DNA of 64,000 nt, taken from contig NC_044922.1 of NCBI RefSeq assembly GCF_003576645.1, positions 10,477,927 through 10,541,926 on the forward strand, given 5' to 3'. Position 1 is the stretch's first letter. Each line of letters opens with the position of its first letter. The DNA comes from Ipomoea triloba (taxonomy: Eukaryota; Streptophyta; Magnoliopsida; Solanales; Convolvulaceae). The notes under the pieces are model-generated. The model was not told where the DNA came from. It worked only from the letters and a program-made list of their open reading frames with translations, and did no database searches. Positions 1-64,000 of this stretch are shown one piece after another. A program made the translations under genes and the position numbers.

Positions 1-471
1 TAGGAAATTATACTAATATCCGTGCAAGTTTACTTTTATACCTTAAGTATATTCCTTTAACCATATTGCCTTTACTTTTTTCTTCCTCCTCCAGAATCAA
101 TTGTAATTATTATAAAAAATAATATCCAACGACCCATGTTTAATTGTAATTATATTTATATCTATGTAATTATTAGCTTAATTAACAAAATAATTATTAG
201 CCAATTATACTATTATATGTGCAGTTAATTCCTTAATTATCATAATAATGATTAGATAATTATATTAATATTATGCAATTATACTTTTATATGTTCAGTA
301 ACGAATGCACATTGAGAGCGGATTCACAACAAAATGAGTACCAATGCACAACAAACTGAGCGCGAAAAATTTAATCTATTGCATATAATTAATCACAACC
401 ATTGAATTATTTAAATCAAAAGATCAAATAAGTCCGCAGGGTCCTTACCTAACTGTAGGTCCTTAGTTGAT

Positions 472-474
<3 letters not shown>
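1..474. other. AT-rich intergenic DNA
   Basis: No gene, RNA or repeat terminus was recognised. The stretch is AT-rich with loosely repeated short phrases containing taattat, which fits decayed transposon sequence. Confidence 0.6.

Positions 475-541
<67 letters not shown>
475..541. repeat. (TA)n microsatellite
   Basis: Uninterrupted TA dinucleotides. This tract forms the left flank of the small element at 542-701, so it is likely the target or by-product of that insertion. Confidence 0.95.
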
Positions 542-544
<3 letters not shown>

Positions 545-698
545 TCATTGATTTTGCCTAAGTAAACGTTCTAGATCAACAATGATTAAAAAACGCGGTG
601 ACAATTTGGTCGTTTTACATCTAGGTCAAATTTAAGGTGCATCCATTGTGTGTTAACCGCAATACCACACTGAAACTTGTCTTCGCACGGGAACCCTT

Positions 699-701
<3 letters not shown>
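542..701. mobile_element. short (TA)n-flanked element, family member E0
   Basis: A 160-bp non-TA segment lies exactly between two long TA tracts. Its right end, read on the minus strand, contains ggttcccgtgcg. That matches the terminal core of the larger (TA)n-flanked elements at 1083, 15310 and 16073. No coding capacity. It is interpreted as a truncated or minimal member of the same non-autonomous family. Confidence 0.4.

Positions 702-784
<83 letters not shown>
702..784. repeat. (TA)n microsatellite
   Basis: Pure TA dinucleotides. Apparent long Tyr/Ile open frames across it are translation artefacts. Confidence 0.95.
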
Positions 785-786
<2 letters not shown>

Positions 787-1036
787 CACCATAATAATTA
801 CATGGGAGAATAGGAATGATAATTTATTTTGTTCTAATAGTATTATACCTTAAGTTTATAAAAATATATGTATATAGATTATCAAAAAATTAATTGTAAT
901 AATTATAAAGAAAAAATCTAACAACCCATGTTTAATTGTAATAATAATAATATTATTATAGTAATTATTAACTTAATTATCATAATAACTATTAATCAAT
1001 TATACTAATATTTGTGCAATTATACTATTATAACTT

Positions 1037-1038
<2 letters not shown>
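785..1038. other. AT-rich intergenic DNA
   Basis: No gene seen. It contains short phrases shared with positions 100-300 (for example aacccatgtttaattgtaat), so it is probably a diverged copy of the same repeat. Confidence 0.5.

Positions 1039-1082
<44 letters not shown>
1039..1082. repeat. (GT)n microsatellite
   Basis: Uninterrupted GT dinucleotides directly abutting the left end of the element that follows. Confidence 0.95.
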
Positions 1083-1085
<3 letters not shown>

Positions 1086-1927
1086 GATTTTTATTCAAAT
1101 GCGACGGGGAGCTCCCATGCGGTCGTGCAGCCTAATCTGCGTCGTCCGATTTCATTAATCCAACTGAAATTCGCGTATGATTAAGTGGGGGTATTATGGT
1201 AATTTTAGTATCTATATTACGTGAATTGAAATGGTGCATTTTAGTACATAGTGTGGTGCGTTTGAATACATACTGTGGTGCGTTTTATTACGTATGTTGG
1301 TGCATTAACTGTGTTGTGGAATGATGTGTTTTAATCTATTCGTTGGTGTATTTTCATACGTAGACTGGTGTGTAATTGTGTTGTGGAATGGTGTGTTTTA
1401 ATACGCTCTCTGGTGCATTTTAATACGAATAATGATGTGTATTTAACATATGTGTTTCTAATAAGTGTGTTGTGGAATGGTGTGTTTTAATCTGTCCTCT
1501 GGTGCATTTTAATATGTTAAATGGTGTGTATTTTAACACATATTTTTTAATAAGTGTAATAGTGCATGTTTATAATCTGGGATGGAAATTTTCAACGAGT
1601 GAAATTGTGTATTTTAACACATGTTGTGGTGCATTTTAATACGTAGAATGGTGCATATTTTAGCACATGTTTTCTAATATGTGTAAATAGTGTATACTTA
1701 TAATCTAACATGAGGCACGTTGTGGTACATTTTAATATGTAGAATGATGCGTTTTATCACGTATATTGATGAATTTTAAGTGAATAGGTGCATTTGGTTA
1801 TAGTCTGGAATGTGTTTTATCGGTCATCTGGTGCGTTTTAGTATGTAGAATAGTGTGTTTTGTAACATATATAATGGCTGAAAATATACCGCACGGCCAC
1901 AGCTAATGACCAGACCGCACCTAATGA

Positions 1928-1928
<1 letters not shown>
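1083..1928. mobile_element. (TA)n-flanked non-autonomous element E1 with heptamer array
   Basis: The left end carries ttcaaatgcg followed by cccatgcggtcgtgcag. The right end, read on the minus strand, carries related GC-rich sequence around gtggccgtgcggt, so the ends are imperfect inverted repeats. The interior is about two dozen degenerate copies of ggtgcattttaatacg-like units, spaced roughly 20-40 bp with core GGTGCRT or GGTGTRT. No coding capacity. The (GT)n flank on one side and (CT)n/(AT)n on the other resemble microsatellite-targeting elements such as rice Micron, but the class is unproven. Confidence 0.5.

Positions 1929-1930
<2 letters not shown>

Positions 1931-1984
<54 letters not shown>
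1931..1984. repeat. (CT)n(AT)n compound microsatellite
   Basis: Thirty bases of CT repeat pass directly into 24 bases of AT repeat, separating elements E1 and E2. Confidence 0.95.
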
Positions 1985-1985
<1 letters not shown>

Positions 1986-2356
1986 AGGTCATGATCAAGT
2001 GTGGCCGGCCCTTAACGTGCGGTCAGTGCGGTCACATCACTATGTATACAAATATACACCACTCAATGTTAGAAAATATACCACACAAATGTGCATCATT
2101 AGGTACGCATCATAAAAAAACACACCATTAGGTATATAAATATACACCGCACAGTGTTAGCAAATGCACCACTAGGGGCAGGGGAGTTATGGTGCATTAT
2201 TTTGGGTGTGTGGTGTGTTTAATGGTGTTTTTGTGTATTTTCATTGTGGTGCGTTTTCTAACATTGAGTGTTGCATTTTCTAACATTGACTGGTGCATTT
2301 TCTAATATTGAATGGTGTGAACTGCACCGACAACACGGGAAGGCGCGGCCACATTT
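1986..2356. mobile_element. (TA)n-flanked non-autonomous element E2
   Basis: It lies between microsatellites and ends at the right with ccacatttgaat. This is the same terminal phrase as ccacatttgaac at the right end of E4 (16768). The interior has alternating motifs such as tgcaccact and tctaacattgagtg, repeated at short spacing. No coding capacity. Confidence 0.4.
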
Positions 2357-2636
<280 letters not shown>

Positions 2637-2637
<1 letters not shown>

Positions 2638-3345
2638 TTGTCATATTTATTAAGCTATTATTTACTATTATAGTTACTCCGCATTAGATTTTGTATAGTA
2701 ATAGCTTGGGAGGTAGTTTGGGCCGGGAGTTGTAAAAGTAAGATTTTGTTTTTATTAGTTGTATTGATATATTAGTAATTTTAATCTAGAATTGTATTAA
2801 GAATAGGAAAGTGCGAAAGAATATATTGTATTAGGAATTGTATTACCATATTCTAATGTACAATTATAGTACAGTACGAATATGAATAGTATTATCATAT
2901 TTTTTACAATATTACGCAAAATTTAATAGTATAAGAGTGTTTTGGATGGGAAGTTAAAATGATGATTTTTTTTAATTATTAATAGTATCAATTGGAATTT
3001 GATAATTTAAATTTAAATTAAATTCTAATATTTAAATATAAATTTAAAATTTTTACTTTTTTGAGTACTAAAAAAATTAAAAATTAAAAATTTAAATTTA
3101 AAAATTTTACTTAATTATTAAAAATTGTAGTATAGCATTTATTGGGTGGGGATTTTTCGTTCTTGAAAATTTTCAGCAGGTACAGAAATGAGGAGTTTTT
3201 ATTCCCTGATAGGAATGATGATGGGGACAAGGAGTGGGGTGGGGTCACGGGATGGGGACTATACTCTTGCCGCCCCTACCCCGTGGCAATCCCTAGGACG
3301 ATATATAGTTTCTATTCCCTGGTAAGAATGAGAATGGGGACGAGG
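2637..3345. other. AT-rich intergenic DNA with a G-rich repeat segment
   Basis: No gene recognised. The part from about 3180 to 3345 carries ggatggggactatactcttgcc and a downstream ccgtggcaatc phrase. Both reappear at 4163-4215 on the other side of the inserted segment, so this is one repeat split by the 3346-4160 sequence. Confidence 0.45.
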
Positions 3346-4160
3346 TGATGTGGCCCAGCAGACTAAAGATCCATTAAGAGTACCAATTGGCTAAATCATA
3401 AGTCCAAGTCCAAACAATGAAGACAACTCTTCATTGGTTATGTTCAAAGATGGTGAAAATCCAAGTCAAGATCAATTGCTAAAGATGAAGAAGAACTCAA
3501 GGCTATTTATAATTGTTTAAGTGCTGATTTTGGAGATTAAATTAGGCCCAAATCAGCCATATTATTTTTTGTCATCATTAATTTAAATAGTTTGGCATGA
3601 AAAAGAACATTACTTTGTATTTAGAAAGGATTCCTTAAACCCTTTTCTAAATAGGACTATATTTACTTGCTTTCTAGATTAGGTTTAAGAATCTTTTTTT
3701 CCATTGTATTTAGAATTATAATGCTGCCTCTATAGCTATAAATAGAGCACAACCATAGTAGTTTTAAGGAGGATTTCATTGAATAAAATTCTTAAGTATT
3801 TCTTTACACTTGTGTAAGAAATCTTATGGCTAATTGTGGACTAAATTAGTGGTCCGTTCGTGGACTCGACTAGCAAATTTATTCTTGGAATTGAATCAAT
3901 CTTTTTTTCTTGAACCTTAGATTCAGGTTCGTGGATTTGTTCTTGAATCGAAGAAAACTAGATCTAACTCTAGTTGATTGAAGATTGCATCATTGAGGTA
4001 CTTGAAGCTACAATGGGATGTTTCTAAGTCTTTGATGATTCAGGACTAAGGGTTTCTCATGAGGTCTAAGGTATTTTGATTCATCTCTATCCAGGCATTG
4101 AGAGCTATCTTGGACAATACTCCATCTTATTTGAACCTTGGACTAGGTTCTTATCTTGAG
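3346..4160 (+). mobile_element. putative solo LTR or truncated LTR element
   Basis: The segment separates two halves of a G-rich repeat. It starts near tgatgtggcccagc and holds a good TATA box (tataaata at 3737-3744) followed by a leader-like stretch, as in an LTR with a U3-R boundary. No PBS, purine tract, coding region or clear target duplication was found. The ends and class are uncertain. Confidence 0.3.
3737..3744 (+). promoter_or_regulatory. TATA box of the putative LTR
   Basis: TATAAATA in a GC-poor context, followed about 30 bp later by a purine-rich leader. Placement inside the putative LTR is inference. Confidence 0.4.
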
Positions 4161-4230
4161 GAGTCGGGTGAGGTCACAGAATGCGAACTATACTCTTGCC
4201 CCTGTCCCGTGGCAATCTCTTGGCGGGTAT

Positions 4231-5875
4231 TGTAACACCCCTAAATTTTCACGCTGAGATAGGCAATATACTTAAGGCAAAAGCTAGCAAATCTCATAAC
4301 CAAATTATATTAATGCGGAACCGATACTAAACCACAGAGGGTGCTACGCCACATCTAGGTAAACCAGCACCTATATGCTAAGGCAAAATCCAAAATCCAA
4401 CTCATTAATCCTCAAAGGCAATCATAATCTAGATAAGTCAATACATATCAAGAGTCTAAGGCACGCAGGCCTGAAATGTTTGAATAAACTCAACAAACAC
4501 TAAGCTAATCATAAAGGCGAAGTAGATCTACTGCTAGCACTCTCACGGCTCAATCTACTCCATACCTGAAAAACAGTTAGAAATATTAGCAAAGAAATTC
4601 TAAGCAATCCACCACTCACACTCATGAGAAATACAGTAGTATACCATAGGTTGTAAATAGATTTTACACACGCATATAGAATATATACGCCAACGAAACT
4701 GTCCTTTGTTTAAAAACCAGATGACTCAAGAACAATAGGCTGAATGAATCACAAACCAAGGACACTTCAAATGAATCCACAAACAAATAACGAAACTACA
4801 ATGCAACAGTTCCATAATACGATACTCAACGAAAGCACAAGCTCAACTGAACAACACAAGTGAAACCAACCAATCACCAACCTCACATCACTCTCTTAGA
4901 GAGTGATCCATACCACGGTACATAGGATAAGATCCAAACTAAAACCACAAAACTATAACACCAATGCCATATCACAAAGGCATAAAGCCTAACCACAGAG
5001 GCACATGGTGCTCATTACCATAGAGGCATAAAGCCCGACCACAGAGGCACATGGTGCCCATTACCGCAGAGGTATAAAGCCCGACCACAGAGGCATAAAA
5101 GCCCATTACCACAAAGGCATAAAGCCCAACCACAGAGGCATAAAAGCCCATTACCACAGAGGTGTAAAGCCCAAATAACTCCTCCCATAACAACAGACGC
5201 ACATAGAGCCATATTCCGAATAGCCACCTTCCAAAGGGTACACAAGACTCAAGAAGCCAAAGAGTTACTCACAAGAGCTCATAACAAACTCAGATTCATT
5301 CCCAAAGGAAATACTCATACCAATAGTACTCAGATTTAGAACATGAATACAGGACATGCTTAGAACATTAGCCAAAGAATTAACCAACAAATACTCGATC
5401 AATAATCCAAGATAACCGACCAACAATCATGAACCAATACACAAAAATTAGGGTAGCATACTCAACAACATGTAAAGAACATACTCCCGAATCAAAGGTG
5501 AAACAACAGAGTCAATAGACCACAAAACAACCACTGGAACAGAGAAGGAAAATGAACTAGAGGAACAAGCTGGCGGAGCAACCCTACGGAACCCCTTGGT
5601 CCACCACTCCACACCGTCGTCACCTTGCGGAAGATCCCAGCGGGACACATTATACCACTGAGATGCACCACAAGCGCAACCCCAAAGCACTGATCCCAGA
5701 CTTAAAACCGAATACACGATAGCTCATTCTAGTACTCAGAATATCATCAGATTACACATTTCAGAGGGCAAATAATACGTGGAATCCATAACAACAAATA
5801 CTCATACACATCAAGATTGAAGGATAATGAACACAAGTCCATAGATCTACAATATAGGCTCACACGCACACACAC
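4231..5875 (-). mobile_element. Tekay/Del-like Ty3/gypsy LTR, left copy (partial)
   Basis: The edge tgtaacaccccta is the reverse complement of a typical LTR end (ggggtgttaca). The sequence is a close, colinear match to 10678-12396, including the minisatellite and the phrase ending ataggctca. Beyond about 5875 the match is replaced by a (CA)n(TA)n tract and unrelated DNA, so only part of the LTR is certain. The orientation suggests it is the outer, 3' LTR of a minus-strand element whose 5' LTR is at 10678-14553. No matching target duplication was found, so it may be a separate insertion. Confidence 0.6.
4970..5190. repeat. 45-bp minisatellite inside LTR (left copy)
   Basis: About five degenerate units of roughly 45 bp built on cagaggcataaagcccgacc. 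The array recurs at the same place in the right LTR copy. It creates false open frames rich in Leu, Cys and Val on the minus strand. Confidence 0.85.
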
Positions 5876-7120
5876 ACACACATATATATATATATTCCAT
5901 AAACATAAAGATGCTCATACCTGAATCCTTTCATCTAGTACATTAAGTCCATAAACTTGTGCTGCTCAAGGACTTGCAACAGACAATATGCAAGGGATTG
6001 TCAAGACATGCTGATTAAACCACCTATGCAGCAACAATTGGATCAGCAGTTGTAATAGATTAAACTAAGACTTAGTGGAGTTGGGATAAGCAGATTGGTT
6101 ACAAAATAAAATTAGGCCTTACCATTTATGCATAAAAAGAAAAATGAAAGGAATAACAAGTATTCATTCAATAATTATTAAAATATAATCTGGGCATTTG
6201 GCACATGAATAACATAATAGGAAGCAAATGATCATTCTTGACAGATTGTTAGTTGACATAAAGTTGTAGAACAATAGTTCTTTTTGCAGTTATGACATTT
6301 GTGATTTGTTAAGTATGATGAGGTTTAAAATGAGCTAGAACTGTTAGTTAATTTCTACAAAGGGAATATTAGTTAAGGTTTCAAATGAAGATGACACATA
6401 AACACAAGAATAAAATGCTAGAAACCAAATTAGACTTCTTATTGATCTCTTAACCAGAATAAGATTGGAAGAAGTACCCTTTTAAGTCCCATAACCTTTA
6501 GTATAAGAAATGTAAATTTAATAACTAACTGTTTTGAGCATATCATCATAATTTAAGCATTTTGATCAATCACTCATAGTAACATACTAAATTTTGTCCC
6601 ACTGTACAAATATGTAAATAATTATAGTTGTTATATGATGAACTAGAATTGTTTCCATGAGTAGATGCAGAATTAGGAAAACACTAGTAATGAAAAATAA
6701 TGAAAACCATAACAAGTCAGAAAAGAAAATGTGCTAGACCAGAGTTGATTACCTTGCAGCTACCTATCATAAATAGCCAAAACCTTCCTTGTCATGATAT
6801 CACTATTGCAAGTCTCCCTTGGTTGCTGAGAAAGAAAAACAAACATGATGGACATACCATCAAAATGTGATAAGAGCATGAGTGCAGTGCTTCTGTCAAG
6901 TTGTCTACAATAAGAATTAGAAAGGATCTATGACAATAAAATAATTGAAGAAAGCATATATAGCATATTCCATGGAGTTCCAATCCTAGAGCACAAAATT
7001 TCACTAAAAACATAGAACCCAAATTGCAGTTTGCTTTGAGGTCCTAGGAAAAATGATTGAGGATATTTCATCAGAGTTTCTGGTTCACTGACACATAAAC
7101 AGATACAATACCTGCTTCTT
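5876..7120. other. Unassigned interior DNA
   Basis: It begins with a short (CA)n(TA)n tract at 5868-5895. No protein domain, tRNA or repeat end was recognised. A minus-strand stretch around 6750-6800 ends in a donor-like ctgcaaggtaatc, but no coding frame supports an exon. It may be the interior of the CACTA element that ends at 7780. Confidence 0.35.
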
Positions 7121-7780
7121 CACCTTCTCTACAAGGTCATCTCAGATGCGCTTCCGTCAATACCGTAGTCAAGTGGAACTGTGCCGTAAAAATTAGCTAA
7201 TACCGTACCTATTGAAGATTTGCGTCGTAGTCAAGTGGAACTGCGCTGGAGCTATTGCAATCGCCGGGTCGAGTGGAGAGGAGCTCGCCCAGGTCACCGG
7301 TCAGTTGCTATAGTTTCGTCGTTGACCGTAGATGGGATCGGAGGTCGACGCGGTTGGGAGAGGCGATAACTAGCAACGCACTTAGCAGATCAGATCGCCG
7401 GGGTCGAGTGGAGAAGAGTTCGCCCGTCGTCGTTTGGGATAGCCTACTGCCGTCGGCCATAGATGTTAATGGAGGCCAGCGTTTGGGAGGGGAGGGGAGG
7501 AGAGGGATACTTAGCAGATTTGATCGAACAGATTGAGAGAATGAGGAGGGGCTAGGGTTTTTTTTATGCTTTTAATAAGACAACACGCGTCAGTTGTTAA
7601 AACAACGGACTCCAAAACGCTAGCGTATTTTTATTTTAAGGATTGGCGACTGTTTTTTTAAACTAACAGATGCTAGTGTTGTTTAAAAATTTACAAAAAT
7701 GTCACCTTGTCTGTTTTAGAAACTCTTTTTTCAACAACAGGTGCTAATAGTCCAATTTTTATTGTCATTCTCTACTAGTG
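7121..7780 (-). mobile_element. CACTA (En/Spm) transposon terminus and subterminal region
   Basis: The last ten bases, tctactagtg, read CACTAGTAGA on the minus strand, the canonical start of a CACTA element. Inside it lie repeated subterminal phrases with gctag and caacagnngct cores, and a GC-richer segment at 7150-7560 with no recognisable protein. The matching second terminus and a full 3-bp target duplication were not found, so the element is truncated or rearranged. Confidence 0.55.
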
Positions 7781-7783
7781 TGT

Positions 7784-8428
7784 CTTATTTTGGATTCAAT
7801 TGCTTTGTTTGTTGGAATTCATATTCTTGTCTATTGATTGTTGTTTTGATGAGATCTTGTATGGATTTGGCCAATCTAAATGAGAGATTGAGCTCTTAAC
7901 TCTTTCATGATTTTTATTAGAGTTGAGATTGAAGCTTTGTGGCAATCGTAGATCATATGGACTTCATATTAGGAATAGTAGGAAAGTGTGTAGCTAAGGT
8001 GTTTGATAAAATGTCTCTTAGGACTTTGGTTGCTAAAAGGCACGCCTAAGTCTAAGAAGCCCTAGTATAAAGAGGTGGAAAAGGACTAAGAAGACACACT
8101 CTTGAATACCCAACATCATTGCTCCGTTTATCCATTGCTTGAGACACACTAGGATGCAACATAGATGAACACGATACAATCCCTTGCTTTCTTATATTCG
8201 TTTTATCTTCACATTGCACTACCTTATGAACACTTGCACCTTTAAATTACCATTTACCACATTCACTACCCATACTCAATGCATCACATGACTCAATTAA
8301 TCGAAAGTATTAGCATTTGACACACCTCCACGTCCCTCCTTTGAGACCGACACTCAGGGAGTCACAGACTCTTCGTTTTATCTTTACATTTACATTCCAC
8401 ATTACATGACATCTCACCCCTACGCACG
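7784..8428 (+). mobile_element. Athila-type LTR fragment
   Basis: It aligns to the second half of the solo LTR at 12402-13741 (shared phrases tcttgtctattgattgttg, agatcttgta, and the gactcttcgtttta end block). The first half is missing and the CACTA end lies where the alignment breaks, so the CACTA element probably landed in or next to this LTR. The right edge abuts an oppositely oriented gag fragment. Confidence 0.6.
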
Positions 8429-8429
8429 C

Positions 8430-8955
8430 AAGTGTTGTCAAATTCCTTATGTAGTTGCTGCCAAGAACGGAAGTGGTGGTCATCTTTGCTCTCGAGCCAT
8501 CTTGCAGCTTCTCCAATCACTGAGAATGGAAATAGTTTCAATTGAATGACCTCTTCACTCACTCCTTCTTGTCTATACATTCCACAAGCTCGGAGGAATC
8601 TCGTTATATGTCCGCGTGGGTCCTCTGAGGTAATCCTGCATATGGATTGTACCAATGTAAGGATCGTCGGATGCACGTGAAAATTGATATTCTCCAATGG
8701 TGGAACATAAATAAAATTATGCATATTGAATTCCGGTGTCATGTAGTCTACTATCGATCTCTGTTATCCCTATGGCATTTCATAATATTCTTCAACTCTA
8801 ATCTGCTCCGGTTGATTTACTTGGTCAATCTGCGGTTTTTCTATTGTTGGCTCATTCGGATTAAGTATTCCAGGTGGACTATTCGGGATTGGTGGTGGGG
8901 TTGGTATAAGTGTTCCTCTCCCTTGAGAGTTTCTAGTAGCACTTGTAGAAGCCAT
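8430..8955 (-). pseudogene. gag: Athila gag fragment (minus strand)
   Basis: The minus-strand frame starts at an ATG (8953-8955) 260 bp after a tRNA-Asp PBS. It opens with a Ser/Pro-rich N-terminus and, after a frame disruption near 8745-8770, continues into a Retrotrans_gag-like segment. Recognisable phrases are LVQSICR, EDPRGHITRFL, IQLKLFPFSVIGEAARWL and SWQQLHKEF. They align with the gag of the full Athila element at 25260-25550. The frame breaks at about 8430, where LTR sequence of the opposite orientation begins, so the nucleocapsid part and all of pol are gone. It is non-functional. Confidence 0.65.
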
Positions 8956-9214
8956 TTGTTCAGTTCGGATGTTTTTCTTTCTCGTTGCCTTATTGATTTC
9001 CGGTATGTAAGTAAGTAATCATTAGTTTCCCTCCGCTCTTGTGTGCATTCACCTATTAAAATGATCAAGAAAACAAATAATCCTCTATTGACTAGAAGTA
9101 GTCAATGAAGGGAAAGTAACAAAACAAGTAAAACAAAAAAATGGAATTAACAACACTCAAGTTCGCAAAAGCATTCACTTAAAAAGAAAAGCAAAGGAAT
9201 AGCAACCTATTGCC

Positions 9215-9232
9215 TCCCCGGCAACGACGCCA
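9215..9232 (-). other. primer-binding site, tRNA-Asp type
   Basis: On the minus strand this reads TGGCGTCGTTGCCGGGGA, complementary to the 3' end of plant tRNA-Asp except for one base. It lies three bases inside the LTR at 9236-10549 and so fixes that LTR as a 5' LTR in minus orientation. Confidence 0.8.
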
Positions 9233-9235
9233 TTT

Positions 9236-10549
9236 TGACAAGTTGTTTGATTGCGGTGATAGTGGTGGTATGTCAAAAGATGTAAAAAGGAATAAAACGA
9301 AGAGTCTTGACTCCCCGAGTGTCGGTCTCGAATGAGGCAATGTGGGAGATTGTTATGCTTTTGTTTAAAGGAATGCGTGATGGAACATGCGAGGTTGTTG
9401 GTGAAAGTGGAGTGGCATTTAAAGTGTGTGTAATCAAATACGGTAAACAAAAGTAAAATAACAAATAATAGAAAGTAAGGAAATGAATTGTGTTATCCAT
9501 GTTTCCTCACGGTGTGTCTTGAGTAATGGACTAATAATTCAATTGTGTTGGCTATTCAAGAGTGTGCTCTCTTAGTCCTTTTCCACATTTGTGTACTAAG
9601 GCTTCTTAGGCTTAGGAATACCATTTAGCAACCAAAAGCCCGGCCTAAGAGACATTTTATCAAACACCTAGACTTTACACATTCCTACTATTCCCAATCA
9701 TGGAATTCCATAGGATCTAAGATTGCAAAAGCTATGTCCTAACTTTCAAGAGATTGGCCAAATCTACTCAAGATCAAATCACATCAACAATAAATAGACA
9801 ATAATAGATCTCCAACATCAAATGAATCAAATCCACATTAAGAAATGAGAAATCACACTAAGCAAGCATAGATTCACACAACTCAATCCCTAGATAGAAT
9901 TAGCTAAGCATATTCATGAATTCAAAATCATAAATCTAATTCAATCTATATATATGAATTGCAAAATAGAAATAGAAATTAGAAATAAGATTCAAGATAG
10001 AAGTCACCTAGTGAATTAAATTACAACTTCAATCCAAGCTTTAGATCTTCACTTCTTCATACAAAATGGAAATCTCTCTCAATGTAAATCTCTAATATGA
10101 AAACTAAATTCTAAGATGGAATTTTTGGGAACCTCTAAGAACTAGAAAATTGAGAACTCCTGAAAAATCCTATCTAGCTTCCTTAAATAACCTCCCCAAA
10201 GTTTCCCTACTTTAATTTCCTTCGCATGTCTCATCCATGTACTCATCTATGCGTGGATGGGCACGTGGATGACTACTGGAATTCGTCCATGTTGGCCCCA
10301 CGCGTGGAAGGTACATCCTAGCTGTCCCGGGAGTCTTTTCTGCTCTGTTTGCTCGTTATACATACCCATCTCTCTTGCCGAGTGGCTCCTAGGACCTGTA
10401 AAACGTCTTAAAATATACAAAAGGTAGCTTTGCACGTTGTTATCTAATCAACACACAAAATATCGTGAATTAGTCACACAAGGATACTAAATTGCTAATA
10501 AACTACCTCGTTATAGACCTAAATAATAAGTCATCTTGGGAGCTTATCA
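9236..10549 (-). mobile_element. Athila-type 5' LTR (minus strand)
   Basis: The minus-strand start is tgataagctcccaagat and the end is ttgtca directly before the PBS. It has the same family start and end block as the solo LTR at 12402. It contains a cluster of GC-rich phrases around cacgcgtgg (10300) upstream, in LTR orientation, of a TATA-like atttaagg near 10180. It sits in the interior of the Tekay-like element, next to that element's PBS region. Confidence 0.75.
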
Positions 10550-10677
10550 CGAGTCCTAGTTCTCACACATCCTAGGAGTCACGTTATACCTTAACTTCTA
10601 CTGATCAGGTCCTTGAGTCTCAAATTGTCAAGTCCTAGGGTTCCTACTTAGACCTCAACACAGGCTTTGATACCAAT
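10550..10677 (-). other. 5' internal stub of the Tekay-like element with tRNA-Met PBS
   Basis: Directly inside the LTR edge at 10678, the minus strand reads attggtatcaaagcctg (10661-10677). This contains the TGGTATCAAAGCC-type sequence pairing with initiator tRNA-Met, the usual primer of Tekay/Del chromoviruses. Only about 128 bp of interior remains before the Athila LTR begins at 10549. Confidence 0.65.
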
Positions 10678-11414
10678 TGTAACACCCCTAAAATTTCACG
10701 CTAAGATAGGCAACATACTTAAGGCAAAAGCTAGTAAATCTCAGAACCAAATTGTATTAATGCGGAATCAATACTAAACCACAGAGGGTGCTACGCCACA
10801 TCTAGGTAAATCAGCACCTAGATGCTAAGGCAAAATCCAAAATCCAACTCATCAATCCTCAAAGCCAATCATAATCTAGATAAGTCAATACATATCATGA
10901 GTCTAAGGCACGCAGGCCTGAAATGTTTGAATAAACTCAACAAACACTAAGCTAATCATAAAGGCGAAGTAAATCTACTGCTAGCCTTCTCACGGCTCAA
11001 TCTACTCCATACTTGGAAAACAGTTAAAAATATTCGCAAAGAAATGCTAAGCAATCCACCACTCACACTCGTGAGAAATAGAGTAGTATAGCATAGGTTG
11101 TAAATAGATTTTTCACACGCATATAGAATATATACGCCAACGAAACTGTCCTTTGTTTAAAAACCAGATGACGCAACAACAATAGGCTGAATGAATGACA
11201 AACCAAGGACACCTCAAATGAATCCACTAACAAAGAACGAAAGCACAATACAACAGTTCCATAATACGATACTCAACGAAAGCACAAACTCAACTGAACA
11301 ACACAAGTGAAACCAACCAATCACCAACCTCACATCACTCCCTTAGAGTGACCCCAAATCACGGTACATAGGATAAGATCCAAACCAAAACTGCCAAACC
11401 ATAACACCAATGTC

Positions 11415-11625
11415 ATATCACAGAGGCATAAAGTCCGACCGTAGAGGCACACGGTGCCTATTACCATAGAGGCATAAAGCCCGACCACAGAGGCACATGG
11501 TGCCCATTACCACAGAGGCATGAAGCCCGACCACAGAGGCATAAAAGCCCATTATCACAGAGGCATAAAGCCCAACCACAGAAGCATGAAAACCATTACC
11601 ACAGAGGCGTAAAGCCCAAATAACT
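11415..11625. repeat. 45-bp minisatellite inside LTR (right copy)
   Basis: Same degenerate unit and position as the array at 4970-5190, with a different arrangement of variant units. Useful for judging how the two LTR copies diverged. Confidence 0.85.
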
Positions 11626-12401
11626 CCTCCCATAACAAGAGGCGCACATAGAGCCATATTCCGAATAGCCACCTTCCAAAGGGTACACAAGACTCAAGAA
11701 GCCGAAGAGTTACTCACAATAGCTCATACAAATTCAGGTTCATTCCCAAAGGAAATACTCATACCAATAGTACTCAGATTTAGAACATGAATACAGGACA
11801 TGCTCAGAACATTAGCCAAAGAATTAACCAATAAATACTCGATCAATAATCAAAGATAACCGACCAATAATCATGAACCAATACTCAACAATTAGGGTAG
11901 CATACTCAACAACATGTACATAACATACTCCAGAATCAAAGGTGAAACAACAGAGTCAATAGACCACAAAACAACCACTGGAATAGAGAAGGAAAATGAA
12001 TTGGAGGAACAAGCTGACGGAACACACCAGACCGCCAACCCACCCCACTCCCGCTGACAGAACGACTCGGCGGAACGCCACGGTCCGCCGCTCCATTCCG
12101 TGAGAAAGAGGCGGAGCAACCCCGCGGAACCCCTCGGTCCGCCACTCCACACCGCGGTCACCTTGTGGAAAATCCCAGCGGGACACATTATACTGCTGAG
12201 ATGCACCACAAGCGCAACCCGAAAGCACCGATCCCAAACTTAGAACAAAATACATGATAACTCATTCTAGTACACAAAATATCATCATATTAGACATTTC
12301 AGAGGCCAAATAATACATGGAATCCATAACAACAGATACTCATACACATCAAGATTGAAGGACAATGAACACAAGTCCATAGATCCACAATATAGGCTCA
12401 A

Positions 12402-13741
12402 TGATAAGCTCCCAAGATACCTATATATTTGGATATAAATAGGGATAGTTTTATAGCATTTCGATATCCTTATATGACTAATTTACGAGATTATGCGCTT
12501 TAATTCAATAACCACACGCAAAGCTACCCTTGGTATATTTTGAGGCATTTCACAGGTCCCGGGAGTCGTTAGGCACGAGAGAGGAGCAAAACTAGCAAAA
12601 CCGAGCAGGACAGAAGTCTCGTGGGCCCAGGATGTTGCGTCTATGCGTGAATGCCACATGGATGAATTCCAGTATGCATTCACGTGGCCATTCACGCGTG
12701 AAGGTCACGTGAACGAGACATTGCGTTGAAATTATTTTAGGGCAATTTTGGGAGAGACTATTTAAGGAGGCTTGATAGAATTTTTCAGAGAGAGTTTATT
12801 GGGAGGAAAGAGCAATTCTTAGAGTTTTTAGAGGTTCCCAAATTTCTATTCTTAGATTAGGTTTTACATTTTCTTTGAGAATGAAGAATTGAAGCTTGGA
12901 TTGAAGACTACCATTTCATTTACTAGGTGATATCTATTTGAATCTTATTTTTATTTACATATCTAGTTCTTGGATTGAATTAGTCTATGATCTTAAATCT
13001 ATGATTATGTTTGGCTAGTTCTGTCTAGGGATTGGGTTGTGTGAATCTATGTTGCTAGTGTGAAGATCCTATTTCTTATTGTGGATTTTATTGCTTTGAT
13101 GTTGGAAGATCTATTCTTGTCTATTGATTGTTGGTTTGATTAGATCTTGTATAGATTTGGCCAATCTATTGAGAGATTGAGACCTTGACTGTATCATGGT
13201 ATTGATTTGAGTTGAGTTGAAGCTTTTTGCAATCTTAGATCCTATGGAATTCCATGATTGGGAATAGTAGGAAAGTGTGTAGCCTAGGTGTTTGATAAAA
13301 TGTCTCTTAGGGCTTTTGGTTGCCAAATGGTACTCCTAAGCCTAAGAAGCCCTAGTACACCAAGGTGGAAAAGGACGAAGATGACACACTCTTGAATAGC
13401 CAACACAATTGCATCATTAAACCACTACTTGAGACACACGATGAAGCAACATAGACAAGCACAATTCATTCCCTTATCCCCTTATTTCTTATTTGTTATT
13501 TCTCATTTCTTATCACTTATTACTTTGATTTTAGTTACCTCTTGCACACTTACATTTCCTTCATGCCATTCACCACCCTCACACGTCTCATCACACGTTT
13601 ATTCGATTGAAAGCAATAGCATAGACTAACCTCCACGTCCCTCCTTCGAGACTGACACTCGGGGAGTTTAGACTCTTCGTTTTATCATTACCACATCCAA
13701 TACACATACCACACCTCACCCTAGAAAAGTACAGCCCATCA
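12402..13741 (+). mobile_element. Athila-type solo LTR with 5-bp target duplication
   Basis: It begins TGATAAGCTCCCAAGATA and ends CATCA, flanked on both sides by ctcaa (12397-12401 and 13742-13746). There is no PBS or purine tract. It aligns along its length with the LTR at 9236-10549. A TATA-like tatttaagg lies near 12759, about 70-140 bp downstream of cacgcgtg-type phrases. A perfect target duplication around one LTR is the mark of LTR-LTR recombination that removed the interior. Confidence 0.85.
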
Positions 13742-14005
13742 CTCAACAATCCAACAAATCAAAGGCTAAAACCAAAGATATTTCACAAGATTCCACAACA
13801 CCAAATCATATACATATATACAAGAGTGAAGATGGTTTTAGTGTAACATGGAGGATTACCTCTTGAAGCTTAATGATCCAGAAGCAACACCAATCCTAAG
13901 CTCAATCCACCAAACCTCCATCACCACCTTGGTCATCTTGACCCAAGAACACCCCAAAGAAAACCATAAGAAGCTTATAGAAAGACTAGGAAATTGTAAG
14001 ATAAA

Positions 14006-14150
14006 ATGCAATCTAAATAGGGACTAGTACTTACCCAAGCACAATAAATGCAATCTAAATAGGGACTAGTACTTACCCAAGCACAATAAATCCTAAAAGA
14101 GTAATGACTAGTACTTACCCAAGCACAATAAATCCTAAAAGAGTAATCTT
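14006..14150. repeat. 42-bp tandem repeat, about 2.6 units
   Basis: Two full 42-bp units starting with atgcaatctaaataggg (14006 and 14048) are followed by a partial third copy of the actagtacttacccaag part. The array lies within the Tekay-like LTR. Confidence 0.9.
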
Positions 14151-14553
14151 GCTTGAAACCTTGCTAGGATGAAAGATGGTGTGAATAGGGTTTTTAGGGA
14201 TGAAGAAATGGTGTGAATCTCTTGTAGGAGAAAGAAGAAGACTAGGGGAAAAATATATACATACATAATGTATGAAATATTAGGGTGGTTAAATGTAATA
14301 TGGGTTCTCACATAAGGGATGTGCTAAATCCAAATCAAGAATTAATTCAATTAGTACAAGGTTTGATTCCTCAAAGATTGAGCCTAATTAAATATTCAAT
14401 TTTTATAAGGGATCAAAAAGACCCAAGTGGTATCCCTTACAAAATTAAATTAAGGAATTGGACTTTCTTAACAATTGGATAAACCAGAATAGGAAATATA
14501 TTTTATTTAAAGGAACCAGGCCCAATTAATAAAATTAACCCCACGGTGTTACA

Positions 14554-14886
14554 CCCGGGCCTAGGCCCGGAGAAACAATCCCCGCAGCCGCTGTTCTTCG
14601 TGGCCAGGGAGCATTGCGCGGACCGGCACCGGACCGGGCGGTAAGACGAGTAAACATAGTTGTTATCGCAGTCAACCCACAGAAACTCGCCGCCTAAATG
14701 CACGACGAGGCTCACCGGGACGAGGGGCGTTCTTTGGTTGATTTTGGTGAGGTATTGGAGAGTGGGAGCGTGTTTAGTGACGGGCACGACGAGAGCTTTA
14801 GGGCGAAAGGAGGTTTGGGCAAAAGAGGAGCAGAGAAAGAGAAGGAAAGAGAAGGACAAGAACTGGATAATGGAAGAAGCTGCCAT
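14554..14886 (-). pseudogene. 5' part of a xylanase-inhibitor/EDGP-like aspartic protease homologue
   Basis: The minus-strand frame from the ATG at 14884-14886 gives about 110 residues. A hydrophobic signal peptide of roughly 23 residues is followed by the N-terminal pepsin-fold segment of the TAXI/EDGP/basic 7S globulin group. Family hallmarks are LVVPVTKH, TLQYLTKI, FLWVDCD, a Ser/Tyr-Arg-Pro-Val-Arg-Cys segment, AQCSLA and several cysteines. The catalytic DTG-type triad position reads HLGG, so the first active-site Asp is absent, as expected for non-proteolytic inhibitor-like members. Full proteins are over 400 residues. This one stops in the Pro-Gly-Cys-Asn region, where an LTR is inserted. 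The rest of the gene is not in the window. A longer frame starts upstream at 14943, but the 14886 ATG gives the typical signal peptide. Confidence 0.75.
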
Positions 14887-14943
14887 TGTAGATGGTGAGA
14901 GGTAGGTTGAGTTGCATATGGGCTGGTTGCAAGAAATGCCCAC

Positions 14944-14958
14944 AATTTATACGTATCA
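14944..14958 (-). promoter_or_regulatory. TATA box of the truncated protease-like gene
   Basis: The minus strand reads cgtataaattgtggg about 60 bp upstream of the ATG at 14886. That spacing fits a short plant 5' UTR. The promoter may still be intact although the gene body is cut. Confidence 0.45.
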
Positions 14959-15270
14959 GTGGAAGTGATCCACACATCGTCCGTACATACGCGGAGAATA
15001 GTACAGTTGTAAAATAGGACTATTCAAAGATGGTAGGCTAATGACGAACCTTCTTGTTTGCTTGTCAAAGCAGTGGCTGGCCCCAGGCATAAAGCTTTGT
15101 TTTGTATATTACTTTACTGGGAAAATGCTACTTGGACTCTCTAATTATACTTTTAGCTTCAATTCCTCACTTAAATATTTAATGTAAGAATTTTTTTTTT
15201 TAAAAAAAAAACCCACAGTAGGAAGAATTACCAGGGTTCAAGGCATGATTTAAATTCGGGGTATCATAGG

Positions 15271-15278
<8 letters not shown>
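14959..15278. other. Upstream region of the truncated gene
   Basis: No further gene or transposon end recognised. It contains a T10A10-like stretch at 15190-15210. Confidence 0.5.

Positions 15279-15309
<31 letters not shown>
15279..15309. repeat. (CA)n microsatellite
   Basis: CA dinucleotides abutting the left end of element E3. Confidence 0.95.
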
Positions 15310-15311
<2 letters not shown>

Positions 15312-15983
15312 GTGTGGTTGTGCAGTGATATATATATATATTTTTTTAAATTTAAACTGATGCACTTTAAGCTTCTAATCTACACAGTTTAAGCTAGATT
15401 AACATAAATATGGCTTTGTAGAGAAAATATTATAAAGTATATTGTTTGAGTTTTGGAATTGCAAAAAAAAAAAAAAAAACGCACCTTAAGAAAGGAAACA
15501 ACACACCTTAAGAAGGAAAACCATCATCTAAAGTCTTAGGCTGACGCACCTTAAGTTTCAACAACTGACGCACCTTAAGTTTCAACAACTGACGCACCTT
15601 AAGCAAAAAAACCACGCACCTTAAGAAGGAAAACGATGCACCTAAAATCTTAGGCCGACACACCTTAAGATTCCATACTGGTGCACCTTAAGCACACAAA
15701 CCACACACTTTAAGAAAAACCCCACACCTAAAGCTTTAGACCAACGCACTTAAGTTTCAACAACTAACACACCTTAAGCTCAAAACTACGCATCTTAAGC
15801 ACAAAAACCATGCACCTTAAGAAAGAAAACCACGCACCTTAAGTTTGACCTATATAAAAAATGACTAAATTGCCACTGCATTTTTTAAGCGTTGTTAATC
15901 TTAAACATTGACTTTGGCAATATCAATGGCTCTCCTCGCACCGCACATCCACACCTGAGCACCCCAACTGCATTTGAACGGTA

Positions 15984-15984
<1 letters not shown>
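15310..15984. mobile_element. (TA)n-flanked non-autonomous element E3 with CTTAAG array
   Basis: The left terminal gtgtggttgtgcagtga (15312-15328) pairs with the right gcaccgcacatccacac (15938-15954) as a 17-bp imperfect inverted repeat, followed by the terminal phrase gcatttgaac. The interior is a degenerate tandem array of gcaccttaagtttcaacaac-type units of about 24-30 bp, each carrying GCACCTTAAG. No coding capacity. It is a paralogue of E4 in the same orientation. A poly(A) run at 15463-15479 is shared with E4. Confidence 0.6.

Positions 15985-16072
<88 letters not shown>
15985..16072. repeat. (TA)n(GA)n compound microsatellite
   Basis: TA dinucleotides to 16044, then GA dinucleotides to 16072, separating E3 from E4. 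Confidence 0.95.
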
Positions 16073-16075
<3 letters not shown>

Positions 16076-16230
16076 GTTCAGGTGCGGGAAAGCGTTCCCG
16101 TGCGGTTATGCGGTGATCTATTCTTTTTTTTTTTTTAAAATATTAAATTGATGCACCTTAAGCTTATTATAATCTACGCATCTTAAGTTGGAGAAAATCT
16201 TGTAAAGAATATTCCTTTTGTTTTGGAACT

Positions 16231-16266
<36 letters not shown>

Positions 16267-16767
16267 GCACCTTAAGAAGGAAATCATGCACCTTTAAAAG
16301 GAAAACCATGCACCTAAAGCCTTAGGCCGACGCAGCTTAAGTTTCAATAACTTTTGCACCTTAAGCACATAAACCATGCAACTTAAGAAGGAAAATCACG
16401 CACCTTAAGATGGAAAACGACGCACCTAAAGCTTTAGACCAACATACTTAAGTTTCAACAACTAAACGCACCTTAAGCTCAAAACTACGCAACTTAAGCA
16501 CACAAACCACGCACCTAATGCTTTAGATCGACACACTTAAGTTTCAACAACTAACGCACCTTAAGCTCAAAACCACGCAACTTAAGCACAAAAATCATGC
16601 ACCTTAAGAAGAAGAATCATACACTTAAGTTTGACCCATATGGAAATTGACCCAATTGTCACTGCGTGTTTTAAACGTTTGTAATACTGAACGTTGATTT
16701 TGGCAATATCAATGATTATCCTCTCACCGCACAACCGCACCTGAGCACCCCAACCACATTTGAACAG

Positions 16768-16768
<1 letters not shown>
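16073..16768. mobile_element. (TA)n-flanked non-autonomous element E4 with CTTAAG array
   Basis: The inverted terminal segments gtgcggttatgcggtga (16100-16116) and tcaccgcacaaccgcac (16724-16740) match at 16 of 17 positions. The right end is ccacatttgaac followed by (TA)n. The interior repeats GCACCTTAAG units as in E3 and contains a longer poly(A) run (16231-16264). No coding capacity. Confidence 0.65.
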
Positions 16769-16811
<43 letters not shown>

Positions 16812-16844
16812 GTATATATATGTATATATATGTATATATATATA
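16769..16844. repeat. (TA)n microsatellite with tgtatata units
   Basis: A TA tract whose right half is a regular 10-bp tgtatatata repeat. It separates E4 from E5. Confidence 0.95.
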
Positions 16845-17148
16845 GGACTCCGTTTAGATGAGAACGGGTAGCTTAGGAGAGAACTAAGAACCACTCACAC
16901 CCATCCACGTGTCCAAATCTAATGGATTAGAAACACTAATTTTTTAAAAAAATGCGGTAGCATTTTCGCAAATAATTAATCATCGAAGTGCAAGTAAATT
17001 GTGTTAAAAGTGCAAGTAAAATGTATTACAAATGCAAGTAAAATATACACTGAGCATCAATACTAAGTACACATAACGTTATCATTAGTTGCACTAGATG
17101 TTATCGTTAAGTACACCTATGTAAAGTTATTGAAACTTAAGCTCAGTA

Positions 17149-17290
17149 ACATCTTCTCCTTCACCGCCGGTGTATAGCATCTAAAAGTTAGAAAAAGTGC
17201 AAATAAAATCATTTACAAGTGCAAGTAATTTACCTCGGTAACATTCTTACACCTAATGATGCTATACACCGGCGGTGAAGGAGAAGATGT
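17149..17290. repeat. Perfect 32-bp inverted repeat with 78-nt spacer
   Basis: Arm 17149-17180 (inside it ttcaccgccggtgtatagcat) is the exact reverse complement of 17259-17290. A transcript could fold into a long hairpin. Confidence 0.9.
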
Positions 17291-17610
17291 CACATCATTA
17301 AAAAAAAAAGTCAATATTGACCGGGTCCTTTTTTGCAAAATATTTAAAATTTGTATTTAATTATGAAACTCTTTATTTCTTATTAACAAAATATATCTAC
17401 TTTCTTAACCATATTTATTATTTAATTATAATATATCTAATTTCCTAATCATTTTTATTAAATCTATATATTAAACACTCAAGAACATATTAATTTGAAG
17501 CCATGTAATTCAATATAATTCCCAGGATTCCTATGATAACAATTATAACATAACTGTCCTGAGCCTTTGAAGGTATAATATAATATGTTCATAGATCAAA
17601 TTATCTTCTA

Positions 17611-17793
17611 AATCTAAATCTTGCGTCTTTTGCAGCTTCTTCATATTCATAGTTCTGTGTATTCTAATTTGAATCTCAATCTTGCGTCTTTTGCAGCTTC
17701 TTCATATTCATAGTTTTGTGTATTCTAATTTGAATCTCAATCTTGCGTCTTTTGCAGCTTCTTCATATTCATAATTTTGTGTATTCTAATTTG
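17611..17793. repeat. 61-bp tandem repeat, three units
   Basis: Units at 17611, 17672 and 17733 are each exactly 61 bp and nearly identical, beginning aatctmaatcttgcgtc. No function is apparent. Confidence 0.95.
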
Positions 17794-17928
17794 AAGCGAT
17801 GTGAACCTGTGCAGTGTTATCATATGAATCGTGGGGAACTATATTGAATTATCTAATTTGAAGCCATGCAATTTTAAATATTTTGCAAAGTGTTACAAAT
17901 CTTAGCTTTATATATGAATCCTAAGCCT

Positions 17929-18042
17929 ATATATATATATATAGGATCAAATGAGAATAAGTCCTTAGAAGAGAAATAAAAACCAATCTTAGGCTTACAT
18001 CTGGAAAAATTTGACGGATCATATCAAATTTTAAAAAAATGT
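17929..18042. mobile_element. start of a second E5-like element (E6), truncated
   Basis: A short TA tract is followed by aggatcaaatgagaataag and gagaaataaaaaccaatc, in the same order and orientation as the E5 start. The similarity fades near 18040, where LTR-like sequence begins. Confidence 0.4.
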
Positions 18043-19175
18043 GTTAAATAACATCTGTTTTTAGATTTTGATGATACCAAATGATAGAAATTTTAGATCT
18101 CCGCAATTAGTTTATATTTTAGAGTTAGGATTCATTCTGCTAAACATTGGAATCCTACCGAATGGTACATCGAGTAGTAACGTTTCCATCTATCTGAATG
18201 ATAACTCGAAAGGTCAGTCGTAACAACAAGTCGAAGACTAACCTGAGTGGTTAACTCTCGAGTGGTTTAAGATTGAAGACTGAAGACTAAAGATTCGAAG
18301 AGTAAAAGAACTCAAGAAGAAAGGTTACAAAGGCCGAGAGGTGGAAGGGCCTACCTTTTGAAGTGTTAGCAAGAACGAATGGTAAGGTTAACCATTCCTA
18401 ATCGAAAGGTCGCAAAGGTCAAAGAGTAGGAAAGACCTACCTTTCGAGGAGTAACAAGAGACGAATGGTAAAGTCAACCATTCGTATATGAGACGTAATA
18501 GATTTAAGGTCTTGAAGCGTTAACCTAGTTAACCATTCGAAAGGACTGCTCGAGACATTCTCTGAGTTGTACAGTCTGAAACCTTAAAAGTTTTAGCATA
18601 TGTCTCCGATGAATAAAAAGTTCTAGGAACATATCCCAATGTAGATATTTCCTTTAATGCCCTGACAATTTGTGCATAACAAAAAGTAACGTTGTTCAAC
18701 GCAAAAATAGTCATTAACGACTGGAAAATCTGACACGCTCACTTACTATCCTGATTACCCGCTGGTCCATAGGAGTTTTAAATTTGTTTTCCCTCCGACG
18801 AAACTATTTCAACGTGCCTATAAATACCCTCTTGAAATTAAGAAGAAGGTGCTGGTCAATTTCAAGTATCGTCTAAGTATTCATATGCAAAAAGTATTCT
18901 AGCCACCAATGTTCTAAAGAAAAGAGAGACAAAAGCTACAACGATCATATCCATAATTTAGAGATTTGCGCTGCTCAAGATGTCAAGATTTGGATTTTAG
19001 AGCCAATTTCTCTAGTTGGAGAAGAAGGAAATACCTTTACTTCAACCTTTGTAATCTCTATTCGATAGTAGTAGAAAGAAAAGTAAACTCGTCTTGAGTT
19101 GAAAAGCCTGGTGGAGGTGTTCACGGTTGGCTTTGTGTTCAAAGCATGAACATAGGCTGTTGTACTAGAGATAGT
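18043..19175 (+). mobile_element. copia-like LTR remnant
   Basis: It begins near tgttaaataacatctg, followed by gattttgatgataccaaa, a phrase typical of Ty1/copia LTR starts in plants. It has a TATA-like ctataaatac near 18818. It ends close to a tail containing tgttcaaagcatgaac and ttgtactagagatagtgaa. No PBS, coding region or target duplication was identified, so it is a solo or truncated LTR and the right boundary is approximate. Confidence 0.35.
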
Positions 19176-19785
19176 GAACCCTAAATTTTTGCGGGCTTTT
19201 GGGCCGGCCCGTTAGGCCCGCGGGCTAAAATTTAGTCAACCCTAACTCGCACCGTGCGGGTTCGCGAGCCTCACGGGCTTTTTGTTTTTTATTTTTATTT
19301 TTTTATTTCACAACACAAATTAAACAAAATTCACAATTTCACAGTTCAAAAACTTAACAAAGTTCAAAATTGAATACTGCAAAATTGCCAAATAAATAAA
19401 TAATGCAATAATACACTTCCCAATTTTACAACACAAACTTAACAAAAGTGATTATCTTTCAAAAAAAAAAAAACAAAAGTGATTAAATGTTAAAAAAAAA
19501 AACAAACGTGATTAAAGAAACTGGAAATTATGGATTAAAAAGAAACTGGAAAATCGCAAGAGTTTAGGGATTAGGCGATTAGGTTTGGGAATTAGTGAAA
19601 TAGAATTGGGAGACTTGGGAGTTTTCATTTATTACTTATGTAATTTTTTTTAATTAGTTGGTCCGCAGGCTGACGCGCCACGTTAGGCCGGCATTTTCGC
19701 GGGCCTATTTTTTATGACCCTAACCTGCCGTACCGCGGGGCGGGTGCGGGTCAGCCCACGAGCTTTGACCCATTTTGACAGTATT
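19176..19785. mobile_element. hAT-like MITE remnant
   Basis: The right end, read on the minus strand, is tgtcaaaatgggtcaaagc followed by GC-rich gcgggctgacccgcacccgc-type sequence, typical of hAT MITE ends. The left part holds the related gggccggcccgttaggcccgcgggct phrase. The centre is AT-rich. The left terminus is not clean, so the copy is probably truncated by the adjacent LTR remnant. Confidence 0.4.
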
Positions 19786-20196
19786 ATACGTGAATAGAAA
19801 TAATATTACCAATTTATAGATATTAGTTAATTTCCATTTTACATTTTCTTACCAAATAAGTATTATTAATTATTTGACCAATAAAATCTTTAATTAATTG
19901 ATTACAAAAGTTTGGGCGGGAGAATAAATAGGAGGATTTTACTTTTATATATAGTATATAGATTTATATTGTTAGATTTATAATTAAAAATTTATATTTG
20001 GAAATTAAAAAATTAGCATTTAAATTTTGTATGATTAATGCAGTGCATATGTATGTATTTAAAAAAATTTCTAAATATTTTTGAATACATATTTTGTTAA
20101 TTTTATAATTTCATTTCCTTAATTATATTTCATATTTTATTGATTATAATTTAATGAAATTTCTAAAAATATTGCCACGGAAGAAATATTATATTT
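19786..20196. other. AT-rich intergenic DNA
   Basis: No gene or element end recognised. It lies directly left of the duplicated bystin/LTR block. Confidence 0.5.
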
Positions 20197-20784
20197 CTCA
20201 ATGAAGTTAATTATATTAATTATAAATATCAAATATTGTGGCAATTACTATAATAATTTCATTAACTATATCAATTATAATATTTTTTCTCTTTTAATAT
20301 TAAAATATATAACCATAAATTAGCATAGTTATTAATGGAATTGTCACAATTTTGAAATATATTACCATAAAATTACCATAATAATTACACAAAAAAAGTG
20401 AAAAATTATCAGAATAATTACCAATAATAAATATTAAGAAATTAAATTAAGAAATAATTATATATTTTTTGAATTAAAGTAAGTATAATTTATTTTGTGT
20501 CAATAATATTACACTAAAAAAGTGAAGAGAATACAATAAATAATTATTAGGCAATAATATTAATAATTTATTATTAAGGCATGCATGATTTATTTTGTAC
20601 TAATAATATATAATAAATAAGATATAATATTATTAAATTGAAATTATTAAAAATAGTGTGTCCACAGTACAAAATAAATTATACTTGCCTTAATAATTAA
20701 TTATATTAATATAATTGCCTAATATAAATTTACAATTATAGCTTTGTATAAGAAAACATAGAAACTTGAATGACATATACAAAC

Positions 20785-20989
20785 CTCGAAGTCAACATAC
20801 CGACTATTAGTTAAATAAAACCCTACAAAATTATCAAAATCACCGTCGTCATCATCCTCGATCGCATCTCTACGCCCTTCCATAAACTAAACCATTAGGG
20901 TTCTGTTACCGAGCATCTTCCTCCTCATTTACCTTTTGTTGAAGTAGAGCTTCCTTAAGTATCTTCGAGCTCATACCAAGCGATATAAA
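20785..20989 (-). pseudogene. captured bystin exon (copy 1)
   Basis: On the minus strand, a 205-nt exon-like segment sits between an acceptor (tttttttgcag, AG at 20990-20991) and a donor (gag/gtttgtatatg, GT at 20783-20784). The first frame encodes a segment with MSSKILKEALLQQK. It runs into a stop after EEEDAR, then QNPNG and another stop. A shifted frame continues with EDDDDGDFDNF. The order (SxKIxKxALxQQK, acidic EE..A, NP, acidic D/E run, DFD) matches the N-terminal region of plant bystin, a conserved small-subunit ribosome-biogenesis factor. Stops and a frameshift make it non-functional. Intron edges show capture of genomic DNA, not of mRNA. Assignment is from remembered family conservation. 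Confidence 0.6.
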
Positions 20990-20990
20990 C

Positions 20991-22296
20991 TGCAAAAAAA
21001 TATTGAAGTATCGGGGAATCGAAGGATGTAATTTAGGGTGAGGTGTGAATGTGAAGTGGTAAAACGAAGAGTCGAGACTCCCCGAGTGTCGTGTCTCTCA
21101 AGGATGGCGAATGGAAATCGAATTAGTGTGTTGGTATCTAAGAGGTTGAAGAGAAAGAGTTACGGGAATGGCTAGGGGTTGGATTCATTTGTAGGAGAGG
21201 GGAAGGTTGATAATGGTTGTGGTAAAAATAAATGGAAAGGCGGAGATCGGGGCCTTAGGCTTCTCTATGTGGACTATCTTTGTATGGTCTCGTGAGCTAG
21301 AGATGTGGAATAAACTAGGGAGTTCATGACACATCACCAAGTGGTGTCACACTTTGGACTTCCACATCCTCATTCGGTTGGGTCATTTCATCGAACACTT
21401 TGTCTACCACTCCTCTCGGATCTTGTCCTTTCGGACTAAGAGCGGAGATGTGGGTGAGTGAGACTCGTGAGTGGCCGCTATCGCGCACACACTCACTTCC
21501 TTTGAGTTTGCTACCTAAGGTGCACACTTAGGCACAAAGCAGTAATAAACATCATCCACACAAGATCATCATCCAACAATAAAAAAGCTCACATTTAATC
21601 TAGCAATTTATATCAAGCATCCACATATATTAACCTTGGGGCCACCAATCCCCTTTCTACTCTACTCTAACATACTAAAGAAACAAGAAAAAGAAAGGAA
21701 ATTTCAAAGAAACAAATATTAGATTAAGAATAGGAGAGAATAGTTACCACCCTCAAGGAGGGGATCTTTACAACTTTTGTTCTTGAAACTCCAATCTCCT
21801 TCCTTGCCCTTGATCTAATCTAACCTAGAAGAAGAGGAATTTCCCCCAAGGGGGAGAAAATCCCTAAGAGAGACCTAATCTATGCTATTGTATGCTAAAA
21901 TCTGATTCCTAAGGCTTGGATAATGATCCTTATATAGTGGGAACAAAACAGGGGCAAAATAGACATTTTTCCCGAAGCTGAATTTTAGGGTGTCACAGGG
22001 CTCTCGACGCGTCGAGCCCTGAAGACATTTTTCCGCGATCTTTCCACACGCGTGGTGGTAGTCGTGGGGAGCTTCTGGAATGTTTCCATGCCCCTCCACA
22101 CGCGTTTGAGGCTGCGTGGGAGGCTCCTGCTTCACGGTTTCTTCATTTTCTGCTCAGTTTTGGCCTTAAGTCCTCTCGTTAGAAGTTTTGGTCACATCTG
22201 AGTCTAAATGCATGATATTCTTATGAAATGGGTAATAAACTCTACAATTTTAGCCCGTAAATGACCCCTAAAATAAGCTATTCTTGGTGCTTATCA
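20991..22296 (-). mobile_element. LTR of Athila-related non-autonomous family (copy 0, 3' LTR)
   Basis: The minus-strand start is TGATAAGCACCAAGAATAG at 22296, directly preceded by a purine-rich tract (agtgtggaaactt), so this is a 3' LTR. The end block with gactcttcgttttacc lies near 21065. The LTR holds acgcgt palindromes (22010-22100) upstream of TATATAAGG (21928-21936). The far edge is taken at 20991, but the adjoining bystin segment is duplicated together with the LTR. Confidence 0.7.
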
Positions 22297-22684
22297 AAGT
22301 TTCCACACTTAAACTTGCTTGTCCTCAAGCAAGCATACTTTTCTAAACACTAATCATATAAGCACCAAGGATAGTCCATTCTCTCATTTTCAATTGATCA
22401 AGCGATGTGTAGGTGTTCGGAGTTGAGTGGGTGAAATCCCCTACACTATCTACCAAGACCACTAAACTCATGCCGACCAAATGTAAGAAATATGCTAAGG
22501 AAGTTAAGTCTCAGGAGATAGATATAACATAAAAAGTTTTACACCTTTCAAGCATGCAAATGACAATAGGGTTTCACCTTGTATTTTCTAGGGGCCTCCA
22601 GCCGATCCGACTAGTGGGAATGATGTTCACCCCTTAGCCAATTTCCAACCTAACGCCAAAGCCCCATATTTAAGTGAGGGCAGG
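22297..22684 (-). mobile_element. 3' internal end of copy 0, left part
   Basis: Adjacent to the LTR, the minus strand reads ...gaggacaagcaagtttaagtgtggaaactt, an Athila-type polypurine region. The same segment occurs at 39003-39408. It is interrupted at 22685 by the complete Athila element and resumes at 34220. Confidence 0.75.
22680..22684 (+). repeat. target site duplication (left) of the Athila element
   Basis: gcagg, repeated exactly at 34215-34219. The uninterrupted site aagtgagggcagggacatgg exists at 39393-39412. Confidence 0.95.
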
Positions 22685-24508
22685 TGATAAGTGCATATTT
22701 GATCATATTTAATCCCCATATTTAAGCTTATTTGTCCACTAGATTGTATAAATTGTGTTCAATATAACCTTAATTTTCTTTACTTTGATTAATGTTTGCA
22801 ACAATCACCTTATTTGGAATAAAGTAAAGAAAATTAGGTCATATTGCATTTAATTGGATGATTTAGAGAAAACCAAAGTTTAATTTGTAATATTCATCTT
22901 TAATGAGTCATCCTAATGTTTTTAATTGCTTGTGGAAATATCAGGAAAATCATGAAGATGTAAATAATCATGAAGGGACAAAAACAAAAGTTAGAAGATG
23001 GATGATGATGAATTAAAGTGGAAGACAAAAGCAAAGAAGATTAGGTCCATTTTTAAGATCAGCCAATAATGGAGTCAAAAGAATGGTATTTTTAATGGTC
23101 TTGATCACAACAAGGACAAACCAAGGCAAAAGTGGAGCAAAATAATAATAAGCTGAAATTTACGCACAATTTGTCCACTGTTCGGTAATTCGACAATATC
23201 TCAGTCTAGGAATGTCCAAATTAAGTGATTCTTGAACCATTAGAAAGAAGACTTCAAGGACTACAACTTTTCCAGAGATACAAATTTTGTAATTCTGACC
23301 GAAAAATGGTCAAAAGCAGCCTTGAGGTCGAAGTTCCAGATTTCGCCCTAATCTGACCACTGCTCGGTATTTTGATCATATCTCATTATAGGAATATCCA
23401 AATGGGATGATTCAAACGGCATTGGAAAGAAGACTTCAAGAGCTTCATCTATGATTCAGGCCATAAACTCCAGATCTGGTAGAACATGGACTCCATGTGC
23501 CTTCAACACTCATATGCATTATACACCATGTTGTGGGCACCTCACTTTTCCAATTTCCCAACCACTACCCATCCTGCTTTGCCTCCTCATGAACAAGTAT
23601 AAATAGAGCTCTTCTTTGCAGGAGAAACACACCATTCCTCACCAATTCCTTCTATCTCCTCCCATTCTAGTTTTCATATTTTAGTTTTAGCGTTGTGTTC
23701 TTTTTCAAGCAAGAGTGTACGGAGGAAACTCCAAGAGTTTGGTCTTCAATCAATAAGTTTTCTTATTCCTTTTATCTCTTTACAATTTATCTACCATGCT
23801 TATGAATTTAAATATTGTTAGTTTGTTGCATTCCATTATGGATAGTGAGTAGTTCGATTATGGGTTTAGATTAGGGATCTATTGTTAATCTTGATGTTCA
23901 ATTTGTGATTATTGTATAAAGGGATTGAATTATTTACCTAGGGTTTATGTTGAATTGGGGATTAATTTCTACTTGTTATTAATTGATGGCCACAATTGAT
24001 TACTAGTTTAGGAGAGGGATTCATTACAACGAAAGTTGGGTGAAGATCTCGAGCCTTACCAATTTCAACCCAATTTTTCCTACTATGAGAATAGTGGTAA
24101 TTTGGGGGCTTACAATGCTTAGGTGCTTAAGGCTAAGATTGATGCATCACGAAAGTGGGGTAATCCTAGCCTAATTCTATTTATTGATTACGAAAGTAGC
24201 TGAATTGAATTCTTGTGCGCATTGCCCATAAATCCCTTGGTTAATTCTTCTTTCCCTAATTCTAAGTTCGTTAGAACATCAAGATTGCAATTCCCCTAAT
24301 CTGACCCATTCCTTTATCATACAGTTTATTCCCATAATAATCTGCTTTCCTTTTTCCTTCCATATCTCAGTCTTATTTACTTGGATTCTAGTTTATTCTC
24401 ATACTCTGGTGCCTAGAATTTCTTAATTCACATAAATACGTGCCATAGCCCCAATCCTCAGCGGAACGATATTACACCACATATTTACACTCACCATTTT
24501 ACACATCA
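22685..24508 (+). mobile_element. Athila 5' LTR
   Basis: Starts TGATAAGTGCATATTTG and ends TTTACACATCA. It differs from the 3' LTR by about fifteen visible substitutions and small indels (for example near 23112, 23185 and 24470). The transcription start should lie about 30 bp after the TATA box at 23598. Confidence 0.95.
23598..23605 (+). promoter_or_regulatory. TATA box of the Athila 5' LTR
   Basis: TATAAATA followed by gagctcttc. The same box is in the 3' LTR at 33303-33310. It defines the likely U3-R boundary. Confidence 0.75.
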
Positions 24509-24513
24509 AATTT

Positions 24514-24531
24514 TGGCGCCGTTGCCGGGGA
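24514..24531 (+). other. primer-binding site, tRNA-Asp
   Basis: TGGCGCCGTTGCCGGGGA, five bases after the LTR end, is a full 18-nt complement to the 3' end of plant tRNA-Asp, the primer used by Athila elements. Confidence 0.95.
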
Positions 24532-24717
24532 TTGGTTTATTTGGTTGTATTGTGTGGTTATTTTATTTCTAGCATTAGAAATAGAGAATTTTTAGGAGAT
24601 CAGGTTTTCATTCAAAAAAAAAAACAAAATTTCCAAGTTGTTTTATTTGCTCTAACCCATAACCAGTTTCTTCCAAAGGTGTTTGTGTTTGTGTTTGGCA
24701 ACAGGTTACCTCTTTTT

Positions 24718-26783
24718 ATGCGCACTAGATCTAGGGAGAGTGAAAATCTTCATTCCTTCGATCCAGATCTTGAGAGGAATTTAAGGAGGGAAAGAAGGGT
24801 GCTACGAGAGTGGCTTCGAGAGTTCCAGAACTTCAAAGAAGACATGGAGACCAGAGACAATAGCAACACCGAGCAGCTTACCCATGAGGATGTCAATACA
24901 CAGCATAATCCTAGGTAGAGAGAGGTTACTGAGGAAAACCATAGAGTTCGTGTCAACCCTCCAGTGAATAATGTTCAGAATCAGGCACAATACTTCATGG
25001 CCAATCCGAACCCGAATGCACATGTTGGGGAGGATTGGGAGTTCCTCACATGCAGTAGCGTCCTGCAGTTCAGCAGCAGGGCCAAGAAGTTGGGGTGCAG
25101 AATCTTCTCTACCAGATGAATCCCAACTTGTTCTACCAGTTTGCTCAGCAGTTTCCACAGGGAGTTCCTCCTATGTTTCGGCAGGGTGGTCAGCCACCCA
25201 TGGCAGCTCATCTGGCTCCTGAGTTTGATGAGGAGGATTGTATTGTTTATCCAGGAGTAGAGGCAAATAATTTTGAGCTGAAGACTTCTCTAATTCAGAT
25301 GGTCCAAGCAAATCAGTTTGGAGGTGCTCGAGTAGAGGATCCTAAAGCTCATGTGGTTCACTTCGACCGGATCTGCCAGACTATCAAGATGAATAGAATT
25401 CCCAGTGATGCCATCAAGCTGAGGCTGTTTCCTTTTTCCCTAAGAGATCAAGCATTGAGTTGGCTGAATTCGTTTCCAGCCAATCACTTCATTACTTGGG
25501 AACAGCTATACAAGGCATTCATGCAGGAATACTGTCCTCCGTCCAAGGCTGCTAAGCTTAAGAAGTAGATTCAGAATTTTCAGCAGTTTGGAAATGAGAG
25601 TCTCTACGAGGCTTGGAAGCGGTTCAAAGGGTTGAGGAGGCAGTGTCCTAAAAATCTGATGACTCCAGGAGATTTCATCTCGTCATTCTATGAGGGGTTG
25701 TTGGATAGTGCAAAGACCATACTTGATACCTCATCTGTTGGAGGTATTTTCATTGATATGGGTCCTGAATATGGCGAGCAGCTGATTGAGAGAATTACTT
25801 CGAACACTGCTTACTGGTACAATGAGAGGAGTGATCCACCGAAGAAAGAGAAATCGGCTGGGATGTTTGAAGTAGATGACAAGATGGCGATGCAGGCTCA
25901 GTTGGATTCCATCCAGCACATGCTCAAGCAGATGATGCAGGCTCCTACTCAGAGTGTTTAGGCTGTTACTCAGCCTTCATCAGTTCCTCATGGTTCTTAT
26001 GTTCCTACTCCTTATTCTATGCCACAGGTTCCTCTTATAGCCTGTTGTGCAGTTTGTGGTGGCAATCATGCTTCTTAGACTTGTTACCTGTTAGATCCTA
26101 GTAGTCAAGTTCCTCAGCCTAATGTAGAGCAAGTTGATTTGGTCGGTTACTCTAGACCACAGGGACAAGGGCAAGGTTATGGGAATTACCAGCAGCAAGG
26201 GAGAAATCAGTTTGTTCCCTCTTGGAACAATCAGGGCAATCAAGTGAGAAATCCACCACCAGGCTTTCAAGGAAATCAAGGGAACAAGGGAGGAAATCAA
26301 GGATCTCAATGGAGGAATAACCAGAATCAGAATCAGGGACAGTTTCACCAAGGCAATCAAGGCTATGGGAATAGTCAAGGCCAGGGATTCTCTAAACCTT
26401 CTCAGGATGTAGACATGCGGACTTTCATGAACACTATGATGGCTCAGATGGGCAAGCTACAAGTAGAGATAGAGAGTCTCAAGGCTCAGCAACAAGGATG
26501 AGGTAATCAGAATCCTAACCAAGCTTCGTCTTCAAGTGGTAGACTGCCAGCTAGTACAAAAAATCCAAGGAATCAGGTGAATGCAGTGACCACGAGGAGT
26601 GGATTATCTTTGAAGGATCCTCCCTTTCCTTCTGATGATCCAGTGCTTGGGAGAGTAGATGAGGAAACGGTAGCTGCCAGAGAGGAGGTTGAAGTAGAAG
26701 GTGATGACATTCCTGATAAGAACAAGGAGGAACCTGCAGGTAGTGCTAAAAGAAAAGCTCCCGTGCAAGAGGAAGTGCTCTGA
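24718..26783 (+). pseudogene. gag: Athila gag (multiple stops and frameshifts)
   Basis: It starts at the ATG at 24718. The charged N-terminus (RERRVLREWL) is followed by a Gln/Pro-rich stretch. A Retrotrans_gag domain spans about 25260-25560 (AHVVHFDRICQ, IKLRLFPFSLRDQALSWL, TWEQLYKAF). A CX2CX3HX4C knuckle lies at 26046-26084, then Gly/Asn/Gln-rich repeats at 26139-26400 and an acidic tail. Defects seen: stops at 24916, 25056, 25566, 25959, 26076 and 26499, and frame changes near 25035 and 26778. Most stops are TAG. The stop at 26076 falls inside the zinc knuckle. Gag would assemble particles and bind RNA, but this copy cannot. Confidence 0.85.
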
Positions 26784-27667
26784 GCAAGAGGCATGAGAAG
26801 AAGGATAAGAAGAGTGGTGACTCAATCGTTCCCTGCAATCTCTTGCCATTTCCACAGAGATTGTGGAGATCCAGGGAGACTGAGAGAGAGAACAAGTTCA
26901 AGATGATGCTAGACAAGTTGGAGATTTCTATGCCTTTCGTGGATGTAGTGACTCAGATTCCTTCATACAAGAAATTCTTGAAGGATATTCTGAGTAATAA
27001 GAAGAAGTTGGAGAAGAGTGCAGTGGTGGATCTCAGTGAGGGAGCTTTGACTTGTGCGGTTCTCCAACAGAAATTGCCTCCTAAGCTGAAGGATCTAGGT
27101 AGTTTCACCATTCCTTGTATCATTGGGGGATTTGTAGTGGGTAGTGCTTTATGTGATCTGGGTGCAAGTGTTAGCCTTATGCCATATTCTCTTTGTAAGA
27201 GGCTTAACCTGGGTAATCCCAAGCCTACTACTATGACTCTTTAGATGGCCGACCGCTCCATTAAGCACCCAGTAGGAGTTCTTGAGGACATCCCGGTGAT
27301 GGTTGATCAATATTTCATACCGGGGGATTTTGTGATTCTGGATATGGAGGAGGATACTAGGGTTCCTATTATCCTTGGTAGGCCTTTTCTAGCCACTGCT
27401 GGGGCTCTCATTGATGTGAAGAGGGGAAAGCTTGTGATGGAGGTGGCTGGCCACAAAATTGAATTTGATATCTTTAAGATGGCCAAACACCAACCCTCTT
27501 ACATTGATGAGTGTCACATGGTCGGAGTGTTGGAGCAGTGTAGTGCAGAGGTGGAGGAAGAGGAGCAAGAGGATTCTTCTGACACAGATCCAGAGGAGCA
27601 TGAGAATTCATCTGACATAGTTGTTTCCCTTGCTCCATTTGAAGTAGAGCAGGCTCCGAAGGTATAA
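26784..27667 (+). pseudogene. Athila aspartic protease region (two in-frame stops)
   Basis: It is in the same frame as pol. An upstream basic segment (SKRHEKKDKK) and a conserved LPFPQRL box lead to the protease core, with the active-site motif CDLGASVSLMPYS near 27150 and the ILGRPFLATAGA box near 27375. An acidic linker rich in Glu/Asp/Ser follows at 27545-27640. A TAG at 27242 replaces a codon that is Gln in the usual TLQLADRS phrase. A TAA at 27665 separates the protease from pol. Without suppression of these stops it cannot yield a Pro-Pol polyprotein. Confidence 0.8.
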
Positions 27668-30604
27668 TTGAAACCTTTACCTTCCAGTTTGAGGTATGCA
27701 TTTCTTGGCTCAAATTCTACTTATCCTGTGATCATTAGTTCCTCCCTGAAAGAGGAGCAAGTTGAGAGATTGTTAGCTGTGCTTAGAAAGCACAGAAGAG
27801 CTATTGGGTATACGATTGGGGATTTAATTGGCATTGATCCTAAGTATTGCATGCATAGAATTTATTTAGAGGGTGATGCCAAGCCCACTGTGGAGCCCCT
27901 TAGGAGGCTAAACCCCAATTTGAAAGATGTTGTTAAGAAGGAAATTTTCAAATTGCTTGATAATGATATTATTTACCCTATTTCGGATAGCAAGTGGATC
28001 AGTCCCATACATGTTGTCCCGAAAAAGGGTGGTATCACTGTTGTTAAGAATGAAAATAATGAGTTGATTCCTACTAGACTTGTCACTGTGCACTGTATGT
28101 GCATTGATTATAGAAAGTTAAACAAGTCTACTAGGAAGGACCACTTTCCCATCCTTTTCATTGACCAGTTGCTTGAGAGAATGTCCTGCAATGAATATTT
28201 CTGCTTTCTAGATGGTTTTTCAGGTTACTTTCAGATTTCTATCCATCCTGATGATCAAGAGATGACTACGTTCACATATCAATATGGCACCTATGCTTTC
28301 AAGCGGATGTCATTTGGCTTGTGTAACGCACCAGCTACATTCCAGAGGTGTATGATGGCCATTTTCTCAGAGTTTGTTGAGGAGATTATGGAGGTGTTCA
28401 TGGATGACTTCTCTGTCTATGGAAAGTCATTCGGTGAATGTCTCACTAATCTCGAGAGAGTGTTGTGCAGGTGTGAGGAGGTGAATCTTGTGCTCAACTG
28501 GGAAAAGTGTCACTTTATGGTTTCAGAGGGCATTGTTCTCGGGCACAAGGTTTCTGCAAGGGGAATTGAAGTTGACCCAACGAAGGTTGAAGTGATTGCT
28601 AAGTTACCACCCCCTAATTCTGTGAAGGGAGTGAGGAGTTTTTTGGGTCATGCTGGGTTCTACAGGAGGTTCATTAAAGATTTCTCTAAGCTTGCTAAGC
28701 CTCTCACCCATTTGCTTGCTAAGGATGTTCCCTTTGATTTTGATGACTCTTGTCTCGTTGCTTTTGAAAAGTTGAAAGACGCCCTTTGCCATGCTCCCAT
28801 TATTCAACCACCTGATTGGTCTTTGCCTTTTGAATTGATGTGTGATGCTAGTGACTTTGCAGTTGGAGCTGTGTTGTGCCAAAAGAAGGACAAAAGTTAC
28901 CTTGTGATTCATTACGCTAGTCATACGCTTGAGGAAGCTCAGGTGAACTATGCAACAACTGAGAAGGAGCTTTTGGCAGTGGTGTTTGCTATTGATAAGT
29001 TCAGATCCTACTTGACGGGGAGCAAGGTAATTGTTCATACTGACCATGCAGCTTTGAAATATTTGTTTCAGAAAAAGGATGCTAAGCCTCAGTTGATTCG
29101 ATGGATACTCCTGCTTCAAGAGTTTGATTTGGAGATAAGAAACAAGAAGGGCACAGAAAATGTAGTTGCGGATCATTTGTCCAGGCTTGAGGGACAGAAG
29201 CATGATGAGTTGCCCATTGATGATTCATTCAAGGGAGAAACATTGCTTGCGGTGAGTACCTCCGTGCCTTGGTTTGCAGACATAGTGAATTACCTGGTAA
29301 GTGGTTTTATTCCAAATGACTTTGATTACAATAAGAAAAAGAGATTTATTCCAAATGACTTTGATTACAATAAGAAAAAGAGATTTATTCATGATGTGAA
29401 AGATTATTTTTGGGATGAGCCACTAGTTTTTAAGAGATGTCCTGATGGTATTGTGAGGAGGTGCATTCCTGAGGAAGAGTTTGAGAGTGTTTTACATCAT
29501 TGTCATGCTTCACCATATGGGGGCCATATGAGTGCTGATCGTACTGCTTTAAAAGTCCTACAGTCAGGTTTGTTTTGGCCTACTCTATTTTCTACTGCTA
29601 AAGACTTTGTGAGCAGGTGTGGTAGCTGCCAACGGACTGGCACTATCGGTAGGAGACATGAGATGCCACAGAGAGAGATTTTAGAGGTTGAGTTGTTTGA
29701 TGTTTGGGGGATGGACTTCATGGGTCCGTTTCCTTCATCTTTCGGTAATGAGTTCATTCTGGTAGCAGTGGATTATGTGTCTAAGTGGGTGGAGGCGATA
29801 GCAACTCCAAAGAATGATGCAAAGACTGTGGTGGAGTTTGTGAAGAAGTATATTTTCTCCCGGTTTGGTATGCCAAGGTCCTTTATCACCGATAATGGGA
29901 CTCACTTTTGCAATAAGTTGTTGGAGAAACTTTTAGTTAAGTATGAGATTTACCACAGGTTGTCTACACCATATCATTCGCAAACTTGTGGGCAAGTTGA
30001 GCTGGCCAATAGAGAAATCAAGTCAATTCTTGAGAAGGTGGTGAGTCCTAACAAAAAGGATTGGTCACTAAAGTTGGATGATGCACTATGGGCGCTTAGA
30101 ACTGCGTTTAAGACTCCGATTGGTGTGTCCCCTTTCAAGCTTGTTTTTGGGAAGTCATGCCATTTGCCGGTTGAGTATGAGCACAAGGCATATTGGGCGG
30201 TTTCAAAGCTGAATTTGGATGAGAGTTTGTCTCGTGAGAAGCGGTTGTTGTCTTTGAATGAGCTTGAGGAGTTTAGGATGGATGCCTATGAGAATGCCAA
30301 GATTTACAAAGAGAGGACCAAGTACTTTCATGATAAGAAGATCCTAAGAAGGAGTTTTGAGCCAGGTGATAAAGTGTTGTTGTACAATTCCCGTTTGAAA
30401 TTGTTTCCTGGAAAGCTCAAGTCTAGATGGGCAGGACCGTTTAATGTGGTTGAGCAATCTCCATCTGGTGCGGTCACTATTGTTGGTACTACTGGCGATC
30501 CATTTATGGTCAATGGTCAGAGGTTGAAGTTCTTCAATGCTCCAGAATCGAAGGAGGAGGTGGCTAAAGTAGTTTGGGATCTTTTTATTCCCATCTACAC
30601 TTGA
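27668..30604 (+). CDS. pol: Athila pol: reverse transcriptase, RNase H, integrase
   Basis: One open frame of 978 codons without an obvious own start, preceded in frame by a TAA. The reverse transcriptase has [19 protein letters not shown], the [11 protein letters not shown] box and the catalytic FMDD (Asp246, Asp247). RNase H has [12 protein letters not shown] (Asp393), [11 protein letters not shown] and [10 protein letters not shown]. Integrase has an HHCC finger around residues 610-660 and a DDE core with Asp683 (WGMDF), Asp742 (TDNGTHF) and Glu778, spacing DX35E. A 13-residue direct duplication ([13 protein letters not shown]) sits between RNase H and integrase. All catalytic residues are present, which contrasts with the broken gag and protease upstream. 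It acts in cytoplasmic particles (cDNA synthesis) and at the nucleus (integration). Confidence 0.92.
29309..29386 (+). repeat. 39-nt in-frame tandem duplication in pol
   Basis: A 39-nt unit, attccaaatgactttgatta onward, is repeated back to back with no difference. It adds 13 residues between RNase H and integrase while keeping the frame. Confidence 0.9.
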
Positions 30605-30617
30605 TGACCATACGGTT

Positions 30618-30668
30618 AAGTCGAGCTAGCGACGTTAAACTTAGCGCTTCATGGGAGGCACCCCATGC
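30618..30668 (+). ncRNA. two-hairpin motif after pol
   Basis: Fourteen bases after the pol stop, gtcgagctagcgac (30620-30633) can form a 4-bp stem. The linker gttaaacttagcgctt follows, then catgggaggcaccccatg (30650-30667) with a 6-bp stem and an AGGCAC loop. The same two-stem design with different stem bases occurs at 56730, 59331 and (minus strand) 42371. Function is unknown. The fold is inferred from base pairing only. Confidence 0.55.
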
Positions 30669-32386
30669 TATCTTTCATTTTATTGCATTGTATTTTCTTC
30701 TTTATTTTTCTTTATACTTTTATTTTTGATATATCATGCTTTCACTTGTGCTTTCATGTGTATATTCTCTTGACTCTAGGAATGATACTAAGGAGTATGC
30801 TCAATTCCAAGAAGGCTTCATGATAATTCTTTGTCATAAGGGATTCATTAGGGGAGTCTCATCTACCTTCTCTACTCTTTTTAATTGTGAATAGTGCTTT
30901 ACTTGGTGTAGATAGTAGAGATTGTGCTCCTTGTGCTTATTGTGCTACCCTTTCCCCCTTATGCTTTATTTTCTTTCACATCGAGGACGATGCATTTTTA
31001 AGTGTGGGGGGAAGACTAAAATTGGGTAATTTTTGAAAATTTTTGAAACTTTGCTTGGATGACTCATTGTGCATAATGTTGGGTAAATTACCTTTCCTTG
31101 CTTGAAATTGTGATCACTCCCTCTTTGTTGGTTTGTGGTTTGTTTTGGTGGAACTTGTTGCAACTCATCTTGTGATTGATGAGCTAAGGGGTTACATGAT
31201 TGATCTATTCTCTTGCCAATAGCCTTGTTAGCCACTTAATAATTGAATCAATTCTTGATCTAGTGTGTTGTGCATTACTAGTGAAGGCTTATGTGAGATT
31301 CCGGTAATAGTTGTTTTGCTAGAACTTGCCTCATTACTCTCCAAGTGAAATCTAAGATTTGCATGTTTTGAAATGATATAGGCCATTTTTGTTTAACCCT
31401 TAGCCTTAAAGCCTACCCTGTTAATATGTGTTTACCCCTAGTTGTCCCCTTTTGAGCCTTTAGTTCACTAAATAAAGTGCTTAGCACTTGTTCCCCTTGA
31501 TGTTAGTCTTTCTTTGTTTTACCCTTATTAATTTTTCCCTTAACCTTTAGCCAAAAAGAAAAAAATATATCTCCCTTCCACCCTTGAGAGAATGTAGCAC
31601 TTGTTCAATAGTTAGAAGAGATTCATGTTGGAGCTTATCTTTGTTTACATCACTCTTGTTAGTCTTGTTTTAGTGTGGGGGTTTTGCTAAATAAATGGAG
31701 TTTGTTTGTTATTTCGAAAAAAAAAGTGAAAGTCTTTGAAAAGTAGAAAAAGAAAAAAAAATGAAGAAAAAGATGTTTGAAAAAGTTTGAAAAAGAAGTT
31801 TGAGATGATGAAAAGGGAAAGAAAAAAAAAAGGGAAAAGTGAATAAAAAAAAGTATATTCCTTTCTTGTTCTTTGTGTCAAATCCCCACCTTTTGAGAGT
31901 GTTGTCTAGTCTTCTTTGTAGAGTGCTCCTTATTGTCAAGATCTCTTCTAGCTTAGTTTGTGAATATGTGTGAAATTCTCTCATTTTGTTTACTTTCCCT
32001 ACCCCTTCTTTGTTAAAACCTTTACCCTTAGCCCCGTTATAAGCCGAATAAAGACCTATTTGATCATTTCATGTATTTCAAGGATCGATCTAATGGGAGT
32101 ATGAAGGGAAAGCCTATGGAATCTCATTAAAAGCCAAGTTTTTCATAATCCCAACTTAGCATTTGTGCACACTAGATTCTCACACATTTTAATGGTTTTG
32201 GTGTTTGGTTATTGGCTTGGGAATGGAACTCGTGAGCCAAGCTAAGGTGATTCTTGTAGCAAGTTGTTTTGTAGCAAGTTGGATATGTGGTTTGATAGGT
32301 TGTGCAATAAGGGAGTTTGGACAATTTCAATGCAATGATTTGCAATTTATTCTTTGTTTTTGCTTGAGGACAAGCAAAAGTTTAAG
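30669..32386 (+). other. Athila 3' internal region without env-like frame
   Basis: About 1.7 kb between pol and the polypurine tract. No open frame of meaningful length or envelope-like feature was seen. It contains A-rich and pyrimidine-rich low-complexity DNA (31715-31860) and the repeated phrases agtgtggggg (31000) and gtgtgggggttttg (31673), which echo the polypurine tract. Confidence 0.7.
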
Positions 32387-32397
32387 TGTGGGGGAGT
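32385..32397 (+). other. polypurine tract
   Basis: agtgtgggggagt immediately precedes the 3' LTR, the typical plus-strand primer of Athila elements. Confidence 0.85.
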
Positions 32398-34214
32398 TGA
32401 TAAGTGCATATTTGATCATATTTAATCCCCATATTTAAGCTTATTTGTCCACTAGATTGTATAAATTGTGTTCAATATAACCTTAATTTTCTTTACTTTG
32501 ATTAATGTTTGCAACAATCACCTTATTTGGAATAAAGTAAAGAAAATTATGTCATATTGCATTTAATTGGATGATTTAGAGAAAACCAAAGTTTAATTTG
32601 TAATATTCATCTTTAATGAGTCATCCTAATGTTTTTAATTGCTTGTGGAAATATCAGGAAAATCATGAAGATGTAAAGAATCATGAAGGGACAAAAACAA
32701 AAGTTAGAAGATGGATGATGATGAATTAAAGTGGAAGACAAAAGCAAAGAAGATTAGGTCCATTTTTAAGATCAGCCAATAATGGAGTCAAAAGAATGGT
32801 ATTTTTAATGGTCTTGATCACAACAACAAATCAAGGCAAAAGTGGAGCAAAATAATAATGAGCTGAAATTTACGCACAATTTGCCACTGTTCGGTAATTC
32901 AACAATATCTCAGTCTAGGAATGTCCAAATTAAGTGATTCTTGAACCATTAGAAAGAAGACTTCAAGGCAACTTTTCCAGAGATACAAATTTTGTAATTC
33001 TGACCGAAAAATGGTCAAAAGCAGCCTTGAGGTCGAAGTTCCAGATTTCGCCCTAATCTGACCACTGCTCGGTATTTTGATCATATCTCATTATAGGAAT
33101 ATCCAAATGGGATGATTCAAACGGCATTGGAAAGAAGACTTCAAGAGCTTCATCTATGATTCAGGCCATAAACTCCAGATCTGGTAGAACATGGACTCCA
33201 TGTGCCTTCAACACTCATATGCATTATACACCATGTTGTGGGCACCTCACTTTTCCAATTTCCCAACCACTACCCATCCTGCTTTGCCTCCTCATGAACA
33301 AGTATAAATAGAGCTCTTCTTTGCAGGAGAAACACACCATTCCTCACCAATTCCTTCTATCTCCTCCCATTCTAGTTTTCATATTTTAGTTTTAGCGTTG
33401 TGTTCTTTTTCAAGCAAGAGTGTACGGAGGAAACTCCAAGAGTTTGGTCTTCAATCAATAAGTTTTCTTATTCCTTTTATCTCTTTACAATTTATCTACC
33501 ATGCTTATGAATTTAAATATTGTTAGTTTGTTGCATTCCATTATGGATAGTGAGTAGTTCGATTATGGGTTTAGATTAGGGATCTATTGTTAATCTTGAT
33601 GTTCAATTTGTGATTATTGTATAAAGGGATTGAATTATTTACCTAGGGTTTATGTTGAATTGGGGATTAATTTCTACTTGTTATTAATTGATGGCCACAA
33701 TTGATTACTAGTTTAGGAGAGGGATTCATTACAACGAAAGTTGGGTGAAGACCTCGAGCCTTACAAATTTCAACCCAATTTTTCCTACTATAAGAATAGT
33801 GGTAATTTGGGGGCTTACAATGCTTAGGTGCTTAAGACTAAGATTGATGCATCACGAAAGTGGGGCAATCCTAGCCTAATTCTATTTATTGATTACGAAA
33901 GTAGCTGAATTGAATTCTTGTGCGCATTGCCCATAAATCCCTTGGTTAATTCTTCTTTCCCTAATTCTAAGTTCGTTAGAACATCAAGATTGCAATTCCC
34001 CTAATCTGACCCATTCCTTTATCATACAGTTTATTCCCATAATAATCTGCTTTCCTTTTTCCTTCCATATCTCAGTCTTATTTATTTGGATTCTAGTTTA
34101 TTCTCATACTCTGGTGCCTAGAATTTCTTAATTCACATAAATACGTGCCATAGCCCCAATCCTCAGCGGAACGACATTACACCCACATATTTACACTCAC
34201 CATTTTACACATCA
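32398..34214 (+). mobile_element. Athila 3' LTR
   Basis: Same start and end as the 5' LTR, 1817 bp against 1824 bp. Its end is followed directly by the right target duplication gcagg (34215-34219). Confidence 0.95.
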
Positions 34215-34219
34215 GCAGG

Positions 34220-35284
34220 GACATGGACCGCTCATCGCCATGGCTTGGGCGATCACTCTATTTTCTCATTTCCTAGGATAACGTCATCAGGCGACCCGAC
34301 TTCACGTGGAGCTCCATGCTTTTTCGAAGGTCAGTGCAATGGGTGCCTGAATCCCAGCGAAGTGGCTCACATCCTCTCTATTTTCTCATCTATCAAGATC
34401 TCTTCGGGATAACCGACTTCACATGGATCTCCATGCTTTTTCGAAGACGGTGTAATGGTTACCCCGTATCCAAACTAGATGGCTCACCTCTGTTTTATCT
34501 CTAGGATTTGCCTTTTTGCCTTTTTACTCTTTTCACCATATCAACCCCTCATGCCTTTTTCTAGGGATTAGGGATTGTATTCACTCTAAGCTCACTTAGG
34601 CTCACCTTTTGCCCATGTCCAGCTAAGATTAATTCAATTTCCGGGCTTCGCAATTTTTATCTTTCTAAAACTCAAGGGGTTTACACTCCCACTTCGAGAG
34701 ATCCTTAACTGAGGTCCAAACAAAATACAAGGTGAAGAACATGCAAGTACACATAAAAATTTTCACTTTCGGGTCAATTGTGCAAATTGGTGTAAAGTGT
34801 AACTTCCAAAGCATATTTAAGACATTCAAATTTTGGCACAAGGTTAGGAGCCTTCCTAGATAGTATTGGCAATAACACGCCCTCTAGTTCCTATACCTTA
34901 TCACTCAATTAATCAACTATTTCAAGAAACATAAATCCTTTCCACACTTAAAAGTGAACATCGTCCTCGATGTTTTCATTAGGAATAGAGGAAAAAGGAT
35001 TAGGGTCTTAAAAGATTGTGCATTAAAGTATCTTTCCACACTTAAAAAGTGTGCTATGGGCTTCAAATAAATTTTCTAAAAATACTATACCCATTATAAC
35101 AAAATCATGCGACTCATCCTTTGTGAACCAAGGTAAATATGCTCATAGAAATAGGAAGAAAAGTTAGAATGATATACAATACGATGCGTCTAGAGCTTTG
35201 TCTTCAGTTTACGACCCATCTATTTGAAGATTGTCGGCTCATCATGTCCTCGCCTTTTGGTATTTGCTTAAAAGTTGTGATTAT
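34220..35284 (-). mobile_element. 3' internal region of copy 0, right part
   Basis: It resumes the minus-strand element interrupted at 22684. Positions 34220-34920 match 39413-40092 of copy 1, including a degenerate two-unit repeat of about 110 bp built on gacttcacatggagatccatg (34300-34500). The A-rich ends agtgtggaaagatac and the phrase catcgaggacgatgtt (minus strand, 34935-35035) match the 3' UTR of copy 2 near 59580-59710. ORF B itself is absent. Block R2 begins at 35285, so the 5' part of this element is missing. Confidence 0.65.
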
Positions 35285-35875
35285 TGCTCAATGAAGTTAA
35301 TTATATAAATTATAAATATCAAATATTGTGGCAATTACTATAATAATTTCATTAACTATATCAATTATAATATTTTTTCTCTTTTAATATTAAAATATAT
35401 TACAATAAATTAGCATAGTTATTAATGGAATTGTCACAATTTTGAAATATATTACCATAAAATTACCATAATAATAACACAAAAAAAGTGAAAAATTATC
35501 AGAATAATTACCAATAATAAATATTAAGAAATTAAATTAAGAAATAATTATATATTTTTTGAATTAAAGTAAGTATAATTTATTTTGTGTCAATAATATT
35601 ACACTAAAAAAGTGAAGAGAATTACAATAAATAATTATTAGGCAATAATATTAATAATTAATTATTAAGGCATGCATGATTTATTTTATACCAATAATAT
35701 ATAATAAATAAGATATAATATTATTAAATTGAAATTATTAAAAATAGTGTGTCCACAGTACAAAATAAATTATACTTGCCTTAATAATTAATTATATTAA
35801 TATAATTGCCTAATATAAATTTACAATTATAGCTTTGTATAAGAAAACATAGAAACTTGAATAACATATACAAAC

Positions 35876-36080
35876 CTCGAAGTCAACATACCGACTATTA
35901 GTTAAATAAAATCCTACAAAATTATCAAAATCACCGTCGTCGTCATCCTCGATCGCATCTCTACGCCCTTCCATAAACTAAACCATTAGGGTTCTGTTAC
36001 CGAGCAACTTCCTCCTCATTTACCTTTTGTTGAAGTAGAGCTTCCTTAAGTATCTTCGAGCTCATACCAAGCGATATAAA
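35876..36080 (-). pseudogene. captured bystin exon (copy 2)
   Basis: Same 205-nt segment, stops and frameshift as at 20785-20989, here with the acceptor context changed to ttttttgtag. Differences from copy 1 are only a few substitutions. The shared defects show that the exon was already dead when the block was duplicated. Confidence 0.6.
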
Positions 36081-36081
36081 C

Positions 36082-37412
36082 TACAAAAAAATATTGAAGT
36101 ATCGGGGAATTGAAGGATGTAATTTAGGGTGATGAGGTGTGAATGTGAAGTGGTAAAACGAAGAGTCGAGACTCCCCGAGTGTTGTGTCTCTCAAGGATG
36201 GCGAATGCGAATCGAATTAGTGTGTTGGTATCTAAGAGGTTGAAGAGAAAGAGTTACGGGAATGGCTAGGGGTTGGATTCATTTGTAGGAGAGGGGAAGG
36301 TTGATAATGGTTGTGGTAAAAATAAATGGAAAGGCGGAGATCGGGGACTTAGGCTTCTCTATGTGGACTATCTTTGTATGGTCTCGTGAGCTAGAGATGT
36401 GGAATATACTAGGGAGTTCATGGCACATCACCAAGTGGCGTCACACTTTGGACTCCCACATCTTCATTCGGTTGGGGCATTTCATCGAACACTTTGTCTA
36501 CGAATCCTCTCGGATCTTGTGCTTTCGGACTAAGAGCGGAGATGTGGGTGAGTGAGACTCGTGAGTGGCCGCTATCGCGCACTTCCTTTGAGTTTGCTAC
36601 CTAAGGTGCACACTTAGGCACAAAGTAGTAATAAACATCATCCACACAAGATCATCATCCAACAATAAAAAATCTCACATTTAATCTAGTAATTTATATC
36701 AAGCATCCACATAGATTAACCTTGGGGCAACCAATCCCCTTTCTACTTTACTCTAACATACTAAAGAAACAAGAAAAAGAAAGGAAATTTCAAAGAAACA
36801 AATATTAGATTAAGAATAGGAGAGAATAGTTACCACCCTCAAGGAGGGGATCTTTACAACTTTTGTTCTTGAAACTCCAATCTCCTTCCTTGCCCTTGAT
36901 CTAATCTAACCTAGAAGAAGAGGAATTTCCCCCAAGAGGGGATAAAATCCCTAAGAGAGACCTAATCTATGCTATTGTATGCTAAAATCTGATTCCTAAG
37001 GGCATCCTTATATAGTGGGAACAAAACAGGGGCAAAATAGACATTTTTCCCGAAGCTGAATTTTAGGGTGTCACAGGGCACTCGACGCGTCGAGCCCTGA
37101 AGACATTTTTCCGCGATCTTTCCAAACGCGTGGTGGTGGTCGTGGGGAGCTTCTGGAATGTTTCCACACCCCTCCACATGCGTTTGAGGCTGCGTGGGAG
37201 GCTCCTGCTTCACGGTTTCTTCATTTTCTGCTCAGTTTTGGCCTTAAGTCCCCCCTTTGGCTGTAGAATACCTTAAAAACATCTTCCATACTCTCGTTAG
37301 ATGTTTTGGTCACATCTGAGTCTAAATGCATGATATTCTTATGAAATGGGTAATAAACTCTACAATTCTAGCCCGTAAATGACCCCTAAAATAAGCTATT
37401 CTTGGTGCTTAT
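36082..37412 (-). mobile_element. LTR in block R2
   Basis: It aligns with the LTR at 20991-22296, including acgcgt palindromes near 37085-37195. The terminal TGA of the minus-strand start is lost at 37412. Confidence 0.7.
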
Positions 37413-37709
37413 TAGGAATATAGTTAGAAAATTAGAAAATTCATACAGAAAGAACGCAAAGAGATGAGTCTAAGCGCTCTACATTGTCTTCTACTATTGC
37501 TAGTGAGATTTGGAAGCTTTTGATCGTTTGATTGATGAGTCAACGAAAATATGATCCATTCCAGCAAGGCGGCTCTGGTTCGTCAACCTACTGATGCAAA
37601 AAAAAATGATGGGGAAGATACAGGGTGGAGAAGCCTACTAATGTGGAGAATGAAATGATGGGGGAGGCTATGGATTGATTGGTTGTATTTATATGTGGAA
37701 AAGACTAAT
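37413..37709. other. Unassigned DNA between LTRs
   Basis: About 300 bp with no recognised gene or repeat end. It is the outer flank of copy 1 and possibly old host DNA. Confidence 0.4.
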
Positions 37710-39002
37710 TGAAGAAGTAGTCGTTTTGCGGTGAGGTAATTGTCGGACATGGAAATAGTAAAACGAAGAGTAAAGACTCCCCGAGTGTCGTGTCTCTCAA
37801 GGATGACGAATGGGAATCGAGTTAGTGTGTTGGCATCTAAGAAGTTGAAGAGGAAGAGTTACGGGAGTGCTAAGGGTTGGATTCATTTGTAAGAAGGGGA
37901 AGGTTGATAGTGGTTGTGTAAAATAAAGAAAAGTAAAGTGGAGATTTGGGCTTTAGGCTTTTCCATGTGGTCTATCTTTGGATGGTTTTGCGAGTTCAAG
38001 TCGTGGAATAGACTAGGGAGTTCGTGGCACATCACCAAGTGACGTCACACTTTGGACTCCCACATCCTTATTCGGTTGGGGCATTTCATTGAACACTTTG
38101 TCTACCACTACTCTCAGATCTTGTCCTTCCAGACTAAGAGCGAAGATGTGGGTGAGTTAGACTCGTGAGTTAGACTCGTGAGTGGCCGCTATCGCGCACA
38201 CACTCACTTCCTTTGGGTTTGCTACCTAATGTGGCCACAAAAGGCACAAAGCTTGAGGAACATCATCCACACAAGTTCATCATCCAACAAGCAAGCAATT
38301 CACAAATCAAAGCAATAATATTAAACATCCACATAGATTTACCATGGGGCCACCAATCCCATATCTAATCTAATCTTGCATGCTAAGAAACAAGAACAAG
38401 AAGGGAAAATTCAAAGAAACAAGTATTGAATTAGAAATTGAAGAGAATGGTTACCACCCTTGAAAAAGGGGTCTTACAACCTTGATCTTGAAATCCCAAT
38501 CTTCATTCTTGCCCTTGATCTATTCTAAACTATGAAAGGAAGGAATTTTCCCCCAAGAGGGGAGAAAACCCTCTAGATCTATCTACTCTATTCTATCAAT
38601 TTTTCTGATCTCCTTCCCTTCTTTAGGTTTAGGGCAAAAGGGATTTATATTGGTGACAAAGAAAAAGGAACAACTTTCCCAAAATGGCCTTTGGCCCGAC
38701 CACGCTTGTTCACACGCGTGTGAGTGGCGTGGTGGCTCTCTAGAATAATTCCACGCCTAGCCACACGCGTGTGAGGCTGCGTGGGACGCTACTGCATTTC
38801 GGCTTGTTTGTCTTTTGCTCTATTTTAGCTTCAAATCCCTTTCCAACCTGTGAAATACTTCAAAACTCTTTCTAGAAATGTTGTTAGAAGATTTTAATCG
38901 CATTTGAGCTAAAATGCATGCAATTATTGTAATTGGATGCTAAAACGAAGCGCTTTTAATCTAATAAAGACCCCTTATAAGTGCTATCCTTGGCGCTTAT
39001 CA
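37710..39002 (-). mobile_element. copy 1 3' LTR
   Basis: The minus-strand start TGATAAGCGCCAAGGATAG at 39002 is preceded by the purine tract aagtgtggaaactt. It contains two acgcgt palindromes (38714 and 38765 areas) upstream of TATAAAT (38643-38650 on the minus strand). The outer end is approximate. Confidence 0.75.
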
Positions 39003-40092
39003 AAGTTTCCACACTTAAACCTTGCTTGTCCTCAAGCAAGCATACTTTCCTAAACACTAATCATATAAGCACCAAGGATAGTTCTTTCTCTCACGGTTAA
39101 TCGATCAAGTGATGTGTAGGTGTTCGGAGTTGAGCGGGTGAATTCCCCTACACTATCTACCAAGACTGCTAAACTCGTGCCAACCAAATGTGAGAAATAT
39201 GCTAAGGAAGTCAAGGTCTCGAGAGATGGATAATTTATGAGAAGATTTTGTTTAGACCCTTCAAGCATGTAAGTGACAAAAGAGTTTTCACCTTGTATTT
39301 TCTAGGGGCCTCAAGCCGATTCGACTAGTGGGACCGGTGCTCACCCCTTAGCCAATTTCCAACCTAACGCCAAAGCCTCTTTACATTATATAAGTGAGGG
39401 CAGGGACATGGACCGCTCATCGCCATGGCTTGGGCGATCACTCTATTTTCTCACTTCCTAGGATAACGTCATCAGGCTACCTGACTTCACATGGAGATCC
39501 ATGCCTTTTCGAAGGTCAGTGCAATGGGTGCCTGAATCCTAGCGAAGTGGCTCACCTCCTCTCTATTTTCTCATCTTTCAAGATCTCTTCGGGGTAACCG
39601 ACTTCACATGGAGATCCATGCTTTTTCGAAGACAATGCAATGGTTACCCCTTATCCAGACAAGATGGCTCACCTCACTTTTATCTCTAGGAATGGCCTTT
39701 TGCCTTTATTCACGTTTCACCATATCAACCCCTCATGCCTTTTTTCTAGGGATTAGGGATTGTTTTCACTCAAAGCTCACTTAGGCTCTCCTTTTGCCCC
39801 ATGTCCTGCTAAGATTAATTCAGTTTCCAGGCTTCGCTATTCTTATCTTTCTAAAACTCAAAGGATTCACACTCCCACTTCGAGAGATCCTTGACTGGGG
39901 TCCAAACAAAATACAAGGTGAAAGCATGCAAGCACTTCATCAAAAATTTTCAATTTGGGTCGGTATGTGCAAATTGGTGCAAAGTGAAGCTTCCAAAGCA
40001 TATTGAAGACGTTCAATCCTTGGCACAAGGTTAGGAGCCCTCCTAGATAGTATTGGCAATAACACACCCTCTAGGTTCCTATACCTTATCAC
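39003..40092 (-). other. copy 1 3' untranslated region
   Basis: Non-coding. It contains the empty-site sequence for the Athila insertion (39393-39412) and the degenerate 110-bp two-unit repeat at 39480-39690. Compared with copy 2, about 0.6 kb is deleted at the junction with ORF B (near 40130), which removes the second two-hairpin motif. Confidence 0.65.
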
Positions 40093-41234
40093 TTAATCAA
40101 TCAACTGTTTCAAGAAGCATACACCCTTTCCGGGAGGTACAGACGGTCCGGGCTCTCTTGGTGGTGGAGAATACATTGAAGAATCCAACGGCGAATACAT
40201 GTCCGGGAGAGACGGGGAATTGAATGACATCGGAGAAGGTGTGAATCCTGGGGATGTCATAGGCGTGTTAGTATGATCTTCCGCTATCTCCTCATCTACC
40301 CTCGTTCGCACTAGTTGTCTCAAGTGAAGTTTTGCGATGTCCTCGGGAGATAAAGGAACTATGTGCGCTCCTGGAAGCCGATGTTCAAACCAATTCATTT
40401 TCATTTGATTGCCCAGAGAGACGCACAACCTCGTCACCAAGGGTCTATAAATATAGCCCTGGCTGAATCTTGCTGTTGTGCAACAAGCAAGTTCCTACAA
40501 ATCGCGCTCATGTTCACCGAGTTCCCGGTGTCCATACTCCATAGCATGAACAGCTCCGCCTTTGAGACTCGGTCATATGTCTCAAGCCTTCCTTCCCATG
40601 AATGAGTGATCACCTTCGATAAAACCTTTAAATCCTCCCTTACAATCTGAGAGACTCTTACCCTCGACCCTTCCCATTCGACTCCTTGTCTTGCGATAAT
40701 CGACCAATATTTTCTCGGAATGTCCCTGTCTCCAAAGTCGTGCCTTAGTCTCCGGTACCAATTCTTCGACTGGTCTTCTTCATTGTAAAATCCAAGGAGA
40801 ACACCCAAATGGTTGGCCGATATGTCATAGTCCTGGCTGAAGAGTCTAAACTTAATGGTAGGGCTGTAGAGATCTCCAGCCACTCCGTCAACCTTCAAGC
40901 TCGCGATAAACTCATGTACTAGAGGGATAAAAGTATCCTGCCTCCAGCTTAACAGATTGTTCCAATATGGCTCTGCAATCAACCTCTCCAGTCCATATTT
41001 GCACTCATATTCCTCCAATACTCTCAAGTCTACATATCCCCATTGCACAATAGGGTAGTTCAACAACTGCCTGTATCGCCCTAGCATGGTTGCTGTCATC
41101 AGTAATATTTGAGTCCCGGTGGGAACTTCAATATAGCGAGTGTTAGCGTCCCCAGCACTGTTTTCTTCTCCCGGGGCTTTCCCTCTTTGGAGCCTTTGAG
41201 CAATCTGTTGTGCAAGTTCATATGGCGAATACAT
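40093..41234 (-). pseudogene. ORF B, copy 1 (ATHILA ORF1-like), frameshifted
   Basis: The frame starts at the ATG at 41234, just after the intron acceptor. Residues 1-260 are open and carry YIEVPTG, GRYRQLLNYPIVQWGYVDL, YSPTIKFRLFSQDYDISANHLGVLLGFY and an SKAELFMLWSMDTG box. A one-base deletion near 40437 shifts into the next frame, where WFEHRLPGAHIVPLSPEDIAKLHL and a Pro/Ser-rich tail follow. The tail is fused to 3' UTR by a deletion. The protein resembles the ATHILA ORF1 family of plant retrotransposons, whose function is unknown. No catalytic motif is visible. Confidence 0.6.
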
Positions 41235-41239
41235 CTTTC

Positions 41240-41854
41240 CTATAACATGGGTAATCAAAGCAACACAAGGAAAAACACTTGCCAATCTTAAATATTGATT
41301 ATGAACAATATTGCACATATTTAAAGAAAAGATCATAAGAATTCATTGCATGCAACCATCATTTTGATATCCATCAACAATTCTATCCTATACATGCAAG
41401 AACTAGCTCATTCTATTCCATACTCATTTCATAGTCAAAAGGTCAACATATGGTCAACTTCATCTTCTACCTCTAGACTAGCTCAAGGTTGAAAAATGGA
41501 AGCATCATGAAAGTTAAAATTGGACCAAATAACTAGTAGAATATAGCAATATAGTGCCTATAGAGTAGGAAAGTTGCAAACTTTACCCACCATGCTTACT
41601 ATATCAGCAAGGATCTCACCATGACAAGAGAATACCCAAATCAAGCAATTTCAAGATCTATTCACAAAGGGATGTTAAAACATGAAATTTCTAGTTTATA
41701 GAAGCAATGTAGGCTCAATACAAGTCTATCAAGTCATCCCATAACAATATATCTCAAGAAAAATGTCATACAAGAAAAACCCATGGAGATATTCTTCAGA
41801 ATAGAACAAGTTCTTCATTAAACAAGTAAATAGAAAAGAAGAGTATGTTCATAC
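41240..41854 (-). other. intron upstream of ORF B, copy 1 (615 nt)
   Basis: On the minus strand the donor tccaag/gtatg (GT at 41853-41854) and the acceptor gttatag/ga (AG at 41240-41241) match the positions of the 612-nt intron in copy 2. Conservation of both edges and of length supports real splicing. Confidence 0.6.
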
Positions 41855-41979
41855 CTTGGAAATGACTTAAGATCTTTGAGAAAAGTTGAGAGACTTGGAA
41901 GGAAATGATTAGAAAGTGTATATTTTCAACTTGGGAGAGTGCTTGCTCGTGGTGGGGAAGAAATGAAGCAAGGAAAGGG

Positions 41980-41986
41980 TTTTAAA
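41980..41986 (-). promoter_or_regulatory. internal TATA-like box, copy 1
   Basis: TTTAAAA on the minus strand, about 125 bp before the intron donor and downstream (in element orientation) of the U3-like block at 42040-42160. Confidence 0.45.
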
Positions 41987-42029
41987 CCACTTCGCGCGAA
42001 AATCCGCGAAAAGTCTAGTGCCCGTCAAC

Positions 42030-42165
42030 GCACGCTACCACGCGTGGTGGTAGGCGTGGGAGCTTCCCTGGTTTATTCCCACGCCTGCTCACATGCGTGT
42101 GAGCAGCGTGGCGGCTCTCTGGAAAATTTCCACGCCTAGCCACACGCGTGGTGGTGGCGTGGAAA
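42030..42165 (-). promoter_or_regulatory. internal U3-like block, copy 1
   Basis: Two acgcgt palindromes (42040 and 42144) and the phrase ggctctctggaaaatttcca. About 76 bp align with LTR positions 38710-38786 at roughly 85% by eye. This is LTR promoter sequence repeated inside the element. Confidence 0.6.
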
Positions 42166-42370
42166 GCGTGCTGTGCGAAAGCTTACCTTGTTTCCCTTCC
42201 TTCCTTTGCTAGTGACGATGTTTGTCAATTGATTGCGGGCAACTTATAACTCTCGGGTGTTTAATCTGTGCTTGTTAGCTCAACCGAGATTATAGAAACA
42301 TTATTGAAATAAAACTAAGTAAAACATACTATAGAAAACAAGAGAAACTTTAAGAAAAAGTAAGATAACA

Positions 42371-42421
42371 TTGGGACTGCCTCCCAAGTGCGCCATGGTT
42401 TTACGTCTCCTGGCCAGACGT
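42371..42421 (-). ncRNA. two-hairpin motif after ORF A, copy 1
   Basis: On the minus strand acgtctggccaggagacgt (42403-42421) forms a 6-bp stem, and ttgggaggcagtcccaa (42371-42387) forms a second stem of 5-6 bp. They are joined by aaaaccatggcgcac. The loop keeps AGGCA. Confidence 0.55.
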
Positions 42422-42750
42422 AATGTGGCCTATCCTTCAAGGCACATAGATTTTGAGACCCGACCAAGCGTTCCGTGAACCTTAGCTTCAAGGAATGTCC
42501 CAAGATGGGAAACATCCTTGAATACCCACAAAGATAAAGGAATAACAACATGCATAATTGGAAAAACTTTAGCATTAAACACCCTCTTTAATTCTTCTAG
42601 GATGGTGTCTATTCCCTTTTTTTTTCCTCTCTTCTCCCCCTAAAGATCTTCTCGTTTGTTTCAAACCATATCTCCACACTCCCTTCCTCATTCTCGAGTG
42701 TGGTCAACTCTCTCCACTCAACTCTCTCCATAAGATCAAACGTGAAAGAC

Positions 42751-43472
42751 CTATCTTTTCCCATCATCTCTTTCCTCACACTCCTTTTCTTCATCACTCC
42801 ACTCTATTGGATTAGAAAAATCACTCACACTCTCACACGAATAGAATGAAGCATCATCCCCTTCACTCACCATCTCACTTTCACCCAAGACAAAGGATTC
42901 ATCTTCCACAAAGTTAAAGCAATCATACTCATATTTAAACAAAAGAGAATCCTTATAGTCATTAATCAATATACCAAAATTTTCCATGGAATCATCCTCC
43001 CGAAATTTAAAGCAATCATAATCACATATGGTAGAAGTATTAAAGCGAAGGGAGTCATCTACAAAGGTGTTTTCAAAAAGAGCACAAGGATTTTTGAGAT
43101 TATTATTACAAAGAAGATTAGGAATTTTACCATATTTCAGCTCTTCATCTTCCCATACTATTTCGATGTTCTCATCCTCACTCTCCATCTCTTCCTCCTT
43201 TTGATTTTCCAATTCGAAAATTGGAGCTTCTTCAAGTACCGAGGCGTAACAATCCTTCATTCTTTCGAAACTCTCCTCTCCCTTAGCATTTTGCGCGTTT
43301 TCGACTCCTTGTACGATCCCTGGATGGGCTTCCAAAGCGGGGATGTCATCCATGACGGTGGAGTTAGCTCGGGGCTCATTCATCTTCATGAGCTCCTCCA
43401 TCATGGACATCATCTTCGTTTCAACTTCTTCTAGTGGAAGTCCTTATTTCTGGAGGGTAGCTAGATAGTCCT
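42751..43472 (-). pseudogene. ORF A, copy 1, C-terminal part
   Basis: It continues the ORF A frame that was cut at 52021 by the nested solo LTR. A stop (TAA near 43445) follows LATLQK. After it, GLPLEEVETKMM, an acidic MESEDENIEIVWEDEE box and Asp/Glu/Cys/Phe-rich repeats match copy 3 at 61980-62764. The C-terminus is acidic and has no known domain. Confidence 0.6.
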
Positions 43473-43778
43473 TGTGACACCCCGGGTTGGTCAACCTTAC
43501 AACCGGGAGCATCACCGCCACACCTAGGGCGAACCCAGCTAACCTTTAGCGGTTCATCGCTAGGTGCACAGGCTAATTTCCCTGACCTACTCCCACTTCC
43601 CATAAACCTGTAACAATTCACAACTAACTAACTCGACAACAGTTGAGGTATAAGTTAAACATTCCAACACATATATATTTACATAAATCCATAGGTGTGA
43701 TAACGACGTCCTTAGTACCCCAAAACATAAATTAGATGTATATATATATTCACAATGCCAAGTTTGGCAATTGATCTA

Positions 43779-43996
43779 CTAAGACTGCTGCAGAATATGT
43801 ACACAAAAATAGAGTTTTAGGCACACAAAAGAGCTGGATGATGAAGAGGAATCGTCAGGAGCTAGCAGAGTGTAGCCGGGTACATAGGGGTCTTCCCCTA
43901 TCATATGCTGTATATAGTCTCCATATCCAAAAACTGAGTCATTATAGTTCGGTGAAGTTACCGAACTATACGACTCATTGCTGGATGACATCTGTT
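43779..43996 (-). CDS. LTR-located reading frame (diverged copy)
   Basis: A 70-codon minus-strand frame whose ATG follows an acceptor-like ccctttaacag, in the same context as the LTR frame at 48283. Both begin ATGTCATCCAG and encode MSSS. The rest is Ser/Tyr/Asp-rich and diverges. It may be a decayed copy of the LTR frame. No known domain. Confidence 0.3.
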
Positions 43997-44829
43997 AAAG
44001 GGCAACAATGAAGCACCCGTTAGCACGACGGCTAAGTAAGAACCCATAAGCTTCTCATTTATAGGTAAAGATGATTTAACTTACCAATTGACCATAGCAT
44101 AGAATTTCCTAGTGATTGACATGCTTTCATGCTTGTAAATTACGATTATATAAATAAGCATAAAGTTATCACATTCACATTACACGCGTGAATTTTCACC
44201 ACCATACCACTACATATGAAAACTCGACTTAGTTTCATTTCAAAGTATGAGGCCTTATAGGAAATGTTGAATATTCCTTGTCGTTGACCGATTGAACCTG
44301 GAACATGGGCTTGCGGTCATTACCCAAGTTCTCTTCTCGGTCCCTTGGACGATGGTTCATTAGAATGGCCCCTAGTCTGGCCCCGCCTAGGTCCATTAAA
44401 ATGACACCAACCCGGAGACGACGGAGTCAATACGCTTAAGTGTGCACACCCCCACAGTCTAGCCATACATGAGTGACGTAGAGACTCGGCGAATAGACTT
44501 CGCCTAAGTACGAATACAACCGTACATATTTCAATGACAACCTTCGGTAATTATAGCCCGAGGTAAAAAGACAACAAGGTCCTCTTAACTTCTTGAAATT
44601 AAGGTTTTATTCATTTTAAACATTCACTACTCTTGTTCCGACAATACGCTCACCTTTCCTACTTATACACTCATTAACATACGTATTAAACCGGTGGTAC
44701 ATAATTCACATATCACGACAACAACCAACATGGCATGATTACACTATTAGATTCTTTCCTATACTCACAACGCACTTTATTACTTATTCATGTTCACAAC
44801 ACATAGTTCACATACACTACCTATACCTA

Positions 44830-45290
44830 TACATATATATATAACATTAACATACCTATACTCATATATATATATATATCATATATATATATATATACGG
44901 TATATAATATAATATATATAATACATATGACATACAATATGTAATATAGATATAGTAGAGTACATATATATTGTAATATATATATTCATAGCATGTAATT
45001 GGTAATATAATATATAATATAGGTATATAATAGGTATATGGTACATGATATAATGTATATAGATAATACATATATTTTCCAACATAATATATATATATGT
45101 TACGGTATATATATAGTATGTTTATATATATATTATGTATTGTATTACTTATATACACATATATATATTACGCCACACACACAATATATATATATATATA
45201 ATATGTATAGCTACCTACGTACACACATATATATATAAACATATATATATCACGCCACACACACACACAATATATATATATATATAACTC
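44830..45290. repeat. TA-rich microsatellite region in solo LTR
   Basis: Mixed (TA)n, tatatgg and acgccacacacac units. Tyr/Ile-rich frames on both strands here are artefacts. Confidence 0.85.
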
Positions 45291-46412
45291 CTAATTTATG
45301 TGTACAACATGTCCAATACAAAATAAGTTCATAAATTACATACAACTTCATGGATTGGAAATTAATTCACCAATTACCTACTTTGAGTAGCTATAATTCC
45401 AACTTGAGGGGTAACTTACCTCAATCTCACTATGAACACAAGAAATTCGAAGATTGAAGCTCGGGATTCAACCTTTGCTCTTAAAACCCTAACATAAACA
45501 CGGTAATACAAATAGGGTTCAACAAAATTCTACCCAAAACTGTAACCCCTCGTCTTTTCGAATAAGATAAAGGTTCGAGAAATATGTCTTTAAGCTATGA
45601 CATTCCTGAGATGAGTGACTGATGCGTCAAAAGGATTTTTATAAGGAAATATAGTTATTATTAAGCTGCGATCGTTCGTCCTGGTCACGAACCGTAAAAT
45701 TTTTAGGAACTAGTATTTGGACTTGTTTGTCCTAGGAAATGGATTTCTAGACACCATACTATTATTCTGGAATTTCCTATTTAATCAGATTAGCCCATAG
45801 CAGCGAAAATTTATTTTGATCGTACATCGCTAAATTTCGCGGTGTACCGAACCTAGCCCAATTTTGAGGGTTAGTCTGGAATAAATTTTTAGTTTCGGAA
45901 TTTATTCTATCTGGATTATTTTCTACCAAAAATTCATCTGTTTCAATCCCGATCAGTCCAAGTTGAGATATTTTATTATTTTATTATTTTTTTCTTAATC
46001 TTATCACATAAGCCAATTATGTGTGATGTGAGTATAAAAGCCATTTGTTTCCCTTTTCTTCTTCCCATTGCCGAAATCACAAAGAGAGAAAGAGAGATGA
46101 TTTTCACCATTTTCCTCCATTAAAACCATAGCCAAGCTTTGTTCACAACTCTCAAATTGTTCGGTAAGATTCCAATTTTATTCGGTAGATAGTCTTATAT
46201 TCCTCTCTAGATTCATAATCTAAGTTTAGATTTCCTAAATTGTGTTGTTATGATGTTGGATTCTGGTCTAGGGTTTCAAGAAGAATTTGGGGGAAATCAC
46301 TCAAAGACTCTTTCTAAGGATTTTAGTAGCTAATTGAGGTAAGGAATTCCCTTAAGTTGGTTTAGTCACTTGAAATTAGATAATTGATTATTTGGTTGAA
46401 ATATGGTGTTTT

Positions 46413-46427
46413 NNNNNNNNNNNNNNN
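46413..46427. other. assembly gap (15 N)
   Basis: Fifteen undetermined bases. The 3' LTR has roughly 190 bp between the corresponding flanks (about 50690-50885), so the true gap is probably larger than shown. Confidence 0.95.
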
Positions 46428-46919
46428 GCATATAAAATTTCATAATGATCGGAGTAGTATAAGTATGGTTTTCGGAATTTTTCCCAAAACTGGTCCAGAG
46501 AGAGACAAAATTTCCGGACAGCACATTGCCAAGGGCAAAGATGGAATTTTCTGTGTTTATTCGCGGACCAAAATGACCAAAACTTTTTATGGACATCAAG
46601 TACTATGAGTTGGGATTCTACCATAAAAATTTCAAGTGAAAAAGAGTTCGGGAACTATTTTTACCGGCTCAATCTTTCGGACTGCGCCAAGCTGAAATTT
46701 TCTGAATTATGCTTAGTATAATTATGGATGTGTTAATGATAATTGTGAGGTAGTTAGTGAGTTAATGGTGATTAGGTGATGCTAAGGACGTGGATTATGA
46801 CTATGTTCTACATAATACACATATGTATATGTCATGTTATGGTACTAGTATGTGTAATTATCTATACTATGAAATATGTTATGTTATGTTGTTAGTAGGC
46901 CAAATTACCTATATTGTGA

Positions 46920-47370
46920 ATATAGTATATGTCAATATATATATACATATATACGTGTATGTAGTATATATATATCATATGTATAGGATGTATATATATG
47001 TACATGTATTTATATAGTATACAACAAGTAGGTACAAGTAGTATAACGTATGACATTATGTATATATAATTGTAGTATATGTACCGTATTATGTATACAT
47101 ATTATATGTGTGTATGGGGCAGCATATATATATATATATATACGTGTTGTGTATATATATATATGGTATGTGTGTATATATGTATATATGTGTATTATGT
47201 ATATATGTATATATACGGGTAATGTGTGTATATATGTACATATATGAGTATGTATGTATAATTAAATAAAGTGTTGTAGTATGTATATATTTGGGTATGT
47301 GTACCTTAAGTGAATATGCATAAATATGTGGAAAGTGTTGTGTGGTATGCATATATACATATGTGTAGGG
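46920..47370. repeat. TA-rich microsatellite region in 5' LTR
   Basis: Tata/tgta-rich low-complexity sequence with short gtatatatgt units. The counterpart in the opposite-strand solo LTR is at 44830-45290. Confidence 0.85.
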
Positions 47371-48282
47371 TGATGATGGAAAATGTTTTGAGAGACAAGA
47401 CTTGTGAACCAAGGTCAGAATGGTAATTGATTTCAAAATGGGGACTTGATTTTATGGAAAATGTCCAAAAATGATTTTGACTCAAGGAAGATGAGAAAGG
47501 AAGGAAAATGTTTTCAAAACCTTAGTTTCAGGAAGTCAAAGAGAACCTTGTCATTTATATTACCTCGGGCTATAGTACCGATGGTTTTCTTCAATATATG
47601 TACAGTTGTCTCTACGTCACTTCGTTAGGCGTAGGGAGTCTCTGCGTCACTCAGTCAGGCGCAGGGGAGTTTTCTATATCACTCAGTCAGGAGTAGGCCG
47701 TGGGGGTGTGCACACTTAAGTATAGATACTCATGTCATTTTCGGGTTGGTATCAGCTTTATGGACCTAGGTGGGGCCAAACTAGGGACCATAATGATGAA
47801 CCTTCGTCCAAGGGATCACGAATGAGACTTGGGGCAGGACCGTAATCCCCATGTCCAGATCCGATTTCGGTCTAGTCAAAGAAACTTGTATCCTCAATAA
47901 GGTCTCTTGCTTCTAGTCAGAAACTAAGTAACGTTTTCATAATTGAAGACAACTAGAAGTCATAATTGTGGCATTGACATGTGTGATAGACAGGGATAGT
48001 TCTGAAAACCTATCCTGTATGAAAAGAAATCAAAGGCAACCTAGTTTGATAAACTAGGAAGTTTGATAAGGAAATGTGTTGTGACTTATATACTCATTAT
48101 ATGCTTGTGATTATATGGCATTAATTGTTGATTGCAGTAATGAAAGGCATGGACACCATATTTGGTAATGTGTATTTACCTTTATGAATTATTTGTCAAA
48201 ACTTTTATCTGATGGAAGTGACAAATGGATTACCTTACTTAGCCGTTGTGCTAATTACACTTCACCGTGTACGTCATTTCAG

Positions 48283-48738
48283 ATGTCATCCAGTGAAGGA
48301 TCCTGTAGCCCGGCAAACACTCCTGATCATGTTTGCCCGGGACCTACTTTTGTTGGTCAGACTTTGCATGACACGCCGGACAGAGACCCCTATTCTCCAC
48401 CCGATTCTCAAAGCTCTCCAGACTATACTCCAGCGTCCCCTGACTATACTCCAGCAACCCCAGTCAGCCCAGTCAATCCTTATTCCTTTTTGGACTTAGT
48501 AGATGAGTTAAATGCTCAGTATGGGTACTACCCCATAGAGCTTATTCCCGGTTCTGACCCTATCGAGTTCATTGTCCGCTACCCGTGTCCGTGGGACTCC
48601 GACCCACGAGATTTTCGTGACGAGTGGTCAATGATGTTAGTCGAGTGTCGCTTCCTCGATCACATCATGTGGTTCGAGGGAGAGTGGCACCTCGTTTGGG
48701 GCACGTACACCACACCGGTGTACCGAAGTTTGGATTAG
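48283..48738 (+). CDS. LTR-located reading frame, 151 residues
   Basis: The ATG directly follows a pyrimidine-rich acceptor-like cgtcatttcag. The N-terminal half is Ser/Pro/Thr/Asp-rich with a repeated SPDYTPA unit. The C-terminal half is folded-looking, with Trp/Tyr/Phe and acidic residues (WDSDPRDFRDEWSMML, FEGEWHLVW). No known domain was recognised. It lies wholly inside the LTR. An in-frame upstream ATG at 48184 would lengthen it, but the acceptor context and the conserved MSSS start in the other LTR favour 48283. It could be a spliced product of LTR-driven transcription or of a promoter beside the LTR. Confidence 0.5.
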   Translation: MSSSEGSCSPANTPDHVCPGPTFVGQTLHDTPDRDPYSPPDSQSSPDYTPASPDYTPATPVSPVNPYSFLDLVDELNAQYGYYPIELIPGSDPIEFIVRYPCPWDSDPRDFRDEWSMMLVECRFLDHIMWFEGEWHLVWGTYTTPVYRSLD

Positions 48739-49124
48739 AGGGCCAGAGTTGGGAAGTTTTTGGATGGTTTTCTCTTTTTGTGTATATATATCTTTTGGTA
48801 GCCTTAGTTTTGGCTGGCTCTAGTCTGTTAGGGCAGTGGAGGACCCGAAGTTTGTAAATAACAGCCGTCGGGCAAATTCTTATAAATACCTTTTGATATT
48901 AATATATATGCCTAGAATATTATATTTTGATGTTTGGGGTGTTGATGTTGAGTGTGTTTCTTTTAGCCTGTGCACTTATAGTGGAAGTTTTATCAAAGAG
49001 GTGATAGGCTTCACTCTAAGTGTGGCGGTAGCACCCAGTTTACTGCTGTAAGATGTAAGCTTCCGCAGCGTTATATTACGCATATTGTAATAGTTGTCGG
49101 AGCAGAAATTGGGGTGTTACAAGG

Positions 49125-49140
49125 TGGTATCAGAGCATGG
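49125..49140 (+). other. primer-binding site, tRNA-Met
   Basis: tggtatcagagcatgg, three bases after the LTR end. The first 12 bases complement the 3' end of plant initiator tRNA-Met. Confidence 0.85.
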
Positions 49141-49539
49141 TTTTGAGGTCCTTACTTTGGGCAATAGAATGAGTTAGGCTCTGTCGCAAGTTAGTATAAG
49201 AGCCTATGATTCGAGTCAGCCTAGGGTTCGAGTCAGTTTAAGTTGACCTTGTTGGAGTTGGAGCTGGAGCTGGAGGCCGGAGGCCGGACAGAGAACGGGG
49301 TACCTTGCCATTCCGTGTATAATATGTGATTTAATTGTTGCGTAGTATAATTACTACTTGTCATTGCATATATATGCTGATTGTTGGTCATATTGGTTTA
49401 AGTCGGCTGTTGACATGATGCCTTGCTACTGTTATGCCATGGTAGGGATACCTACCTGATGAATATGATTAATGGTTAGACCCTCGAATTCTAACTTCTA
49501 ACTTTAAGAGAGCTAACTCAGAATCGCTTGTTCAGCAAG

Positions 49540-49626
49540 ATGCCTCCTAGACGAAGCGTACCTGCTAGGGAAAGCAATGATGTCTCGGCGATGGACCGTA
49601 TGGCCATGGCAAGGGAACAGATTTGA
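49540..49626 (+). pseudogene. gag: remnant of Tekay gag start
   Basis: A 28-codon frame beginning MPPRRSVPAR, the usual start of Tekay/Del gag, ends at TGA. No capsid, protease or pol follows. After about 200 bp of unrecognised sequence the polypurine tract begins. Confidence 0.55.
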
Positions 49627-49810
49627 GTCATCTGTTTGGACAATAGTAAAGAGGAATTTGGCAGACTCATGGACTAATGAGTGCCAGATGTTGGAAATTA
49701 AGGGGAGTAATTCGGACTGAGAGTCTGAAAGTTTGGATTGTAAGTGTCAAAGCCAAAAGGAAAAATCGTGGCCTGAAATGCTTTTGAGTTTCGGGGACGA
49801 AACTCTTTTT

Positions 49811-49823
49811 AAGGAGGGTAGAC
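49811..49823 (+). other. polypurine tract
   Basis: aaggagggtagac immediately before the 3' LTR, preceded by gggacgaaactct, the usual Tekay/Del end of the interior. Confidence 0.85.
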
Positions 49824-51135
49824 TGTAACCCCTCGTCTTTCCGATAAGTCTAAGGGTCGGAAAATATATCTTTAGGCTATGACATTCATAAGATGATCTC
49901 CCGATATGTCAAGGGAATTTTTATACGGAGGTATAGTTGTCATTAAGCTGCGATCGTTCGTGCCGGTCACGAACCGTAAAATTTTCGAGGACGAATTTTC
50001 AGCTCGGATTTCCTTAAAAATTGATGATTAGGCATGTTATGACTAAGTATGAACTTCCTGCTTAGTTAAGTTGAAATTGGATGAGCTATAAGGGTCGAAA
50101 TTTATTTCTGATCGTACACCGCGAAATTTCCGCAGTGTACCGAACCTAGCCCATTTTGGAGCTTTTGACTGGAATAAATTTGTGGTTTCGAAAATTATTC
50201 TTTCTGGATTATTTTCCACCGAAACTTTATCTGTTTGGACCACAACTGATATGTTGTGGAGATATTTTATTATTTTATTATTTTTTTCCTAAAGCTTATC
50301 CCATAAGTTGGGATTAAATAAAAGGAATTTTTTTTCCCTTTTCTTCCCCAAATGCCAAAAAGAGAGAGAGAGAGGTGTGATCATCTTCCACCATTTTTTC
50401 TTCCAAAGTTCCATAGCCAAATCCTTCTAAACTTCCAATTTATTCGGTAAGTTTTCGATTTTATTCGGTAGAAAGCTTTGTAATCCTTCCTAGGTTATGA
50501 ATCTATGTTTAATTTCTTGATACATGATGTTTTGTGTTGATTTTGGAACCTAGGTTTTAAGGTGAAATTGGGGAAAGGATCCAAAATTGCTTCCTAAGGT
50601 GTTAGAAACCTTTACAAGGTAAGGAATTCCCTTTAGTTGGTTAGTCATTTGAAATTGGATAATTGATTGGTGAATATGGTTTGGGCTTTGGAATATTTTT
50701 TATACATGATAATGCTGAATATGCATGTACATATATATTTATGCCATATAGCTTATACTTGTGAAAATAGTGAAAGAAATCAGGGTAGATTCTGGCAGTA
50801 ACTTCCGTGATTTATTGGGAAAAATGGTAAGGTATTTGATCCAATTTTTTTTTAGACATGTAGTTCTATAAGTAGAACCGTCAGCATATAAAATTTCATA
50901 ATGATATATATATATATATACCTAAAATATTATATTTTGATGTTTGGGGTGTTGATGTTGAGTGAAATTTCTTTTAGCCTGTGCACTGAGAGTGGAAGTT
51001 TTATCAAAGAGGTGATAGAATTCACTCTAAGTGTGGCGGTAGCACCCGGTTTTCTGTTGATATGATGTATAAGCTTCCGCAGCGTTTATTACGGATTTCG
51101 TGATAAGTGTAAGTCTTGAGAACCGGGGTGTTACA
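49824..51135 (+). mobile_element. shortened 3' LTR of the Tekay-like element
   Basis: It aligns with both ends of the 5' LTR but lacks its central 2.4 kb (about 46450-48897). The junction is a tatata stretch at 50903-50920. Aligned parts differ from the 5' LTR by perhaps 15-20% by eye. Confidence 0.75.
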
Positions 51136-51424
51136 AAAACTATGAACTAGGAGTAAAAATATAACTTTTAACCGAATAAATTTAAAGTTTTACCGAATAG
51201 TTTGGCACTTGTGAAGAAAGCTTGACTATGGAAGGTGAGCTCTAATGGTGAAAGAAGATGAACTCTCTCTCTCTTTCTCTCTCACGCAATGAAATGGGAA
51301 TGAAGAAATGAAAAGGGAAGAAATGAAACTTCCTTCTTAACATATATATATACACGTAATATTATATATATCATAATAATAATAATAATAATAAAATATG
51401 TAATGTTTATCCATATATATATTA

Positions 51425-51612
51425 ATATAATAATGGTGAAGCTTATCTCATAAGCTTTGATCTTATAAATAATAATGGTGAAGCTTATCTCATAAGCTTT
51501 GATCTTATAAAATATAGATGAATCTTATCTCTCATAAGCTTTGATCTTATAAAATATAGATGAATCTTATCTCTCATAAGCTTTGATCTTATAAAATATA
51601 GATGAATCTTAT
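51425..51612. repeat. tandem hairpin units in solo LTR
   Basis: About four units of 45-50 bp. The first two contain aagcttatctcataagctt, a perfect 8-bp inverted repeat with a 3-nt loop, and the later ones atcttatctctcataagctt. A single copy of a similar motif lies in the related LTRs (for example 50295-50312). Confidence 0.85.
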
Positions 51613-51637
51613 CTCGTATATATATATACGTAATATG

Positions 51638-51639
<2 letters not shown>

Positions 51640-51697
<58 letters not shown>

Positions 51698-51760
51698 TAT
51701 GTGGAATGCTTATCCATTCATATATATATAATAATAATATTAATAATAATAATAAAATAT
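51640..51760. repeat. (AAT)n microsatellite
   Basis: Long AAT/ATA trinucleotide run (51645-51694) and a shorter one near 51728-51755. Confidence 0.95.
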
Positions 51761-52020
51761 GGATGAAGAAATGTGGTAGAGGAAGTGACACTTGTCAAAA
51801 TCCTGTGATTCCAAAAATAAAAATCTTCCAACTTATCAGTTGTGGTCCAAACAGATAAAGTTTCGGTGGGAAATAATTTAAATAGGGATAATTTTGAAAC
51901 CAAAAATTTATCTCAGACTAAAACTCAAAATTGGGCTGGGTTCGGTACACCGCGAAATATAGCGATGCTACGATCAAAATAAATTTTCGCTGCTATGGAC
52001 CAAATTTTCGGGGTATTACA

Positions 52021-52613
52021 GTCCTTTAGTTCGCTCTTGATTTCGGCTTTCAGTTTAGCCGTATCCTCCTTGGCCATCCTAGTGAATTCGTCAATTTTTG
52101 CTTTTAAAATTTCAATTTCATCGGTGGCCGGTGGGATGCAATCGCAAGGATCTATATGGGTATTATATGGGTAAGAGGGTAGTGTTTCAAAGGAATAGGT
52201 AGTATTGTTTTCTTTGCGGTTTTGTGATGGGAATTGGGAAATGAATTTGAATCGGGAGTATAGCTCGGATCAAGTTGTTGCATCATTTGCGCAAGCTTAC
52301 TCTCTATGTTTTGAGATATTTCTTTGGAGCTTAATGAGTTAATTTCTTGATTGGAGTATTGTGAAGGGTAATTTTGTTGGAAAGGTGGAGGTGATGTTTC
52401 ATATGGGTATGGGTGATGATTGGGTGTATGGATTGGATAGTGATATGAAGGTGGTAATTGATATGTTGGTGGAATTGGGTAATGGTATGGATGTGGGTAG
52501 TGGTAGGTTGGTGGAAGGTAAGTATATGTGGAATGGGGGTAATAGTGATATGGTTGGGGTTGAGGATTTGTATAGGATTGTCCTCCATGGTGTGGGTAAT
52601 CATGGGGATTCAT
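52021..52613 (-). pseudogene. ORF A, copy 1, N-terminal part
   Basis: From the ATG at 52613. It is rich in Tyr, Pro and His (HPYHYPIPP-type repeats), with ISQNIESKLAQMMQQLDPSY near the middle, then a frame disruption near 52210. The distal part reads AKEDTAKLKAEIKSELKD, ending at the solo-LTR insertion. It matches copy 3 (61340) closely and copy 2 (55187) more distantly. It may be a Gag-like or accessory protein. No zinc knuckle or Retrotrans_gag motif was seen. Confidence 0.55.
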
Positions 52614-52862
52614 TTTAGCACTTATTGGCAAGCTTCAAGAGGTTTGATTAAAGAGAATTTCCTACACAATAGCTTGGCCAACAACAAATAATTTTGCAAC
52701 TAAAAGTAGTTGCAAGTGAGCACAAGATATTCAAGATAATATAAGCTCACTTCTTTAAGCAAATAACAACAATAAGAAAACAAAATAAACAAAAAGAAAG
52801 CAATACAAGAACTCTTAAAATTCTACTACTAACACGTCAACACTATTCGAAACCGTTTGCCA

Positions 52863-52880
52863 TCCCCGGCGACGGCGCCA
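52863..52880 (-). other. primer-binding site, tRNA-Asp type, copy 1
   Basis: Minus strand TGGCGCCGTCGCCGGGGA, one mismatch to the tRNA-Asp complement, three bases inside the LTR. Confidence 0.85.
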
Positions 52881-52883
52881 TTT

Positions 52884-54156
52884 TGACAAAGATGTTTGTA
52901 TGTGGTGAGTGTGAACATGAAGTGGTACGGAAGGTGGTAAAACGAAGAGTCAAGACTCCCTGAGTGTCGTGTCTCTCAAGGATGACGAATGGGAATCGAG
53001 TTAGTGTGTTGGCATCTAAGAAGTTGAAGAGGAAGAGTTATGGGAATGCTAAGGGTTGGATTCATTTATAAGAAGGGGAAGGTTGATAGTGGTTGTGTAA
53101 AATAAAGAAAAGTAAAGTGGAGATTGGGGCTTTAGGCTTTTCCATGTGGTCTATCTTTGGATGGTTTTGCGAGTTCAAGTCGTGGAATAGACTAGGGAGT
53201 TCGTGGCACATCACCAAGTGGCGTCACACTTTAGACTCCCACATCCTTATTCGGTTGGGGCATTTCATCGAACACTTTGTCTACCACTCCTCTCGGATCT
53301 TGTCCTTCCGGACTAAGAGCGGAGATGTGGGTGAGTTAGACTCGTGAGTGGCCGCTATCGCGTACACACTCACTTCCTTTGGGTTTGCTACCTAATGTGG
53401 CCACAAAAGGCACAAAGCTTGAGGAACATCATCCACACAAGTTCATCATCCAACAAGCAAGCAATTCACAAATCAAAGCAATAATATTAAACATCTACAT
53501 AGATTTACCATGGGGCCATCAATCCCCTATCTAATCTACTCTTGCATGCTAAGAAACAAGAACAAGAAGGGAAAATTCAAAGAAACAAGTATTGAATTAG
53601 AAATTGAAGAGAATGGTTAGCACCCTTGAAAAAGGGGTCTTACAACCTTGATCTTGAAATCCCTATCTTCATTCTTGCCCTTGATCTATTCTAAACTATG
53701 AAAGGAAGGAATTTTCCCCCAAGAGGGGAGAAAACCCTCTAGATCTATCTACTCTATTCTATCAATTTTTCTGATCTCCTTCCCTTCTTTAGGTTTAGGG
53801 CAAAAGGGATTTATATAGGTGACAAAGAAAAAGGAACAAATTTCCCAAAATGGCCTTTGGCCCGACTACGCGTGTGAGTGGCGTGGTGGCTCTCTAGAAT
53901 AATTCCACGCCTAGCTACACGCGTGTGAGGCTGCGTGGGACGCTACTGCATTTCGGCTTGTTTGTCTTTTGCTCTATTTTAGTTTCAAATCCCTTTCCAA
54001 CCTGTGAAATACTTCAAAACTCTTTCTAGAAATGTTGTTAGAAGATTTTAATCGCATTTGAGCTAAAATGCATGCAATTGTTGTAATCGGATGCTAAAAC
54101 GATGCGCTTTTAATCTAATAAAGACCCCTTATAAGTGCTATCCTTGGCGCTTATCA
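52884..54156 (-). mobile_element. copy 1 5' LTR
   Basis: Starts TGATAAGCGCCAAGG at 54156 and ends CTTTGTCA at 52884 next to the PBS, 1273 bp. The TATA box is on the minus strand at 53809-53817 (tatataaat). An acgcgt palindrome pair lies near 53868-53922. It abuts, without a recognisable duplication, the middle of the plus-strand LTR of copy 2. Confidence 0.8.
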
Positions 54157-54890
54157 GTAACTATTCTCTCCAAGTCTTAATCTAATATTTGTTTTCTTTG
54201 AGATTTCATATCTTTTTCTTGTTTCTTTAGAATGTTAGAGTAGATTAGAAAGGGGATTGGTGGCCTCAAGGTTAATCTATGTCGATGTTTGATATAAATT
54301 GCTAGATTAAATGTGAGCTTTTTGCATGATTGTTGGATGATGAACTTGTGTGGATGATGTTCTTCAAGCTTTGTGCCTTTTGTGGCCACATTAAGTAGCA
54401 AACCCAAAGGAAGTGAGTGTGTGCGCGATAGCGGCCACTCATGAATCTAACTCACCCACATTTCCGCTCTTAGTCCGAAAGGACGAGATCCGAGAGAAGT
54501 GGTAGACAAGGTGTTTGATGAAATGCTCCAACCGAATGAGGATGTGGGAGTCCAAAGTGTGACGCCACTTGGTAAAGTGCCACGAACTCCCTAGTCTATT
54601 CCACATCTCGAGCTCACGAAACCATTCAAAGATAGTCCACATAGAGAAGTCTAAAGCCCCAATCTTCACTTTACTTTTCCTTTATTTTTATCACAACCAA
54701 CACAACCTTTCAAACCTCCCTACAAATGACATCCAACCTTAGCAAATCCCGTAACTATTTTCCTTCAACCTCTTAGATGCCAACACACTAGTTCGGTTCC
54801 CATTCGCCATCCTTGAGAGACACGACACTCGGGGAGTCTTGACTCTTCGTTTTACCACTCATCCACACTTCCGCAATACACACAACATCA
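54157..54890 (+). mobile_element. copy 2 5' LTR, 3' part only
   Basis: It begins abruptly in mid-LTR (gtaactattctctcc) and ends CAACATCA before the PBS. The first half of the LTR, including U3 and the TATA box, is missing. Confidence 0.75.
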
Positions 54891-54893
54891 AAA

Positions 54894-54911
54894 TGGCGCC
54901 GTTGCCGGGGA
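54894..54911 (+). other. primer-binding site, tRNA-Asp, copy 2
   Basis: TGGCGCCGTTGCCGGGGA, a perfect match to that of the full Athila element. Confidence 0.9.
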
Positions 54912-55129
54912 TGGCAAACGGTTTCGAATAGTGTTGACATCTTTGAAGTAGAATCTTAAGAGTTCTTGAATTGCTTTATTTTTGTTTGTTTTATTTTCTT
55001 GTTTTTGTTACTTAATTAGAGAAGTGAGCTTATTTATCTTGAACATATCTTGTGCCCACTTGCAACTACTTTTAGTTTCGAAATATTTGTTGTTTGTTAA
55101 GCTTGCGCAGGAAATTTTCTACAATCAAT

Positions 55130-55275
55130 CCATCGAAGCTTACAATGAGTGCTTATCCGTATCCCCATGGTTACCCATAGCTTACAATGAGTGCTTATCC
55201 GTATCCCCATGGTTACCCATACCATGGAAGACCTGCTTATCCGTATCCCCATGGTTACCCATACCATGGAAGACC
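55130..55275 (+). repeat. tandem duplications at the ORF A start, copy 2
   Basis: The segment gcttatccgtatccccatgg occurs three times at about 40-bp spacing, twice with the start codon. The first start (55146) runs into a stop after 11 codons. The second (55187) opens the long frame. Confidence 0.85.
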
Positions 55276-56721
55276 ATACACCAGAAACATTCCATCTCAA
55301 ACCTATGAACAACAACCACAGTACTATCCAAATCTTTATTGGTACCCACCATCACAACATACATACCCACCTTACCCAAATACTTTCACTTATCCTAACT
55401 ACGAGCCATATCCTTATGCTACATCCTATATGCTTAATTATGAGAGAATTGAGAAACCTACATACCAACATGGAGAGGAATCCCTTAGTTCAATAGCGGA
55501 GAATATTAACAATCGACTTATTCAAGTCATGAAGGAGATTGACCCAAGTTGTGAACCGACATTAAAGGCCACAATTCCTTCAACCGTTAAACCTCAAATT
55601 CATTATAACCCTCCGTTAAACCATCAACCTGAAAGACATTGGTATTCTCATTCTCACACCAATACTAGCTATTCACCCCAACCACAACCAAATGATAGAT
55701 ATTTCAATGAAACACCACCTTTTGTTCAAAGTTTCAACCAACCTATACCATCTTATGAGTACCTTCCACCGGCCAATGATGAAATCCAAATCTTGAAAGA
55801 AAAAGTAGAAATGTTCATACAAATGGCCAAGGAAGATACCATCAATCTACGAAATGAAATTAGAAGTGAAATGAAGAAAAATCTTGTCGCTCTCCGTGAG
55901 GAAGGACTTCCACTGGATGAAATCGAGACCAAAATGCTATCGATGTCGGAGGAGCTTATGAAGAGAATGCTACCAATGGTTGACGATCCTGTCACAAATG
56001 ACCACCCGGCAATGGAAACCAACCGGCGAGAGAATGACAAGATGAAAAAAATAATTGATGATGAAGAGGTGAGTGTTCAAGAATGCACAGAACTTGAGAT
56101 CCTAGTACTCCAACAAGTTTCAACTCTTCAGTTGAAGACTCAACAACGGGGAGAGATTGAGAGTGAAGACGAGGATAATATCGAAATAGTGTGGGAAGAC
56201 GAAAACCCGCACAAGGTAAAACTCTCACTCCAATTCTAATTAAAAGTTCTTATGATGTTTGTGAGGATGACTCCTTTACGATTTATAGTGATAATCTTGA
56301 TAAATGTGACAAATTTTCTCTTTGCTCATGGGAGTGTGATTCCTTGCGACTGTGTGATGATACTTTGGGGAGTGAGGATGACATTAAATCTTTTTATTCT
56401 TGTGAAAGTGAGTTCTGCGAGTTTGATGAATCGGGAGAAGGTGTAGGCACTTCACGAGAGATAGATAGTAGTGAGTGTGTTCACTGGGAAGCTTTTAAGG
56501 ACAACTTTTTGAGGGAAGGAATTTATAACAAGAAGGGAGAAGAGAGGCTTGCTATCCTTAAACAGCTTAGGGTAGTACCCCGTGTTTATTTATCAATACA
56601 ATATGTTTTCTCCTTCTGTGCTTTTGAATTCAAGGATGTTACCCACCTTGGGACATACCTTGAGGCTAAAGTTCATGGGACGCTTGGTCGGGTCCCAAAA
56701 TCTGTGTGCCTGGAAGGATAG
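55187..56721 (+). pseudogene. ORF A, copy 2 (one frameshift)
   Basis: The longest ORF A in the window, about 510 codons if the single shift near 56210 is ignored. Regions in order: Tyr/Pro/Gly/His-rich N-terminus with YPYPHGYPYHGRP repeats; a short helical segment (SSIAENINNRLIQVMKEIDPS) conserved in all copies; a Pro/Asn/Tyr-rich linker; a predicted coiled coil (residues about 205-265, EKVEMFIQMAKED, GLPLDEIETKML); an acidic box EDEDNIEIVWEDE; and, after the shift, an Asp/Glu/Cys/Ser-rich C-terminus ending 9 bases before the two-hairpin motif. No known domain. The position after the PBS suggests a Gag-like or accessory role. Confidence 0.6.
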
Positions 56722-56729
56722 GCCACACT

Positions 56730-56780
56730 ACGTCTGGCCAGGAGACGTAAAACCATGGCGCACTTGGGAGGTAGTCCCAA
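56730..56780 (+). ncRNA. two-hairpin motif after ORF A, copy 2
   Basis: acgtctggccaggagacgt (56730-56748, 6-bp stem), linker aaaaccatggcgcac, then ttgggaggtagtcccaa (56764-56780). It starts 9 bases after the ORF A stop codon. The second loop differs from copy 1 (ggtag against ggcag) while the stem is kept. Confidence 0.55.
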
Positions 56781-56984
56781 TGTTATCTTACATTTTCTTT
56801 CAGCTTTTCTTATTATCTATAGTATACTTTTCTTGATCATTATTTCAATAGTGTTTTTATAACCTTGGTTAAGCTAACAAGTACAGATCATAAACCCGAG
56901 AGTTACAAATTGCCGCAATCGATCGACGATCATCATCGTTAACAAAGGAAGGAAGGGAAACCAAGGTAAAATTTTGCACATCAC

Positions 56985-57135
56985 GCTTTCCACGCCTGCT
57001 ACCACGCGTGTAAGCAGGCGTGGAAAATTTCCAGTAAGCTGCCATGCCACTCACATGCGTGTGAGCTGGTGTGGAAACAAACCAAAAAGCTCCCATGCCC
57101 ACCACCACTCGTGGTGACGTGCGTGGACGGGCACC
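56985..57135 (+). promoter_or_regulatory. internal U3-like block, copy 2
   Basis: cacgcgtg and cacatgcgtgtgag palindromes with gtggaaaatttcca spacing, the same vocabulary and order as the LTR U3 (for example 60010-60085). It lies just upstream of a TATA-like box and the leader of ORF B. Confidence 0.55.
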
Positions 57136-57165
57136 AGATTTTCACGGACTTTTCGCGTGAAGTAG

Positions 57166-57172
57166 TTTAAAA
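57166..57172 (+). promoter_or_regulatory. internal TATA-like box, copy 2
   Basis: TTTAAAA, followed by ccctttccttgcttcatttcttc. The same sequence is at the equivalent place in copy 1. About 125 bp of leader precede the intron donor. Confidence 0.45.
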
Positions 57173-57297
57173 CCCTTTCCTTGCTTCATTTCTTCACCAC
57201 CATGAGCAAAGTCTCCCTCAAGCTGAAAATACACAACTCTAAGGCATTTCTTTCTAAGCTTTTCAACTTCTTTTCATCTTCCTAAGTCATTTCCAAG

Positions 57298-57909
57298 GTA
57301 AGAACATACTCTCTTTTGCTATTACTTACTTGAATGAAGAACTTACTCTCTTTGAAGCATATCTCCATGGGTTTTTTTTGTTTGAGATTTTTCTTGAGAT
57401 ATATTGTTATGAAATGACTTGTTAGACTTGTAATAGGCCTACATTGCTTCTATACACTAGAAATTCCATGTTTTACCATCTCTTTGTGACTAGATCTTGA
57501 AATTGTTTGATTTGGGCATTCTTTTGTCATAATGAGATCCTTGATGATATAGTGAGCATGGTGGGTAAAGTTTGCAACTTTCCTACTCTCTAGGCACTAC
57601 ATTATTGTATCTAACTTGTTATTTGGTCCAATTTTAACTTTCATATTTTCTCCATTTTTCAACCTCAAGCTAGTTTAGAGGAAGAAGATGAAGTTGACCA
57701 TATGTTGACCTTTTGACTATGAGTTGAGTATGGAATAGAATGAGCTAATCCTTGCATGTATATGATAGAATTGTTGATGAATACCAAAATGATGTTACAT
57801 GCAAGAAGTTTTTATGATCTTTTCTTTAAAATGTGCAATATTGTTCACAATCATGTTTAAAGAGGAAAATGTTTTTCCTTGCATTGTGCTTTGCTTGTCA
57901 ATGTTATAG
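57298..57909 (+). other. intron upstream of ORF B, copy 2 (612 nt)
   Basis: Donor ttccaag/gtaagaac (GT at 57298) and acceptor atgttatag/ga (AG at 57908-57909), T-rich inside. The ATG of ORF B follows six bases after the acceptor. Confidence 0.6.
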
Positions 57910-57914
57910 GAAAA

Positions 57915-59224
57915 ATGTCTTCTCCAATCGAATTTGCACAACAAATAGCTAGAATGCTCCAAAAGGGAAAGGCTCCTGAGGGAGAGAACAGTGCTAGAAA
58001 TGCAAAGACTACCTACATCGAAGTACCCACAGGAAATCAAATCCTGCTAATGACACCGACTATGCTTGGTAGATACAGGCAGCTTCTTAACTTCCCCATC
58101 GTGCAATGGAAATACGTTGATTTAACAGTTCTGGAAGATTTTGAATGTAAGTATGGACTGGAGAGGTTAATCGCTGAGCCTTATTGGAACAATTTGTTGA
58201 GCTGGAGGCAGGATACTTTCATTCCCTAGTCCATGAGTTTATTACAAGTCTGAATGTCGAAGGAGTGACCGGAGATCTCTACAGCCCGACTATCAAATTC
58301 CGGCTTTTCAACCAGGATTATTATATTTCGGCCAATCGCTTGGGTGCTCTCCTGGGATTCTATGAAGAAGATGACCAGTCAAAACACTGGTATCGAAGGC
58401 CAAGGCACGACTTTGGAGATAGAGACATCCCAAGAAAGTATTGGTCATTGATTGCAAGATCGGGAGTTGAATGGGTTGGGTCGAGAGTAAGAGTTTCTCA
58501 AATTGTAAGGGAGGATCTAAAAGTCTTATGGAAGGTAATTGCACACTCATGGGAAGGCAGGCCGGGGACTTATGATCGACTCTCCAAGGCGGAGCTATTC
58601 ATGCTTTGGAGTATGGACACAGGCCATTCTGTGAATATGAGCTCAATTTGCAAGAATCTGCTCATTGCGCAACAGCAAGAGTCAGCGATAGCAATTTTCA
58701 TAGGCCCATTGGTGACAATACTATGTGTCTCGCTAGGTCATCAAATGAAAATACATTGGTTTGAACACAGGCTGCAGGGAGCACACATTGTTCCCTTATC
58801 TCCCGAGGACGTCGCAAAGCTCCACTTGAGATATTTGGCGCAAACAAGGGACGATCATGAGATGGCGGGAGACCATACCGACACGCCAATGACATCTCCG
58901 GGATTTACACCCTCGCCGATGTCATTCCTTTCCCCATCTTCAAACGAGTTGTACTCGCCTGTGGACTCTTCGATGTATTCTCCACCACCACGAGAGCCTA
59001 GACCATCCGTACCTCCACCCCAAGCCGAGGAGCAAACTTCCAACCCTGAAAGCTACAACATCCCAAGTTGGTTTACCCCAGTCACCGATTGGAGATCCCT
59101 TCAGAACTTCCAATATCAATTGCACTTGGAGCAGATGCAGAAATTGGAAGAGATTGCAAGGGAGATAAAGACCTCAAGAGAACGTGAAGAAAGAAGGCAC
59201 CGGAGAAAAAGAGAAAAACAATGA
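57915..59224 (+). pseudogene. ORF B, copy 2 (ATHILA ORF1-like), one frameshift
   Basis: It starts with ATG at 57915 (MSSPIEFAQQIARML). The shared core includes YIEVPTGNQILLM, GRYRQLLNFPIVQW, YGLERLIAEPYWNNLLSWRQD, YSPTIKFRLFNQDYYISANRLGALLGFY, RDIPRKYW, KAELFMLWSMDTG and FEHRLQGAHIVPLSPED. A Pro/Ser-rich segment and a basic, Glu/Arg-rich C-terminal helix (EEIAREIKTSREREERRHRRKR) follow. A two-base deletion near 58228 breaks the frame between WRQDTFIP and VHEF. Ignoring it, the product would be about 435 residues. It resembles the ATHILA ORF1 family (function unknown). No enzyme motif. Confidence 0.6.
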
Positions 59225-59330
59225 TGATTTGTGTTGGATAATTCTAAAACTATGATTGCGGACAATCTTTTTGTTTCTATGTTTGTTTATATTTTTGGTT
59301 ATATTCTGTTATGTCTTGTTTTGCACGTTT

Positions 59331-59377
59331 CGTCTAGCCAAAGACGTTAAACGTGGCGCTCATGGGAGGCAACCCAC
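59331..59377 (+). ncRNA. two-hairpin motif after ORF B, copy 2
   Basis: cgtctagccaaagacg (59331-59346, 5-bp stem), linker ttaaacgtggcgctca, then tgggaggcaaccca (59363-59376, 4-bp stem, AGGCAA loop). It lies about 107 nt after the ORF B stop. Confidence 0.55.
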
Positions 59378-59781
59378 AAAATAAGGAGAAGAAGATACCA
59401 CTCCACCATCATCCAAGAAAACCAATCTTGAAAGGTATACTTTGAATTCTTCATTTCTTTAGCTTTACTCTGACCAAATTTTGAAGGGCAAGTACATACT
59501 GCACAAAATTTTAATAGGGATGCACATGAAGAGTTGCATGAGATTGTTATGTCGGATGTGATCTTACTAGAAATATTTCAGCCCAGTTTACACTTTTTAA
59601 GTGTGGAAAAGGGGCGTGTTTAGGACCCTTTGAACATATATCTTATTTCCTCCGTTCCTCATGGAAACATCGAGGACGATGTTTATTTTTAAGTGTAGAA
59701 AGGGTGTATGTTTCTTGAAATAGTTGATTGACTGAGTGATAAGGTATAGGAACTAGAGGGCGTGTTATTGCCAATACTATC
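59378..59781 (+). other. 3' untranslated region of copy 2 (interrupted)
   Basis: Contains acatcgaggacgatgt and two aagtgtgraaa phrases like weak polypurine tracts. It ends at ccaatactatc where copy 3 is inserted. Confidence 0.6.
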
Positions 59782-61069
59782 TGATAAGCGCCAAGGATAG
59801 CACTTATAAGGGGTCTTTATTAGATTAAAAGCGCATCGTTTTAGCATCCGATTACAACAATTGCATGCATTTTAGCTCAAATGCGATTAAAATCTTCTAA
59901 CAACATTTCTAGAAAGAGTTTTGAAGTATTTCACAGGTTGGAGAGGGATTTAAAGCTAAAATAGAGCAAAAGACAAACAAGCCGAAATGCAGTAGCGTCC
60001 CAAGCAGCCTCATACGCGTGTGGCTCGACGTGGAATTATTCCAGAGAGCCACCACGCCACTCACACGCGTGTGAGCAAGCGTGGTCGGGCCAAGGGCAAT
60101 TTTGGGAATTTGTCCCCTTTTTGTCACCTATATAAATCCCTTTTGCCCTAAACCTAAAAGAGGAGGAGACTAGATCAGAAAATTGTTAGAATAGGCTAGA
60201 ATAGATTTAGAGGGTTTTCTCCCCTCTTGGGAGAAAATTCCTTTCTTTCATAAGTTTTAGAATAGATCAAGGGCAAGAGATGAGATTGGATTTTCAAGAT
60301 CAAGGTTGTAAGATCCCCTTCTCAAAAGGGTGGTAACCATTCTCTTCATTTTCTAATTCAATACTTGTTTCTTTGAATTTTCCTTCCCTTTCTTGTTTCT
60401 CTAGTATGATAGAGTAGATTAAATATGGGATTGGTGGCCCCATGGTAGATCTATGTGGATGTTTAATATTATTGCTTTGATTTGTGAATTGCTTGTTTAT
60501 TGGATGTTGAACTTGTGTGGATGATGTTCCTCAAGCTTTGTGCCTTTTGTGGCCACATTAGGTAGCAAACCCAAAGGAAGTGAGTGTGTGCGCGATAGCG
60601 GCCACTCACGAGTCTAACTCACCCACATCTCCGCTCTTAGTCCGAAAGGACAAGATCCGAGAGGAGTGGTAGACAAAGTGTTTGATGAAATGTCCCAACC
60701 GAATGAGGATGTGGGAGTCCAAAGTGTGACGCCACTTGGTGATATGCCACGAACTCACTAGTCTATTCCACGACTTGCACTCGCAAAACTATCCAAAGAT
60801 AGACCACATGGAAAAGCCTAAAGCCCCAATCTCCACTTTACTCTTCTTTATTTTACACAACCACTATCAACCTTCCCCTTCTTACAAATGAATCCAACCA
60901 TTAGCACTCCTGTAACTCTTTCTCTTCAACCTCTTAGATGCCAACACACTAACTCGATTCCCATTCGTCATCCTTGAGAGACACGACACTCGGGGAGTCT
61001 TGACTCTTCGTTTTACCACCTTCCGTACCACTTCATATTCACCCTCACCCCATACTCACAATATTGTCA
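59782..61069 (+). mobile_element. copy 3 5' LTR
   Basis: TGATAAGCGCCAAGG to ATATTGTCA, 1288 bp. acgcgt palindromes at 60014 and 60065 precede the TATA box at 60129-60136 by about 115 and 64 bp. The end block gactcttcgttttacc is conserved in all family LTRs. Confidence 0.85.
60129..60136 (+). promoter_or_regulatory. TATA box of copy 3 LTR
   Basis: TATATAAA, downstream of the paired acgcgt palindromes. Equivalent boxes exist in the other family LTRs. Confidence 0.7.
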
Positions 61070-61072
61070 AAA

Positions 61073-61090
61073 TGGCGTCGTTGCCGGGGA
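61073..61090 (+). other. primer-binding site, tRNA-Asp type, copy 3
   Basis: TGGCGTCGTTGCCGGGGA, one mismatch to the tRNA-Asp complement, the same variant as at 9215-9232. Confidence 0.85.
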
Positions 61091-61339
61091 TGGCAAACGG
61101 TTTCAAATAGTGTTGACATCTTAGAAGTAGAATTTTAAGAGTTCTTGAATTGCTTTCTTTTTGTTTATTTGCTTTTCTTATTTTTGTTATTTGCTTGAAA
61201 AAGTGAGCTTATATTATCTTGAATATCTTGTGCTCACTTGCAACTACTTCTAGTTGCAAAATTATTTGTTGTTGGCTGAGCTATTGTGCAAGAAATTCTC
61301 TTTAATCAAACCTCTTGAAGCTTGCCAATAAGTGCTAAA

Positions 61340-62764
61340 ATGAATTCCCATGATTACCCACACCATGGAGGACAATTCTATACAAATCCTCAACCCCAAC
61401 CATATCCCTATTACCCACATTCCACTTATAGTTACCTTCCACCAACACACCACTACCCACATCCATACCATTACCCAATTCCACCAACATGTCAATTACC
61501 AGCTTCATATCACTATCCAATCCATACACCCAATCATCACCCATACCCTTATGAAACACCACCTCCACCTTTTCAATAAAATTACCCTTCACAATACTCC
61601 AATCAAGAAATTGACTCATTAAGCTCCAAAGAAATATCCCAAAACATAGAGAGTAAGCTTGCGCAAATGATGCAACAACTTGATCCAAGCTATACTCTCG
61701 AGTGAAATTCATTTCCCAATTCCCAACTAAACACTTATTACCCACCTCCATCACAAAACCACAAAGAAAACAATACTACCTATTCCTTTGAAACACTACC
61801 CTCTTACCCATATAATACCCATATAGATCCTTGCGATTATATCCCACCGGCCACCGATGAAATTGAAATTCTAAAAGCAAAAATTGACGAATTCACTAGG
61901 ATGGCTAAGGAGGATACGGCTAAACTAAAAGCTGAAATCAAGAGCGAACTAAAGGACTATCTCGCTACCGTCCGGAAAGAAGGACTTCCACTAGAAGAAG
62001 TTGAAACGAAGATGATGTCCATGATAAAGGAGCTCATGAAAATGAATGAGCCCCGAGCTAACTCCATCGTCATGGATAACATCCCCACTTTGGAAGCCCA
62101 TCCAAGGATTGTACAAGAAGTCGAAAACGCGCAAAATGCTAAGGGAGAGGAGAGTTTCGAAAGAATGGAGGATTGTTACGCCCCGGTGCTTGAAGAAGTC
62201 GCAATTTTCGAATTGGAAAATCAAAAGGAAGTAGAGATGGAGAGTGAGGATGAGAACATCGAAATAGTATGGGAAGATGAAGAGCCAAAATATGGTAAAA
62301 TTCCTAATCTTCTTTGTGATAATAATCTTGAAAATCCTTGTGCTCTTTTAGAAAACACCCTTGTGGATGACTCCCTTCGAATTAATACTTCCATCATATA
62401 TGATTATGATTGCTTTAAATTTCGGGAGGATGATTCCCTAGAAAAGTTTTATGCGTTGACTAATGCTTGTAAGGATTCTATCTTGTTTACTAATGATTTT
62501 GATTGCTTTAACTTCTTGGAAGATGAATCCTTTACTTTGGGTGAAAGTGAGTTGATGAGTGAAGGGGATGATGCTTCATTCTATTCGTGTGAGAATGTTA
62601 GTGATTTTTCTAATCAAACAGATTGGAGTGATGAAGAAAATGAGTGTGAGGAAGAGAGGGTAGGAAATGAGTGGAGAGAGTTGACCACACTCGAAAATGA
62701 GGAAGGGAGTGAGGAGATATGGTTTGAAAGAGATGATGAAATCTTTAGGGGGAGAAGAGAGTAA
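61340..62764 (+). pseudogene. ORF A, copy 3 (several stops)
   Basis: From the ATG at 61340. The Tyr/Pro/His-rich N-terminus meets a TAA at 61577 (copy 1 has CAA there) and another stop near 61704. From 61901 a 287-codon frame is open: AKEDTAKLKAEIKSELKDYLATVRKEG, GLPLEEVETKMM, the acidic MESEDENIEIVWEDEE box, then an Asp/Glu/Phe/Cys-rich tail ending FRGRRE. Here the acidic box and tail are in one frame, which shows that the split in copy 2 is a mutation. Confidence 0.6.
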
Positions 62765-62895
62765 ACGAAAAGGAAATAGACACCTTCTTAGAAGAACTAA
62801 GAAGGGTGTTTGAGTCTAGAATTTTTCAAACTATGAATTTTACCTTTCCTTTATCTTTGTGGGTATTCAAGGATGTTTCCCATCTTGGGACATTC
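62765..62895 (+). other. copy 3 region after ORF A
   Basis: Non-coding leader into the place where the two-hairpin motif would start. The phrase catcttgggacattc is cut by the insertion at 62896. In copy 1 it continues into ccttgaagctaagg. Confidence 0.6.
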
Positions 62896-63810
62896 TGTAA
62901 TACCCCGTATTTTATTAACATTATTATTTTATCCTAAGGTATTGACATACATGAGTTATGATCTCCCGATACTTCAAAAGAATTTTTATAAGTGAGTGTA
63001 GTTGTTATTAAGCTGCGATCGTACGTCCCGGTCACGAACCGTAAAGATTTTAGGAACTAGTATTCGGACCCGTTTGTCCTAGAAAATGGATTTTTAGACA
63101 CCATACTATTATTCTTGAATTTCCTATTGAATTAAATTAGCCCATAGCAGCAAAAATTTATTTTTGATCGTACATCGCGAAATTTCGCCGTGTACCGAAC
63201 CTAGCCCAAATTGGAGCTTTTGACTGGAATAAAATTGTGGTTTCAAGAAATATTCTATTTAAATTATTTTCTACCGAAAATTCATCTGTTTTGACCCCGA
63301 ACTGTCTAAATTGAGATATTTTCTTAAAACTACGAATAGGGATTTGACATGTGTCACTCAAATATTATCCCAAAAATTTTATCTTGCTTTATAAGGACTT
63401 TTCTCCCTTTTTTTGGCCATTTGGCCGAAATATTAAGAAGGAAAAAGGGAGGAGAAAACATCATCATCTTCTTCATCCAAGCTTCAACTACCATAGCCAA
63501 TTCCTTAACTAAAGTCTTCAAACATTCGGTAAATCTTCGTTTTTATTCGGTAAATAGTTATATTTTCCTTCCTAGAGTATGAATTTGAGATTAATTCCTT
63601 GAAATACCTTGTTATGGTGATGTTTTTAACCTAGGGTTTCAAGGTGGAATTTGGGGGAAATCATCCAAAGTTATTCCTAAGGGTTTGTGACCACTTTGAG
63701 GTAAGGAAATTCCTTAAGTTGGTTGAGGTTTCTTGAGATTGAGTAATTGATAGTAATTGATGAATTAGGGATGTTGATGTGAACTTTATTGTGTGCATAT
63801 TGGTAGAAAT
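62896..63810 (+). mobile_element. Tekay/Del-like LTR, start
   Basis: TGTAATACCCCG start, then the LTR-family phrases attaagctgcgatcg and ggtcacgaaccgtaaa, shared with 45660, 49950 and 51960 (minus strand). The left flank cattc is the expected 5-bp target duplication. The LTR is interrupted or ends near 63810. Confidence 0.7.
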
Positions 63811-64000
63811 TGTTGTTGGTCCCAAGGGGATGGGGTACAAGTCTAGAGGGGGGGGGGTGAATAGACTTGTATAAGATTTTGCAAATCTTTTCGACCTCTC
63901 GTGTGTATTGAACTTAGGATGTTTAGGTTTGATACCTCACGAGGTGAAGACAAAGTTTTATGCGCAGCGGAAATGTTATCCCCTTTTAGTTAGCACGAGT
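63811..64000. mobile_element. start of a further insertion (probable copia-like)
   Basis: From tgttggtcccaagggg the sequence leaves the Tekay LTR and carries gtctagaggggggg and gtgaatagacttg, phrases I associate with plant LTR elements of the Ty1/copia group. It runs off the window, so class and length are open. Confidence 0.3.

Follow-up and report, generated by a model that had tools for sequence, protein, structure and literature searches.

The coremin motif, or xrRNA_C, which occurs in BNYVV and in further RNA viruses of plants and fungi, is described as a first hairpin with a GUC..GAC core and a loop obeying the rule YGAD or YGNNAD, a GUUAAAC spacer core and, immediately after it, a second hairpin that is conserved as structure only, yet is required for Xrn1 stalling (PMC10520033). 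In the same account a C and a U of the spacer (nucleotides 18 and 19), which were mutated together, are crucial, and the motif is placed mostly in 3' UTRs; one virus has it at the 5' end of each of its four 3' UTRs, and another around a stop codon (PMC10520033). In yeast, coremin-ended RNA is reported to be made by plant XRN4 as well as by Xrn1, while reduction of XRN4 in plants had no obvious effect on the BNYVV coremin RNA (PMC5869530). A second type, xrRNA_D (also xrRNA_LT), from the Tombusviridae and Luteoviridae/Solemoviridae, is described as possessing helices P1 and P2, conserved L1 and L2B and an essential pseudoknot between a loop and a downstream stretch, and in a subset the pseudoknot is immediately followed by a stem-loop (PMC6299227). 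Among plant LTR retrotransposons, conserved noncoding motifs have been described in Sirevirus, which belongs to the Ty1/copia lineage (PMC2829016).

The window analysed here, i.e., the whole 64-kb stretch of Ipomoea triloba DNA, holds a conserved structured RNA element in four copies, designated S1 to S4, whose sequences match the original prediction and each of which has a stop codon upstream. S4 (30620..30667, plus strand) lies in a pol-bearing Athila-type element (22669..34214, plus strand) in which LTRs (approximately 22669-24508 and 32381-34214 by BLAST bounds, 98.6% identical), a primer-binding site complementary to tRNA-Asp (24514-24530) and a pol ORF encoding reverse transcriptase, RNase H and integrase (27668..30604, plus strand; Pfam RVT_1, RT_RNaseH, rve and Integrase_H2C2) were all found. 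A tRNA-Asp primer-binding site is also described for the related Diaspora and Calypso (PMC1142308); the Athila label stems from the first reading of the sequence and does not here separate Athila from Tat. S4 follows the pol stop codon (TGA, 30602..30604, plus strand), approximately 1.7 kb before the 3' LTR, and consists of stem 1 (GUCG 30620-30623/CGAC 30630-30633), a spacer (GUUAAACU, 30634-30641), pseudoknot strands GCUA 30625-30628 and UAGC 30642-30645, and hairpin 2 (CAUGGG 30650-30655/CCCAUG 30662-30667).

S2 and S3 are both located on the plus strand of a pol-less element. S2 (56730..56780) follows the ORF A region (55187..56721, plus strand), which comprises two overlapping ORFs of 350 and 176 aa in different frames, has no Pfam match and has nine homologues, two of these from Ipomoea triloba by name; its stop codon (TAG, 56719..56721, plus strand) is 10 nt upstream of the GUC of hairpin 1. 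The site is composed of stem 1 (ACGUCU 56730-56735/AGACGU 56743-56748), a pseudoknot (GCCA 56737-56740/UGGC 56756-56759) and hairpin 2 (UUGGGA 56764-56769/UCCCAA 56775-56780). S3 (59331..59377) follows ORF B (58184..59224, plus strand; a weak match to PF20167, under the family cut-off), whose stop codon (TGA, 59222..59224, plus strand) is 107 nt upstream of the GUC, and contains stem 1 (CGUCU 59331-59335/AGACG 59342-59346), a pseudoknot (GCCA 59337-59340/UGGC 59354-59357) and hairpin 2 (UGGG 59363-59366/CCCA 59373-59376). S1 (42371..42421, minus strand), in a second element, has stem 1 at 42421-42416/42408-42403, the pseudoknot at GCCA 42414-42411/UGGC 42395-42392 and hairpin 2 at 42387-42382/42376-42371, all on the minus strand. 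The surroundings of S1 and S2 are 81.7% identical over 2.4 kb, and since the two are diverged copies of one site, the four copies originally counted are all present but represent three distinct sites.

A covariance model, designated R1, was built from a training set of 24 sites that included S3 and S4 and excluded S1, S2 and all sites of the S1/S2 type. At thresholds up to E 5 this model finds exactly S1-S4 in the 64 kb, with matches at 59328-59381 (S3, E 5e-19), 30616-30670 (S4, E 7e-15), 42423-42367 on the minus strand (S1, E 4e-9) and 56728-56784 (S2, E 8e-8). With mismatches allowed, the hairpin 2 pattern alone occurs six times in the window against 2.5 expected and the linker pattern alone five times against 2.0, and in either case 5 of 100 shuffles were as high. 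The folding energies are unremarkable (z -0.46 to -1.58) and uninformative alone. Pairing of stem 2, as originally proposed, is present in the sites, although that of S3 is just 4 bp long next to an A-C mismatch, and stem 2 is absent from the lowest-energy fold of S3.

Covariation shows the loop of hairpin 1 to pair with the linker in what is predicted to be an H-type pseudoknot, which is then followed by hairpin 2. The parts of this fold are a hairpin 1 core of GUC/GAC (a single stem of 3-6 bp with a loop of 7-9 nt), a loop that is mostly GCYN, a linker that is mostly NRGC, an A-rich spacer of approximately UUAAAC, and the second hairpin. The linker had been predicted to be conserved, and it is indeed kept, but it constitutes one strand of the pseudoknot stem, which had been missed. 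Across 73 unique sites the pseudoknot is 96.2% paired in register and at most 52.7% when slid; its outermost pair is A-U in 49, G-C in five, C-G in five, U-A in three and G-U in five sites and is unpaired in six, while the next pair is C-G in 33 and U-A in 32. Double changes include GCCA/UGGC, GCUA/UAGC, GCUC/GAGC, GCUG/CAGC, GCUU/AAGC and GCAU/AUGC. In an alignment of 30 sequences, 96.7% of the pseudoknot cells are paired and the covariation score is 0.271 against 0.157 for shuffled alignments, a value reached by none of 500 shuffles.

The compensating changes proposed for the stems are likewise upheld, with a covariation score of 0.173 against 0.101 shuffled and none of 500 shuffles as high, while a second statistic, the number of pairs in which both partners have changed, was reached by 271 of 500 shuffles. 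The prediction was to be abandoned if a deeper set lacked covariation, and the covariation found there is strong by these shuffle-based scores, which are not those of R-scape. The six GUC/GAC columns are invariant in all 30 rows, which were loosely pre-filtered for the GUC/GAC type, and the remaining pairs of hairpins 1 and 2 covary in the same alignment. Hairpin 2 is paired in 92.2% of cells, with double changes at three pairs and weaker pairing in S3; the loosest pairs are the outermost (78%) and innermost (75%) of hairpin 1 and the third of hairpin 2 (66% paired). A kissing loop, in which GCY of loop 1 would pair with GGY of loop 2, was also considered and replaced by the covarying pairing of loop 1 with the linker; it has no support of its own since GGY of loop 2 hardly varies and was partly fixed by the search patterns.

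Identity within the motif averages 0.78, against 0.51 in the upstream flank, 0.52 in the downstream flank and 0.52 in shuffled sequence, a comparison based on the 1770 of 1891 site pairs whose downstream flank similarity did not exceed the shuffled value plus 2 sd. The motif has thus been conserved from family to family even where the flanks are no more similar than expected by chance, a pattern that we read as selection.

When set beside coremin, the element displays the core GUC...GACGUUAAAC together with a second hairpin directly downstream, in the same layout, and, likewise in a plant host, it lies at the beginning of the 3' UTR or close to it. GUUAAAC is exact in 27 of 71 unique sites, a count that rises to 51 of 71 when one mismatch is tolerated. 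Where coremin has its crucial spacer C and U, the C is retained at 65 of 71 sites, while the base after it is U in 13 of 71. The loop of 7-9 nt, GCYN, pairs with the linker, whereas that of coremin is YGAD/YGNNAD; one of 71 loops reads YG...AD from end to end and 13 of 71 start with YG. Moreover, no hairpin 1 with a YGNNAD hexaloop plus GUUAAAC spacer occurs in the whole genome, and no tetraloop coremin form in 358,577 bases of retrieved sequence, where fifteen YGNNAD hairpins are present in other sequence and without the spacer. GCGC and the hairpin 2 loop AGGCA are nearly invariant, both partly fixed by the search patterns, in contrast to the unconserved sequence of the second coremin hairpin, and the element resides in an LTR retrotransposon, where stalling of Xrn1/XRN4 is putative. 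Because the published loop rule is not obeyed, we call the motif coremin-like and not a member of coremin.

The element resembles xrRNA_D in the pairing of its apical loop with a downstream stretch, in its occurrence between ORFs and in 3' UTRs, and in the stem-loop that follows the pseudoknot in a subset of xrRNA_D. It differs in that the two-helix P1/P2 arrangement with conserved L1, which in xrRNA_D is located between P1 and P2, and L2B was not seen in a comparison by description, in which hairpin 1 reads as a single stem. The Sirevirus motifs are similarly conserved and noncoding in a plant LTR retrotransposon, albeit of the Ty1/copia lineage. No Rfam family matched the window at its gathering score, and at a lax threshold S3 had two matches (E 1.1 and 5) and S4 none. 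Sequence-string and topic searches of the literature, based mostly on result listings, found no report of the motif, nor any retrotransposon with a described xrRNA.

Pattern searches of one genome, that of Ipomoea triloba (462 Mb), returned 665+638 = 1303 matches to GGCGC..TGGGAGGYA against 2+4 = 6 for the reversed pattern, 252+258 against 7+3 for a second pattern and 346+330 against 0+0 for a third. Strict patterns gave no match in a viral contig collection and none in a genome contig collection; a lax pattern matched at least 120 loci (L001-L120) among the matches listed for the viral contigs, which were regarded as chance and left unused. As for pol in the viral contig collection, one stretch fits a pattern and none is a relative. 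In a sample chosen by pol only, the motif directly follows pol in 30 of 40 copies, as judged by match to the model, and is absent from nine of 40 pol flanks, so that it appears dispensable in some lineages. It also lies downstream of ORF A and ORF B in pol-less relatives, on the sense strand. This sense orientation downstream of ORFs, together with compensated pairing and conservation across diverged flanks, bears out the original prediction of a cis-acting RNA element common to the pol-bearing Athila-type element and its pol-less relatives. Such sharing might suggest a packaging, dimerisation or reverse-transcription signal bound by Gag or another element protein, as pol-less elements would have to be mobilised in trans, and the near-invariant, palindromic GCGC and AGGCA may point to a partner beyond the fold. 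This function is nevertheless quite unlikely, given that the motif follows ORF ends instead of occupying one fixed position in the RNA and that several loci have two sites per element.

Placement relative to stop codons is narrow: among 70 unique sites, 37 were scorable, and in 36 of these the motif starts 9-21 nt past the stop, be it that of ORF A, pol or another frame. The stops are mixed (TAG 19, TGA 14, TAA 4) and the C-termini before the motif differ. TAG stands at an S2-like distance in 16 of 18 rows of the S1/S2 type, the other two (L136 and L158) having no open frame there. For the ORF B type, the nearest long frame is 87-132 nt away in nine rows and 202-206 nt in two. In the ORF A type (S2) the stem of the H-type pseudoknot begins 8 nt past the TAG, which resembles the readthrough pseudoknot of murine leukaemia virus, and H-type readthrough and frameshift pseudoknots share the compact fold, the A-rich loop 3 and the proximity to a stop codon. 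Readthrough pseudoknots are, however, followed by a conserved in-frame ORF, whereas the in-frame extension here is 0-61 codons without pattern at the 37 sites (1-9 codons at 14 of them, 0 in three pol-ending sites), the type of stop and the spacing vary, and the second hairpin is conserved. Readthrough was rejected as a general explanation on these extension lengths and is most improbable.

The same spacing after three different stop codons and varied C-termini would suit an mRNA-stability element that, from its place directly behind the stop and through a bound protein or an effect on termination, shields a long 3' UTR from nonsense-mediated decay with no exonuclease stop, much as the Rous sarcoma virus stability element does, and the pol and ORF A messages would indeed carry long 3' UTRs. 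The recurrence of the motif after ORF B, much nearer the 3' end and farther from the stop, argues against such a shield, as does the pseudoknot with a coremin core, for which we know of no counterpart among stability shields; we regard this explanation as unlikely. A translational role, either as a roadblock to ribosomes after the stop or as an aid to re-initiation at the next ORF, finds a precedent in coremin-type RNA, which is described as bringing scanning ribosomes to a halt in extracts of reticulocytes and of wheat germ (PMC10520033). Furthermore, the linker of the S1/S2 type contains an ATG in good context, which in S2 is in frame with ORF A; other types, however, have GTG or no such triplet there, and the motif is present after the last ORF too, making this role distinctly improbable.

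The best-supported candidate function is to stall XRN4 close to the 5' end of the 3' UTR in the manner of coremin, to which we give about an even chance. A coremin-like exoribonuclease block is accordingly our candidate for an element that previously had no named function. Element mRNA, once decapped or cleaved through silencing, nonsense-mediated decay or co-translational decay, would be entered from its 5' end by XRN4, which would remove the coding part and halt at hairpin 1. The product would be a stable 5'-monophosphate RNA beginning just past the stop codon, with LTR sequences and the polypurine tract still attached, along with whatever ORF lies downstream. The footprint of a terminating ribosome reaches about the position of the motif, and the knot, lying near its edge, could remain folded during translation. 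The trapped RNA might serve as messenger for ORF B, as a decoy for XRN4, in interference with silencing or in protection of the template.

Seen more broadly, Athila-type elements may possess their own class of pseudoknotted xrRNA after their ORFs, turning XRN4 decay into stable subgenomic RNAs, which, going by our literature searches, would be the first outside RNA viruses; one plant genome holds more than a thousand matches to the pattern. We consider this reading somewhat short of an even bet. If XRN4 is blocked, retrotransposon RNA would share the anti-decay device of plant RNA viruses, and a downstream ORF might be expressed without splicing or an internal promoter. It would then be asked whether plant viruses and retrotransposons exchanged this structure or converged on it. 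Even without an exonuclease block, a plant retrotransposon lineage carries at the ends of its ORFs a conserved RNA fold that is supported by covariation.

All four two-hairpin sites of the original prediction are present in the window at the positions claimed: S4 (30620..30667, plus strand) after pol, S2 (56730..56780, plus) after ORF A, S3 (59331..59377, plus) after ORF B, and S1 (42371..42421, minus) in a second element. All four are real, although only three are distinct (after pol, after ORF A and after ORF B), since two related elements (81.7% identity over 2.4 kb) each hold a copy of one and the same site as S1 and S2. A covariance model trained on 24 sites, none of the S1/S2 type (drawn from 46 distinct sequences after setting aside the 20 rows of the S1/S2 type and two more), returned exactly four places in the window, S1 and S2 among them, the latter being recovered at E-values of 4e-9 and 8e-8, respectively, though their type was untrained. 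In the S1/S2-type linker, an ATG in good context starts a short hydrophobic frame of about 35 codons in S2 (56755-56860) and 31 codons in S1 (42396-42300, minus strand), which is shorter in some other copies; the other motif types seen carry GTG or nothing at this place.

The window (G000:C7:10477927-10541926, in a genome of 462 Mb) holds a pol-bearing Athila-type element (22669..34214, plus; pol ORF 27668..30604) with LTRs that are 98.6% identical, a tRNA-Asp primer-binding site, and reverse transcriptase, RNase H and integrase domains. Polypurine-tract-like strings of the TTTAAGTGTGGGGG type are located between its pol end and 3' LTR at 30997, 31668 (with two mismatches to the search pattern) and 32381. 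The pol-less relative, whose primer-binding site is at 54894, carries ORF A (55187..56721) and ORF B (58184..59224); a Pfam search returned no match for ORF A and a weak, below cut-off match to PF20167 for ORF B. ORF A (here 55187-56239) opens with a Tyr/Pro-rich stretch, and nine relatives were found, two of them named in Ipomoea triloba. Past S3, a stretch resembling the LTR of the pol-less element has a further primer-binding site (61073) and sequence similar to ORF A (61613-62761) 3' of it, so that 54894-62764 looks as if two elements in tandem had one LTR in common. At 57298-57917, 5' of ORF B, an intron-like stretch was seen by eye (donor AAG/GTAAGAA at 57298, acceptor TTATAG ending at 57909) directly ahead of an ATG at 57915; ORF B may have a spliced leader of its own.

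Side-by-side comparison of the families shows that the bases of loop 1 past its conserved GC co-vary with those ahead of the linker GC. Covariation was counted in 30 of 51 representatives, 14 S1/S2-type and five short-linker rows being omitted because MAFFT sets them out of register, together with two others. Pairing in these 30 sequences reaches 96.7% for the loop-linker helix, with a covariation of 0.271 (0.157 when shuffled), and 92.2% for the structure as a whole, with a covariation of 0.246 (0.112 when shuffled). None of 500 shuffles reached the pairing or covariation values of either; two less striking measures, namely pairs in which both bases have changed and further pair types, were reached by 41 and 20, and by 7 and 32, of the 500 shuffles. 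In a second count, for which a script parsed 73 unique sites from every type, the pseudoknot is 96.2% paired in register and at most 52.7% when slid, and all four Watson-Crick pairs are seen at its outermost pair. Its outer two pairs are formed in 93.2% of cases (70.5% on average and 78.8% at most under permutation); the inner GC/GC pairs carry little information, being partly fixed by the search. Permutation counts overstate independence because the copies are related, but the double changes recur across pol lineages that share about 50-65% identity with the pol of the window. Looser pairs among the 73 sites are the outermost (78%) and innermost (75%) of hairpin 1 and the third of hairpin 2 (66%). 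A conserved pseudoknot-plus-hairpin is located 3' of the ORFs of these elements. Base pairing would be possible between the hairpin 2 loop GGCA(AC) (e.g., 59367-59372) and the UUGCC within the tRNA-Asp primer-binding site (24514-24530); covariation is uninformative on it, both being nearly constant in what was seen.

Selection was assessed with 62 distinct motifs and their flanks (1891 pairs), in 1770 of which the similarity of the downstream flanks does not exceed that of shuffled sequence by more than two standard deviations. In these 1770 pairs the motif is 78% identical (51% when shuffled), a value somewhat raised because motifs were found by pattern, whereas flank identity is 51% upstream and 52% downstream (52% when shuffled), from which it follows that the element is kept and its surroundings are not. 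An open frame of at least 60 codons ends within 60 nt upstream of hairpin 1 in 37 of 70 unique sites (stop codons TAG in 19, TGA in 14 and TAA in 4), and the GUC of hairpin 1 begins 9-21 nt past the stop in 36 of these (10 nt in 16, 21 nt in 8) and 57 nt past it in one, distances that a recount confirmed. The remaining 33 lack such a frame and are an unsorted mixture of S3-like sites, decayed copies and short loci; among S3-like rows the closest long frame upstream stops 87-132 nt short of the match in nine and 202-206 nt short of it in two.

Across the genome, three overlapping motif patterns gave 1303, 510 and 676 matches, whereas their reversed versions gave 6, 10 and 0. Since each pattern selects on parts of the motif, an independent sample was drawn by pol alone, for which the genome was searched with the last 201 pol residues (153 matches reported) and the flanks of 40 matches, hand-picked down the ranking, were taken (20 flanks of about 330 nt and 20 of 120-200 nt). 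The motif was present in 30 of the 40 (E 1.3e-6 or better), one flank (L218) runs into N within it, and it was absent from nine. Among the latter, L226 has a flank unlike all others, L231 retains a relic of hairpin 2, and L236 and L238 have a hairpin 1-like hairpin alone (E 0.1). The other five, L228, L230, L233, L235 and L237, form a related lineage with mutually alike flanks (pol 61-63% identical) and no motif within 200 nt 3' of the pol match; an AACATTG..CAATGTT-like inverted repeat ahead of a purine-rich tract stands in its stead. In several elements the motif is present twice in the same orientation, with 2.0-3.6 kb between the two sites. In some, the motif or its 3' half is in tandem, 42-48 bp apart, for example at L168 (G000:C2:15872600-15873100), at L131, and at G000:C2:16360141 and 16360183; according to PMC10520033, sites of the plant-virus RNA coremin are also repeated in some viruses.

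Coremin is an Xrn1-resistant RNA with a hairpin 1, a conserved spacer and a structural hairpin 2, which is found mostly in 3' UTRs and can also stall scanning ribosomes (PMC10520033). Among the listed papers that contain the coremin string GACGUUAAAC, its DNA form or the complement of either, this is by title the sole one of its kind. The retrotransposon motif resembles coremin in its GUC, GAC, second hairpin and placement and, in part of the sites, in its GUUAAAC spacer, which is exact in 27 of 71 sites and within one mismatch in 51. In contrast, the coremin loop rule is not followed, one of two essential spacer bases is mostly not kept (U in 13 of 71 sites), and the genome contains no YGNNAD hexaloop with the spacer. 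The element is therefore not classed as a member of xrRNA_C; our reading is that its loop-linker pseudoknot would stand in for the loop-spacer contact proposed for coremin. In another plant-virus class, xrRNA_D, the exonuclease block can hinge on an apical-loop pseudoknot (PMC6299227). Among the matches listed in literature searches that covered few subscription journals, none reports a retrotransposon with an xrRNA or with a motif like coremin.

By analogy with these viral RNAs, the motif would stop a 5'-3' exonuclease, most likely XRN4, directly 5' of hairpin 1. What counts against this is that lowered XRN4 had no obvious effect on BNYVV coremin RNA in plants (PMC5869530). Furthermore, an exonuclease block does not account for the near-invariant GCGC and AGGCA, which may reflect protein binding or an additional contact. 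On balance, we give about even chances to the motif acting in these retrotransposons as a block to a 5'-3' exonuclease, most likely XRN4, in which case the remaining RNA would begin shortly past the stop codon.
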